Of a DNA stretch of 46,722 bases, positions 1-46,722 are shown in pieces. The notes under the pieces were generated by a model, which did no database searches, was not told the DNA's origin, and saw nothing but the letters and a program-made list of their open reading frames with translations. This stretch comes from Specibacter cremeus (GTDB lineage: Bacteria > Actinomycetota > Actinomycetes > Actinomycetales > Micrococcaceae): the NCBI RefSeq assembly GCF_003946885.1, contig NZ_RWKQ01000025.1, positions 912-47,633 on the forward strand, written 5' to 3'. Both the position numbers and the translations under genes were made by a program. Within the stretch, counting starts at the first letter, position 1, and each line of letters begins with the position of its first letter.

Positions 1-255
1 ACGCTCCACCCCCGGATAGACATCCCGCAGGGCCCGCAACCGGTCCAGCCGCAGCACCGCCAACCCCGACTCACCCAGCGTGCCCAGATCCCCGCCGGAC
101 CCCTTCACCCACAACAACTCCACCGGCTCCCCCGTCACCGGGTCCGTGGCCGCCCCCTTGGCCGAGGTGTTGCCGCCGGCAAAATTCGTGATGCGCTTCT
201 CCGCCCCCAACCGGTTCGACCGGGCAATCAGGTCCGTCACAGTTTGATTGGTCAT
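1..255 (-). CDS. Bifunctional class II aldolase / short-chain dehydrogenase, N-terminal 85 residues (partial)
   Basis: Only the first 85 codons are in the window; the gene continues past the left edge. The start ATG at 255-253 has a GAGGGA-type ribosome-binding site. The N-terminus contains FAGGNTSAKG and LLWVKGSGGDLG, typical of the rhamnulose-1-phosphate aldolase/SDR fusion family. Members of that family cleave a ketose 1-phosphate to DHAP and an aldehyde in the aldolase half and oxidise the aldehyde in the SDR half. The gene lies 24 bp downstream of the FGGY kinase on the same strand, so it is the third gene of that operon. The substrate need not be rhamnulose 1-phosphate, because no rhamnose isomerase is visible and the linked transporter is polyol-type. 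Confidence 0.85.
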   Translation of the reverse strand, partial: MTNQTVTDLIARSNRLGAEKRITNFAGGNTSAKGAATDPVTGEPVELLWVKGSGGDLGTLGESGLAVLRLDRLRALRDVYPGVER

Positions 256-279
256 GTCTTTTCCCTCGCTAGTCATGGC

Positions 280-1722
280 TCACCGCGCGCGGCGGTCCTC
301 ATTCAGGTCGGCGGCGCGACGGAAGTCGGCCATCTTGCGTCGGTAGTCCTCATGTTTGGCCGGAACCGGCTCAAACGTCGCCTCGACGTCGGCGGCGAAC
401 GAGCGCAACCGGGTGACGCCGTCGTACTGGCCCACGGCCAGACCGGCCAGGTAGGACGCGCCTTGGGCGGCGCCGTGGCCGCTGCGCGGGCGGTGCACCG
501 GGATGCCCATGGCGTCGGCCTTGATCTGCAGCCACGCGCGCGAGGCGGAGCCGCCGCCGGTGGCCCGGATGGCGTCGATCGTGAAGCCGCGCTCGGCGAG
601 CCGCGCCACCTCGACGGCCAGCATGAGCGCGCTGCCCTCCATGGCGGCCAGCATGAGATCATAGCCGTCGACGGTCAGGTCGATGCCGTCGAGGATGCCG
701 CGGGCCGACGCGTTCCACGTGGGCGTCCGTTCGCCGGCCAGCGACGGCACCATGGTCAGCCGGGACGGGCGCGCACGGGCCAGCAGTTCGTCGGAATCCT
801 TCAGGTCCGTGCCCGGAATCAGCCGGGTCAGCCAGTCGACGACCGCCCCCGAGGTGACCTGCGCGCTGATCAGCAGATCGACGTCGTCAAAGCAGTGCCG
901 GGCGTGGATGAACCCGTCGACGGCGGTGCCGCGCGGGACGGCCAGCATGCCGACGGTGGAGAACCCGGTCATCTCGACGAACGGGTCGCCGCTGCGCAGC
1001 ACGCCGGCCTCCAGCGCCGTGCCGACGGAGTCGATGGCGCCGGCCGCGACGGGCGTGCCGGCCGGGATGCCGGTGGCTGCGGCGGCGGCCGCCGTGACCG
1101 TGCCGACGATGTCCGTGCATTTGCGCACGGTCCCGAGCAGGTGCGTGGCGACGCCCGCCCCGGCCAGCCGGTGGTCCATCGCGTCGGCGGCCTGGTCGAA
1201 GCCCTGCATGAGGGAGGCGGTGCTGTCGTCGAGCGTCGCCGCGCCGGTCAACCGGTGCACGATGAAGCCGTTGGTCGCCAACACGTGCGCGGCACGTCCG
1301 ACGACGTCGGGCCGGTTGCGTTGCCACCACAACAGTTTCGCGGTGCCGAAGAAGGGGTCCGCGCCGTTCCGGTCGTCCGGGATGAGTTCGCGGATCTCCC
1401 GGGCCTCGGCGAGTGCGCGGCGGTCCAGCCATGTCAGCGCCGGGGTGACCGGATCGCCGGCGGCGTCCACGGCGACAAGCGTGGGCGCCTGCGAGGTGAC
1501 TGCGACGCCCAGCACGCTGTGCCCGGCGACGATGTCGGGGGTCAGTGCCCGCACGCCGTCCCACCAGGCGTTGGCGTCCTGTTCGGCCTCGTTGCCGTCG
1601 ATGGCGGTGGGGTAGGCCCAGTGGCCCTCGTCGACGAGCCGGCCGTCCAGATCCGTGGAGACGACCTTGACGGAGCTGGTGCCGACGTCGATCCCGAGCA
1701 GGATCGGGGTGGGCGAACTCAT
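280..1722 (-). CDS. FGGY-family carbohydrate kinase
   Basis: A 480-residue kinase expected to phosphorylate a ketose or related sugar with ATP in the cytoplasm. The N-terminal phosphate motif is GIDVGTSSVKVV (about residues 8-20), followed by LTWLDRRA and ATNGFIVHRLTG. The C-terminal lobe has SLAGERTPTWNASARG and the adenosine-site ATGGGSASRAWLQIKADA, then GAAQGASYLAGLA. Length is normal for FGGY kinases. Its ATG overlaps the stop of the upstream hydroxyacid dehydrogenase (ATGA), so the two are translationally coupled. It is followed after 24 bp by the class II aldolase/SDR, which suggests its product is the aldolase substrate, a ketose 1-phosphate. The exact sugar cannot be read from the sequence. 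Confidence 0.92.
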   Translation of the reverse strand: MSSPTPILLGIDVGTSSVKVVSTDLDGRLVDEGHWAYPTAIDGNEAEQDANAWWDGVRALTPDIVAGHSVLGVAVTSQAPTLVAVDAAGDPVTPALTWLDRRALAEAREIRELIPDDRNGADPFFGTAKLLWWQRNRPDVVGRAAHVLATNGFIVHRLTGAATLDDSTASLMQGFDQAADAMDHRLAGAGVATHLLGTVRKCTDIVGTVTAAAAAATGIPAGTPVAAGAIDSVGTALEAGVLRSGDPFVEMTGFSTVGMLAVPRGTAVDGFIHARHCFDDVDLLISAQVTSGAVVDWLTRLIPGTDLKDSDELLARARPSRLTMVPSLAGERTPTWNASARGILDGIDLTVDGYDLMLAAMEGSALMLAVEVARLAERGFTIDAIRATGGGSASRAWLQIKADAMGIPVHRPRSGHGAAQGASYLAGLAVGQYDGVTRLRSFAADVEATFEPVPAKHEDYRRKMADFRRAADLNEDRRAR

Positions 1723-2798
1723 GCCCGGGCCGCCGTGGCTCCGATGGCGGTGAGTTCGTGCAAGGGGGCCTCGCCGGCCAGGTGGCGGCGGACCTCCTCG
1801 GCCACGCCGGCGGCAGCGCGGACGGCCACCTGCTTGCTCGCCCCGGCGATATGCGGCGTCATGACGATGTTGTACCCCTTGTCCAGCAGCGTGAACAGCG
1901 GGTGGTCGAAATCGACCGGCTCGGTGGGGAACACGTCGAACGCGGCGCCGGCCAGGTGACCTGATTCCAACGCCGCGACGACGGCGTCGTAGTCGACGAG
2001 CGGCCCGCGCGCGGCGTTGACCAGGTGGCCGCCCGGCGCCATGAGCGCCAGCCGCTCGGCGTCGACGATGTGCCGCGTCTCCTCCGTGAGGCGGGCGTGC
2101 ACGGAGACGATGGTGCTGCGGGCGAACACGTCGTCGACGTCGTCCACCAGGGTGGCGACCCCGTCGAGGGACACCGGCTTGGCGTAGGGGTCGAACACGA
2201 GCACCGTGGCACCCATGGCGTGCAGCACCCGCGCGACGTGCCCGCCGACGGCGCCGGCGCCGATCAGCCCGATAGTGGACCCGTTGATCTCGGGACCCAC
2301 TTCGGCGTGCCGGTAAAACTCCCCGCGCCAGCGCCGCTCGGCCAGCGCCGTGTGCGATTCGGGGATGCGACGCGAGAGCGCCAGCATGAGCCCGACCGTC
2401 ATCTCGGCCGTGGCGATGCCGTTGCGGCCGGGGACGTTGACCACCTTGATGCCGAGCTCCTCGGCGGCGGCGATGTTGACGTTGGTGGGGCCGCCACGGG
2501 AGACGCCGATGATCTCCAACTGCGGGTTGGCCTCGAGCACGCGCCGGGTGAGCGGCGCCAGCTGCGTGACGACCGCCTTCTGGCCGCGGAGCGCCTCGAT
2601 GAGTCGGTCCTCGGTGCCGGAGGCCTCGCTCACCTCGGCGACATCGCCGAAGGGGGCGTCCGGCCAGTCGAATTCGAGCTCGGAGACGGCGACGGCGCCG
2701 CCCATCCGGTGTTCCAGTTCGGTGCGGAAGATGCCCGGGAGGATGAAGTGGTCTCCGGCCGCCAGGACGGGGTAGCCGGATGCTGGTTGGTTGTTCAT
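1719..2798 (-). CDS. NAD-dependent D-2-hydroxyacid dehydrogenase family protein
   Basis: A 359-residue member of the D-isomer-specific 2-hydroxyacid dehydrogenase family. The nucleotide-binding loop GLIGAGAVGGHVA lies near residues 177-189. The catalytic set is recognisable as Arg264 (NAARGPLVD), Glu293 (PTEP) and His316 (TPHIAGAS). It is the first gene of a minus-strand operon with the FGGY kinase (ATGA overlap) and the aldolase/SDR. An AAGGTGG ribosome-binding site precedes the ATG. Inference: it may oxidise or reduce the hydroxyacid made when the aldolase/SDR oxidises its aldehyde product, but it could equally act earlier on a sugar acid. Phosphoglycerate dehydrogenase is unlikely, as there is no ACT-type C-terminal domain and the context is catabolic. 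Confidence 0.88.
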   Translation of the reverse strand: MNNQPASGYPVLAAGDHFILPGIFRTELEHRMGGAVAVSELEFDWPDAPFGDVAEVSEASGTEDRLIEALRGQKAVVTQLAPLTRRVLEANPQLEIIGVSRGGPTNVNIAAAEELGIKVVNVPGRNGIATAEMTVGLMLALSRRIPESHTALAERRWRGEFYRHAEVGPEINGSTIGLIGAGAVGGHVARVLHAMGATVLVFDPYAKPVSLDGVATLVDDVDDVFARSTIVSVHARLTEETRHIVDAERLALMAPGGHLVNAARGPLVDYDAVVAALESGHLAGAAFDVFPTEPVDFDHPLFTLLDKGYNIVMTPHIAGASKQVAVRAAAGVAEEVRRHLAGEAPLHELTAIGATAARA

Positions 2799-2905
2799 GT
2801 CTACTGGGCCACCTTGCTGTGAGTTGCGGCATCCCGAAGTCGCCGCGTTATTTCATGTTAAGTCTAACGCAATATTACAAGTTGCACATGTTCTATCATG
2901 GCGGA
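2799..2905. promoter_or_regulatory. Divergent promoter/operator region between hydroxyacid dehydrogenase operon and DeoR regulator
   Basis: AT-rich stretch (about 2845-2900) between divergent genes. On the + strand, TATCAT at 2894-2899 lies 6 nt before the GTG at 2906 and is a candidate -10. The 15-mer at 2886-2900 (ACATGTTCTATCATG) matches the minus-strand 15-mer at 5107-5093 upstream of the permease at 12 of 15 positions (ACATGnnCTATCnTG). That makes it a candidate operator for the DeoR protein. Confidence 0.5.
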
Positions 2906-3658
2906 GTGATCACTCTGGCTGCGGAAGAGCGTCTGGCCTGGCTGCTGGACCGGTTGAAGACCCATGGCAGCGTCACGCTGGCCGATGCCGCAGGCGAGCT
3001 CGAGGTCAGTCAGATGACGATCCGCCGCGACCTGCAGGACCTCGAGGGCACCGGCGACGCCCGTCGCGTGCGCGGCGGGGCGGTCTGGACGGGCGCCACA
3101 AGCTTCACCGGCCGGGAGCGGGCCAACAGCGACGAGAAGAACCGGATCGCCGCGAAACTGCTGCCGTACGTCCCGGCCACCGGCCTCGTGGCCTTCGACT
3201 CTTCTACCACGATCTACCGCCTTGCAACATTGTTAACACGGGCGCGGGGCCTGACTGTCGTCACCAATAGCATCCAGACGCTTGAGGCGCTGCGCGGCAA
3301 GCCCGGCATCGACGGCATGCTTACCGGCGGCGTGTTCGATGAGAACAGCACCTCGCTCGTCGGCCCCGTGGCGACCGCCTCGATCCGCCGGCTCTCGTTC
3401 CAGAGCTTCTTCTGCTCCGCCAGCGCCGTGCACGAGACCATGGGCTGCTCGGAGGGGACGCTCGAGGAGGCCGACGTGAAGCGGGCCATGAGCGAATCGG
3501 CCGCGCAGACCCTGCTCGGGGCCAACATCGCCAAGTTCGGCTCCCGTTCCGCCGCGCAGTCGGTCGAGTGGCCCCAGGTCAGCGTGCTGGCCACCGAGCT
3601 GGATCCGCACGACGACACCCTGGCCGGCTACCGCCGCCTCGTCCCCACCGTCGTCTAG
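2906..3658 (+). CDS. DeoR/GlpR-family transcriptional regulator
   Basis: About 250 residues. The N-terminal winged helix (RLAWLLDRLKTHGSVTL, then GELEVSQMTIRRDLQDLE) has the DeoR signature spacing. The C-terminal sugar-phosphate-sensing domain includes DSSTTIYRLATLL, VVTNSIQT and GGVFDENSTSLVGP. Such proteins usually repress sugar operons and are released by a phosphorylated sugar. The GTG at 2906 is preferred because a TATCAT hexamer lies exactly 6 nt upstream, which fits a leaderless mRNA. ATG 2888 would add six residues and has no ribosome-binding site. It is divergent from the dehydrogenase-kinase-aldolase operon and convergent with the permease, so it very likely controls both. Confidence 0.9.
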   Translation: MITLAAEERLAWLLDRLKTHGSVTLADAAGELEVSQMTIRRDLQDLEGTGDARRVRGGAVWTGATSFTGRERANSDEKNRIAAKLLPYVPATGLVAFDSSTTIYRLATLLTRARGLTVVTNSIQTLEALRGKPGIDGMLTGGVFDENSTSLVGPVATASIRRLSFQSFFCSASAVHETMGCSEGTLEEADVKRAMSESAAQTLLGANIAKFGSRSAAQSVEWPQVSVLATELDPHDDTLAGYRRLVPTVV

Positions 3659-3662
3659 CCTC

Positions 3663-3729
3663 CGCATCTTTGACGCAGAAACTGCACCGGGCAAGCGCGT
3701 TCCCCTGCAGTTTCTGCGTCAAAGATGCG
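3663..3729. terminator. Long perfect hairpin between convergent genes
   Basis: Arms 3663-3686 and 3706-3729 are perfectly complementary over 24 bp, with a 19-nt loop. It lies between the stop of the DeoR gene (3658) and the stop of the permease (3741), so it can act as a bidirectional terminator. There is no clear U-tract. Its sequence is unrelated to the other four long hairpins in the window. Confidence 0.75.
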
Positions 3730-3740
3730 ACTGGATGGGG

Positions 3741-5036
3741 CTACGCCGTGACCGGATCCTTCACTGTTTGGCTTTTCTCATAGTCGGCCAGCGCGTTCTG
3801 GTCGACCCTCATGAAGTAGCTCAGGACGAAGCCGAGCAGGTAGATGGCCGCCAGCAGCACGACCATGCCGGCCGTGCCGAGGATCGGCCAGAAGATGGTC
3901 ACCAGCAGCGGGCCGACGAACGACGACAGGCCGGCGGACAGGTTCAGCAGCGACACGGCGGCGCCACGGGAGTGCGGGGCCCACGCCGGGAACACCGCCG
4001 AGAGCGGCACGAACGCGGCGATGCCCACGCCGAAGAGCAGCACGGCGAACGCGGTGATCCACGGGTTCGGGCCCACGGCCAGCGGCAGGAAGTACATCAG
4101 CAGCGTCGCGACGGCCATGCCGATGCAGCCGAACCAGCGCACCGTGCGGATCCAGCCGAACTTGTCGCCGAGCACGCCCCACATGAGATTCGTGAAGATC
4201 GTGACGAGGTAGACCAAGCCCCACAGTTGCAGCCAGGTGGATTCGGAGAAGCCGATGTCGCGGGTGAACACGATGGGCAGCATGACGATGAACGCGTACA
4301 ACGAGACCTGGTTGATGATGCGCATGGCGATGCCGAGCAGGAACTGGCGGTTGCGGAACGGCAGCGTCACGCCCTCCTTCAGCGCGGCGCCGAATCCGGC
4401 GGCCGTCTTCGGGAAGTCCGATCGGGGCGCCTTGCCGCGGACCATGAAGAACGCCAGCAGGCCGCCGATGACGATGAATCCGATGGCCAGCCACATGGTC
4501 GTGACCTGGCCGATCACCGGGATCGTGAAGCTGGGCAGGTAGGAGCCGAACAGGCCCAGGCCCACCGAGTACATGCACCAGAACCAGCCCATGGCCGAGG
4601 ACAGCTTGTCTTGCGGTGCCGAGTAGGAGATCCACACGACGAAGCCGTACACGAACAACGGGTACGCGGCGGCGCGGATCGCATACATGAGCAGCATCAT
4701 CGTGTAGTCGTGCTGCTGGACGCCGAAGACCAGGAAGCCGGCGTGGAACACGATCCAGCCGACGGTGGCGATGGCCATGATGCGCCGGGGGCCGAAGAAG
4801 TCGGCCAGGATACCGGAGGCGAACGCAGCGATGGCCACGACGAGGCCGTAGACGGTGAACAGCGTGCCGGCCTGCTGTTCGCTGAAGCCGAGGTCGGACA
4901 CCATGAAGTTGGACAGGAACGCCTGCTCGATGCCGTCGCCGGTCATGAAGAAGGCGATGGCCACATAGCCCCAGACCAGGGCCCGCGACAGGCCGAAGAA
5001 GGTGCGGCCCCCGCTCCCCGCTGCCAATTGAGACAT
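3741..5036 (-). CDS. MFS transporter, polyol permease (RbtT/DalT/CsbX-like)
   Basis: A 431-residue integral membrane transporter with about 12 hydrophobic segments. Near the N-terminus, FFMTGDGIEQAFLSNFM followed by FTVYGLVVAIAAFASGILADFFGPRR is characteristic of the ribitol/D-arabinitol permease subfamily. It probably imports a polyol or related sugar by proton symport. The ATG at 5036 has a strong AAAGGAG ribosome-binding site. The gene is convergent with deoR, separated by a long hairpin, and divergent from the SDR at 5242. A candidate DeoR operator is at 5093-5107. The subfamily call rests on remembered sequence pattern; the substrate is not determined. Confidence 0.87.
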   Translation of the reverse strand: MSQLAAGSGGRTFFGLSRALVWGYVAIAFFMTGDGIEQAFLSNFMVSDLGFSEQQAGTLFTVYGLVVAIAAFASGILADFFGPRRIMAIATVGWIVFHAGFLVFGVQQHDYTMMLLMYAIRAAAYPLFVYGFVVWISYSAPQDKLSSAMGWFWCMYSVGLGLFGSYLPSFTIPVIGQVTTMWLAIGFIVIGGLLAFFMVRGKAPRSDFPKTAAGFGAALKEGVTLPFRNRQFLLGIAMRIINQVSLYAFIVMLPIVFTRDIGFSESTWLQLWGLVYLVTIFTNLMWGVLGDKFGWIRTVRWFGCIGMAVATLLMYFLPLAVGPNPWITAFAVLLFGVGIAAFVPLSAVFPAWAPHSRGAAVSLLNLSAGLSSFVGPLLVTIFWPILGTAGMVVLLAAIYLLGFVLSYFMRVDQNALADYEKSQTVKDPVTA

Positions 5037-5092
5037 GGATACTCCTTTGTACTCGCGCGTCCCCTGCGGACGTGATCAACGCCATGTTATTG

Positions 5093-5107
5093 CACGATAG
5101 GTCATGT
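5093..5107 (-). promoter_or_regulatory. Candidate operator shared with the deoR promoter region
   Basis: Read on the minus strand this is ACATGACCTATCGTG, matching 12 of 15 positions of the site at 2886-2900 upstream of deoR. The flanks are also alike (ATAACAATTGC here, ATTACAAGTTGC there). It lies between the permease (start 5036) and the SDR (start 5242), where a common regulator would bind. Confidence 0.45.
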
Positions 5108-5241
5108 AAGCAATTGTTATTTTTGTGAGGCACAACCAGGGTCGCGGGGACTCGCGGCCCCTCTGGGGCTCGCTTTCCGCCCGTTCCCGTGTCGTGACGT
5201 GTAATCTGTGACACGAACTCCCACTCCACGAAAGGGCTGCC

Positions 5242-6012
5242 ATGACCTCCTCGATCCTCGACCGCTTCTCCCTCGCCGGGAAGGTCGCCCTCGTCACCGG
5301 CGGCGCCATGGGACTCGGCCTGGCCATGGCCACGGCGTTGACCGAGGCGGGCGCCACCATCGTGCTCGCCGACGTCAACGAGGAGCGCGGTGCCGAGGCC
5401 GCCGCGTCGCTGGCCGGCGCCTCGTTCGTGCACATGGACGTGACCGACGAGGAGCAGGTGCGTGCCGCCGTCGTCGGCGTCGTCGAGACGCACGGGCACC
5501 TGGACATCTTGCTAAACAACGCCGGCATCACCATCCATGCGCCGCTGGAGACGTCGTCGACTGCGGACTGGCGCAAGGTCATGGACGTAAACCTGGACGG
5601 CGTGTACCTGGTGCTGCGCGAGGTCGGCAACGTCATGGTGGGGCAGGGCTCCGGATCGATCATCAACACGGCCTCGATGTCGGGCATCATCGCGAACGTG
5701 CCGCAGGCGCAGGCGTCGTACAACGCGTCGAAGGGCGCCGTGATCATGCTGACCAAGAGCGCCGCCGCCGAATGGGCCTCCCGCGGCGTGCGCGTGAACG
5801 CGATCGCGCCCGGCTACATGGAGACCGAACTGACGAAGCCGTTCTTCGCCGCCGGCGGGGCGCAGATCGACACGTGGATGGCCATGACGCCGATGGGCCG
5901 CCCCGGCCAGCCCGACGAGCTCGGCGGCGCGGCCGTGTTCCTCGCCTCCGAAGCGGCCTCGTTCATCACCGGCGCGGTGCTCTCCATCGACGGCGGCTAC
6001 ACGGCCATCTGA
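5242..6012 (+). CDS. Short-chain dehydrogenase/reductase, probable polyol or sugar dehydrogenase
   Basis: A 256-residue classical SDR. The cofactor loop TGGAMGLG is at residues 19-26 and NNAG at 92-95. The catalytic triad is Ser147, Tyr160 and Lys164 (YNASK). Asp44 after the second beta strand favours NAD over NADP. The C-terminal FITGAVLSIDGGYTAI is typical. The start at 5242 has GAAAGG about seven bases upstream. It is divergent from the polyol permease and shares its control region, so oxidation of an imported polyol to a ketose is the simplest role. The stop is followed after 7 nt by a dispersed repeat. Confidence 0.88.
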   Translation: MTSSILDRFSLAGKVALVTGGAMGLGLAMATALTEAGATIVLADVNEERGAEAAASLAGASFVHMDVTDEEQVRAAVVGVVETHGHLDILLNNAGITIHAPLETSSTADWRKVMDVNLDGVYLVLREVGNVMVGQGSGSIINTASMSGIIANVPQAQASYNASKGAVIMLTKSAAAEWASRGVRVNAIAPGYMETELTKPFFAAGGAQIDTWMAMTPMGRPGQPDELGGAAVFLASEAASFITGAVLSIDGGYTAI

Positions 6013-6019
6013 CGCCGGC

Positions 6020-6044
6020 CGGTGGTTGAGTTCGTCGAAACCCC
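6020..6044. repeat. Dispersed REP-like repeat, single copy
   Basis: One GGTGGTTGAGTTCGTCGAAAC-type unit beginning 7 nt after the SDR stop codon. It belongs to the family found at many other 3' ends in the window. Confidence 0.8.
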
Positions 6045-6091
6045 CAGCCGAGCGACCTGCCCGTGTAAAGATGCCTGTCGGTGCGCTCCGC

Positions 6092-6097
6092 TACCGT
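6092..6097 (+). promoter_or_regulatory. Candidate -10 of a leaderless promoter for the SNF2 helicase
   Basis: TACCGT lies exactly 6 nt before the ATG at 6104, and no ribosome-binding site is visible. This matches the spacing seen at 2894, 27632 and 46598. A convincing -35 is not evident. Confidence 0.35.
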
Positions 6098-6103
6098 TAA
6101 ACC

Positions 6104-9100
6104 ATGATCGTTCCCGTCCTTCCCTCCGTCACCGCCTATGCGATCGCCGCGTTGGTGGGACCGGCCGCGTATGCGCGGGGGAAAGAGTATGCCGGCGCCG
6201 GCCACGTATTCGACGTCCTCTGGGACGACGACGAGCTGGCGCTGCACGGGCGGGTGCAGGGCCACGGCCGCACCGCGTATTGGACAAGTGTCTGGTTCAC
6301 CGAGGGACGGCATGGCATTGCCGCGGATTTCGGCGATTGCTCGTGCCCCGTCGGCGAGAACTGCAAGCACGTCGCCGCCCTCCTGCTCACCGTTGCCGGA
6401 CACTCGAACGGAACGCTCGCGGTGGCGGACGCATCCGCAGATCCGGACCCGTGGGAACGCCAGCTGTCGTCGCTGCTGCCCCCGGCCCGCGGCCAGGAGA
6501 CGGGGCGCCCCGACCACCGGCACGGCGCCTTGGTCCCGATGGCTCTCCAATTCGAGGTGCTCGAGCAGGCCGCGAACCCGTACGTGCGCCCCTCGGCGCC
6601 TCTCGCGCCGACCGTCGCGCTGGGCGTGCGCCCCGTCTCAATGGGCGAGCGCGGGAACTGGGTGCGCGGCCAGCTCACGTGGGACAACCTCCGCTACACG
6701 TACTATGGCTCGGAGTTGAACCCGGTGCACCGCGACTGGCTCAACGTCTTCCGCGCCCTGCATGTGGCCGGCCGGCAGTACCACCAGATGGAAAAGTGGA
6801 TCACCCTAGACGCTTTCAACTCCCCGCTGCTTTGGCAGCTGCTGGCGCAGGCCCGCCAGATCGGCGTCGAGCTCGTCACCTCCCGGAAATCCACCGTCGT
6901 GACCCTCCACGACACCTCCGCGGTCACCTTGGACGTCCTTGAATCCGACGACGGCGGCCTGCGCCTGTCCCCGCAGGTCACCGCCGGGGACGCCCGGCTG
7001 GAGGCACGCGACGTCGGCGTGATCGGCGCGCCGGCGCACGGACTGTTCTGGTCGGTCGGCGATCCGGGTTCGCCACTGCAGGCGCGCGACATAGCCCTGG
7101 CGCCCTTGGCCGAGCCCCTCGACGAGACGCTGCGCGCGTTCGTCGCCAACCGGTCCGTTGTGGACATCCCCGCCACCGGCCGCGAGCGGTTCCTCGCCGA
7201 CTACTATCCGCTGCTGCGCCAGAGAACGCACGTGGGTTCCAGCGACGGATCGGCCACGCTGCCTGCCATCGAGGATCCGGTGCTGGTCCTCACGGCAACG
7301 CATGCGGCGACCAAGCAGACCCCCGCCTTGGAGTTGCGGTGGCACTGGGAGTACCCGGTGGGCGGAAACGCCGTGCGGCGTCCGATGGTCGACGATGGCA
7401 GCGCCTACCGGAACACGGTCTTTGAGGAACACCTGCTGGAGACGGTGACGGAGGCACTGGCCCCGTTCCCGCCGTCGTGCCGGGAAACCTTCCCGCACGC
7501 GCCCAACCTCTACCCCGGCAGCAACGAGCCCGTGCGGCTGCGCGACGTCACGGCGGCCCGGTTCAGCACCGAGGCGCTGCCCGCCCTGGCCCGGATCGAG
7601 CACGTGCGGATCGACACCAGCGGCTCGGCCCCCGACTACACGGAGCTGTCCGGCACCCCGCAGATCGGCATCAGCACTCGCGGCACCGACGACCACGACT
7701 GGTTCGATCTCGGCGTGACCGTCACCATCGACGGAACGGACATACCGTTCGATCAGCTCTTCCGGGCCCTGGCGGCCGGCGAGGAGCACCTGATGCTGCC
7801 CAACGGGCACTACTTCCCGCTGGACCAGCCCGAATTCCACCAACTGCGCAAACTGATCGAGGAGGCCAGGTCGCTGCAGGAGCCCGGCGAGTCCTTGAAG
7901 ATCAGCCGGTACCAGGCGGGGCTGTGGGACGAGCTGGCGGAGCTGGCGGCCACGGCCGAGCAGGCCGCCGCCTGGCGCTCGTCCGTCGAGGGGCTGCTGA
8001 ACCTCGCCGAGTTGCCGGCCACCCCAGCGCCCGAGACGCTGCGGGCCGAGTTGCGTCCCTACCAGCAAGAGGGCTTCACGTGGCTGGCGTTCCTGCGCGA
8101 GCACGGCCTCGGCGGCGTCCTTGCCGACGACATGGGCCTCGGCAAGACGCTGCAGACGCTCGCCCTGGTCAGCCACGCGAAGAAGCACGACGACGGCATG
8201 TCGCCTTTCCTGGTCGTCGCGCCGACGTCGGTGGTCGGGAACTGGGCCGCGGAGGCGGCGAAGTTCACCCCCGACCTGGCCGTGGCCATGGTAGCGGAAA
8301 CGTTCGCCAAGAGCGGCCTGTCGGCGTCGGCACTGGCCGGCGCCGCCGACGTGGTCATCACCTCCTACGCGCTTTTCCGCATCGATTACGCCGCCTACGC
8401 CGCCCAGGAGTGGTCCGGGCTCATCCTCGACGAGGCGCAGTTCGTGAAGAACCACGTCACCAAGGCCAGCCAGAACGCCCGGCGCTTCCCGGCCCCGTTC
8501 AAGCTCGCCATCACCGGCACGCCGCTGGAGAACAACCTGATGGAGCTGTGGTCCCTGTTCGCCATCACCGCCCCGGGCTTGTTCCCCTCCTCGGGGAACT
8601 TCGCCGACTATTACCGCAAGCCGGTGGAGAAGGACGGGGACGCGGACCGGCTCAAGCAATTGCGCCGCCGCATCCGTCCCCTGATCATGCGTCGCACCAA
8701 GGAGGCCGTCGCCAAGGAGCTGCCGGCGAAGCAGGAACAGGTCCTCGAATTGGACCTGGCGCCGCGGCACCGCACCCTCTACCAGCGGCACCTGCAGCGC
8801 GAACGCCAGAAGGTACTCGGGCTGCTCGGCGACATGGACAAGAACCGGTTCGCCATCTTCCGGTCGCTGACCACGCTGCGCATGCTCAGCCTGGACGCGT
8901 CCCTGGTCGATGTGAAGTACGCATCCACCCCGTCGAGCAAACTGGACGTCCTGTTCGAGCAGCTGGACGATGTGCTGGCCGAGGGGCACCGGGCCCTGAT
9001 CTTCAGCCAGTTCACCAGCTTCCTGTCGAAGGCCGCGGAGCGCCTGGCTGCGGCCGGGGTCGAGTACGCGTACCTCGACGGCAAGACCACTCGGCGCGCC

Positions 9101-9439
9101 GCCGTGATCGAGAGGTTCAAGTCCGGCGCCGCGCCCGTGTTCCTGATCAGCCTGAAGGCCGGCGGCTTCGGCCTGAATCTGACCGAGGCGGACTACGTGT
9201 TCCTGCTCGACCCCTGGTGGAATCCGGCCACGGAGAACCAGGCCGTGGACCGCACGCACCGGATCGGCCAGACGAAGAACGTGATGGTCTACCGGCTGGT
9301 CGCCAAGGAAACGATCGAGGAGAAGGTCATGGCGTTGAAGGAGCGCAAGGCGAAGCTGTTCGCCTCCGTCATGGACGACGACGCCATGTTCGCCTCGGCG
9401 CTGACCGCCGACGACGTCCGCGGCCTGTTCGACGCCTGA
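6104..9439 (+). CDS. SWIM zinc-finger SNF2-family helicase
   Basis: A 1111-residue DEAD/H-box ATPase of the bacterial SNF2 class. A SWIM zinc-binding motif near the N-terminus has Cys79, Cys81, Cys87 and His89 (CSCPVGENCKH). A long middle region follows. The ATPase core starts near residue 650, with Walker A LADDMGLGKT (about 672-682), the DEAQ box in LILDEAQF (about 772-778), SQFTSFL (about 967) and motif VI DRTHRIGQ (about 1048). These proteins translocate on DNA and remodel protein-DNA or RNA polymerase complexes; the exact cellular role is unknown. The gene has no ribosome-binding site and may be leaderless. A repeat cluster starts 7 nt after its stop. Confidence 0.95.
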   Translation: MIVPVLPSVTAYAIAALVGPAAYARGKEYAGAGHVFDVLWDDDELALHGRVQGHGRTAYWTSVWFTEGRHGIAADFGDCSCPVGENCKHVAALLLTVAGHSNGTLAVADASADPDPWERQLSSLLPPARGQETGRPDHRHGALVPMALQFEVLEQAANPYVRPSAPLAPTVALGVRPVSMGERGNWVRGQLTWDNLRYTYYGSELNPVHRDWLNVFRALHVAGRQYHQMEKWITLDAFNSPLLWQLLAQARQIGVELVTSRKSTVVTLHDTSAVTLDVLESDDGGLRLSPQVTAGDARLEARDVGVIGAPAHGLFWSVGDPGSPLQARDIALAPLAEPLDETLRAFVANRSVVDIPATGRERFLADYYPLLRQRTHVGSSDGSATLPAIEDPVLVLTATHAATKQTPALELRWHWEYPVGGNAVRRPMVDDGSAYRNTVFEEHLLETVTEALAPFPPSCRETFPHAPNLYPGSNEPVRLRDVTAARFSTEALPALARIEHVRIDTSGSAPDYTELSGTPQIGISTRGTDDHDWFDLGVTVTIDGTDIPFDQLFRALAAGEEHLMLPNGHYFPLDQPEFHQLRKLIEEARSLQEPGESLKISRYQAGLWDELAELAATAEQAAAWRSSVEGLLNLAELPATPAPETLRAELRPYQQEGFTWLAFLREHGLGGVLADDMGLGKTLQTLALVSHAKKHDDGMSPFLVVAPTSVVGNWAAEAAKFTPDLAVAMVAETFAKSGLSASALAGAADVVITSYALFRIDYAAYAAQEWSGLILDEAQFVKNHVTKASQNARRFPAPFKLAITGTPLENNLMELWSLFAITAPGLFPSSGNFADYYRKPVEKDGDADRLKQLRRRIRPLIMRRTKEAVAKELPAKQEQVLELDLAPRHRTLYQRHLQRERQKVLGLLGDMDKNRFAIFRSLTTLRMLSLDASLVDVKYASTPSSKLDVLFEQLDDVLAEGHRALIFSQFTSFLSKAAERLAAAGVEYAYLDGKTTRRAAVIERFKSGAAPVFLISLKAGGFGLNLTEADYVFLLDPWWNPATENQAVDRTHRIGQTKNVMVYRLVAKETIEEKVMALKERKAKLFASVMDDDAMFASALTADDVRGLFDA

Positions 9440-9445
9440 CCGCCC

Positions 9446-9574
9446 CCGGTTGTCGAGCTTGTCGAGACTCCCGCTGGTCGAGCTCGTCGAGACCCCCGCT
9501 GGTCGAGCCTGTCACACCGGATTTCGACAAGCTCAATCACCGGTGGTCGAGCTTGTCGAGACCCCCGCTGGTCG
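9446..9574. repeat. Cluster of dispersed REP-like repeats
   Basis: About five units in both orientations, mostly the GGTCGAGCTTGTCGAGAC variant plus one inverted copy near 9519-9543. It starts 7 nt after the helicase stop. The rest of 9440-9652 holds no gene. Confidence 0.85.
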
Positions 9575-9652
9575 CGCAGCCGTCATCGGATGCGCGCATC
9601 CGTGTGACACTGGATCCCTAAGCCCCCATCGTCGCACGAATCGAGAACCCGC

Positions 9653-10921
9653 ATGGCGCACGCCCGCCGCAACCAAACCGTCCTGGTCGCAGGCCAGCTG
9701 CTCTCCGGCGTTGGCGTGGCCTCCGGCATCTCCGTCGGCGGGATCCTGGCCGCCGAGTTGACGGGGACGACGGCGGCGTCCGGCTTCGTGCAGACCGCCT
9801 CGACGCTGGGCGCCGGGCTCGTGGCCGTCCCGCTGGCGCGGTTGGCCGTGCGGCGCGGCCGGCGCTGGGCGCTGGCCGCGGGGTTCGCGCTCGGCGCGGT
9901 GGGTGCGGCCCTGGTGCTGCTGGCCGCGGCGCTGGGCCAGTTCTGGCTGATGGCCGCCGGCATGCTGTTCTTCGGTTCGGCCACGGCGTCCGGGTTGCAG
10001 GCACGCTACGCCGCGGTGGACGGCGCACCGCCGGAGACGTCCGGGCGGGCCATGTCGATCGTCATCTGGGCCACGACCGTGGGATCCGTGGCCGGCCCGA
10101 ACCTGTCCGAACCGGGCCGCCGGCTGGGCGCGTCGCTCGGCATGGCCGTGCCGCTGGCCGGGCCGTTCCTGTTCTCCCTGGTCGCGTTCACCACGGCCGC
10201 GCTGGTCCTGGCCGTGTTCTTCCTGGGCGTCCCGCGGTCTGCAGGAGGCGGCGCACCCGCGCAGGCGAGTACCGCCGTCGTGCCCGTCCAACGGCTCGGC
10301 GCGTGGGTGGCGCTGCGGGTGGCCGCACGCAATCCGCGGGCGTTGTTCGGGTTGGTCGCGGTCACGTGCGGGCACATGATCATGGTCGGCGTGATGGTCA
10401 TGACGCCGGTTGCGATGGACCACGACGGGCACTCGCTGCAGGTCATCGGCATCGTGATCAGCCTGCACATCCTGGGCATGTACGCGGCGAGCCCGCTGTT
10501 CGGCGCCCTGGTGGACCGGGTCGGCGCGGCGCGCGTCATCGGCGTGGGCGTCGTGATCTTCCTGGCCGCCATCGCCGTGGGCGTCATCAACGCCCACCGG
10601 GGCGAGCCCTTGCTGATGTCCGTGGGGCTCATTCTGCTCGGGCTGGGCTGGTCCGCCTCGCTGATTGGCGGGTCCTCGCTGCTGAGCCGGTCCGCGCCGG
10701 AGCACATCCGCGTCCCGTTGCAGGGCGCGAACGACATGCTCATGAATTTCGGTGCCGCTGCCATGGCCGCCCTCGCCGGACCCGTACTGGCCGCCGGCGG
10801 TTTCCTGTGGGTTAACCTGATGGCGCTTGTGGTGCTGCTTCCGGTCATTGTGCTGGGCCTGCGGTTGCGACGGACGACGCCGGCACACCCGGAGGTGCCT
10901 CAGGTCGCCGACCGCCGGTGA
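9653..10921 (+). CDS. MFS transporter
   Basis: A 422-residue protein with about 12 hydrophobic segments and the MFS layout of two six-helix halves around a loop near residues 195-215 (rich in Gly/Ala). LARLAVRRGRRWAL matches the cytoplasmic loop 2-3 motif, and FGALVDRVGAARVIG its repeat in the second half. Substrate is unknown; drug efflux is possible from the general composition. It has no operon partner. Its TGA stop codon lies inside a dispersed repeat, so the last residues may have been altered by repeat insertion. Confidence 0.85.
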   Translation: MAHARRNQTVLVAGQLLSGVGVASGISVGGILAAELTGTTAASGFVQTASTLGAGLVAVPLARLAVRRGRRWALAAGFALGAVGAALVLLAAALGQFWLMAAGMLFFGSATASGLQARYAAVDGAPPETSGRAMSIVIWATTVGSVAGPNLSEPGRRLGASLGMAVPLAGPFLFSLVAFTTAALVLAVFFLGVPRSAGGGAPAQASTAVVPVQRLGAWVALRVAARNPRALFGLVAVTCGHMIMVGVMVMTPVAMDHDGHSLQVIGIVISLHILGMYAASPLFGALVDRVGAARVIGVGVVIFLAAIAVGVINAHRGEPLLMSVGLILLGLGWSASLIGGSSLLSRSAPEHIRVPLQGANDMLMNFGAAAMAALAGPVLAAGGFLWVNLMALVVLLPVIVLGLRLRRTTPAHPEVPQVADRR

Positions 10922-11102
10922 TTGAGCCCGGTGATTGAGCCTGTCGAAATCACCGGAGTCTGACAGGCTCGACCACCGTTGATTGAGCCTGTCGAAATCA
11001 CTGGGTCTCGCTCCCCAGCGGCTCCCACTGCTCGCAGGCTCGCAGCGGGTCCCTCGCCGCTGTGGGCCCAGGCTCGACCAACGGCGACAGGCTCGACCAC
11101 CG
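10914..11102. repeat. Cluster of dispersed REP-like repeats between convergent genes
   Basis: Several GGTGATTGAGCC and inverted GGCTCGACCACC units between the MFS gene and the epimerase-like gene. The cluster includes a longer form with an inserted block (about 11008-11080, CTCGCTCCCCAGCGGCTCC...). That block is partly shared with 42889-42932. Confidence 0.85.
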
Positions 11103-11103
11103 C

Positions 11104-12606
11104 TCAACGCGACCCGAGCACGTGGCGCAGCGCCGCCTCGACGGTCGAGTCGCGGAACGCGTACCCGGTGCCCTCAATCCTGGCGGAGGAGATGCGCTGG
11201 TCGGCGAGCGCCAACTCCTGAGCGCCCTGCTTCCCCAGCAGCAGCCGCGGCCCGAAGTCCGGGACCTTCAGCACGGCCGGGCGGTGCACGGCCCGGGCCA
11301 CGGCCTTGGCCAGCCGGTCGGCCGTCACGGGGGTCGGCGCCACGGCGTTGACGGGCCCCGCCACGGCGTCGTTGAGCACGGCGTGGGCGTAGATCCCGGC
11401 GATGTCATCGATGCCGATCCAGCTCTGCCACTGGTCCTTCCCGACGGGGCCGCCCAGCCAGGCCACGAACAACGGGAGCAGCCGTTGCAGCACACCGCCG
11501 GCAGGGGTGAGTACGAGTCCGGTGCGCACGTTGACCACGCGCACACCCGCGTCGGACGCCACGGCACAGGCCCCCTCCCAGGCCTGGCACACGCGTGCCA
11601 AAAAATCGGTGCCCGCCGGCGCGTCCTCGGTCAGCGGTGTCGCGTGGCGTTGCGCCGCCCCGCCGACGGCGCCGTGCGGCCGGGACCCGTAGTAGCCCAC
11701 CGCGGACGCGTTGACCAGGGTCCGCGCCCGGCCGTCCACGGACAGCCGGGCCAGGGCCGCCGCCAGCAGCGCCGTGCTGTCGACCCGGCTGTGCAGGATG
11801 AGGTCCTTCGTGTGGGGCGTGAACCGGCCACCGATCGGGTGCCCGGCCAGGTTCACCACGGCGTCGCAATCGGCCAGGGCCGCATCGTCCAGTACGCCGG
11901 CGGCGGGATCCCACGAGATCTCGTCCGGCATGCGCGGGGGGCGCCGCACCAGCCGCAGCACCCGGTGCCCGCCACCGCCCAGGAGCGCGCACACCTGGGT
12001 GCCGATCAGCCCGGACGCGCCGGCCACCACGACCGTCCGCGGCCCCACGGCGTGCGCGGCATGGAAGTCGAGGTCGTCGTGCAGCTGCCGTTCCCGGAAC
12101 GCGAAGAACCGCCCCAGCTCGGTCTCGAAGCGGCGGCGCGTCAGCGGATTGTCGGCCAGCCGGGGGATCTCGTAGTCGATCCGGTCCGTGATGATCGTAG
12201 AGGCCGCCGTCGCGCCAGAACCAGTGCCGTCGGTGAACAGGTGCCGGTGCGTCCAGCTGGTCAGCGGCCCACCCGTCATGACGTCGGTGAAGCTCTCGCC
12301 CGGGACCAGCTCGGTGTGCAGGGCCTCCCAGTGCACCTCCGGGCGGAGGATGTCCAGCCCCCGCAACGAGCGGGGCAGCAGTCCCGTGGCGGAAGCCGCC
12401 GTCGAACCCAGCCACAACCCCAGCCGGCCCGGGGCGGCGACCCCGACCACCGCCGTCGACCCCGGCTCGATGCCACGGCTCGGTTCCCGGACCACCGAGC
12501 CGGCGAACGGCGGGTTGAGCCGGACCAGCGCGCCGGGGCGCGTGAACCATTCGAAGACCCGCGCGCGCGGGTAGGGCAGGGCGGCGGTGTACGTGAACGT
12601 TGGCAT
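11104..12606 (-). CDS. TIGR01777-family epimerase-like oxidoreductase with N-terminal SRPBCC domain
   Basis: About 500 residues in two parts. Residues 1 to about 185 look like an SRPBCC/START ligand-binding fold (TYTAALPYPRARVFEWFTRP near the start). From about 191 there is an extended SDR/epimerase domain with VVVAGASGLIG, a GYYGS active-site segment near 313 and SWIGIDDIAGIYAHAV. This fusion is common in actinobacteria and resembles YfcH/SulA-type proteins in its second half; the substrate is not known. The ATG at 12606 has GGGAGG close upstream and avoids overlap with the divergent hen1. Its stop is directly next to a repeat cluster. Confidence 0.87.
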   Translation of the reverse strand: MPTFTYTAALPYPRARVFEWFTRPGALVRLNPPFAGSVVREPSRGIEPGSTAVVGVAAPGRLGLWLGSTAASATGLLPRSLRGLDILRPEVHWEALHTELVPGESFTDVMTGGPLTSWTHRHLFTDGTGSGATAASTIITDRIDYEIPRLADNPLTRRRFETELGRFFAFRERQLHDDLDFHAAHAVGPRTVVVAGASGLIGTQVCALLGGGGHRVLRLVRRPPRMPDEISWDPAAGVLDDAALADCDAVVNLAGHPIGGRFTPHTKDLILHSRVDSTALLAAALARLSVDGRARTLVNASAVGYYGSRPHGAVGGAAQRHATPLTEDAPAGTDFLARVCQAWEGACAVASDAGVRVVNVRTGLVLTPAGGVLQRLLPLFVAWLGGPVGKDQWQSWIGIDDIAGIYAHAVLNDAVAGPVNAVAPTPVTADRLAKAVARAVHRPAVLKVPDFGPRLLLGKQGAQELALADQRISSARIEGTGYAFRDSTVEAALRHVLGSR

Positions 12607-12672
12607 GGGACCTCCCGGGGCGCTCCCTCCCATCATGCCCCCTCCCGGCGGCCATCCTGCAAGAATGGGCCA

Positions 12673-14100
12673 ATGTACGTCACCATCACCGCGACCGGCC
12701 GGCACGCCGGGGACCTGACGTTCCTGCTGCACAAGCATCCGGACCGCGTCCACGTCCGGGACCTGTCGGTCGGGCGCGCCCACGCGTTCACCACCGAACT
12801 GCAACAGGACAGGTGCACGGTGGCGCTGCTGCTGGAGGTGGACCCGGTGGGACTGGTCCGGGGCGCCACCCGGGAGTCGTTCACGCTGGGCCAGTACGTC
12901 AACGACCGCCCCTATGCGGTGTCATCGCTGCTGGTCGTGGCCGTCCGGCGCATGTTCAGCACGGCCCTGGCCCGCACCTGCGCGGCGCGGCCGGAGCTCG
13001 TCGACGAACCCCTCAACCTTGCGGTGCACCTCCCCGCCCTGCCCTCCACGGGCGGCGAAACGCTGGTGCGGGACCTGTTCGAGCCGCTCGGCTGGACCGT
13101 CGACGCGACCGCCCTCCCGCTCGACCCGGCCATCCCGGCGTGGGGCCGGTCACGCTACCTCGACGCCACGCTGACGGCCACGCTCACGGTTGCGGACGCC
13201 CTGGCCCACCTCGTCGTCCTGCTGCCGGTGCTCGACGACGCCAAGCACTACTGGGTCGACGAGGCGGAGATCGCGAAACTGCAGCACGCCGGCGGCGACT
13301 GGCTGGCGACGCATCCGCAGCGGGACCTCATCGCGCACCGCTACCTCGCCCACCGGCGCGACTATGTGGACACGCTGCTGGAGCGCCTCGGCGACGTCGC
13401 CGGTACGGCTGAGCGCACGACGCCGGACACGGCCCGGGTGCCCCGGTCCGCCTCCCCCTCGACTCAGGAGCCGCCGACTCGGGAAACGCTGGCTCACCGG
13501 CGCCGGGGTGCCGTATTGGCGGCGCTGCGCGACCTCGGGGCGGCCACGATCGTGGACATGGGTTGCGGGCCCGGGGCGCTGCTCGGTTGGCTGGTGCGGA
13601 ACCCGGCCAACACGCGCGTTGTCGGGGCGGACGTGTCGGCGGGCGCCCTGGCGAAGGCGGAGCGCGGCCTGAACCTGGACCGGATGCCGGACACGCAGCG
13701 GGCCAAGCTGGCGTTGCTGCAGTCCTCGCTCACCTACCGCGACGACCGGCTGGCCGGGTTCGACGCCATGGTGCTCATGGAGGTCGTCGAGCACCTGGAC
13801 GCGGACCGGCTGCCGGCGCTGGAGCGCAACGTGTTCGCCCACGCCCGGCCACGGCACGTGCTCGTGACGACGCCGAACCGGGAGTACAACGTGCTGTACC
13901 CGCGGCTCACGGCCGGCGGCCTGCGGCACACGGACCACCGGTTCGAGTGGACCCGGGCCGAGTTCTCCGGCTGGGCGGAGCCGCTGGCGGCCGCCCACGG
14001 CTACACCGTCCGGTTCGCGGGGATCGGCGACGCCGACGACACCCACGGCACGCCCACGCAGATGGCCGTGTTCACCCGTAAAGACAAGGAAACAGCATGA
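12673..14100 (+). CDS. hen1: Bacterial Hen1, 3'-terminal RNA ribose 2'-O-methyltransferase
   Basis: A 475-residue protein of the bacterial Hen1 family, which methylates the 2'-OH at the broken 3' end of an RNA before Pnkp repairs it, marking it against further cleavage. The N-terminal half matches the Hen1-specific domain that helps activate the Pnkp ligase. The C-terminal half is an AdoMet methyltransferase with VDMGCGPGALLG (about 293) and the Mn-binding EVVEHL (about 369-374), then TPNREYN and HTDHRFEW. Its stop overlaps the pnkp start (ATGA), the usual Hen1-Pnkp operon arrangement. AAGAAT lies 6 nt before the ATG and there is no obvious ribosome-binding site. Confidence 0.95.
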   Translation: MYVTITATGRHAGDLTFLLHKHPDRVHVRDLSVGRAHAFTTELQQDRCTVALLLEVDPVGLVRGATRESFTLGQYVNDRPYAVSSLLVVAVRRMFSTALARTCAARPELVDEPLNLAVHLPALPSTGGETLVRDLFEPLGWTVDATALPLDPAIPAWGRSRYLDATLTATLTVADALAHLVVLLPVLDDAKHYWVDEAEIAKLQHAGGDWLATHPQRDLIAHRYLAHRRDYVDTLLERLGDVAGTAERTTPDTARVPRSASPSTQEPPTRETLAHRRRGAVLAALRDLGAATIVDMGCGPGALLGWLVRNPANTRVVGADVSAGALAKAERGLNLDRMPDTQRAKLALLQSSLTYRDDRLAGFDAMVLMEVVEHLDADRLPALERNVFAHARPRHVLVTTPNREYNVLYPRLTAGGLRHTDHRFEWTRAEFSGWAEPLAAAHGYTVRFAGIGDADDTHGTPTQMAVFTRKDKETA

Positions 14101-16643
14101 TCCTGGGCATCCCCGAACTGTCGCTGGTCGTGCTGGTCGGCGCAACCGGCGCCGGCAAGTCGACGTTCGCGCGGGAGCATTTCGGCCCGTTCGAGGTCAT
14201 CTCGAGCGACCACTGCCGCGGGCTCGTCTCCGACGACGAGAACAGCCAGGACGCCACACGGGCCGCGTTCGAGGTGCTGAATTTCATCGCGGGAAAACGC
14301 CTGGCCGCAGGGAAACTGACGGTCGTCGACGCCACGAACGTGCAACGGCACGCCCGGCAGGAACTGGTCGAGCTGGCCCGCGCCCACGACGTGCTGCCCG
14401 TGGCGATCGTGCTCGACCTGCCCGAAAGCGTCTCACTGGCGCGCGACCGGGGGCGCGCCGACAGGTCACTGGGCGCCGCCGTCGTGCATCGCCAAAAGGA
14501 CCAGCTGCGCCGCTCGCTGCGCGGGCTGGCGCGCGAGGGCTTCCGCGCCGTGCACGTGCTGCGGACCGAGGAGGAGGTGCGGGGCGTGAGGATCGAGCGG
14601 CAGCGGCTGCTCACCGACGCCAGGCATGAGCACGGCCCGCTGGACGTGATCGGCGACGTGCACGGGTGCCTCGGGGAGTTGGCGGCGCTGCTGGCGAAGC
14701 TTGGGTACGTGGTGGGGACGGACGACGACGGGCGTCCGGTCGATGCGAGCCACCCGGAGGGGCGCCGGGCCGTGTTCCTGGGCGACCTGGTGGACCGCGG
14801 GCCGGATTCGCCCGGCGTGCTTCGGCTGGCCATGGGCATGACGGCCAACGGCCACGCGTATGCCGTGCCCGGGAACCACGAACACCGGCTGGTGCGCGCC
14901 CTGGACGGCAAGAAGCCGAACCTGGACCACGGGCTGGCGGAGACGCTCGAGCAGCTCGGCCGCGAGCCGGCGGAGTTCCGGCGCGCCGTGCGGGGCTGGT
15001 GTTACGGGCTGGTCTCACATCTGGTGTTCGACGACGGGCGGTTGGTGGTGGCCCATGCCGGGTTGAAGGAGGACTACCACGGGCGCAGCTCGGGCCGGGT
15101 GCGCAGCTTCGCGTTGTACGGCGACACGACCGGCGAGATCGACGAGGACGGGCTGCCCGTGCGCTATCCGTGGGCGCAAGAGTACCGCGGCGCGGCGATG
15201 GTGCTGTACGGCCACACGCCCGTGGCCGAGGCCCGCTGGTTGAACAACACGATGTGCCTGGACACGGGCGCCGCATTCGGCGGATCGCTGACCGCGCTGC
15301 GGTACCCGGAGCGGGAGCTCGTGTCCGTGCCGGCCGAACGCGTCTGGAGCGAGCCGATCCGCCCGCTGGGTGGTGCGGCGCGCCCGGAGGATGAGTTGAG
15401 GCTCGACGACGTCGTGGGCCGCCGCGTTGTCGATTCCCCGCTGCATGGCCGGGTCAGCGTGCGGGAGGAGAACGCGGCCGGGGCGTTGGAGGTCATGAGC
15501 CGGTTCGCGCTCGCCCCGAAGTGGCTCGGGTACCTGCCGCCGACCATGGCCCCGGTGGGCACGAGCCCGCTGGACGGGTTCCTGGAGCACCCGGCCGAGG
15601 CGTTCGGCGCGTATGCGGCCGCCGGTGTGGGCCACGTGATCTGCGAGGAGAAGCACATGGGCTCGCGGGCGGTCGTGCTGTTGTGCCGGGACGCTTCGGT
15701 GGCCCGGCGCCGGTTCAACGCGTCCGGCGGGGAGACCGGGGTGGTGTACACGCGCACCGGACGAGCGTTTTTTGACTCGCCGCTGACGGAGTCCCTGTTG
15801 GGCCGGATGCGGTCGGCCGTCGCCGCGGCGGGCCTGTGGGACGAGCTCGGCACCGACTGGATCCTGCTCGACGGCGAGATGCTGCCGTGGTCGTTGAAGA
15901 CCGGGGACCTGCTGCGGGACACGTACGCGTCCACGGGCGCGGCCGCCCGGGGTGCGCTGTCCGCCGCCGCGGCCGGGCTGGCCCAGGCGTCCGGGCGCGG
16001 CCTGGACGTGGCCGCGTTGCAGTCCCGCGTTGCGTCCCGTTCGTCGAATGCCGACGCGTTCACGGCCGCGTACCGCAACTATGTGTGGCCCACCGACGGG
16101 CTGGACGGCGTGCAGTTTGCCCCGTTCCAGGTCCTGGCGACCGAGGGCGCGTCCTGGTATACGTCTTCGCATGCCTGGCACCTGGACGTGGCGGACCGGC
16201 TGGTCGCGGCGGATCCGGCCACGTTCCGGACCACTGCCCGTTTGGTGGTCGACCCGTCGTCGCCGGAGTCCGTGGCCTCCGGAATTGATTGGTGGCTGGA
16301 CCTGACCGGCGCCGGCGGCGAGGGCATGGTGGTCAAGCCGCTGGAGAACCACGTGGTTCTCCAGCCGGGCTCCGGCCGCGCGGGCCCCGTCCAGCCCGGC
16401 GTGAAGGTGCGCGGGCGCGAATACCTGCGCATCATCTACGGCCCGGACTACACGGAGCCGGACAACCTGCGCCGGTTGAAGGAGCGGAGCCTGAACCACA
16501 AGCGGTCGCTGGCCCTCCGCGAGCATGCGCTCGGCCTGGAATCCCTGGACCGGCTGGTGGCAGGCGAGCCGCTGTGGCGCGTCCACGAGGCCGTGTTCGG
16601 CGTGCTGGCACTGGAGTCGGAGCCCGTGGACCCGAGGTTGTAG
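14097..16643 (+). CDS. pnkp: Polynucleotide kinase-phosphatase (RNA repair, with ligase domain)
   Basis: An 848-residue three-domain RNA-repair enzyme. The kinase P-loop GATGAGKST is at residues 14-22. The metallophosphatase motifs are DVIGDVHG (about 182), GDLVDRGPDS (about 228) and GNHE (about 258). The adenylyltransferase has the nucleotidyl-lysine motif EEKHMGSR (about 517), and EGMVVKP lies near 740. Known bacterial Pnkp proteins heal 5'-OH and 2',3'-cyclic phosphate ends and seal them only together with Hen1. All catalytic motifs look intact and length is normal. It overlaps hen1 by four bases. A long hairpin lies downstream at 16674-16741. Confidence 0.96.
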   Translation: MILGIPELSLVVLVGATGAGKSTFAREHFGPFEVISSDHCRGLVSDDENSQDATRAAFEVLNFIAGKRLAAGKLTVVDATNVQRHARQELVELARAHDVLPVAIVLDLPESVSLARDRGRADRSLGAAVVHRQKDQLRRSLRGLAREGFRAVHVLRTEEEVRGVRIERQRLLTDARHEHGPLDVIGDVHGCLGELAALLAKLGYVVGTDDDGRPVDASHPEGRRAVFLGDLVDRGPDSPGVLRLAMGMTANGHAYAVPGNHEHRLVRALDGKKPNLDHGLAETLEQLGREPAEFRRAVRGWCYGLVSHLVFDDGRLVVAHAGLKEDYHGRSSGRVRSFALYGDTTGEIDEDGLPVRYPWAQEYRGAAMVLYGHTPVAEARWLNNTMCLDTGAAFGGSLTALRYPERELVSVPAERVWSEPIRPLGGAARPEDELRLDDVVGRRVVDSPLHGRVSVREENAAGALEVMSRFALAPKWLGYLPPTMAPVGTSPLDGFLEHPAEAFGAYAAAGVGHVICEEKHMGSRAVVLLCRDASVARRRFNASGGETGVVYTRTGRAFFDSPLTESLLGRMRSAVAAAGLWDELGTDWILLDGEMLPWSLKTGDLLRDTYASTGAAARGALSAAAAGLAQASGRGLDVAALQSRVASRSSNADAFTAAYRNYVWPTDGLDGVQFAPFQVLATEGASWYTSSHAWHLDVADRLVAADPATFRTTARLVVDPSSPESVASGIDWWLDLTGAGGEGMVVKPLENHVVLQPGSGRAGPVQPGVKVRGREYLRIIYGPDYTEPDNLRRLKERSLNHKRSLALREHALGLESLDRLVAGEPLWRVHEAVFGVLALESEPVDPRL

Positions 16644-16673
16644 GCGGGGGCGGCCCGCACCCCTCCCCTGCGC

Positions 16674-16741
16674 CGAGTCAGACCGAACGCTGCATGTCAG
16701 ACCGAACGCTCGGGCTGACATGCAGCGTTCGGTCTGACTCG
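16674..16741. terminator. Long perfect hairpin after pnkp
   Basis: Arms 16674-16700 and 16715-16741 pair perfectly over 27 bp around a 14-nt loop. A 13-nt stretch (GTCAGACCGAACG) also occurs twice as a direct repeat within it. It sits 30 bp after the pnkp stop and before the next + strand gene, as expected for a terminator. Confidence 0.75.
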
Positions 16742-16819
16742 CGGCAACACCTTGTCGCGCCCCCTTGCTAGATTCAGGTACGAGCCGGGATCCGCCCGGC
16801 CCGAAGGTGGAGGCGCCCT

Positions 16820-19800
16820 TTGTTCCTGATGGACCCGGTGCACGAAGGTGCCGAAAGCGACCTCATCTTCTCCGCCAGCGACCTCGTCATCGCCAGCGAC
16901 TGCGACTACCAGTCCCTGCGCATCCTGGACGAGAAGCTGGGCCGCACGCCGAAGGCCGACTTCGCGCCGGACGCCATGCTCGAACGCGCCGCGCGCCTCG
17001 GTGACGCCCACGAGGCCAAGGTCCTCCGGGAGCTCGTAAAACAGTACGGCGACTGGAACCCCACGACAGGCCGCGGCGTGAAGATCGTCGACCGCGCCGA
17101 ACCGACACGCGCCGCCTTGGGGGCCAAGCGCGACGAGACGCTGGCGGCGCTCCGCAACGGCGCCGACGTCGTCTTCCAGGCCACCTTCTTCGACGGCGAG
17201 TTCGTCGGGTTCGCCGACTTCCTGGTCCGCCAAACCGGCGGCGACTACGCCGTCTGGGACACGAAGCTCGCCCGCCACGCCAAGGTCAGCGCGCTGCTGC
17301 AATTGGCGGCCTACGGCGACCAACTGCTCCAGTACGGCATCACGCCGGCGCCCGTGACCACGCTGGTGCTGGGCGACCGCAGCCGCAGCGACCATCCCAT
17401 GGCCGACCTCCTGCCGGTGTTCCGCGAGCGCCGCGACAGGTTCAAACGGACGACGGCGGCGCACCGCTCCCAGCCCCACCCGGTGGAGTGGGGGCTCGCC
17501 GGCGAGACCGGGGTGGCCGCGTGCGGGCGGTGCGACTATTGCGCCGAGCAGGTCGCCGCACACCGCGACCTGCTGCTGGTCAACGGCATGACGCCCACCC
17601 AGCGCCGCAAGCTGATCGGGCGGGGGATCACGACCATCGAGGCACTGGCGGGGATGCCCGCCGGGAACGCCCCAGCCTCCAACGCGGCAGCCCGGCTGCG
17701 CGACCAGGCCCGCATGCAACTCGGCCTGGACGAACCCGAGGGCACGCGGACGTTCAGCAAGGACGGCCAGTCCCACACCGTCAGCTTCAAGGTGCTGCCC
17801 GGCCACGACCTGGCCACGCTGCCGAAACCCAGCGACGGCGACATCTTCTTCGACTTCGAGGGCGACCCACTGTGGCAGGACCCGGACGATCAATCCTGGG
17901 GCATCGAGTACCTGTTCGGCTCCATCGAGGCGCCGGATTCAACACCGGGCGAACCCGAGCGGTTCACGCCGTTCTGGGCCCACTCGCGCGCGCAGGAACG
18001 GAAGGCGTTCCTGGCCTTCCTCGCCTATGTGGAGGGCCGTCGCGCACAGTACCCGGACATGCACGTCTACCACTACGCGCCGTACGAGAAGTCGGCGCTG
18101 CGCAACCTGTCGCTGCGCCACACCACCGGCGAGGACACGGTGGACCGCTGGCTGCGCGAGGGCCTGCTCGTGGACCTGCTGCCGGTGGTCAAGCACTCGA
18201 TCCGTATCTCGGAGTCGTCGTATTCGATCAAGAAGCTCGAGCCGCTGTACATGGGCGAGCACCTGCGCACCGGCGAGGTGAAGGACGCCGGCGCCTCCGT
18301 GGTGGCCTACGCCGAGTATTGCGCGGCCCGCGATGATGGCCGGGCCGAGGAGGCGGCCGCCATCCTGGCCTCCATCTCCGACTACAACGAGTACGACTGC
18401 CTGTCCACGCTGCGCCTGCGCGACTGGCTGCTGGCGCTGGCCGCGACGCATCCGGTGGTCGAGCCTGGGCCGGTGGTCGAGCTTGTCGAGACCTCCCCGG
18501 TGGTCGAGTCTGACGAGTCGGTGGTCGAGCTTGTCGAGACCGTGACCCCCGAGGAACAGCGGCTGCGCGCCTTCCTCGACGACCTGGCGTCGCGGAACGG
18601 CCACGTCCCCACGAACGACGAGCGGGCCATCGCCATGGTGGCCGCGGCAGCCGGCTACCACCGGCGCGAGAACAAGCAGTTCTGGTGGGGGCACTTCGAC
18701 CGGCTGGAGGCCCCGGTGGAGGACTGGGCGGAGCAGAGGGACGTGTTCGTCGTGGACCACGCCGAGGTGGTGGAGGACTGGGCAAAAGCCACGCCCAAGT
18801 CCCGCACGGAGACCCGCACGCTGGAGCTGACCGGCACCATGGCGGACGGGTCGGATTTCCGGCCGCGCACCACATGGTTCGGCATGATGACGGGACCCCT
18901 GCCGGTGGGCCTGGAGCACGAGACAAACCCATTGGCCCGCGGCGGACTTTTTAACACAACTGTACAAAAAACTGTGGATAACCCGAGAAACCCGGCCCAG
19001 AGCATCCTGACGGTGACGCAGAAGTCGACCCTGAAAGTCCCCCCGCACGACCACCTGCCCCTGGCGCTGACCCCGGACCAGCCGATCAGCACGCGGAGCA
19101 TCGAGGCGGCGCTGGCCGAACTGGCGAACGAGGTCGGCGGCCTGCTGCCCGCCCTCCCCCGGCACCCGGGGGTGGAGATCCTGCGGAAGGCCCACCCCAG
19201 GCTGGCCGACGACGGCACGCTGCCCGCCGTCGTCGTCGGTGCCGACGGCGCACCGGACTACATTGGCGCGATCACCGAGGCCGTGGCGCGGCTGGACCGG
19301 TCGTACCTGGCCGTACAGGGGCCGCCCGGGACGGGCAAGACGCACGTGGGCTCGCACGTCATCGCGGCGCTGGTGGCGCGGGGATGGAAGGTGGGCGTGG
19401 TGGGGCAGTCGCACGCCGTGGTGGAGAACATGCTGCGCGCGGCGATCGGGAAGGCGGGCGTGGACCCGTCGCGCGTGGGCAAGAAGCTGGCCGCGCCGCA
19501 CGAGGTGCCGTGGAAGGTCACGGACGACAAGCGGTTCGAGGGGCTGCTCCTGTCCGCCGAGGGCGCGCTGATCGGTGGGACGGCGTGGACCATGACGGGC
19601 GCGAACGTGCCGGCCGGGTCGCTGGACCTGCTGGTGATCGACGAGGCGGGGCAGTATTCGCTGGCGAACACACTGGCCGTTTCCCGGTCCGCCCGGCGGC
19701 TGCTGTTGCTCGGTGACCCGCAGCAGCTGCCGCAGGTCACCCAGGGCACGCATCCGGAGCCGGTGGACGAGTCGGCGCTGGGCTGGCTGTCGGCGGGGCA

Positions 19801-20428
19801 TGCGACACTGCCGTCGGAGCTGGGGTACTTTTTGGCCGATTCGTGGCGCATGCACCCGGTATTGTGCGACGCCGTGTCGAAGCTCAGCTACGACGGCCGC
19901 CTGGAGTCGGCGCCGGCGGCCGGGCTGCGGCACCTGGCCGGGGCGCCCGCGGGGGTGGAGGCCGTGCTGGTGCCGCATGAGGGAAATTCGACGTCGTCGC
20001 GAGAAGAGGCCGCCGAGGTGGTGGCGCAGGCGCGGCGGCATGTGGGACTGGCCTGGACGCCCGGACCCGGCGCGGCTTCGAGGCCGCTGGGGCCGGACGA
20101 CGTGCTGGTGGTGGCCGCGTACAACGCCCAGGTGCATCTGGTGCGTGCCGCCCTCGACGCGGCCGGATTGTCGGGGGTGCGCGTGGGGACCGTGGACAAG
20201 TTCCAGGGGCAGGAGGCGCCCGTGGTGCTGGTGACAATGGCATGCTCGTCGGCGGCCGAGGCGCCGCGCGGCATGGAGTTCCTGCTGAACCGCAACCGCA
20301 TCAACGTGGCCGTGTCGCGCGGGCAGTGGCGGGCCGTCATCATCCGCTCCCCCGGGCTGACGAACTTCATGCCGACCAAGCCGTCCGGCCTGGCCGAGTT
20401 GGGGGCGTTCATCGGGCTGTGCAACTGA
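16820..20428 (+). CDS. TM0106-family RecB-like nuclease / SF1 helicase fusion
   Basis: A 1202-residue nucleic-acid enzyme. The N-terminal part has a RecB-type nuclease region with DTKLARHAK near 152 and a cysteine cluster CGRCDYC near 233. A predicted RNase H-like/exonuclease region follows (IFFDFEGDP near 343, SDYNEYDCLSTLRLRDWL near 520). The C-terminal SF1 helicase has GPPGTGKT (about 833), VIDEAGQ (about 938), GDPQQLPQ (about 963) and INVAVSRG near the end. TTG 16820 is chosen because GGTGGAGG lies six bases upstream; ATG 16829 is the alternative. Residues about 547-575 are encoded by dispersed repeats inserted in frame, giving twice VVELVET. The stop touches another repeat cluster. Confidence 0.9.
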   Translation: MFLMDPVHEGAESDLIFSASDLVIASDCDYQSLRILDEKLGRTPKADFAPDAMLERAARLGDAHEAKVLRELVKQYGDWNPTTGRGVKIVDRAEPTRAALGAKRDETLAALRNGADVVFQATFFDGEFVGFADFLVRQTGGDYAVWDTKLARHAKVSALLQLAAYGDQLLQYGITPAPVTTLVLGDRSRSDHPMADLLPVFRERRDRFKRTTAAHRSQPHPVEWGLAGETGVAACGRCDYCAEQVAAHRDLLLVNGMTPTQRRKLIGRGITTIEALAGMPAGNAPASNAAARLRDQARMQLGLDEPEGTRTFSKDGQSHTVSFKVLPGHDLATLPKPSDGDIFFDFEGDPLWQDPDDQSWGIEYLFGSIEAPDSTPGEPERFTPFWAHSRAQERKAFLAFLAYVEGRRAQYPDMHVYHYAPYEKSALRNLSLRHTTGEDTVDRWLREGLLVDLLPVVKHSIRISESSYSIKKLEPLYMGEHLRTGEVKDAGASVVAYAEYCAARDDGRAEEAAAILASISDYNEYDCLSTLRLRDWLLALAATHPVVEPGPVVELVETSPVVESDESVVELVETVTPEEQRLRAFLDDLASRNGHVPTNDERAIAMVAAAAGYHRRENKQFWWGHFDRLEAPVEDWAEQRDVFVVDHAEVVEDWAKATPKSRTETRTLELTGTMADGSDFRPRTTWFGMMTGPLPVGLEHETNPLARGGLFNTTVQKTVDNPRNPAQSILTVTQKSTLKVPPHDHLPLALTPDQPISTRSIEAALAELANEVGGLLPALPRHPGVEILRKAHPRLADDGTLPAVVVGADGAPDYIGAITEAVARLDRSYLAVQGPPGTGKTHVGSHVIAALVARGWKVGVVGQSHAVVENMLRAAIGKAGVDPSRVGKKLAAPHEVPWKVTDDKRFEGLLLSAEGALIGGTAWTMTGANVPAGSLDLLVIDEAGQYSLANTLAVSRSARRLLLLGDPQQLPQVTQGTHPEPVDESALGWLSAGHATLPSELGYFLADSWRMHPVLCDAVSKLSYDGRLESAPAAGLRHLAGAPAGVEAVLVPHEGNSTSSREEAAEVVAQARRHVGLAWTPGPGAASRPLGPDDVLVVAAYNAQVHLVRAALDAAGLSGVRVGTVDKFQGQEAPVVLVTMACSSAAEAPRGMEFLLNRNRINVAVSRGQWRAVIIRSPGLTNFMPTKPSGLAELGAFIGLCN
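18462..18545. repeat. Dispersed repeats inserted in frame in a coding sequence
   Basis: Three GGTGGTCGAG-type units, two of them full GGTCGAGCTTGTCGAGAC copies, lie inside the nuclease-helicase gene. They keep the reading frame and encode a Val/Glu-rich linker between the exonuclease-like and helicase regions. Confidence 0.85.
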
Positions 20429-20506
20429 CCCGGTGATTGAGCCTGTCGAGATTGAGCCCGCCGAAACCCCGGTGGTTGAGCTTGTCGAAACCCCGACCCA
20501 TCCATT
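20428..20506. repeat. Cluster of dispersed REP-like repeats
   Basis: Units of GGTGATTGAGCCTGTCGAGA and GGTTGAGCTTGTCGAAAC type, starting at the last base of the nuclease-helicase stop codon. They separate it from the convergent toxin-antitoxin remnant. Confidence 0.85.
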
Positions 20507-20566
20507 CCGCAGAAAGCAGCGGCGGGCCGCCAACGCTCGCACCCCATGTAGAACGGATGCCGCGAA

Positions 20567-20756
20567 TCATACTGAGTTACAGGTAGACGTTTCGCCGGTG
20601 CCCACGCGAACCACGGTGACGATGAGCCGATCGTCCAGCACCTCATAGAGGACGCGATAGTCGCCAACGCGGATCCGCCAGGCATGGCTCTCCCCGACGA
20701 GCTTCCTGCACCTCCCTGGCCGCCGCGATGGTGAATTCAACCCGACACGAACTCAC
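20567..20756 (-). pseudogene. RelE/ParE-type toxin remnant, internal deletion with frameshift
   Basis: Starting at a GTG that overlaps the antitoxin stop (GTGA), the reading frame begins RVEFTIAAAREVQ, the usual RelE N-terminus. About 30-40 residues are then missing, and the sequence continues in another frame with KLVGESHAWRIRVGDYRVLYEV and LIVTVVRVGTG, the usual RelE C-terminal half, to TGA at 20569-20567. The frame switch is near 20702-20710. As it stands the gene cannot make a normal ribosome-dependent mRNA interferase. Confidence 0.8.
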
Positions 20757-20989
20757 GCGTCGAGCTCATGACGCAGTTGCTCCAAGGTGACGCGCTCACC
20801 GTTATCGGCGGCCTTGGCCGCCCGATATTCGGTGACATCGCGGAGCATCTCCAGTTGTTCAAGCAACTCGAAATCCTCCGGCCCGATGAGCACGGCAGCG
20901 GGTTTCCCATTCTTGGTGATCTGGACGCGCTCGTGCCCGTAGCTGGCGCGAGATGCGGACTTGCAGACAGGTCCCAAAAGTCGGACCAT
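20753..20989 (-). CDS. Phd/YefM-type antitoxin, possibly N-terminally altered
   Basis: About 78 residues. GHERVQITKNGKPAAVLIGP is the conserved Phd/YefM core, followed by an acidic C-terminal tail (FELLEQLEMLRDVTEYRAA) that would wrap the toxin. The usual N-terminal DNA-binding strand (typically M..S..EA+..L..L) is not well matched before residue 15, and ATG 20989 is only the best available start. The N-terminus may therefore have been replaced by a rearrangement near 20980-21020. It overlaps the relE remnant by four bases in the usual antitoxin-toxin order. Whether it is still expressed is uncertain. Confidence 0.65.
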   Translation of the reverse strand: MVRLLGPVCKSASRASYGHERVQITKNGKPAAVLIGPEDFELLEQLEMLRDVTEYRAAKAADNGERVTLEQLRHELDA

Positions 20990-21073
20990 CGATGCATGGC
21001 GAGCATCGGGAGGATTGAAGCCATGCTGCGGAACAGGTGCTGGCCGCGATAGACAAATTGAAGGTGATGCCTG

Positions 21074-21411
21074 ATGCCGACTTATGAGACCGATGTCGCC
21101 ATCGACCACTACGCCTATTCGGTCTCGTGGTCGGTCGAGGACGAGGAGTTCGTGGCGACTGTCGCGGAGTTCCCCTCGCTGTCATGGTTGGACGGCACCC
21201 AGGACAAGGCCCTCCGCGGCCTCGAAGCGCTGATCGCGGACGTCGTTCGCGACATGCAGGACAACGGCGAGGACGTACCCACGCCATTTGCCGAACGCGA
21301 GTACAGCGGCAACCTGCGTGTGCGCGTCAGCCCGGAAAAGCACCGGAAGCTCGTCATCGCCGCCCGCAGCAGGGCGTTTCCTTGAACCGCTACCTGAACG
21401 AGAGGCTGTAG
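21074..21411 (+). pseudogene. hicB: HicB-family antitoxin with a C-terminal frameshift
   Basis: The frame opened at 21074 encodes a HicB-like domain (HYAYSVSWSVEDEEFVATVAEFPSLSWLDG, then LIADVVRDM) and stops early at 21385. The expected C-terminal ribbon-helix-helix tail, QQGVSLNRYLNERL, is in another frame ending at 21411. One base has been lost near 21361-21370 (GCCGCCCGCAGCAGG). The ATG overlaps the end of a short upstream frame ending VMPDADL, possibly a remnant of a coupled partner. No hicA gene is seen. A long hairpin follows directly. Confidence 0.75.
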
Positions 21412-21414
21412 CGC

Positions 21415-21477
21415 TCTCCGTTCTGCAGATCAGGCGGGTGTGGAGGCTCCACACCCGCCTGATCTGCAGAACGGAGA
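21415..21477. terminator. 63-bp perfect palindrome after hicB
   Basis: Arms 21415-21445 and 21447-21477 are perfectly complementary over 31 bp around a single central base. It lies between the hicB remnant and the convergent M20 gene, next to a repeat cluster. It fits a bidirectional terminator. Confidence 0.72.
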
Positions 21478-21482
21478 CGAGG

Positions 21483-21531
21483 GGGTCTGACAAGCTCGAT
21501 CACCGGGTCTCGACGAGCTCGACCACCGACG
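21483..21531. repeat. Dispersed REP-like repeats
   Basis: Two inverted units (GACAAGCTCGATCACC and GACGAGCTCGACCACC) lie between the palindrome at 21415-21477 and the stop codon of the M20 gene at 21540. Confidence 0.8.
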
Positions 21532-21539
21532 GCCAAAAC

Positions 21540-22787
21540 CTACGGCTGCACGAACTCCCCGGCGACGACGCGAGAAACCACCTCGGTGAGCAGGTCGACG
21601 CCGGCGAGCATGTCGGCGTCGGAGGTGAACTCGCGCTCGTTGTGGCTGATGCCCTCGGCACTCGGCACGAACAGCATGATCGTGGGGACGATGTCCTTCA
21701 TGTTGGTCGAGTCGTGCCCGGCCAGCGTGCGGACCACCCCATGCGGCAGGCCCAGCGCGGAGGCACACGAGGCAGCCAAGGCAAGCCCGGCCGCGTCGTA
21801 CGCCTTCGACGCCCAGATGTGCGAGGCCCCCTGCGAAATCCGGACGTTGAACCGCTGCTCGATCAAAGACACCCGCCGGTGCAGCTCCGCATCCGCCGCG
21901 GCCAGGACGGCGGCATCGGTGCTGCGCACATCCACCAGCAGGTTCACCCGGGACGCCACCACCACGGGCGAGTTCGGGAACACGTTGAACTCGCCGCAGG
22001 ACGTGATCACCATGTGCTCGTCAGTGCTGTAGTCGTCCGCCACCTCGCGGGCGGCCACCACCAGCGCGGAGGCGCCCAGCAGCGCGTCCTGCCGGTCGGC
22101 GATCAGCGTGGCCCCGGTGTGCGCCTGCTCGCCGTGCACCACGAACTCGTACTTGTTCGCCCCCCACGTCGACTCGACCAGCCCGATCGTCAGACCGTCG
22201 TCCTCCAGCGAGCGCCCCTGCTCGATGTGGATCTCCAGGTATGCGGCCACGTCCAGGCTGAAGTCGCCGATCGTGCCGATGGCCTCCAGCGCCTCGCGCA
22301 CGCTCGTCCCGGACGGGTCGGTCGTGGCCAGCACCTGCTCGGCCGGGATCTTGCCGGTGAACACGGAGCTGCCCATCATGGACGGCTTGAACCGGCAGCC
22401 CTCCTCGTTGAACCAGTTGATCACGGCGATGTTGAACTGCGGCTCGCTGGTGAGCAAGGACGCCACCCGGATCGCCGCATGCGCCCCCGCCAGCACGCCG
22501 TACGCGCCGTCAAAGCGCCCGCCCAGCGGCTGCGAGTCCAGGTGCGACCCGATCGCGATGTATGGTGCTCCCGGCACCAGCTCCAGCAGCGCGAACTGGT
22601 TGCCGACCTGGTCGTAACGGACCTCGAAGCCGTGCCCCTCCACGAGGCCGCGGAACCAGTTGCGGGTCTGCCCGTCCGCGCTCGTCGCCGCCTGCCGGTC
22701 CACGCCGCCGCCGGGTGTGGCGCCGAAGGTGCTCATGGAGCGGAAGTCGGTCAAGAACGACGTCGTCTGCAGGGTTTGGGTTGTCAT
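21540..22787 (-). CDS. M20-family amidohydrolase, hydantoinase/carbamoylase type
   Basis: A 415-residue zinc-dependent hydrolase of the N-carbamoyl-amino-acid/ureidopropionate/allantoate amidohydrolase group. Metal-binding motifs are GSHLDSQPLGGRFDGAYG, NEEGCRF and EIHIEQG, with SHNEREF near the C-terminus. Such enzymes cleave a carbamoyl or ureido group to release ammonia and CO2 or urea. It has an AGGAGG ribosome-binding site and ends the minus-strand operon MHS transporter - ThDP enzyme - amidohydrolase - M20, following the amidohydrolase after 21 bp. The substrate cannot be fixed from sequence; allantoate amidohydrolase is less likely because no allantoinase or glyoxylate carboligase is recognisable here. 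Confidence 0.88.
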   Translation of the reverse strand: MTTQTLQTTSFLTDFRSMSTFGATPGGGVDRQAATSADGQTRNWFRGLVEGHGFEVRYDQVGNQFALLELVPGAPYIAIGSHLDSQPLGGRFDGAYGVLAGAHAAIRVASLLTSEPQFNIAVINWFNEEGCRFKPSMMGSSVFTGKIPAEQVLATTDPSGTSVREALEAIGTIGDFSLDVAAYLEIHIEQGRSLEDDGLTIGLVESTWGANKYEFVVHGEQAHTGATLIADRQDALLGASALVVAAREVADDYSTDEHMVITSCGEFNVFPNSPVVVASRVNLLVDVRSTDAAVLAAADAELHRRVSLIEQRFNVRISQGASHIWASKAYDAAGLALAASCASALGLPHGVVRTLAGHDSTNMKDIVPTIMLFVPSAEGISHNEREFTSDADMLAGVDLLTEVVSRVVAGEFVQP

Positions 22788-22808
22788 CGTCAGTCCTCCT
22801 GTGGCTGG

Positions 22809-24458
22809 CTAAAGGGTGCGGGAATCGTAGCTGAAGTCGCCGTCGACGGCGGTCGCGACCACGTCGAGGGCGGCGATGTCGGGCGCGGACAGCGGGCAGC
22901 CGGACAGGACCACGAAGTCCGCGAGCTTCCCTCGGGACAACGTGCCGCGGGACGAAAGGGTGCCGGTGGCCTGCGCCGCCCATTGCGTGTAGCTGCGCAG
23001 CGCCTCCTCCGGGGTCAGTCCCTCGGATTCGCCGCCCAGGACCAGGCCGCCGTCGGTGCGCCGGTCCACGCTCGATTGCAGCGCGCGCAGCACATTGTTG
23101 TCCGCCACGGGCAGGTCGGAGCTGCCGGCCAGCACCACCCCGGCGTCCACCAGGGACCGTCCGCGGTACAGCCAGGATTCGCGCTCCGGGCCCACGAGCG
23201 CGGCGAACTGGTCACCCAGGGGCCCGATGAACGCGGCCTGCGGCGTCACGGCGATGCCGGCCTCGGCCACCCGGACAACTTGGTCGGGCCGGGCGATGCC
23301 GAAGTGCTCGATCCGGTTCGGCAGCGCGTTCATGCCGTAGGTTGCCTGGCAGTCGGTGATGATGTCCGCGGCCAGGTCGATGGCGGCGTCGCCGATGGCG
23401 TGCAGCGCGATCGGCCAGCCGGCCCGGTACGCGGCGTCCACGCGTTCCCGATACGCCTCCGGGGTGTCCAGCAGGTACCCGCTGTTGTGCTGGTGCCCGC
23501 AGTAGTCCTCGGTGACGGCGGCCGTGGCGCCCAGCAGGGACCCGTCCATGAACACCTTGACGGGGCCCAGGCTCAGCCAGTCGTCGCCGAATCCGGCGCC
23601 GATGCCCAGATCGATGCCGTTGCCGGCGCCCGTGCCATGCATGTCGGTGCCGTGCGCCGAAAGGGGCCGCAGCGCGTCCAGCGTCGGCATCAGCTGGGCC
23701 CGGGCGTGCAACTTCCCGGCGCGCCGGGCCTGCTGGTAGGCGCCGACCTCGATGGGCGAATGGCCGATCCAGCCGGCCGCGATGCCCGCCTCGGTGAAGC
23801 TCGTGATGCCGACGGCGGCGTAGCGGGTGGTGGCCGCGTCCAAGGCGTCGACGATCTGCGGCACCGCGTACGGCAACAGCAGGTCCTGCAGCAACGCCTG
23901 CGCGGATTCCTCCACCACGCCGGTCGGGTAGCCGTCGGCGTCGCGCAGCACGGCCCCGCCCTGCGGGTCGGTGTAGCCGGGCTCGAACACGCCGGCCAGC
24001 CGCAGCGTGGCCGAGTTGGTGATGGACAGGTGCCCGGAGACGTGCCGCAGGTACAGCGGGTGGTCGCCGGTGATCTCGTCCAGGCGGTGGATGTCCGGGA
24101 ACTGCAGGTCGTGGTGCTTGTGGTTGAAGCCGGTGCCGTTCACCCAGGCGGAAGGCGCGTTCCTCAGTCGGGCAACCTCCGCGGACAGCAGCGCGTACAG
24201 TTCCTCCAGTCCGCGCGCCGGGGCCAGGTCGACGGCGGACAGGCCCAACCCCCACCACGTGGTGTGGCAGTGCGCGTCGATGAAGCCGGGCACGATGACC
24301 CCGGTGCCGAAGTCCTCGTACCGTGCCGCGGTGCAGCCGTCGAGCTCCTCGTCGAAGCCCACGATCCGCCCGGCGAAAACGCCCATGCGCGTGGCCCGAG
24401 GCCGGGCGTCCTCCAGCGTGTGGATGGCGCCGGCGGTGACGATCAGGTCCAGTTCCAT
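22809..24458 (-). CDS. Amidohydrolase family 3 protein (YtcJ-like)
   Basis: A 549-residue metal-dependent hydrolase. Motifs run GVIVPGFIDAHCHTTWWG (HxH ligands near 64-66), KVFMDGSL, HAIGDAAID and SSDLPV with the catalytic Asp. The C-terminus has LSRGKLADFVVLSGCP, which is typical of the family. Family members hydrolyse amides, formamides or cyclic ureides. It starts 5 bp after the stop of the ThDP enzyme, so the two are tightly coupled, and is followed by the M20 hydrolase. Together the two hydrolases could open and trim a ureide-, hydantoin- or formamide-type compound; that is inference. Confidence 0.88.
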   Translation of the reverse strand: MELDLIVTAGAIHTLEDARPRATRMGVFAGRIVGFDEELDGCTAARYEDFGTGVIVPGFIDAHCHTTWWGLGLSAVDLAPARGLEELYALLSAEVARLRNAPSAWVNGTGFNHKHHDLQFPDIHRLDEITGDHPLYLRHVSGHLSITNSATLRLAGVFEPGYTDPQGGAVLRDADGYPTGVVEESAQALLQDLLLPYAVPQIVDALDAATTRYAAVGITSFTEAGIAAGWIGHSPIEVGAYQQARRAGKLHARAQLMPTLDALRPLSAHGTDMHGTGAGNGIDLGIGAGFGDDWLSLGPVKVFMDGSLLGATAAVTEDYCGHQHNSGYLLDTPEAYRERVDAAYRAGWPIALHAIGDAAIDLAADIITDCQATYGMNALPNRIEHFGIARPDQVVRVAEAGIAVTPQAAFIGPLGDQFAALVGPERESWLYRGRSLVDAGVVLAGSSDLPVADNNVLRALQSSVDRRTDGGLVLGGESEGLTPEEALRSYTQWAAQATGTLSSRGTLSRGKLADFVVLSGCPLSAPDIAALDVVATAVDGDFSYDSRTL

Positions 24459-24463
24459 GGTGA

Positions 24464-26146
24464 CTACTCCGAAACCGCGGCCGCGGCCAAAGAAGGAGCG
24501 GCAACGGGGCTCGGCCCCATCGTCGCCGGGTCGGTGCGCAGGTGCAGCAGCGCCGGCAGCCCGCTGGCGAGCGCCCGCTCCAGCGCCGGGGCGAACTCCT
24601 CGGTCGAAGACACGTATTCACCGTGCCCGCCGAAGGAGCGCATCCAGGCGGCGAAGTCGGGGTTGGTCATGGCCGTGCCGGAGGGGCGGCCCGGGTAGTG
24701 GTTGCGCTGGTGCTGCACGATGGTGCCGTAGATGCCGTTGTCGACGACGAGCACCAGCGGGGTGCCGCCGTGCGCGAAGCAGACCGAGAGCTCCTGGGCG
24801 TTCATGAAGAAGTCGCCGTCGCCGCAGATCGCCACGGCCTGCCGGTCCGGGAACGTCAGCGACGCTGCGACGGCGGCCGGCACGGCCAGCCCCATGGCGC
24901 CGTTGCGCGGGCCCACCAGCGAATTCGGCTGGGTGTGCGACAGGTAGCGGTGCCCCCACAGGGTCGCGTTGCCGGCGCCGTAGGTGAGCACGCGGTCGGC
25001 CGGCAGTGCCCGCTCCAGCTCGCCGAACGCGATGCCCAGATCGACGGCGGTGCCGCGGTCGACGGCGTCCCCTCCGTCGGGCGCGGGCGTCGCGAAGCGC
25101 CGCTGGTCGGCGGCGAGGGCGTCCATCCAGGCCGGTCCGCGGGTCCCGGCGGCCGGGGAATCGGCCGCGGACCCCACGGGTAGCGCGTCGACCAGCGCGG
25201 ACGGCGTGGCGAACACGTGCCGGTCGAGCCGGCCGTCGTGCATGGTGGCGGACGTGTCGGCCAGGACCAGGATGGTCTCGGTGTCCAGGCCGCGGGTGTA
25301 GCCGTCGCTGAGCACGTCGGCCCGGCCGCAGCCGATGAACACGAGCAGGTCCGCCTCGTCGAGCCGGGCGGCGAGCGTGTCGGCGCGGCCGTAGCCGAGC
25401 CAGCCGGCCCAGGCGGGTCCGCGGTGCGGCACGGCGTCGTAGGCGCGCCAGTCGGCGGCGACGGGGACATTGGCGGAAGAAGCGAAGTCCAGCAGCCGCT
25501 CTCCGGTGTCCCCGGTCCAGCCGTCCCCACCCACCACGATGAGCGGCTTGTCGGCCAAAGCCAGGCGCTCCATCAGATGGTCCACGTCAAAAGCGGCGGG
25601 CACCAGCGAAGGCAACGGCCGCGGCGTAAGCGCGGGAGCCGCCGTCGTGCGTACCAACACATCCTCCGGCAACCCGACGACCACCGGGCCGGGGCGGCCG
25701 CTGCGCGCCAGGTGAATGGCCTCCGCGACCATTTCGGAGGCCCGGTCCGGGTCCTCGAGCACCATGACGCGCTTGGCGGTGGTGGAGAACCAGCCCTCCA
25801 GGCTGAACTCCTGGAAGGCGTCGCGGCCGCGGTCGGCGACCGGGATGAGGCCCACGAACAGGACCAGGGCGGTGGCGTCCTGCCAGGCCGTGTGGACGGC
25901 GATCATGGCGTTCGCGGCGCCGGGGCCGCGGGTCACCATGGCGATGCCGGGGGTCCCGCCCAGCCGGCCTTCGGCGAGCGCCATGTAGCCGGCGCCGCCC
26001 TCGTGCCGGCACACGACCGTCTCGATGGTGGAGTCGTGCAGGCCGTCGAGGACGTCCAGGTAGCTTTCGCCGGGGACGGCGTAGACGCGCTGGACGCCAT
26101 GGGTTTCGAGGGTTTTGACGATGAGGTGGCCGGCTGAGCGGGTCAT
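24464..26146 (-). CDS. Thiamine diphosphate-dependent enzyme (acetolactate synthase/benzoylformate decarboxylase-like)
   Basis: A 560-residue ThDP enzyme with the usual three domains. The N-terminal pyrimidine-binding domain has the activating glutamate in CRHEGGAGYMA near residue 49. A central domain follows. The C-terminal ThDP-binding motif is GDGDFFMNAQELSVCFAHGG with NGIYGTI. Likely chemistry is decarboxylation or carboligation of a 2-oxo acid. The conserved Glu argues against glyoxylate carboligase, which has Val there. The gene is 36 bp downstream of the MHS transporter and 5 bp upstream of the amidohydrolase, in an operon facing a PucR-type regulator. Annotating it as biosynthetic acetolactate synthase would not fit this catabolic context. 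Confidence 0.87.
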   Translation of the reverse strand: MTRSAGHLIVKTLETHGVQRVYAVPGESYLDVLDGLHDSTIETVVCRHEGGAGYMALAEGRLGGTPGIAMVTRGPGAANAMIAVHTAWQDATALVLFVGLIPVADRGRDAFQEFSLEGWFSTTAKRVMVLEDPDRASEMVAEAIHLARSGRPGPVVVGLPEDVLVRTTAAPALTPRPLPSLVPAAFDVDHLMERLALADKPLIVVGGDGWTGDTGERLLDFASSANVPVAADWRAYDAVPHRGPAWAGWLGYGRADTLAARLDEADLLVFIGCGRADVLSDGYTRGLDTETILVLADTSATMHDGRLDRHVFATPSALVDALPVGSAADSPAAGTRGPAWMDALAADQRRFATPAPDGGDAVDRGTAVDLGIAFGELERALPADRVLTYGAGNATLWGHRYLSHTQPNSLVGPRNGAMGLAVPAAVAASLTFPDRQAVAICGDGDFFMNAQELSVCFAHGGTPLVLVVDNGIYGTIVQHQRNHYPGRPSGTAMTNPDFAAWMRSFGGHGEYVSSTEEFAPALERALASGLPALLHLRTDPATMGPSPVAAPSLAAAAVSE

Positions 26147-26182
26147 GCGTTTGGGGTCCTTACTGGTTCTAGTGCTTGAGGC

Positions 26183-27505
26183 TCAGTGCTTGAAGCCGGG
26201 CAGGCTGACGCTCAGGCGCGGGGCGATGACGCCGGCCACGGCCGTGAAGAGCGAGAGGAAGACCAGGATGGCGGCGGCCGGCCACCAGTGGCCGGCGGCG
26301 GAGGCGACCAGGCCGGTGGCGACCAGCGGGATGAACCCGGAGATCATGCCGGCGATGTTCTGGGCGAAGCCGACGCCGGTGTAGCGGGTGCTGGCCGGGA
26401 ACAGGCCGGTGAGCACGGTGCCGGAGGCGGCGTACGGGAAGGACAGCGCGGCGACCGCCAGGGTCATGCCGGCGATGACCAGGACGCCGTTGTGGCTGGT
26501 GATCATCAGGAAGGCCGGGACGGCGACGATGGCCGAGGCGATGCCGCCCCAGATGATGACGCGGCTGGACCCGAACCGTTCGCCGAGGCGGCCGCCGGCG
26601 ATGAGCACGGGGATCTCGACGACGGCGGCGATCATGCCGCCGAGCAGCATCAGGCCCGCGTCGTAGTGCAGGATCTTGACACCGTAATAGACGACGAACG
26701 CGGTCACCAGGTAGAACCCGCCGACGCCGAGCATGCCGGCGGCCATGCCCACGATGATCTGCTTCCAGGACTGCACCAGGGTGGTGCGGATCGGGGCCTT
26801 GGCGGTCTCGCCCTTTTCCATGAGTTCGGCGAAGACGGGGGACTCGTCGAGCCGGCTGCGGATGTACAGGGCGATGAGCAGCATGGGGATGGCGGCCAGG
26901 AACGGGATGCGCCAGCCCCAGGCGCTGAAGTTGCCGTGGGAGATGAACAACGTCATGAGGAAGAAGCCGCCGGAGGACAGGATGGTGCCGATGGGCGAGC
27001 CGATCTGGGGCAGCGCCGCATAGCGGGCGCGGCGTTCCAGTGGGGCGTTCTCCACCACAATGGTCATGGCGCCGGACCATTCACCGCCCACGAACAGGCC
27101 CTGGGCGATGCGCAGCAGCACCAGCAGGATCGGGGCGGCGATGCCGATGGCCGCGTAGGTGGGCAGCAGGCCGATCAGGCCGGTGATGGCGCCGATGCCG
27201 ACGATGGTGACCATGAGCGTCTTGCGGCGGCCGATCTTGTCGCCCATGGCGCCGAAGATCATGCCGCCGATGGGGCGGGCCACGAGGCCCACGCCGAACG
27301 TGGCGAAGGAGGCCAGCGCGGCGGCCGTGGCGTTCTCATTGGCGAAGTACTGGACGTTGAAAACCAGTGCCGCGGCGGCACTGAACAGGAAGAAGTCGTA
27401 CCACTCCATGGCGGTGCCGATCAGCGCACCGATGGCGACCTTGGTCGCCTCCTTGTCGGTGATCTGCCGGGTGGCGCCGGCTTCAAGGTTTGCTGTCTGG
27501 GTCAT
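26183..27505 (-). CDS. MHS-family (metabolite:H+ symporter) MFS transporter
   Basis: A 440-residue, 12-helix importer. ALIGTAMEWYDFFLFSAAAALVF near the N-terminus and GALIGDKIGRRKTL-like FGAMGDKIGRRKTLM are hallmarks of the MHS group, as is GLFVGGEWSGAM in helix 4. Such proteins import carboxylates, osmolytes or aromatic acids with protons. It is the first gene of the operon with the ThDP enzyme and two amidohydrolases, has a GGAGG ribosome-binding site, and is divergent from the PucR-type regulator. It probably imports the compound that this operon breaks down. Confidence 0.92.
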   Translation of the reverse strand: MTQTANLEAGATRQITDKEATKVAIGALIGTAMEWYDFFLFSAAAALVFNVQYFANENATAAALASFATFGVGLVARPIGGMIFGAMGDKIGRRKTLMVTIVGIGAITGLIGLLPTYAAIGIAAPILLVLLRIAQGLFVGGEWSGAMTIVVENAPLERRARYAALPQIGSPIGTILSSGGFFLMTLFISHGNFSAWGWRIPFLAAIPMLLIALYIRSRLDESPVFAELMEKGETAKAPIRTTLVQSWKQIIVGMAAGMLGVGGFYLVTAFVVYYGVKILHYDAGLMLLGGMIAAVVEIPVLIAGGRLGERFGSSRVIIWGGIASAIVAVPAFLMITSHNGVLVIAGMTLAVAALSFPYAASGTVLTGLFPASTRYTGVGFAQNIAGMISGFIPLVATGLVASAAGHWWPAAAILVFLSLFTAVAGVIAPRLSVSLPGFKH

Positions 27506-27616
27506 TGCTGGCCTCCGGGGGTTGCGCTGCGGTGCGCGTGCTGGTGATTACCTTCAAGGGTGCCAGCGTTCGCTGTGATCTGGCCGCACGATTCGGAACG
27601 AGTTGTGCATCACACT

Positions 27617-27643
27617 TTGTGCAAAAGCACATATCATGGGGCA
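27617..27643 (+). promoter_or_regulatory. Promoter and inverted repeat for the PucR-type regulator
   Basis: TGTGC-AAAA-GCACA (27618-27631) is a perfect 5-bp inverted repeat next to a TATCAT hexamer at 27632-27637, which lies 6 nt before the ATG at 27644. The arrangement suggests a leaderless transcript and a regulator site overlapping the promoter in the region shared with the divergent MHS operon. Confidence 0.45.
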
Positions 27644-28822
27644 ATGACGCTTGATGAGCCTGTTTCCGGCGGCCAAAATGTTACGAATGCCGATTCTTCC
27701 GGGTGGCGTTCCTTGCTGGCGCAGCTGTCCGTTGACGCGCTGACGGAGGATTTCATCGCCCGGGTGATGACGATCCCGGAGTACGCGAAGGCGCCGCTGC
27801 CGGTCAGCGAGATCCGCCGCACGGGCGCGTCCTCCTTTGCGGCGCTGATCGCGGCGCTGGGCCGGGACGACGACACGGCGCAGGACTGGGCGGACCGGGA
27901 GTCGATCGCCACGGACGTGGGCGTCTCCCGGGCCCGGGCGGGGGTGCCGATCGAGTCGTTGATGACGGCGATCCGGCTGGACTTCTCGGTGCTGTGGCAG
28001 GCGTTGACGGCGATCGCCACGGAGGCCGATGCGGCCGTGCTGGTGGCGCACACGGCGCGGATGTGGCAGGTGGTGGACAGCTACGCGGGGCAGACGCAGG
28101 CCGCGTACGTGGTGGAGCAGCAGCGCATGCACGACGAGGCGTTCAGCGTCCGGCAGGGCCTGGTGGCGTCGCTGTTCGGCGATCCGTCCGAGGCGATGCT
28201 GGCGCAGGTCGCCGCGGCGCTGAGGGTGGCTTTGGATGCTTCGTTCGCCGTGGCGGTGGCCGTGGGCGAGGAGGTGCCGAAGCTGCGCGTGGCGCTGGCC
28301 GCCGCACGCGCCGGCGACGCGGTGTTCACGCATCACCTGGGCGACGCGCTGGTGGCGTTCTGGGTTTCTGATTCGCGCCCGGGGTCCGTCGGTTTGCGGA
28401 TTGCCGAGCGCGTTGGCGTGTTGCGCTGCGGTTTGGCGGGTCCGACGCCGGAACTCGCCTCCCTGCGCGCGTCCGCCCGGTTCGCGCGTTCGTTGGCCGG
28501 GCTGTTGCAGCCCGGTGAGGAGGGGCCGATGACGTGGGCGCGCGGCTGGGCCCGGATGGCGCGGCTGCGGCTGGACGAGTCGGGGGCGTCGGTGATCGCG
28601 CCGGTGGACGCTGCGCTTGCCTCGTGTGGCACGGCGGAGCGGCAGCGCCTGGTCGAGGCGGTACGCAGTTATCTGGAGACCGGCAGCGTTTCTTTGTCCG
28701 CCGAGCAGTTGTTCTGCCACCGGAACACGCTCATGAACCGGTTGCGGCGCTTCGCCGAGGTGACGGGTATCGACGTGTCGGTGCCCCGGGAGGCCGCGCA
28801 GCTCGTGGTGGGGTGGGCATAA
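27644..28822 (+). CDS. PucR-family-like transcriptional regulator with C-terminal HTH
   Basis: About 392 residues. The C-terminal segment LFCHRNTLMNRLRRFAEVTGID (about 355-377) is the HTH_30/PucR helix-turn-helix, which resembles the CdaR/PucR group. The middle part shows a GGDEF-like regulatory region of the kind found in PucR proteins (LRVALDASFAVAVAVGEEV). These regulators usually activate purine, ureide or amino acid catabolism in response to a small ligand. ATG 27644 is chosen because TATCAT lies six bases upstream, and an upstream in-frame ATG at 27560 would run into the divergent promoter region. It very likely controls the divergent operon 27505-21540. A repeat cluster starts one base after its stop. 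Confidence 0.82.
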   Translation: MTLDEPVSGGQNVTNADSSGWRSLLAQLSVDALTEDFIARVMTIPEYAKAPLPVSEIRRTGASSFAALIAALGRDDDTAQDWADRESIATDVGVSRARAGVPIESLMTAIRLDFSVLWQALTAIATEADAAVLVAHTARMWQVVDSYAGQTQAAYVVEQQRMHDEAFSVRQGLVASLFGDPSEAMLAQVAAALRVALDASFAVAVAVGEEVPKLRVALAAARAGDAVFTHHLGDALVAFWVSDSRPGSVGLRIAERVGVLRCGLAGPTPELASLRASARFARSLAGLLQPGEEGPMTWARGWARMARLRLDESGASVIAPVDAALASCGTAERQRLVEAVRSYLETGSVSLSAEQLFCHRNTLMNRLRRFAEVTGIDVSVPREAAQLVVGWA

Positions 28823-29045
28823 CGGTGGTCGAGCCCGTCGAGACCCCGGTGATTGAGCTTGCCGAAATCGGCGGTTGAGCCTGTCGAAACCGAGCCCGTC
28901 GAGACCCCGGTGATTGAGCATCGAAATCACCGTTGATTGAGCTTGGGCCCACGGCCGCGAGGGGCCCGCCCGAGCTTGCGAGGGTGAGGAGCGGCCGGGG
29001 AGCGAAATCACCGGTAGCCGTCGGTGGTCGAGCCCGTCAGACCCC
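28823..29045. repeat. Cluster of dispersed REP-like repeats with a composite 78-bp element
   Basis: About six short units follow the PucR stop. At 28935-29012 a longer form occurs, in which the GATTGAGCTTG and GAAATCACC ends are separated by a GC-rich block (GGCCCACGGCCGCG...). The same composite is at 31497-31575. Confidence 0.85.
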
Positions 29046-29453
29046 CCGCAGCGGCCCGGCGTTTTTCCGGAGGCCAGGGCCGTAGGCGGCCTGACGCGTC
29101 CTTTGACGCCGCCTACAAAAATACTCCGGCTCGGCCGTCGGGGGACTACCAGACCTCGGCTCGCGCGCAGCATCGACCTGCGAGGCCCTCCCGCGGGGCG
29201 GGTTTCGCGCCCGTTCTGGACTCCGCCGGCCGGACGTCGACGGACCCGCGGGGGGCCACCTGAACCGAGCCGTTGACAACCATGGGAGCGGTGCGCTGAA
29301 GCGCTCCCCACGCCGCAGGACGCCGGAGGACAAGCGCACTCCGCTGGGTGGGTGTTGGTCGGGGCGTTTGCTCGTCTGCCCGACGCTGCGGCAGATGACA
29401 CCGTGCTCGTGGGGAGCTCTGTCTTCCATGCTTGGGCAAGAAAGGCGACCGTT
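29046..29453. other. Intergenic region without a recognisable gene
   Basis: No convincing gene is seen. A 9-bp inverted repeat (29082-29090 with 29108-29116, GTAGGCGGC/GCCGCCTAC) could end transcription of the convergent neighbours. A minus-strand open frame (29439-29146) is Arg/Pro-rich with no recognisable domain and is probably not coding. Confidence 0.5.
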
Positions 29454-30296
29454 CTACCGTCCGCGTCCTGATCTGAAAACCGACACGAGCCGGGTGCCGA
29501 GGACGCGGAAAGCCTGTTCGATCTGCGGCGCCGGCTCAACCCCGTCCAGATCTGCCAAGGCGAGTTGAAGCAACGGAGTCGTTCGTCGGCCCGCAAATTG
29601 GCTGCCCAGCCAGTCGACGACTTCGTCGATCTGTTCGCCCAGCGCCTCGATCTCGGAGAGTTCAGACAGGCGTTCCCCGAGGCATTCGGGCGCGATGTTG
29701 CGGAGCAGTCGGAGAAGGTCGCCTGCGTCCTTGGCGATGACGCGGTCGAGGTTTCCGATCTCGAGACGCTCGTGGATCTTCACTGCTTTCGCGACGACGA
29801 GAGCGGCGGGCCCGGCGATGCGCACCGTGATCCGGCGCGGATCACTCTCCTCCAATGCAGTGATCTCCGCCGGGGCGTTGTCGTGAAGTGCGGCTTCGAG
29901 TCCTCGCGTGCGTCGTGCGGTGGTCCGTGCTTGTCCGTCGAGCGGTGCTGTGCGGCGGGTGCTGGCGGACAGCGATCCGGCCGGGACCATGAGGTCGACG
30001 ACGATGCCCTCGGGCGAGAACCAATGTCCGGGGTTGCCGTGCTCATCCAAGGTGAACCCCGCGGCTGCGAGTTCGGAGCCCAGATCGGGACGCTGGGCCA
30101 GGAGATCGGGGTCGATCGCCAGATCGGCGTCGGTGGTGTAGCTCGGGCGTGGGTCGCCGTAGGGTGCGTGATGGTAGACCGCCTGCGCGCCGACCAGCAC
30201 GAGCGCATCGATCTGATCGCGCATCAGGAACAGCGCATCCAAGAGTACCCGCCGTGCGGCCACGTACTCGGGGCTGGTGTTCAGCGGCCCGGCCAT
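29454..30296 (-). CDS. AbiEii-type nucleotidyltransferase (type IV toxin)
   Basis: A 280-residue protein with a nucleotidyltransferase core: LVGAQAVYHHAPY followed by TTDADLAIDP, giving the hG(A/G)-and-DxD pattern. KIHER and AKDAGDLLRLLR follow. It is the partner of the upstream HTH protein, starting one base after its stop (TGAGATG), which is the antitoxin-then-toxin order of AbiE-like systems. In characterised systems the nucleotidyltransferase is the toxin and blocks growth, for example by modifying tRNA, and gives phage abortive infection. This copy appears full length. GC content is lower than in the flanking core genes, in keeping with acquisition. Confidence 0.78.
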   Translation of the reverse strand: MAGPLNTSPEYVAARRVLLDALFLMRDQIDALVLVGAQAVYHHAPYGDPRPSYTTDADLAIDPDLLAQRPDLGSELAAAGFTLDEHGNPGHWFSPEGIVVDLMVPAGSLSASTRRTAPLDGQARTTARRTRGLEAALHDNAPAEITALEESDPRRITVRIAGPAALVVAKAVKIHERLEIGNLDRVIAKDAGDLLRLLRNIAPECLGERLSELSEIEALGEQIDEVVDWLGSQFAGRRTTPLLQLALADLDGVEPAPQIEQAFRVLGTRLVSVFRSGRGR

Positions 30297-30297
30297 C

Positions 30298-31356
30298 TCA
30301 GATCCGCTCCCGCTCGAGCGCGTCCGCGAGTTCCTCGCCTACGGCGGCTGTGCGGCCCTGCGTGGACAGGAGATCTCCGACCGTTCGCCACGGCCACACG
30401 ACTCTGAGTCCGTTCAGGACACGGATCCCCTCTTGTTCGAGGAAGTCGCATTCACCGACCAGGATGCTGCCCTTCGGATCGGCAGCCAGCTTCAGCGCAC
30501 GTTCGGCGGCTTCACGATCAGGGGTGTAGATCCATGCTCCGCGGGAGGGCAGGGATGCGATCCTGCCCTGCGCGCCGAGGTACTGGTTGGCCGCCTGCAC
30601 GCCGGTGACGGCGTAGGGAAGCTCGCCTGTCCGCAGCCGTTCGAGTGTGATCTCCTCGCCGAGCAGCGAGAAGTACCGGCGCGCCTTGAAGGTCTTCGTG
30701 AAGCTGTAGTCTTGGGCCCATCGCCGCGCGAGACGCTTGATATCGCTGACCACGATTGGACCCCTGGCGGTGTCGTTCAGGAACTCCTCGTCCCGGAGTA
30801 GCTCGATGACGCGGCTCACCGTCGCCACTCCGACCCCGGTTTCCCGCGAGAGCTCGCGTACGGTCGCCGCCCGCCCTTCGGTGAGGAGTTTGACGAGCAC
30901 GACGGATGCCGCCTGCCCTTTCAGCGACCGGAGCCGGCGAGGTCCCTCGGTCGAATCGGGCGACGGGTTGCGGGACGCGCCCGTTCGTTCCACCCATACG
31001 AACGGGTCTCGGTTCTGGATGAGCATGTTGCCTGTCTCATCCCAGTAGGACCACCCCGCTTGCCGCAGTTCGTCTCGCGCCGCGGGTGAGAGGAACGCGG
31101 CGAGCAATACCGGAGTGCCGCTTTTCGTCCGTTCGACAACCCGGCGCACCTCATTGCGAGAGGTGAGGCTGGCCTGCTTGATCTCGACATCGAGCCGCAG
31201 GGCGTCGCCAGGGAGTACCCAAGTGAGCTGGGCGTCGAAATCTGTGTCCCGCGTCGTCGACATATGCAGCCGCTGTTCCGTCGCTCCGCCGACCTGGGAC
31301 AGCGCAGACGCGAAGCCACCGAGTAAGGTCGTTCCGTACTCGGCGCTGTTTCTCAT
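30298..31356 (-). CDS. AbiEi-like antitoxin/regulator with winged-helix domain
   Basis: About 352 residues. The first part (about 45-115) has a predicted alpha/beta region (LRLDVEIKQASLTSRNEV, VLLAAFLSPAARDEL, WDETGNMLI) that resembles a nuclease-like fold often found in this family. A winged HTH follows (TVRELSRETGVGVATVSRVIELL, about 165-188), then a DNA/toxin-interaction region. It matches the longer AbiEi class that precedes a nucleotidyltransferase. ATG 31356 is preferred over 31368 because a promoter TGGACA-17-TATGTT ends 7 nt upstream and there is no ribosome-binding site. The partner toxin follows after one base. Confidence 0.75.
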   Translation of the reverse strand: MRNSAEYGTTLLGGFASALSQVGGATEQRLHMSTTRDTDFDAQLTWVLPGDALRLDVEIKQASLTSRNEVRRVVERTKSGTPVLLAAFLSPAARDELRQAGWSYWDETGNMLIQNRDPFVWVERTGASRNPSPDSTEGPRRLRSLKGQAASVVLVKLLTEGRAATVRELSRETGVGVATVSRVIELLRDEEFLNDTARGPIVVSDIKRLARRWAQDYSFTKTFKARRYFSLLGEEITLERLRTGELPYAVTGVQAANQYLGAQGRIASLPSRGAWIYTPDREAAERALKLAADPKGSILVGECDFLEQEGIRVLNGLRVVWPWRTVGDLLSTQGRTAAVGEELADALERERI

Positions 31357-31363
31357 AACGAGG

Positions 31364-31392
31364 AACATAGCAATTTGAGGAACAATTGTCCA
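31364..31392 (-). promoter_or_regulatory. Leaderless promoter of the first AbiE-like module
   Basis: On the minus strand the -35 is TGGACA (31392-31387), followed by a 17-nt spacer and the -10 TATGTT (31369-31364), 7 nt before ATG 31356. This is the best-formed promoter in the window. Confidence 0.65.
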
Positions 31393-31399
31393 GCACCCA

Positions 31400-31434
31400 G
31401 TACGACGGCGGAACGCACCTCACGCTCGACTGTC
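31400..31434. repeat. 35-bp direct repeat, copy A
   Basis: It matches 41055-41089 at 31 of 35 positions, with the first 15 bases (GTACGACGGCGGAAC) identical. Both copies are followed by REP-like clusters. The pair flanks the second AbiE-like module and the LysR operon. Confidence 0.7.
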
Positions 31435-31448
31435 GCCATCCGCGGCGG

Positions 31449-32282
31449 TCAAGCAAGTCGAGTCCCCGGTGATTGAGCTTGTCGAAATCCTCCGGAGATT
31501 GAGCTTGGGCCCACGGCCGCGCGGGGCCCCGCCCGAGCTTGCGAGGGTGGGGAGCGGCCGGGGAGCCAAATCACCGCCGGTCGTTCCAAACCGGTCAACT
31601 CCCCCAGACGCCTGGGCGGTAGCCGGTCCGGGTTGGCGCAGAGCACGGCCAAGTTGCCGACGCCTCGTGCCCGGTCGGCTGGATCAAGCACCTTCCAAGA
31701 ATCGTGGCCGGCGTCGCGAAAGTCCTCCCGGTAGGCGGCACCCTTGAGGACCAAGGCCCCGAGCGCGTTCGGCATACTGATGACCATTGGGTTGCCGTCG
31801 ATTGAGGTAACCGGGCAGTTCACGGTTTGTCGCAGCGCTTGCGTCCCCGCCGGCAATTGAAACGGGCGCCGCCCACCGATGCGGGGGATGATGGTCGGTG
31901 CGGCGTGGTCTGCGATCATCACATCGATTTGCTCCCTCGGTCCGGACGAACTGGCCCGCACGAATCGATGAGCTGGGGCGTCTGCGGCTATCGAGCGCTC
32001 CAACGACTATCCAAGATCGCCGAGCACTTTCGTTACACGGACAACCGAGGCCGCCCCCGTTTCGATGTGCAGGACAATATCGACATCCACGGTGGAGCGC
32101 GTCACGGCGAGACCTGCCACGATGGCATGGAGTTGGACCATGAGACCACCGATCATGATCCACTGAGTCGACGGGAGCCTCCGCGCCAGTTCCATGCACT
32201 GCGGCCACGGGCGGACCCACCCGCCAGGCGGCGTTGGTGCCTCCCAAAGGGGTCGCGATCTCGCCTGGTCACCGTCGGTCAT
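31449..32282 (-). pseudogene. Broken AbiEii-like nucleotidyltransferase (amber stop, repeat at 3' end)
   Basis: From ATG 32282 (GAGGA ribosome-binding site, overlapping the upstream HTH gene) the protein reads WIMIGGLMVQLHAI...STVDVDIVL, the nucleotidyltransferase core. It then meets TAG at 32009-32007 after VLGDLG. The same frame goes on as SLERSIAADAPAHRF, DQIDVMIADHA-like PREQIDVMIADHA and MPNALGALVLKGAAYREDF, so only a nonsense change separates the halves (probably Tyr to amber). From about 31575 to the end at 31449 the frame is made of REP-like repeat, so the natural C-terminus is also lost. It is the toxin half of a second AbiE-like module. Confidence 0.75.
31450..31575. repeat. Dispersed repeats including second composite element
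   Basis: One short unit (about 31466-31490) is followed by the 79-bp composite element 31497-31575, nearly identical to 28935-29012. The cluster has replaced the 3' end of the nucleotidyltransferase pseudogene. Confidence 0.85.
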
Positions 32283-32955
32283 GGAGCAGTTCCTCGAGGA
32301 CGCGTCGGCCCGCACTTCGTTCCCGGGTCGCGGGTGATTCCATGAGGTCCAGGGCGATGGCGGCGACTGGTACCTGTCCGCCGCGGAACGCAGCAGTTGC
32401 TGTGACCTCTCGAATGACGACGTTCCCTTCGGTATCGGCCCGCAGCCCGAGCGCAGCCTCCAGTTCTGTCGCGTCGCCCTCTGCGACGTATCCTTCTACT
32501 GCTGCATCCCCGACGGCCAACCCAAAGCGTTCGGCGATTTCGTCGACTCCCATGGCAGCCGCACCGCTGGGGAGCAAATGGCTGCGAAGTACGTCGACGG
32601 CGTCGGGCGTTCCTTGGTACCGACGGCACGTTGAGCGGTTGCGGGAGAGAATGGCGACGTCGTCGGCGGTCAGGTCTCGCAGTCGGGCCTTCAGGCGGGC
32701 CTTCTCGGACGAGCCGATCCAATCCACGTCCAGGCCGGACAGCATGCTGAGCGCCGCCCAGGCGACGGGCTGGCTCCAGGGTCGACCGCGTCGTGTACCG
32801 GTGAGTGCCAAGCGCTCCACGGATGCCGTGTCGATGAGGAGGACCCTTCCGGCCGCGCCTGCCTTCACCAGGCGCCCCGATGACAGCAGGCGACGAACGG
32901 CGCGAGCGCCGACGCCCAGTCGTTCGGCCGCCTCTGCGGTGGTCATGGGAGTCAT
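32269..32955 (-). CDS. HTH DNA-binding protein, antitoxin-like partner of a nucleotidyltransferase
   Basis: About 228 residues with an N-terminal excisionase/MerR-like helix-turn-helix (MTTAEAAERLGVGARAVRRLLSSGRLVKA). The rest has no motif I can name. It precedes and overlaps the nucleotidyltransferase pseudogene by 14 bases, the usual order of antitoxin and toxin. A palindrome covers its promoter (32957-32986), which suggests autoregulation. The start may be ATG 32955 or ATG 32946; neither has a ribosome-binding site. A TTGACA lies on the minus strand at 32990-32985. Confidence 0.7.
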   Translation of the reverse strand: MTPMTTAEAAERLGVGARAVRRLLSSGRLVKAGAAGRVLLIDTASVERLALTGTRRGRPWSQPVAWAALSMLSGLDVDWIGSSEKARLKARLRDLTADDVAILSRNRSTCRRYQGTPDAVDVLRSHLLPSGAAAMGVDEIAERFGLAVGDAAVEGYVAEGDATELEAALGLRADTEGNVVIREVTATAAFRGGQVPVAAIALDLMESPATRERSAGRRVLEELLHDRR

Positions 32956-32956
32956 G

Positions 32957-32986
32957 CACTAATGTTCCGAGAACGGTACATTAGTG
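32957..32986. promoter_or_regulatory. Operator palindrome over the HTH gene promoter
   Basis: CACTAATGT (32957-32965) and ACATTAGTG (32978-32986) are perfect 9-bp arms with a 12-nt spacer. A minus-strand TTGACA at 32990-32985 overlaps it, with AACATT 18 nt downstream as a possible -10. This is a likely binding site for the adjacent HTH protein. Confidence 0.6.
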
Positions 32987-33139
32987 TCAATATCCTGGCA
33001 ACGCCCAAGAGATCCTCTCCGGCAAGCGGCGCCAAGATCGCGCCTCTCTTCCGTCGTCGCCAACAATTGCTCGTGGGCCTGCCCGGGCACATGCGCCGTG
33101 GCGCCCTAGCATGAAATGGCGGGGTCACCGCGGCGCTTG

Positions 33140-34039
33140 CTACTCCGACCCGGGGGTTCCCATCGTCTGGAGGCAGGCGTCCCGGACCTTGGCGACGAGC
33201 AGCGAATCGGACATGTCCTTGCTGTAGATCAAGCTGACGCGGGATATGGCATTGACGTCGTCGATCTTCAGGTACGCCAGGCCGGGGATGGCGAACGCTC
33301 GCAAGGACGCCGGCACAACGGCGATGCCGAGGTGGGCCGCCACCAGCCCGAGGATGGTGGGGAACTGGACGGCGTGTTGGACTATGTTGAAGTCGACGTC
33401 GACGGCGTGGAACAGTGCGGAGATGTGGTCGAAAAGCCGTGAAATCCGGTCCCGGGGGAATGCGATGAACTTTTCCCCCCGGAGCTCTGCAAGTCCCACC
33501 GATGTACGGGACGCCAGGTGGTGGTCCGCGGCGACGGCCACGATGAGGCGCTCGTTTTGCAGCAGCGTCGTATCGACCCCGGGGGCGTCTTGGACTTCCC
33601 GGGCGATTCCTGCATCCAGGGCTCCGGCCATGATGAGGTCAATTTGTGCGTCCGTGGTTTCTTCTCGCAGTTCGAGCTCGATTCCGGGCCACTGCGAACG
33701 GAGATGTCGGACCACCGGCGGCACGGCGGAGATGGCGGCCGAGGAGACGAAGCCAAGCCGGAGCCGGCCGATTTCGCCGTTGCGCGCCTGTCGCAGCGCC
33801 GCCGTCATGGCGCTGTATTGGCTCAGTACCTTTCTGGCGTGTTTCAGAAGCAACTCGCCCTCGCTGGTGAGCTGAACATTGCGCGAGTTGCGGACAAACA
33901 GTTGGACCTTGTATTCCTCTTCGAGCTTGCGGATCTGCTGGCTCAGCGGCGGCTGGGCCATGTGCAGGCGCTCCGCGGCCCGGTTGAAGTGCAGTTCCTC
34001 CGCGACGGCAACGAAGAGTTCCAGACGTCTCAGGCTCAT
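33140..34039 (-). CDS. LysR-family transcriptional regulator
   Basis: About 299 residues. The N-terminal HTH reads LRRLELFVAVAEELHFNRAAERLHMAQPPLSQQIRKLEEE, a standard LysR domain. The effector domain follows (GRLRLGFVSSAA, FIAFPRD, GIAVVPASL). Start ATG 34039 is chosen because LysR proteins begin just before LRRLELF; an in-frame GTG at 34069 would add ten residues. TAGTCT lies 7 nt upstream. It is divergent from the aldehyde dehydrogenase operon (34158-40846) across a 118-bp region and is its likely activator, responding to the substrate or an intermediate. Confidence 0.92.
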   Translation of the reverse strand: MSLRRLELFVAVAEELHFNRAAERLHMAQPPLSQQIRKLEEEYKVQLFVRNSRNVQLTSEGELLLKHARKVLSQYSAMTAALRQARNGEIGRLRLGFVSSAAISAVPPVVRHLRSQWPGIELELREETTDAQIDLIMAGALDAGIAREVQDAPGVDTTLLQNERLIVAVAADHHLASRTSVGLAELRGEKFIAFPRDRISRLFDHISALFHAVDVDFNIVQHAVQFPTILGLVAAHLGIAVVPASLRAFAIPGLAYLKIDDVNAISRVSLIYSKDMSDSLLVAKVRDACLQTMGTPGSE

Positions 34040-34157
34040 GGAACCAAGACTAGTTGAATATTGGTCCACGCGAAATAGATACTTCAGTGCGGGGTTTCCG
34101 GGGTCTACCGTTGGTTGTGAGGAAAGTCATAGATCGGCACGGAACAGAGGATAGGCA
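34040..34157. promoter_or_regulatory. Divergent control region of the LysR gene and the six-gene operon
   Basis: It is AT-richer than its surroundings at about 34045-34085 (ACTAGTTGAATATTGG). A LysR protein would be expected to bind here, but no clear T-N11-A palindrome stands out. The operon's first ATG (34158) has AGAGGA upstream. Confidence 0.45.
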
Positions 34158-35618
34158 ATGCCCGTATTGACCAAGCCCGCCAGCAGTTTCATCAACGGCA
34201 CCTGGGTTGAGGGGTCCGGAGCGGCCGTGTCCCGCTGCAACCCGGCCGCACCGGAGGAGACGGTCACCAGCTACCGCCAAGCCGGTTCAGCGGAGCTGGA
34301 GCAGGCGATCCGGTCGGCTGCCGCCGCGGCCAGGGCGTGGGACGATCTGGGCATTCTGGCCCGGGGCCGGATCCTGTCCGCCGCCGCGGCACGGATCCGC
34401 GAACGAGCCGAAGAGATCGCCGCGGTCATGACGGCCGAACACGGCAAAACCATGGCGGAGTCCCGGATGGAAGTTGACGCCTCCGCCGATACGTTCGACT
34501 ACCATGGCGGGTCGGCCCGGAATCCCGTGGGTACCGAATACCCGTCCAGTCATCCCGACGAACGGATCCTCACAGTCCGCAGGCCGTTGGGCATCGTCGG
34601 CGTGATCACCCCCTGGAACTTCCCGCTGCAGATCCCGGCCTGGAAAATCGCACCGGCACTCCTGCATGGCAACACGGTGGTGTGGAAATCAGCCAGCCAC
34701 ACGCCCGGGGTCTCCGTCCTGCTCATGGACATCCTGGCCGCGGCCGGTGTTCCGGCCGGCGTCGTGAACCTGCTCCTGGGCCCGGGCCCGCTGGGCTCCG
34801 AGCTGGTTTCCCATCCGATGGTGGCCGGCGTGACGTTCACCGGATCGGTTCCTGTCGGCCACCACATCCGGAGCATTGTTTGCGGCCGCGGAGCCAAATT
34901 GCAGCTCGAACTCGGCGGCCACAACGCAACGCTCGTCCTTGCCGACGCCGACGTCGAACTGGCCGCCAGCAGCGTCGTCAGCGCCGCGATGGGCTCCACG
35001 GGCCAGAAGTGCACCGCCACGCGGCGTATCATCCTGGTCGGAGATGGGCACGAGGCGTTCCTGTCGAGGGTGAAGGACAAGGTCTCGGCCCTGGTTCTGG
35101 GACCCGGCACGGATCCGGCGGTCCAGATCGGCCCCGTTGTCTCGGCTTCGGCGCGAGATGAAATCATCGCAGCAATCAGCCAGTCGTTGGCCGAAGGCGG
35201 CGAAATCCTGGCCCAGGCCGCGACACCAGCCGGCGACGGATACTACGTCCCTCCCACCCTGCTGACCGGGCCGCAGTCCATGTCCATCTGCCAGGAGGAG
35301 GTTTTCGGCCCCGTCGCCACCGTCCTGCATGCGGCCACCCTGGATGAGGCGATCGCGCTGGCAAACAATACGGCCTTTGGACTCACCGCCGCCGTTTTCA
35401 CCAGCGATGAGCGCGCCGCCCGCCGGTGCGTCACCTATCTGGAGGCGGGCCTGGTCAAAGTCAACGCCCCCTCCACGGGGTCCGAACTGCACGCACCCTT
35501 CGGCGGCATGAAGGATTCAACGTTTGCCGGTCCCCGGGAGCAGAACAGCGCCGTCGCCGCGGCGTTCTTCACGCACGAAAAGACCGCCTACCTGCGCCTG
35601 GCCCCCGAGAAGGCATGA
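34158..35618 (+). CDS. Aldehyde dehydrogenase (semialdehyde dehydrogenase-like)
   Basis: A 486-residue NAD(P)-dependent aldehyde dehydrogenase. Motifs include TPWNFPLQIPAWKIAPAL, the general base Glu in LELGGHNA (about 252) and the catalytic Cys285 in GSTGQKCTATRR. EEVFGPV follows, and the C-terminus has HAPFGGMKDSTFAGPREQN. The GQKCTATRR and PREQ...FFT..KTAY pattern is reminiscent of 2-oxoglutarate semialdehyde dehydrogenases, so a dicarboxylic semialdehyde product is plausible but unproven. It is the first gene of a tightly packed operon; its stop overlaps an ATG of the next frame (ATGA). Confidence 0.9.
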   Translation: MPVLTKPASSFINGTWVEGSGAAVSRCNPAAPEETVTSYRQAGSAELEQAIRSAAAAARAWDDLGILARGRILSAAAARIRERAEEIAAVMTAEHGKTMAESRMEVDASADTFDYHGGSARNPVGTEYPSSHPDERILTVRRPLGIVGVITPWNFPLQIPAWKIAPALLHGNTVVWKSASHTPGVSVLLMDILAAAGVPAGVVNLLLGPGPLGSELVSHPMVAGVTFTGSVPVGHHIRSIVCGRGAKLQLELGGHNATLVLADADVELAASSVVSAAMGSTGQKCTATRRIILVGDGHEAFLSRVKDKVSALVLGPGTDPAVQIGPVVSASARDEIIAAISQSLAEGGEILAQAATPAGDGYYVPPTLLTGPQSMSICQEEVFGPVATVLHAATLDEAIALANNTAFGLTAAVFTSDERAARRCVTYLEAGLVKVNAPSTGSELHAPFGGMKDSTFAGPREQNSAVAAAFFTHEKTAYLRLAPEKA

Positions 35619-35620
35619 TC

Positions 35621-37339
35621 ATGACTCTTCAGGACGAACAAACCATGTGTGAACTCCGGTCCCCCGAGGAAGTGCTCTCCGGGACCGACATGAACGGCGC
35701 CTGGGGCACCCGCCACAGTTTTGCACGCACGATGCTCCGCCGGGCAGCCGCACATCGTTGGACCGTTGCCAGGACACGCCTGGATCTCGATGCGCAGGGC
35801 CGGGGCACCGCCGTGTACACCGTTAACGCCGAGGGCCGCGAACTGAACTTCATCGCCTTCTGCCGGACTCTGGAGGAAAGCGAACGCACCGACCGGGTCA
35901 TCGCAAACGCCTGGGACATCACCGCCGCCCTCGTGGACGGCGAACTCACCCCGGAGCGCGAAGCTGACCTTCGCCGTAACGTCCCGGTCCAGGAGCGCGG
36001 CCGCGTGGATCCGGAAACGATCATCATGACCCGGGCCAACCGCAGCGCACGCTTTTTCGACTATGTCAGCGACTGCCTGTCCACGGGATCCCAGCCCGAC
36101 GTCGGTAAGATCGGACCCAGCCCTTACCTGATTCGCAGCACCGCGTTCTACGGCAACGGCAAATTCGGGCTCAAGGAACTCGCCAACATCCCGGCAGGTC
36201 ATCCGCTGTCCGTCCCCTACCGTTCCCAGATGCTCGCGGCCTGGCTGCTGCGCGAACTCAGCATGGACATGGTTGAGCACGTCGCCCGGGCCAAAGCCGC
36301 GGCAGCCGGTACCATCGCCGTACCCCTGGACGGGGGCTGGGGCAGATACTTCGGTTTGGGCAACGCCACCGGCCTGGGGATGGTCCCCTTTGTCATCAAT
36401 CACCCCGACTATCTCGACGCCTGGTGCCGGCTCCGGGAGATTCCCCTCGCCGCAGGGCTCACCCCCCGCTACGCACCCGACCACCCGGACCTGGGCCGCG
36501 TCGCTGAACTCCTTGTCAAGGCAGACCGGCATCTGGCAGAAAAGAACGGGCTCAAGACAGTCCCGTTCCTGCCGACGGAACTGATCAGGCCCCAACTTCA
36601 GCAGCTGCTGGGAGAGCTCCAGTCCTTCATGGTCTCCGGGCAGGAGCCTGCTCCCGTGCTGGCGCGGATGCATGAACGAGCGGCCGGTCTCAGCCCGGAA
36701 GTTCGCGGCATCTTTGCCTCCATCGTCATCGAGCTCCGAGCCGACTTCGATGAAGAGGCTGAGGCCCTGCTCACCATGACGGACTCCACACCGTTCGACC
36801 CCGCCATGCGCTGCCATGAACTGCAGCACCTTTTGGACCAGAACTACGGCTGGGCCCGAAGCTATGACTTCGCCGTGCCGGAGCGCGCCAGCTACTACTG
36901 GTACTCGTCCGCGGCCAACGAAGAACCCCGGCGGGCACTGCGAACAGATCGGGCCGCCGGCACGGTTGAGCACTGCACCGACGTAGCACGCCGAATCAAC
37001 GCCCTCGCCGTCGATTTGGAACGGTTCCCGTCACACCTCAGCGTGGCTGATTTCCTCCTTGCCCACCCTGACCACCGGTTTGCCGCCGGGCGGATCCAAC
37101 AGACCCAGCCCCTCTTTTACGGTGAAGTTCGGGACAACCTCCTCGACGCCGAGTTCCTGCCCCTGAGCACCCAGCGCTTCCAGCTGGCCACTTACGGCAT
37201 GAACAACTTCAGCCCCCAATCAACGGACTGGGTTCGGGTCACCCTGTTCAGCGGTGCACCACGCGTCGCAGACATCAACCACGGAACCGACGACGACGAC
37301 TGGCTGTTCCCCGTGGCACCGGAAGGGTCGGAGCAATGA
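35621..37339 (+). CDS. Conserved-looking protein of unknown function, 572 aa
   Basis: I do not recognise this family. The protein is soluble in appearance, with no signal peptide or membrane segment. It has aromatic- and Gly-rich patches that look like enzyme core: RSTAFYGNGKFGLKEL, PLDGGWGRYFGLGNATGLGMVPF and PAMRCHELQHLLDQNYGW. ATG 35621 is chosen because GAGAAGG lies seven bases upstream; ATG 35615 overlaps the upstream stop. Its end overlaps the M19 gene by four bases (ATGA). Its place between an aldehyde dehydrogenase and a dipeptidase-like protein in a LysR-controlled operon suggests a catalytic step that produces or uses an amine- or amide-containing intermediate. It could be the signature enzyme of the pathway. 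Confidence 0.8.
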   Translation: MTLQDEQTMCELRSPEEVLSGTDMNGAWGTRHSFARTMLRRAAAHRWTVARTRLDLDAQGRGTAVYTVNAEGRELNFIAFCRTLEESERTDRVIANAWDITAALVDGELTPEREADLRRNVPVQERGRVDPETIIMTRANRSARFFDYVSDCLSTGSQPDVGKIGPSPYLIRSTAFYGNGKFGLKELANIPAGHPLSVPYRSQMLAAWLLRELSMDMVEHVARAKAAAAGTIAVPLDGGWGRYFGLGNATGLGMVPFVINHPDYLDAWCRLREIPLAAGLTPRYAPDHPDLGRVAELLVKADRHLAEKNGLKTVPFLPTELIRPQLQQLLGELQSFMVSGQEPAPVLARMHERAAGLSPEVRGIFASIVIELRADFDEEAEALLTMTDSTPFDPAMRCHELQHLLDQNYGWARSYDFAVPERASYYWYSSAANEEPRRALRTDRAAGTVEHCTDVARRINALAVDLERFPSHLSVADFLLAHPDHRFAAGRIQQTQPLFYGEVRDNLLDAEFLPLSTQRFQLATYGMNNFSPQSTDWVRVTLFSGAPRVADINHGTDDDDWLFPVAPEGSEQ

Positions 37340-38328
37340 GCTTGCACCAGCACGCAACCATCGTCGACGGGCTCCAGATCAGCAATTGGAGCCGGCCGGT
37401 CCTGGAGGAACTGCGCACGGGGGGTGTCAGCGCCGTCAACGCCACCTGTGCCGTCTGGGAAAACGCCAACGACACGATACGGTCCATCGGCCAATGGCTT
37501 GAACTGGCCAACCGCAATCCGGACCTGGTGTTCCTCGCCACCCATGGCTCCGACATCGAAGTCGCCAAGCGGCAAAACAAGATCGCGGTCTTTCTCGGAT
37601 TCCAGAACGGCAGTCCCTTTGAAGACGACTACCGGTATGTGGAAGTCTTCCACCGCCTCGGCGTACGCATAGCGCAACTGACCTACAACAACCAGAACCT
37701 CATCGGCGGCGGATGCTTCGAATCCACGGATGCCGGGCTGACCCGGTACGGCCGGGTGGTGGTGGAAGAAATGAACCGGGTAGGGATGCTCATTGACCTC
37801 TCCCACGTCGGCTACCGGACGAGTCGCGACGCCATCGAGGCCTCGTCCGTGCCCGTAGCGATCACCCACTCCAATCCGCTCTGGTTCTTCGACACCCCCA
37901 GGAACAAACCCCACGACGTGATCCAACCGCTCGTGGACCGCGGTGGCGTCATCGGATGCTGCCTCTACCCCACCGTCAGCGGCGGCGAACATGTCACCGT
38001 CGACGGCTTCTGCACCATGGTCTCGCGCATGGTGGATCAGTACGGGCCGGCACACATCGGCATCGGCAGCGACTGCACCCGCGGTTGGGGTCAGGAATTC
38101 GTCGGCTGGCTCCGCAATGGCCGCTGGCAACCCACCGACGCCCAAAATTCGCCGACTTGGCCCACCTGGCCGAACTGGTTCACCGGGCCCCAGGATTTTC
38201 CCCGGCTCACCGACGGGCTCGTCGCCGCGGGCCTCAATGATGACAGCGTCGTCGCCGTCCTGGGCGGAAACTGGAGCCGCCTGTTCGCCGAGGTCATGGA
38301 CAACACGAAGGAGCTCGCTCATGTCTGA
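37336..38328 (+). CDS. M19 (renal dipeptidase-like) family protein with atypical metal site
   Basis: A 330-residue TIM-barrel amidohydrolase of the M19 type. The second-site histidines are present: His157 (IDLSHVG) and His178 (AITHSNP), followed by RNKPHDV and HIGIGSDCTRGWG. The usual N-terminal DGHND metal motif reads DGLQIS here (Asp11 kept, His and Asp ligands missing). The bridging Glu, usually in an EG(G) segment, appears as Gln90 in GFQNGSP. A binuclear zinc site as in renal dipeptidase is therefore unlikely. It overlaps the genes on both sides (ATGA before, 8 bp after). The role may be hydrolysis of an unusual amide or a different reaction on the same scaffold. Confidence 0.85.
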   Translation: MSLHQHATIVDGLQISNWSRPVLEELRTGGVSAVNATCAVWENANDTIRSIGQWLELANRNPDLVFLATHGSDIEVAKRQNKIAVFLGFQNGSPFEDDYRYVEVFHRLGVRIAQLTYNNQNLIGGGCFESTDAGLTRYGRVVVEEMNRVGMLIDLSHVGYRTSRDAIEASSVPVAITHSNPLWFFDTPRNKPHDVIQPLVDRGGVIGCCLYPTVSGGEHVTVDGFCTMVSRMVDQYGPAHIGIGSDCTRGWGQEFVGWLRNGRWQPTDAQNSPTWPTWPNWFTGPQDFPRLTDGLVAAGLNDDSVVAVLGGNWSRLFAEVMDNTKELAHV

Positions 38329-39040
38329 CACCATCACCGTGCTCGACGACGCCCACAGCGTCCGAAGCGCCGCCCTCACATCCGTCCAGCCACGGGAAAT
38401 CACGGAGTCGGCCTTTCGGGCCCTCTCCGCCGCGGGGGCAGACCCTGCCGAGGCCCAGGAGGGTGCCCTGGCCGTGCTGCGCGCCGAAGCCGACACGCAG
38501 GACGGACTCGCCCTCCTGGAGCAGCTACTCGATGCGGACTGGGCACAGCCGATGCACCGCGCCAGTGCCAAGTCCACGTCATGGGCCGGCGTCACTGTCC
38601 GCGAGGTCTGCTGCCCGGGGCAACCGGGGCTGAGGACAGCGCTCCAGCTGATGGACCTGGCTGCCGACGGACCGGCCGCCGAAGTGCGAGTTGCGCGCAC
38701 CACGGCCCCGGGCATCCCGCGCAAGCTTTGGAACGACCTACTCCTCCGTCGAACAGCCAGCCTGCAACGCATCATCGCAATCACCACGACCAACGGCACC
38801 GAATACCTGACCGTTCGGAACGGTGCTGTCTGCTCCACCAATGAAATACCCTCCGAAGCCATCGCCGCGTTGCTGCTCCCACGGGCAACCGGGCCCGAAA
38901 CAGTCGTGATCGTCGTTCCGGGGACCACCGGGCTGGCTCCGCAAGACATCCGCATCCCTGCGAAACCCCTGAAAGTGCGTGAAGACGAATGGCGTCGGAT
39001 GTATCAGTTGTCCCGGAAGTACCTGGCGACGGACCAATGA
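38321..39040 (+). CDS. Protein of unknown function, 239 aa
   Basis: Not recognised. It starts at an ATG with AAGGAG eight bases upstream and overlaps the M19 gene. The N-terminal part (ITESAFRALSAAGADPAEAQEGALAVLRAEA) is helical and weakly recalls the helical N-terminus of YiaK/LDH2-type dehydrogenases, but there is no matching core. The C-terminal half has predicted beta strands (ASLQRIIAITTTNGTEYLTV). There are no membrane segments. Its stop overlaps the ridA start (ATGA). The tight coupling suggests a subunit or accessory protein for the M19 protein or the 572-aa protein. Confidence 0.75.
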   Translation: MSDTITVLDDAHSVRSAALTSVQPREITESAFRALSAAGADPAEAQEGALAVLRAEADTQDGLALLEQLLDADWAQPMHRASAKSTSWAGVTVREVCCPGQPGLRTALQLMDLAADGPAAEVRVARTTAPGIPRKLWNDLLLRRTASLQRIIAITTTNGTEYLTVRNGAVCSTNEIPSEAIAALLLPRATGPETVVIVVPGTTGLAPQDIRIPAKPLKVREDEWRRMYQLSRKYLATDQ

Positions 39041-39417
39041 GCACCATCGTCCGCACCCAGTTCTCCGACGGCAACCCCCGCCCCTACTCGGCCTCGGCCG
39101 CCATGAACGGCCTGGTTTTCCTCTGTGGCCAGGTTCCCACCCGCCCCGACGGCTCGTGCCCTGCGGACATTGCAGGCCAAGTCGCGCAGGCCTTCGACAA
39201 TCTGGAGCAGGCCCTGGTGGCCGCGCAATCAGATTTGTCCAGCCTCCTCAAACTCACGGTCTACCTCGCGGACCTGGACGAGTTTGAGGACTACAACGCC
39301 GCTTACCTCACCCGGCTCAGCGGCCGCCCCCTGCCTCCCCGGACCACCGTGCAGGTTGCACGCTTCCGGGGCGAGAAACGCATCGAGATCGATGCCGTCG
39401 CAGCCGTAACAGCGTAA
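39037..39417 (+). CDS. RidA-family (YjgF/YER057c/UK114) protein
   Basis: A 126-residue RidA-fold protein, FLCGQVPTRPDG near 28-39, VAQAFDNLEQAL and the active-site Arg102 in PPRTTVQVA, with Glu117 in RIEIDAVA. With Arg and Glu present it should deaminate reactive enamines/imines to 2-oxo acids and ammonia. In catabolic operons such proteins often act on a pathway-specific imine. The start overlaps the stop of the 239-aa gene (ATGA), and the MFS gene follows after 67 bp. Confidence 0.9.
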   Translation: MSTIVRTQFSDGNPRPYSASAAMNGLVFLCGQVPTRPDGSCPADIAGQVAQAFDNLEQALVAAQSDLSSLLKLTVYLADLDEFEDYNAAYLTRLSGRPLPPRTTVQVARFRGEKRIEIDAVAAVTA

Positions 39418-39484
39418 CCGGACAACGGTCACGGATCTGTTGGGTTACCACCGTCGTTTTCCCCTTGTTCAGATCGGAACCATC

Positions 39485-40846
39485 ATGCTCTCCCAGGCAC
39501 CCGCCCCCGCCTCCCAAGTGACAATCGATTCAGCCCCGCTTAACTCGTTCCACAAACGCCTGACCCTCTTCAGTTCCGGTGGCCCCTTCCTTGATGGCTA
39601 CATCCTGGCGATCATTGGCATCGCACTGGTCCAGATCATTCCCAGCTGGAAGATGAATGACTGGTGGACCGGACTCATTGGTGCATCCGCGCTGATCGGC
39701 GTCTTCCTGGGCGGCCTGATTTTCGGAAACATCACCGACAAAATCGGCCGCAAACTGATGTACACCATCGATCTGGTCGCGATCATCGTCCTCTCGGTCG
39801 CCCAGTTCTTTGTCAACGAGCCCTGGCAGCTGTTCGTCCTGCGGCTGCTCATCGGCGTCGCCGTCGGGGCCGACTACCCGATCGCCACCGCCCTGGTCGC
39901 CGAATTCGTCCCCGCGAACTGGCGGGCCCGCCTCCTGGGCGGCCTGAACGCCATGTGGTTCGTCGGGGCCACCGTCGCGGCCTTCGTTGGATACTGGCTG
40001 CTTTCCCTCGAGGACGGATGGCGCTGGATGCTGCTGTCCTCGGCAGTGCCGGCCGTACTGATCCTCATTGCCCGCGCCACCATCCCGGAATCCCCGCACT
40101 GGCTCGTCGGCAAGGGACGCCATCAGGAGGCCCTGGAAATCCTGCGCAAAACCATCGGCGAGGGAGCCACACTCGACGGGATCACCGCACATGACCCCAA
40201 CGCAGGCCAACTGAGCACCAAGAAAGCCTTCAGGCTGGTCCTGACCGGCGGATATTTGCACCGGGTCGTCTTCATCTCCATCTTCTGGACCTGCACCATC
40301 GTGACCTTGTTCTCCATCTACGCCTTCGGACCCCAGATACTGGCCCTTTTCAACCTCCAATCCGGCGCGGAAGCCAATATCGGCTATGGCCTGATCAACC
40401 TGTTCTTCCTCGTTGGCAACATCGTTGCCCTCCTGGTCGTGGACAAGCTCGGCCGCCGTCCGGTCCTCATTTGGGGATTCGTCCTCTCCGGCGTGGGGCT
40501 CATGTTCCTGGCCGTCTTCCCGAACGCACCCCTGGCCTTGATCGCCCTCGCGTTCGCCTTCTACGCCATCTTCAATGGCGGGCCCTCCATCCTGGAATGG
40601 ATTTACCCCAACGAGCTGTTCCCCACGACGGTTCGTGCCACCGCGGTGGGCCTGTGCACCGGAACCAGCCGCATCGGCGCCGCCATCGGTACCTTCGCGA
40701 CGCCCCTGGCACTGACCCACCTGGGACTCTCGGGGACCATGTGGATCGCCGCCGGCATCGCACTGGTCGGGGCCGGCGCAAGCTACTTCATGGCCCCCGA
40801 AACCAAGGGTCAAAAACTCGAAGAAGCTGCCTCACTCCACGCCTAG
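39485..40846 (+). CDS. MFS transporter (sugar-porter-like importer)
   Basis: A 453-residue, 12-helix transporter of the metabolite importer type. Motifs include DGYILAIIGIAL in helix 1, GNITDKIGRKLMYTID (loop 2-3), RLLIGVAVGADYPIATALVAEF in helix 4, PESPHWLV after helix 6, DKLGRRPVL in the second half, and PETKG at the end. ATG 39485 is the best start (an in-frame ATG at 39440 lies closer to ridA and has no clear ribosome-binding site). It is the last gene of the LysR-controlled operon and probably imports its substrate. A 58-bp perfect palindrome follows the stop after 13 bases. Confidence 0.9.
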   Translation: MLSQAPAPASQVTIDSAPLNSFHKRLTLFSSGGPFLDGYILAIIGIALVQIIPSWKMNDWWTGLIGASALIGVFLGGLIFGNITDKIGRKLMYTIDLVAIIVLSVAQFFVNEPWQLFVLRLLIGVAVGADYPIATALVAEFVPANWRARLLGGLNAMWFVGATVAAFVGYWLLSLEDGWRWMLLSSAVPAVLILIARATIPESPHWLVGKGRHQEALEILRKTIGEGATLDGITAHDPNAGQLSTKKAFRLVLTGGYLHRVVFISIFWTCTIVTLFSIYAFGPQILALFNLQSGAEANIGYGLINLFFLVGNIVALLVVDKLGRRPVLIWGFVLSGVGLMFLAVFPNAPLALIALAFAFYAIFNGGPSILEWIYPNELFPTTVRATAVGLCTGTSRIGAAIGTFATPLALTHLGLSGTMWIAAGIALVGAGASYFMAPETKGQKLEEAASLHA

Positions 40847-40859
40847 GATCCCCCGGATA

Positions 40860-40917
40860 CCGACGTGGCGTGGGTGGGGTGGCCTCCCGGGAGGCCACCC
40901 CACCCACGCCACGTCGG
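40860..40917. terminator. 58-bp perfect palindrome after the LysR-controlled operon
   Basis: Arms 40860-40888 and 40889-40917 are perfectly complementary over 29 bp with no spacer, centred on CCCGGG. It lies 13 bp after the MFS stop, which fits a terminator for the operon. The remaining bases to 41098 hold no recognisable gene, apart from the 35-bp repeat at 41055. Confidence 0.75.
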
Positions 40918-41054
40918 ACCAGCAAGCCCGGTCGGCCGGGGCAGTGCGGGCCATCCAGCGAAATGCGCACACAGGCGCCCAGGAGGCTACCGCAACAGGG
41001 TGGCCAAAGTGATAGATCCGGTGTCCCAATCGGCCTTGCGCCGGGGCTTGGCAC

Positions 41055-41089
41055 GTACGACGGCGGAACTCACCTCGCGCGCGACTGCC
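41055..41089. repeat. 35-bp direct repeat, copy B
   Basis: It matches 31400-31434 at 31 of 35 positions and is also followed by a REP-like cluster. Confidence 0.7.
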
Positions 41090-42326
41090 CGCCGCCCCCG
41101 GGTGATTGAGCTTGTCGAAATCCAGCCCGTCGAGCCCCGGTGATTGAGCTTGTCGAAATCACCGTCAGATCCGCACCACCATCTTCCCCGTGTTGTCCCC
41201 GTGCATCATGGACAAGAACGCATCCACGGCATGCTCGATCCCGTCCACCACGGTCTCGTCGTAGGCGATCTTGCCCTCGGCGATCGCCCCACACAAGGCG
41301 ACGCGGCCGCCGTCGTTCATCACCGACAACGCGGCCTGCAGGTGGTCCCCGCCGACTGGCACCTGTTCGCGGTTCACGGTGCGTCGGCCCGACGATCCTT
41401 TGCGTCGCCATCTGTCTGAAGCCGCCCCGGAACGTCGTCTTTGAGGTATCCCGGGCGGAATCGCGGTACTCCCCGACCAGACGACGGTATCGACGCTCGT
41501 CACCGATGTCCGGTCCGGCGCAAACAACCAGCTCAATGGAGTCGAAACCCGAAGCGCCCGGGCTGTTGAAAAAATCGACGGCATTCCGGTTGCAGATGCT
41601 GTATCTCCCGTCCGCGTCGTAGATCGATGCGATGGCCTCGCGGGGCGTGAACCGGCCACCACCGTTGGCGACCCCGTTGATTGCAGCAACACGTCCGTCC
41701 GCCCAACGGGTGTAGACGTGGTCCATCGCCGTAGCACGGTCCACTTCGACGTCCAGCAGGGTGACGTCGCCGTAGTCATGGGCCTCAAGCAGTTGAAGAT
41801 AGCGCGCGGGGAGTCCAGTCCATGAAAGCGTCCCTTCGATCACGACATTCTCGCGCGCCTCCAGGCAGCGTTCGATCAAACGATCTGCCAGGAAGACGCT
41901 CTCGTTGTGCACCAAAGTTGACAGTTCGTTGATCATGAGGGGGTGCCCATCCACAAGCGTCCGTGACAACACAGACGCGAAGATGCCATCTCTAGTGGCC
42001 GCGTCCAGCAACGTCACCTTTATCGCGTCTGCATCGATTACCCGCCACCCCGGCCCATCGAGACTCAGGTTCTGTACAAACGTCGACTTCCCGGCGCCGG
42101 GCGGTCCGGCGGTCACGACCACGGCCGCCAATCCACCGGTTTCCACATTGCCGGCACCCTCTGCCAGGATTTCGTCCAGGAGTCGACGCTGAAAACGAAG
42201 CCGGTCAAGGCTAACGGGTTTCTGGGGGTCGAACGTGGCCAGCGCGGAGTACCGGTGCAATTCCGCCCCGGGCGCGGTCAGTTGGTCCAGTTCCGCGGCC
42301 ACCTGCCGAAGGACCGGGTTGTCCAT
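41070..42326 (-). CDS. Zeta-toxin-like kinase with a chimeric C-terminus
   Basis: The open frame is 418 residues. Residues 1 to about 320 form a zeta-type P-loop kinase: GPPGAGKST at 74-82, then VIDADAIKVTLLD and NVVIEGTLSWTG. Zeta toxins phosphorylate UDP-N-acetyl sugars or related targets. Upstream of 41353 the sequence looks native. From there on the frame runs antisense-style through the duplicated oxidoreductase fragment in a wrong frame (RRGPPAGRVVGDERR), then through REP-like repeats to TGA at 41070. The natural stop has been lost. ATG 42326 directly follows the antitoxin stop (TAGATG). The native part may still be active, or the tail may destabilise it. Confidence 0.75.
   Translation of the reverse strand: MDNPVLRQVAAELDQLTAPGAELHRYSALATFDPQKPVSLDRLRFQRRLLDEILAEGAGNVETGGLAAVVVTAGPPGAGKSTFVQNLSLDGPGWRVIDADAIKVTLLDAATRDGIFASVLSRTLVDGHPLMINELSTLVHNESVFLADRLIERCLEARENVVIEGTLSWTGLPARYLQLLEAHDYGDVTLLDVEVDRATAMDHVYTRWADGRVAAINGVANGGGRFTPREAIASIYDADGRYSICNRNAVDFFNSPGASGFDSIELVVCAGPDIGDERRYRRLVGEYRDSARDTSKTTFRGGFRQMATQRIVGPTHREPRTGASRRGPPAGRVVGDERRRPRRLVWGDRRGQDRLRRDRGGRDRACRGCVLVHDARGQHGEDGGADLTVISTSSITGARRAGFRQAQSPGGGGQSRAR
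41099..41164. repeat. Cluster of dispersed REP-like repeats
   Basis: Two GGTGATTGAGCTTGTCGAAA units and a short CAGCCCGTCGAG link. The cluster ends at the base before the stop codon of the oxidoreductase fragment (41165), just as the cluster 44811-44934 ends at the stop of the intact gene. Confidence 0.85.
41165..41353 (-). pseudogene. Fragment duplicating the 3' end of the NADP-dependent oxidoreductase gene
   Basis: This 189-bp stretch is nearly identical to 44935-45267 but lacks 144 bp (48 codons, in frame), joining GAIA directly to EGKIAYDETVVDG. A GCCCTCGG/CCCGG microhomology is at the junction. It encodes only the C-terminal end (SVMNDGGRVALCGAIA, AFLSMMHGDNTGKMVVRI), with no start. It is read through in another frame by the zeta-type gene. 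Confidence 0.88.
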
Positions 42327-42758
42327 CTATGCAGCCGTCGGATGGACGGCCTGCACGATCTCTTGGTAGTCCTCTAGGTCGATCAGGTCCCTCTGGACGG
42401 CATCGGTGATGTCATCCCAGCTTCCGCCGGTCAGGGCGCCGAGAGGGTTTGCCGGTTCGGCGTCACTGGAGAACGTGTACGGCCAGCCCTTCAGGGTCTG
42501 CATCATCTCCTCATGACCGATCCTCTCGGCGTGGAAGTCGAGTATCACCTCCCGGGGCGTGCGGTCGAGGAGAGCTGGGAAGTTTTCAATCCTACGCAGA
42601 ATGCGATGGACTTCCGGCTGGGAAATGGACAAGTACCGGGCGATTTCCATCTGGGTCAGCCCTTGCCTTCGGGCCTCGCTACAGACACGCAGCTGATCGA
42701 TCCGGTTCAGCTCGCGATCAGCGAATATGCGGGCGAGCTCATCTTGGATGGTTTGCAC
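42327..42758 (-). CDS. HTH antitoxin/regulator paired with the zeta-like kinase
   Basis: About 143 residues. GTG 42758 is chosen because AGGAGG lies four bases upstream; an in-frame TTG at 42779 lies before that site. A helix-turn-helix is visible in LTQMEIARYLSISQPEVHRILRRI (about residues 33-56), followed by an acidic C-terminal half that could neutralise the toxin. Its stop abuts the kinase start. A TATAC/GTATA inverted repeat lies upstream (42780-42794). No classic epsilon antitoxin homology is apparent, so the pairing is inferred from position. Confidence 0.72.
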   Translation of the reverse strand: MQTIQDELARIFADRELNRIDQLRVCSEARRQGLTQMEIARYLSISQPEVHRILRRIENFPALLDRTPREVILDFHAERIGHEEMMQTLKGWPYTFSSDAEPANPLGALTGGSWDDITDAVQRDLIDLEDYQEIVQAVHPTAA

Positions 42759-42779
42759 GGGACCTCCTCGCTGGGCCAA

Positions 42780-42794
42780 TATACGAAGTGTATA
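42780..42794 (-). promoter_or_regulatory. Candidate operator of the zeta-like module
   Basis: TATAC-GAAGT-GTATA is a short perfect inverted repeat 22-36 bases before GTG 42758. It lies in an AT-rich patch where the promoter is expected, consistent with autoregulation by the HTH protein. Confidence 0.45.
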
Positions 42795-42843
42795 GACATC
42801 ACGTTACGCCAAGCGGATGCGGTCGGACAGCGCGCATGACGCG

Positions 42844-42933
42844 CGAGCCCGCCGAGACCCGGTGATTGAGCTTGTCGAAATCACCAGGTCTCGCTCCCCA
42901 GCGGCTCCCACTGCTCGCAAGCTCGACCACCGT
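42844..42933. repeat. Dispersed repeat cluster with longer variant
   Basis: A GGTGATTGAGCTTGTCGAAA unit is followed by TCTCGCTCCCCAGCGGCTCC and an inverted AGCTCGACCACC end. The block is shared with the cluster at 10914-11102. Confidence 0.82.
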
Positions 42934-42984
42934 CAGACCCGCACCACCATCCATGACCACCCGTGTGGCATGGCAGCGCAAGCA

Positions 42985-43017
42985 TGCGTCCTTCGTGCTT
43001 GAAGTACGAAGGACGCA
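42985..43017. terminator. Hairpin after the third AbiE-like module
   Basis: Arms 42985-43000 and 43002-43017 pair over 16 bp with one G-T pair and a single central base. It lies about 65 bp after the stop (43084) of the minus-strand nucleotidyltransferase, the expected place for its terminator. Confidence 0.65.
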
Positions 43018-43083
43018 GTGGTTGCTGGACCATCCCGATTATCACGGCCCGACGAAGCCGCGGGGACCACTTGGCCGAGCGGA

Positions 43084-43989
43084 TCAGAGGGGTGGGATCC
43101 AGGCCTTCCGCTCGCACGACCACACGAAGCCGTCTGCACTGCCGCCGAGCACGGGATCGGCAAATACGATGCACCGGTCGATCAGTTCTTGGAATCGCTC
43201 CGGTGTCGCCATTTCGAGCCGTTGCTTGCGTCGCCACGTCATCCACTTGGACTGCGCATGCTCGGCCATGCCGCTGAGGACGACTGCAAGTGGACCCGTG
43301 GGGACGCGACGAAATGCGGCAACCTTCTCAATGGCCACTGCGACGTCCTCCTGCCTCACGCTTCGCGCGTCAGTGATGGCGACAATGTCTACAAAGTCGC
43401 GCCAACGCGTGTTCTGATCGCCCCGGTCGATGGCCGTGACGATCTTCTCAGCCAACACCATATGGTCGGGATAGCCTCGTATTCGCAAGGTGCCGCCGAG
43501 GAGCAGCGGTAGCTCGGTGTCGACGGCCGCGGGCCAGATCGGGTCGCCGAAGTTCACGTCAACATGCAGGGCGATTCGGGCAGTAGCCAAAGCTGGCGTC
43601 AGCTTGACTCGCACGCCGGAGTATGCGTCTTCGTCACGGGTCACGGCCCCGGAGACCGAGTCGGGGTCGAAAATGAGGCCGTCCCCGTGGTCGAGCGCAG
43701 CGAAGGCCTTCACCCGCCGTACGACATCCTCGACATCATGGGGGAACCCGGATGCTGCGAGGTCGATATCCCTGGTTGGTCGGCGCCCGGCGAACGCGGC
43801 CATCAGGACACCACCCTTGAGGACGAAGTCCGCCGAGTCGTCCGAGTCAGCGAGCCGGGCGAGGAAACCTTCAAGCGCATACAGCGTGATGTAATCGACG
43901 GGATCGCGACCGTCGCGCTTGGCAAGGTTGCGCAAGTCGTTGTACGCCCGCCCGGCCAGCGTCTCGTGGGTGGGTCCAGACGGGGTTAC
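43084..43989 (-). CDS. AbiEii-type nucleotidyltransferase toxin, canonical start codon lost
   Basis: About 300 residues of a type IV toxin: FVLKGGVLMAAFAGRRPTRDIDLAA carries the nucleotidyltransferase Gly-Gly and DxD motifs. RIRGYPDHMVLAEKIVTAIDRGDQNTRWRDFVDI follows, typical of AbiEii. The natural start, judged from the conserved N-terminus TPSGPTHETLAGRAYNDL and the overlap with the antitoxin, is at 43989-43987, but that codon is GTA. The antitoxin stop there is TAA. A single G-to-A change would turn an ancestral GTGA overlap into GTAA. Other possible starts are ATG 44091 (inside the antitoxin) or an internal TTG. Expression may therefore be reduced or absent. Confidence 0.75.
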   Translation of the reverse strand, partial: VTPSGPTHETLAGRAYNDLRNLAKRDGRDPVDYITLYALEGFLARLADSDDSADFVLKGGVLMAAFAGRRPTRDIDLAASGFPHDVEDVVRRVKAFAALDHGDGLIFDPDSVSGAVTRDEDAYSGVRVKLTPALATARIALHVDVNFGDPIWPAAVDTELPLLLGGTLRIRGYPDHMVLAEKIVTAIDRGDQNTRWRDFVDIVAITDARSVRQEDVAVAIEKVAAFRRVPTGPLAVVLSGMAEHAQSKWMTWRRKQRLEMATPERFQELIDRCIVFADPVLGGSADGFVWSCERKAWIPPL

Positions 43990-44564
43990 AGCAGCACCTC
44001 CAAAGCGTGGCGGAGCCGTGGGAGCGCCTTGGGGAATGAAGCTGCGACTTGCAATAACGACGACGGCGAGTTCCCCCTCTGTGCAACCCATCGGCGCAGG
44101 GCGGTGTGTGCCACGTCGCTGCCCTCTAGATGCATGAGGCGGAAGCAGTCGACAATGGTCCGCTCGGCCGAATAGACCGCTAGCTCCAGATCCGGCCCGG
44201 CAGCCATCGGCGTTCGCCCCACCTCGAAGGTCGCCTCGTCGAAGCTGTGCCAGGCGACATGCTCGAACCCAGCAGGGTGGCGAGTACCACGCGGCAGAGC
44301 AATGTCAGCACCGAATGGAATGGCGTCACTGAGGTCATGGTAGACCAGCGCGCTGGTCAGGCACATGGTCGCCGCAGGTTGCATGGCGGTGGCCGCGGCC
44401 AACGATGTAGTGGTGGGATCGATCATCCCAGGCTGAACGTATACGCCACGCCCCACACGCTCAATCTCGCCGGAGGCGACCATGCGGTAGACCCGATCCT
44501 TTCGCAGGCCGAGCGCGCGGGCGTCTTCGAGCGTGAAGACTGCAGTAGCTGCCAACGCAGTCAC
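43986..44564 (-). CDS. AbiEi-type antitoxin (type IV toxin-antitoxin)
   Basis: About 192 residues. The N-terminal winged HTH reads VFTLEDARALGLRKDRVYRMVASGEIERVGRGVYVQPG, the standard AbiEi DNA-binding domain. The C-terminal domain (LYSAERTIVDCFRL-like VYSAERTIVDCFRLMHLEG) is the conserved antitoxin part. The GTG at 44564 has TTAGGAG nine bases upstream. An 11-bp inverted repeat at 44574-44616 covers the ribosome-binding site and promoter, which fits the known negative autoregulation of AbiEi. The gene is intact, while its toxin partner has lost its start codon. Confidence 0.85.
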   Translation of the reverse strand: MTALAATAVFTLEDARALGLRKDRVYRMVASGEIERVGRGVYVQPGMIDPTTTSLAAATAMQPAATMCLTSALVYHDLSDAIPFGADIALPRGTRHPAGFEHVAWHSFDEATFEVGRTPMAAGPDLELAVYSAERTIVDCFRLMHLEGSDVAHTALRRWVAQRGNSPSSLLQVAASFPKALPRLRHALEVLL

Positions 44565-44573
44565 GTCAATTGC

Positions 44574-44616
44574 TCCTAACTGTATATAGGTAGATCATAT
44601 CTGTTTACAGTTAGGA
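44574..44616. promoter_or_regulatory. AbiEi operator: 11-bp inverted repeat
   Basis: TCCTAACTGTA (44574-44584) and TACAGTTAGGA (44606-44616) are perfect arms separated by 21 AT-rich bases. The proximal arm overlaps the antitoxin ribosome-binding site. AbiEi proteins are known to repress by binding such repeats. The rest of 44617-44810 shows no gene. Confidence 0.7.
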
Positions 44617-44810
44617 CGGAAAGTACCCGCGGAACGACAGTCCCGGAAAAGAAACGCACCGCCACGAGTGGGAGGGAACGCCGACGGCGCCGGCGAGGAC
44701 ATTGTTGGCTGTAAGGACCGCGGGGCGAGACGCCCTCACGGTACTCGCCCTCCGAGGCGTCGGATCCAGTGTTCCTCTCCCCCAATCGACCCGGGAACGG
44801 CCATTGCCTC

Positions 44811-44934
44811 CGGTGATTGAGCTTGTCGAAATCCAGCCCGTCGAGACCCGGTGATTGAGCTTGTCGAAATCCAGCCCGTCGAAATCCGGCGATTGAGCCT
44901 CGAAATCACCAGGTCTCTACAAGCGCGACCACCC
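44811..44934. repeat. Cluster of dispersed REP-like repeats
   Basis: Three GGTGATTGAGC/GGCGATTGAGC units with CAGCCCGTCGA links. The cluster ends at the base before the oxidoreductase stop codon (44935). Confidence 0.85.
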
Positions 44935-45939
44935 TCAGATCCGCACCACCATCTTCCCCGTGTTGCCCCCGTGCATCATGGACAGGAACGCGTCCACGGC
45001 GTGCTCGATCCCATCCACGACGGTCTCGTCGTAGGCGATCTTGCCCTCGGTGAACCAGCCGGTCATGAGCCGGTTGAACTCGGGGGCATGGCCCTGGTAG
45101 TTGCCGACCGTGAAGCCCTTGAGCGTCAGGCCCCGGGTGATCAGGTTCGCCATGTTATAGGGGCCGGGGGTCTTCTCGGTGGCGTTGTACCCGGCGATCG
45201 CCCCACACAAGGCGACCCGGCCGCCGTCGTTCATCACCGACAGCGCGGCCTGCAGGTGGTCCCCGCCCACGTTGTCGAAGAACACGTCGACGCCGCCGGG
45301 CGCCGCCGTGTGGAGTTGCCGGCGCACGGGGGCGGACTTGTAGTTGAAGGCGGCGTCGTAGCCGTACTTGCCGGTCAGCAGCGCCACCTTGTCGTCGGAC
45401 CCGGCCGAGCCGATCACCCGGCCCGCCCCGAGCAGGCGGGCGATCTGGCCGGCCGCGGTGCCGACGGCCCCGGCCGCGCCGGAGACGAACACGGTGTCGC
45501 CGGCCTTGAGCCCGGCGATCGCCGTCAGGCCCACGTAGGCGGTGAGGCCGGTCATGCCGAGGACGCCCAGGTACAGCGAGAGCGGCACGCCGGGCAGTTC
45601 CGGGACGGCCCGGAAGCGGGCGGCGTCCTCCTGGACCACGTCGCGCCAGCCGAACTGGTGCAGGACGACGGCGCCGACGGGCAGGTCGGCGCTGGTGGAT
45701 TCGACCACGCGCCCGATCGCGCCGCCGGTCATGGTCGCGCCTAGCGCGTACGGCGGGGCGTAGCTCCTGGCGTCGCTCATGCGCCCGCGCATGTAGGGGT
45801 CGACGGAGATGAACTCGTTGGCCACGCGGACCTGCCCGGGTTCAAGGTCGCCGTACTCGACCTGCACCGTGGCGAAATCCGCGGGGGTGGGCCAGCCGGC
45901 GGGGCGGGCGGCGAGCTGGATCTGGGTGCTGGTGGTCAT
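44935..45939 (-). CDS. NADP-dependent oxidoreductase, zinc-free MDR (prostaglandin reductase/CurA-like)
   Basis: A 334-residue medium-chain dehydrogenase/reductase without structural zinc ligands. FISVDPYMRGRM near 45 and GMTGLTAYVGL near 129 are marks of the leukotriene B4 12-hydroxydehydrogenase/CurA group. The Rossmann loop is SGAAGAVGTAAGQIA (about 153-167), and FDNVGGDHL follows. Family members reduce the double bond of enones and other 2-alkenals/ketones with NADPH. The start has GGAGGAA six bases upstream and lies 17 bp after the DUF1304 gene. A damaged partial copy is at 41165-41353. Confidence 0.9.
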   Translation of the reverse strand: MTTSTQIQLAARPAGWPTPADFATVQVEYGDLEPGQVRVANEFISVDPYMRGRMSDARSYAPPYALGATMTGGAIGRVVESTSADLPVGAVVLHQFGWRDVVQEDAARFRAVPELPGVPLSLYLGVLGMTGLTAYVGLTAIAGLKAGDTVFVSGAAGAVGTAAGQIARLLGAGRVIGSAGSDDKVALLTGKYGYDAAFNYKSAPVRRQLHTAAPGGVDVFFDNVGGDHLQAALSVMNDGGRVALCGAIAGYNATEKTPGPYNMANLITRGLTLKGFTVGNYQGHAPEFNRLMTGWFTEGKIAYDETVVDGIEHAVDAFLSMMHGGNTGKMVVRI

Positions 45940-45956
45940 GGATTCCTCCGGAATGG

Positions 45957-46340
45957 TTACAGGCCGATGGCCAGGGCGATGATGCCCAGCAGCGGCGGGA
46001 CGAGTTGCGTGAGCGCGGCGGACGCCTTCGACGGCGCGGACAGCAGCAGGACCAGGCCAGCGGCGACCATCGATCCGGCGCCGGTGAAGACGAGCGTGGC
46101 GCCGATGGCAGTGTGACTCAAGGCGAAGAAGACGATGCCGAGGGCGATCGCGACGGCCAGGAACAGGTTGTAGAAACCCTGGTTGAACGCCATCTGCTTC
46201 GTGGCCTCGGCCTGGTCGCGGCTGGCGAGTCCGAAGATGGCCCGCGTCTTGTCGCTCGTCCAGGCCACGGACTCCAGGTAGAAGATGTAGACGTGGATCA
46301 GTGCCGCGATGCCGGCGAGCACGAGTCCGGCGATGACCAT
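45957..46340 (-). CDS. DUF1304-type small membrane protein
   Basis: A 127-residue protein with four predicted membrane helices (about 1-22, 51-70, 77-98, 105-126). The N-terminal AALIHVYIFYLESVAW and FNQGFYNLFLA segments are characteristic of the DUF1304 family. No biochemical role is known. It is the first gene of a two-gene operon with the CurA-like oxidoreductase, controlled from a region with a perfect 16-bp palindrome. AAGGG lies nine bases before the ATG. Confidence 0.85.
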   Translation of the reverse strand: MVIAGLVLAGIAALIHVYIFYLESVAWTSDKTRAIFGLASRDQAEATKQMAFNQGFYNLFLAVAIALGIVFFALSHTAIGATLVFTGAGSMVAAGLVLLLSAPSKASAALTQLVPPLLGIIALAIGL

Positions 46341-46363
46341 TTTGGTGGCCCTTCTGCGTGTTT

Positions 46364-46379
46364 TGGACTGATCAGTCCA
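46364..46379. promoter_or_regulatory. Perfect TetR-type operator upstream of the DUF1304-oxidoreductase operon
   Basis: TGGACTGATCAGTCCA is a perfect 16-bp palindrome 23 bases upstream of the DUF1304 start codon. The form is typical of TetR-family operators. No TetR gene is present in the window. Confidence 0.65.
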
Positions 46380-46412
46380 CTATCCACTGGATCGGTCGGT
46401 ACGCAAAGGGGG

Positions 46413-46503
46413 CGGTGGTCGAGCTTGTCGAGGCCCCCCGGTGATTGAGCCCGTCGAAATCGTCACTCGCCGCCCGCCGGTGATTGAGCCTGTCGAAATC
46501 ACC
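46413..46503. repeat. Dispersed REP-like repeats in a divergent intergenic region
   Basis: One GGTGGTCGAGCTTGTCGAGG unit and two GGTGATTGAGC units. This is the only cluster in the window that is not next to a gene 3' end. Bases 46504-46609 contain no other recognisable feature. Confidence 0.82.
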
Positions 46504-46609
46504 ATGGCTTGACGCCCAAAGTACGACGACTGCCATGTATCGCTGTCCGCTCCCCAAACGCACGTGGCCACGCCCTCGTGCGAGCACCCCCTTGCCGGAT
46601 AATTGACTC

Positions 46610-46722
46610 ATGGCGTCCCGGGACAACATGCCGCTGGTGCCCGCATATTGGCAGCGGCGCGACGACAGGATCCTGCCGTTGTGGTGGGACCGCTTGTGCG
46701 CGGAATCGAACCCGCAGCAGGC
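46610..46722 (+). CDS. Partial protein of unknown function (N-terminal 37 residues)
   Basis: The reading frame starts MASRDNMPLVPAYW and runs off the right edge. The Trp- and Arg-rich start (WQRRDDRILPLWWDRL) does not identify a family. GATAAT at 46598-46603 lies exactly six bases before the ATG and no ribosome-binding site is visible, so the transcript may be leaderless. Confidence 0.55.
   Translation, partial: MASRDNMPLVPAYWQRRDDRILPLWWDRLCAESNPQQ

Follow-up and report, generated by a model that had tools for sequence, protein, structure and literature searches.

Organization of the operon

The window, by which we mean the whole 46,722-nucleotide stretch of Specibacter cremeus DNA that was analysed, contains an operon of six genes that faces a single gene for a LysR-family regulator (Table 1). 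The operon as such is real, and its genes and overlaps were confirmed. The first-pass annotation of this DNA had described overlapping stop and start codons throughout; this holds for five genes, from the aldehyde dehydrogenase (ALDH) gene to the RidA gene, which overlap or touch, and fails for the sixth, the MFS gene, which is separated from the RidA gene by a short gap. Its other structural observations stand: one LysR gene lies opposite, on the minus strand, and the remaining genes, on the plus strand, are closed by a perfect palindrome of 58 nt. Two start codons allow some latitude. The 572-aa protein could begin at ATG 35621 or at the in-frame ATG 35615, which would overlap the ALDH stop, and the MFS protein at ATG 39485 or TTG 39440.

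Table 1. Features of the operon and its flanks, in window coordinates
Feature	Position	Strand	Remarks
LysR-family regulator	33140..34069	-	309 aa from GTG 34069; later in-frame ATG 34039 possible
Divergent intergenic region with possible LysR site	34070..34157	.	alignment of 11 loci
Aldehyde dehydrogenase (ALDH), 486 aa	34158..35618	+	Pfam Aldedh 6.4e-142
572-aa protein without family	35621..37339	+	proposed catalytic subunit of ring-opening enzyme
M19-like protein, 330 aa	37336..38328	+	Pfam Peptidase_M19 4.4e-71; proposed N-formyl hydrolase
239-aa protein	38321..39040	+	resembles a shrunken Ldh_2 fold; DUF3726-related counterpart; proposed partner of 572-aa protein
RidA-family imine/enamine deaminase, 126 aa	39037..39417	+	Pfam Ribonuc_L-PSP 1.7e-24
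MFS importer	39485..40846	+	Pfam Sugar_tr 7.6e-68
Perfect palindrome (arms of 29 nt), probable end of transcript	40860..40917	.	sequence

The regulator matches Pfam HTH_1 (2.4e-24) and LysR_substrate (1.1e-42); its best NCBIfam models (AlsR, PRK09986, HcaR and BenM) are each reached below their cut-offs. Alignment of the intergenic region yields the consensus TATTGA-N6-TCAAATA, a possible LysR site, from which the window's own sequence departs. The arms of the palindrome (40860-40888 and 40889-40917) pair without a mismatch, the genome has a single copy of its 22-bp core even when up to 2 mismatches are allowed, and the surrounding 91 nt fold 6.8 s.d. below shuffles. Since no run of Ts follows it, the palindrome is termed a terminator by inference only.

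Conservation and related clusters

The genes keep company elsewhere, which is the point that the first-pass annotation had proposed to check by a gene-neighbourhood survey. The seven-gene order is preserved in 10/10 close loci, all of them close kin, and the core of the operon is found also in other Actinomycetota and in Proteobacteria. We tabulated 26 clusters of this kind, the window included. Their transporters are of the BCCT (10), MFS (12), glycine-betaine ABC-like (3) and branched-chain-type ABC (1) kinds, and MFS is the type found in the window, in its 10 close relatives and in L046. Distant clusters thus carry betaine transporters where the window has MFS, and often an Ldh-family enzyme where it has RidA. 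RidA and Ldh never occur together: 16 of the 26 clusters have the former, 7 the latter, and in 3 (L046, L047 and L049) neither was found, absences that may be misses because the search overlooked an annotated RidA in L039.

Three of the nine proteobacterial clusters (L022, L024 and L036) have, beside the LysR gene, an AraC-type regulator and genes resembling those of sarcosine oxidase or N-methylglutamate dehydrogenase (Mgd), two enzymes that the NCBIfam soxA/soxB models do not separate. This arrangement matches the mgdABCD-tmaR layout described in PMC13390433. No such genes adjoin the window's operon. In 4 of the 10 close relatives, the MFS gene is followed by genes for a ThDP enzyme and for another ALDH, whose best model in L015 is succinate-semialdehyde dehydrogenase (SSADH), below cut-off; the combination looks as if 2-oxoglutarate were the product of the pathway. 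The window has a ThDP gene of its own (24464-26146), 47% identical to the post-operon gene of L015; as its neighbours are genes for an amidohydrolase, an M20 peptidase and an MFS protein, we left it out of the operon.

The ALDH, RidA and MFS proteins

Among NCBIfam models, the ALDH scores best with those for 2,5-dioxovalerate (alpha-ketoglutaric semialdehyde) dehydrogenases, reaching 442 bits where the cut-off is 770. The RidA protein satisfies its Pfam family profile and scores 79.7 bits with TIGR00004, below the cut-off of 106; it has a conserved Arg that aligns with the catalytic Arg of TdcF. The MFS protein, 48% identical to that of L046, comes nearest to the aromatic acid/H+ symport family (188 bits; cut-off 419). 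Of the earlier picture, the LysR-controlled catabolic operon that acts on an unusual nitrogen compound is supported, and so are the roles that it gave to RidA and the ALDH.

The ALDH models, together with the sugar-porter type of the MFS match, could also be accommodated by a route of the sugar-acid or hydroxyproline type. In such a route the ALDH would be a 2,5-dioxovalerate dehydrogenase whose substrate the 572-aa and 239-aa proteins would make from an unmethylated precursor. We consider this improbable: the ALDH falls far under the cut-offs, distant clusters have betaine transporters, and no other gene known from such routes lies in the operon.

The 572-aa and 239-aa proteins

The first-pass annotation recognised no family for either of these proteins, and recommended profile searches and structure prediction. 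No Pfam or NCBIfam profile matches them with E up to 1, which agrees with that assessment; the fold of the smaller protein, described below, does not. Scans of viral contigs and phages revealed no relative. Homologues of the 572-aa protein occur in 168 plasmid records. It has no recognisable cofactor site, and there is no oxygenase gene within the operon. An AF2 model of it, built from 9 close rows, was set aside (pLDDT 44, pTM 0.32), and profiles of 10 and 18 rows searched against the PDB found nothing better than E 0.98.

The AF2 model of the 239-aa protein (pLDDT 81) looks like a shrunken version of the type-2 malate/lactate dehydrogenase (Ldh_2) fold. Foldseek ranks 1-26 are all Ldh_2-type enzymes (best E 6.3e-6), among them the delta1-piperideine-2-carboxylate reductase 1wtj; the overlay is loose, with TM-scores of 0.41-0.55 by query length and rmsd values of 8-18 Å. 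In a held-out profile test, with open-reading-frame decoys from which the partner proteins were excluded, the 239-aa protein showed kinship both to Pfam DUF3726 (PF12525) and to the Ldh proteins of related clusters. From this test and from its position, we regard the 239-aa protein as a related counterpart of DUF3726. The PF12525 profile itself does not match it with E up to 1, and tblastn in plasmids found nothing, so the evidence for kinship consists of its position, the profile test and its fold. Comparisons by hhalign with small alignments were weak (probabilities 0.1 to 50%) and are a hint only. PF12525 has no match in the window's genome, an uninformative absence since 14 control genomes have none either, and the failure to find Ldh in this genome calls for the same caution.

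Despite its likeness to Ldh_2, the 239-aa protein is probably not a dehydrogenase. It is about 100 residues shorter, and GTNP, the cofactor motif of Ldh_2, is present in none of 23 partner proteins (the window's included) vs 7/7 Ldh proteins of related clusters. SHG, the active-site motif, is present in one of the 23 (L041; the window's lacks it) vs 6/7. In one plasmid cluster, L038, the DUF3726 partner is fused to the homologue of the 572-aa protein, and the two proteins of the window therefore probably form one enzyme. The fusion also favours the proposal of the first-pass annotation that this pair is the distinctive enzyme of the operon.

The M19-like protein

The match of this protein to Peptidase_M19, the renal dipeptidase family, covers nearly its whole length. 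The metal ligands of M19 are HxD, a bridging Glu, two His and an Asp. In 10/10 aligned members, the N-terminal HxD is missing and Gln90 occupies the position expected of the Glu; H157, H178 and D246 are retained in all ten. The loss of canonical ligands noted earlier is thus confirmed for three and not for the rest. The Glu-to-Gln change and the two retained His are visible against PDB 3id7, and the chain nearest to it in the PDB, 2i5g (named 'amidohydrolase'), displays the same loss in the alignment. We propose that the protein may be an N-formyl hydrolase. That it is instead a working dipeptidase in a peptide or amide route is very improbable; the strength of the Pfam match would suit such an enzyme, but the missing ligands would not, and none of the 26 tabulated clusters has a recognised peptide transporter.

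A candidate pathway for homarine-type betaines

Homarine is N-methylpicolinate; betaines of this type are best known as marine osmolytes. Our preferred reading, to which we give slightly better than an even chance, is that the operon serves to import and degrade a betaine-type N-methylated ring compound, with homarine the most likely candidate substrate. The enzyme formed by the 572-aa and 239-aa proteins would open the ring, the ALDH would oxidise the semialdehyde left by ring opening, and the M19-like hydrolase would take off the carbon remaining on the nitrogen, a formyl group. RidA would then hydrolyse the resulting 2-(methylimino)glutarate, giving 2-oxoglutarate and methylamine. The scheme for many of the proteobacterial clusters has an Ldh-family enzyme in place of RidA: it would reduce the imine to N-methylglutamate, which would be demethylated by Mgd. 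We infer the substrate, the order of the steps and the chemistry of each, above all that of the 572-aa protein.

The betaine transporters and the sarcosine-oxidase/Mgd-like operons of distant relatives point to N-methylated betaines. The same logic might apply to another betaine-type or N-methylated cyclic substrate (trigonelline, stachydrine or N-methylproline, pipecolate betaine, picolinate), with actinobacterial and proteobacterial branches perhaps differing. The transporters indicate only something betaine-like or aromatic-acid-like; the window's protein belongs to a separate actinobacterial branch, distinct from the marine one, whose substrate may differ from that of the marine branch; and a second kind of cluster (L026, L035 and L040) lacks the ALDH. 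We judge this alternative somewhat unlikely, since the sarcosine-oxidase/Mgd-like neighbours in 3/9 proteobacterial clusters and the Ldh/RidA alternation fit an end in N-methylglutamate or 2-oxoglutarate, and so suit homarine better than a five-membered ring. For homarine, we also count the 1wtj match and the nearness of the ALDH to 2,5-dioxovalerate dehydrogenases, though all models are below cut-offs; against it count the lack of sarcosine-oxidase-like neighbours in 6/9 proteobacterial clusters, the three clusters with neither RidA nor Ldh, and the want of an oxygenase in the operon and of a cofactor site in the 572-aa protein.

The published homarine operon is reportedly named homABCDER, and is said to yield N-methylglutamate. 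Possible counterparts are the Roseobacter clusters L024 and L036, which hold LysR and five enzyme genes beside the AraC-type regulator and sarcosine-oxidase/Mgd-like genes; the window differs in having RidA for Ldh, MFS for BCCT and no adjoining Mgd-like genes. Trigonelline degradation by the tgn genes of Acinetobacter baylyi likewise starts from an N-methylpyridinium carboxylate and involves ring opening, an ALDH and a deformylating hydrolase, but its flavin monooxygenase and its hydrolase are missing from the window's operon. The first-pass annotation had called the pathway apparently undescribed. That wording is not supported, given the signs of N-methylated betaines near distant relatives and a conserved homarine pathway, possibly the same one, published in 2026 (Nat Microbiol 2026, 11:1531-1546; cited in PMC13390433), in which Mgd is said to act. 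Quick uptake of homarine by R. pomeroyi is described in PMC12817926.

If the preferred reading is true, homarine-type betaines are food for soil actinobacteria as well, by a shortened route that proceeds via RidA to 2-oxoglutarate and methylamine rather than to N-methylglutamate. DUF3726 would gain a fold and a partner, the family-less 572-aa protein would be tied to a pathway, and the metal-depleted M19 lineage would be given a role. More tentatively—we regard this as possible, if rather doubtful—the 572-aa protein and its Ldh_2-fold partner could be a new enzyme that opens N-methylpyridinium-type rings without a recognisable oxygenase, flavin or metal site, in which a dehydrogenase fold has become a partner subunit, and which is the basis of a wider set of pathways, with and without ALDH, that act on unusual betaines in soils and in the sea.

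The genome also contains three copper amine oxidases, which could use methylamine. The same core occurs a second time in this genome, in a cluster that has relatives in S. meliloti and Aminobacter and points to another substrate.

The operon and its surroundings

The operon is real, and the likeliest reading is that it is an actinobacterial form, using RidA, of a cluster that degrades a betaine of the homarine type. The genes described in the first-pass annotation, which had proposed LysR-controlled catabolism of an unusual nitrogen compound, are present in the window; that reading was partly right, its gene layout standing and its account of the M19-like protein needing amendment. The 88-bp divergent region has, across 11 aligned loci, the consensus TATTGA-N6-TCAAATA, from which the window differs at some positions. 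A search of the 4.3-Mb genome that allowed two or fewer mismatches found the palindrome's 22-bp core at a single place, and the palindrome region (91 nt) folds 6.8 s.d. better than shuffles.

Features of the window and of homologous loci from other genomes and plasmids (L-numbers)
Feature	Position	Strand	Remark
LysR gene	33140-34069	-	faces ALDH and rest of operon
ALDH gene	34158-35618
572-aa protein gene	start ATG 35621		second in-frame ATG, 35615, overlaps ALDH stop
M19-like protein gene	37336-38328
239-aa protein gene	38321-39040
RidA gene	39037-39417
MFS gene	ATG 39485 or TTG 39440, to 40846		short gap after RidA gene
Perfect palindrome	40860-40917		two arms, 29 nt each
Zeta-toxin/AAA-like protein	41070-42326	-	downstream of operon
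AbiEii-type nucleotidyltransferase	43084-44091	-	downstream of operon
Hen1	11062-14100	+	bacterial RNA-repair pair with Pnkp; above NCBIfam cut-off
Pnkp	14097-16643	+	above NCBIfam cut-off
M20 peptidase	21540-22787	-	ThDP group
Amidohydro_3	22809-24458	-	ThDP group
ThDP enzyme	24464-26146	-	47% identical to that of L015
MFS	26183-27505	-	ThDP group
PucR-type HTH gene	27560-28822	+	near ThDP group
ALDH-less cluster, own genome (contig C12)	L026:6652-10937
ALDH-less cluster	L035:9223-13390
ALDH-less cluster	L040:8196-12364
Broken ALDH and 572-aa genes	L020:8542-11720
Broken ALDH and 572-aa genes	L021:4888-8069
572-aa/DUF3726 fusion	L038:8947-11391
Ring-hydroxylating oxygenase alpha subunit, Phaeobacter	L036:16740-17894	-	ALDH gene adjoining
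Ring-hydroxylating oxygenase alpha subunit, Pseudomonas	L037:779-1969	-	ALDH gene adjoining

Conservation

A scan of genome contigs found 572-aa homologues at 72-82% identity in 10 loci, all with the window's order (LysR, ALDH, 572, M19, 239, RidA, MFS). Because these loci are close kin, their agreement carries, taken alone, small evidential weight, and the distant relatives say more. Two of the loci, L020 and L021, have both their ALDH gene and their 572-aa gene split across two frames, by decay or sequencing errors. The 572-aa gene is patchy in distribution: a search of 98 relatives found it in 8 and, at E 1e-10, a sample of 396 genomes from the phylum had it in 5, own genome counted in both. 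Plasmid homologues, all below 60% identity, were found in 168 of 72,556 records (64 Sinorhizobium, 58 Phaeobacter). We examined the neighbourhoods of 12 plasmid loci (L022-L025, L035-L042; L023, which lacks annotation, by its ORFs) and, from ORFs, of seven actinobacterial genome stretches (L026-L028, L046-L049). Thirty loci were tabulated, window included: 26 of the LysR/ALDH kind and four others (L026, L035, L040 and L041). L048 is placed among the 26 by tree position, its contig starting too close for LysR/ALDH to show.

The 572-aa protein

This protein belongs to no Pfam or NCBIfam family; PDB searches gave no credible relative, and structure prediction gave no usable model. Its 18-row alignment, with identities of 28-72% to the window's protein, has 32 invariant columns, nine of them Arg and none His or Cys, a composition that would count against a metal or haem site of the classical kind and favour binding of carboxylates or of a phosphate-bearing cofactor. 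A tree of the 18 proteins places 14 of them in a single clade (support 96/97), divided into an actinobacterial branch of five and a proteobacterial branch of nine. The window belongs to the former, whose substrate could differ from that of the marine branch. A second clade (100/99) comprises L026, the genome's second copy, L035 (S. meliloti) and L040 (Aminobacter); L041 has a very long branch. The ALDH-less clusters at L026, L035 and L040 each combine an IclR regulator, which annotation gives for L035 and L040 and visual inspection for L026, with a 572-aa homologue and its partner, an M19 gene and a transporter gene.

The 239-aa protein and its partner family

In annotated proteobacterial clusters a DUF3726 protein, the ‘partner’, directly follows the 572-aa homologue, and in L038, a Mesorhizobium plasmid locus, the two form one 814-aa protein with its DUF3726 match at residues 596-660. 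Pfam PF12525 (DUF3726) matches the partners of L022 (6.8e-12), L023 (1.5e-10) and L024 (5.1e-31). Pfam gives no match for the window's 239-aa protein, and tblastn found no plasmid relative of it; position, profiles and fold tie it to the partner family. Profiles were tested with 23 partner proteins, including 6 of the 11 window-type ones. Built without these six, the profile recovers all of them (1.4e-14 to 3e-18); the other seven groups, each held out in turn, are recovered at 7.9e-7 or better, the best of 1,509 decoys scoring 0.0077 over nine runs.

The AF2 model (11 rows; pLDDT 81, pTM 0.81) has enzymes of the type-2 malate/lactate dehydrogenase family (Ldh_2) at Foldseek ranks 1 to 26, the best being 1vbi (6.3e-6); delta1-piperideine-2-carboxylate reductase 1wtj is among the matches. 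Structural superposition is loose, at TM 0.41-0.55 (normalised by query length) and rmsd 8-18 A. At their best the partner profiles reach 4.9e-8 to 1.8e-6 against Ldh of related clusters, but they give decoy-like scores with those of L022 (1.1 to 45) and L025 (0.006 to 10). Pfam Ldh_2 scores the partners of L046 (1.9e-7) and L026 (6.9e-5), neither reaching cut-off. GTNP is present in 7/7 Ldh and in none of the 23 partners, and SHG in 6/7 Ldh versus one partner (L041). We conclude that the 239-aa/DUF3726 family appears to be a shrunken Ldh_2 protein working with the 572-aa protein, probably devoid of redox activity. DUF3726 goes unmentioned in the literature searched.

M19-like protein and RidA

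The M19-like protein had been described as lacking its canonical metal ligands. In an alignment of 10 this holds for HxD, which is missing, and for the bridging Glu, replaced by Gln90, in every member, but H157, H178 and D246 are invariant throughout. PDB 2i5g shows the same loss in alignment. RidA has a conserved Arg aligned with that of TdcF.

Transporters and neighbouring genes

Among the 26 clusters, 10 carry a BCCT transporter (L023, L024, L027, L028, L036, L037, L039, L042, L047 and L049), three a glycine-betaine ABC-like transporter (L022, L025 and L048, the last called only from a 24% binding-protein match), 12 an MFS (window, its 10 kin and L046) and one, L038, a branched-chain-type ABC transporter. 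RidA occurs in 16 (window, its 10 kin, L023, L027, L028, L037 and L039), Ldh in seven (L022, L024, L025, L036, L038, L042 and L048), and the two together in none. RidA is an imine hydrolase, and some enzymes of the Ldh family reduce imines; the alternation would be explained if a single imine were handled in either of these ways. With tblastn neither was found in L046, L047 or L049, absences that may be misses, since tblastn overlooked an annotated RidA beside LysR in L039. One query found no Ldh in the window's genome.

Sarcosine-oxidase-like genes and an AraC-type regulator adjoin LysR in three of the nine proteobacterial clusters (L022, L024 and L036); the soxA/soxB models do not distinguish sarcosine oxidase from N-methylglutamate dehydrogenase (Mgd). 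In R. pomeroyi AraC-type tmaR lies beside mgdABCD, and Mgd has a stated role in homarine catabolism (PMC13390433); rapid homarine uptake by this bacterium is likewise described (PMC12817926). L022 has purU and folD downstream. Beside the L036 and L037 clusters, the oxygenase and ALDH genes are perhaps another betaine-degrading operon.

A proposed pathway

We infer every step of the following chemistry, which is analogous to trigonelline degradation. A betaine would be imported, its ring opened by a 572+239 enzyme and the resulting aldehyde oxidised by ALDH; the M19-like enzyme would remove the N-formyl group, and 2-(methylimino)glutarate would yield 2-oxoglutarate and methylamine via RidA. Methylamine might be a substrate of the genome's three copper amine oxidases; elsewhere the genome encodes one SoxB-like protein (51%). 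Homarine, degraded by this scheme, is favoured by a hair over its negation, and betaine degradation as a general class is likelier. The portions of the homarine literature searched contained no gene list. The abstract of a 2026 paper reportedly describes homABCDER, an operon that yields N-methylglutamate and glutamate; we take it to comprise five enzymes and a regulator, the same count as the roseobacter set here.

In four of the 10 close relatives (L013, L015, L018 and L021) MFS is followed by a ThDP enzyme together with a second ALDH, both fragmented in L018 and partly so in L021; L017 has ThDP fragments alone. For the second ALDH of L015, the sole one scanned, the best model is succinate-semialdehyde dehydrogenase (547 bits, cut-off 646). 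A 2-oxoglutarate decarboxylase with such a dehydrogenase would suit a pathway ending in 2-oxoglutarate, which is suggestive only. The window has its own ThDP gene group, with Amidohydro_3, M20 peptidase and MFS genes.
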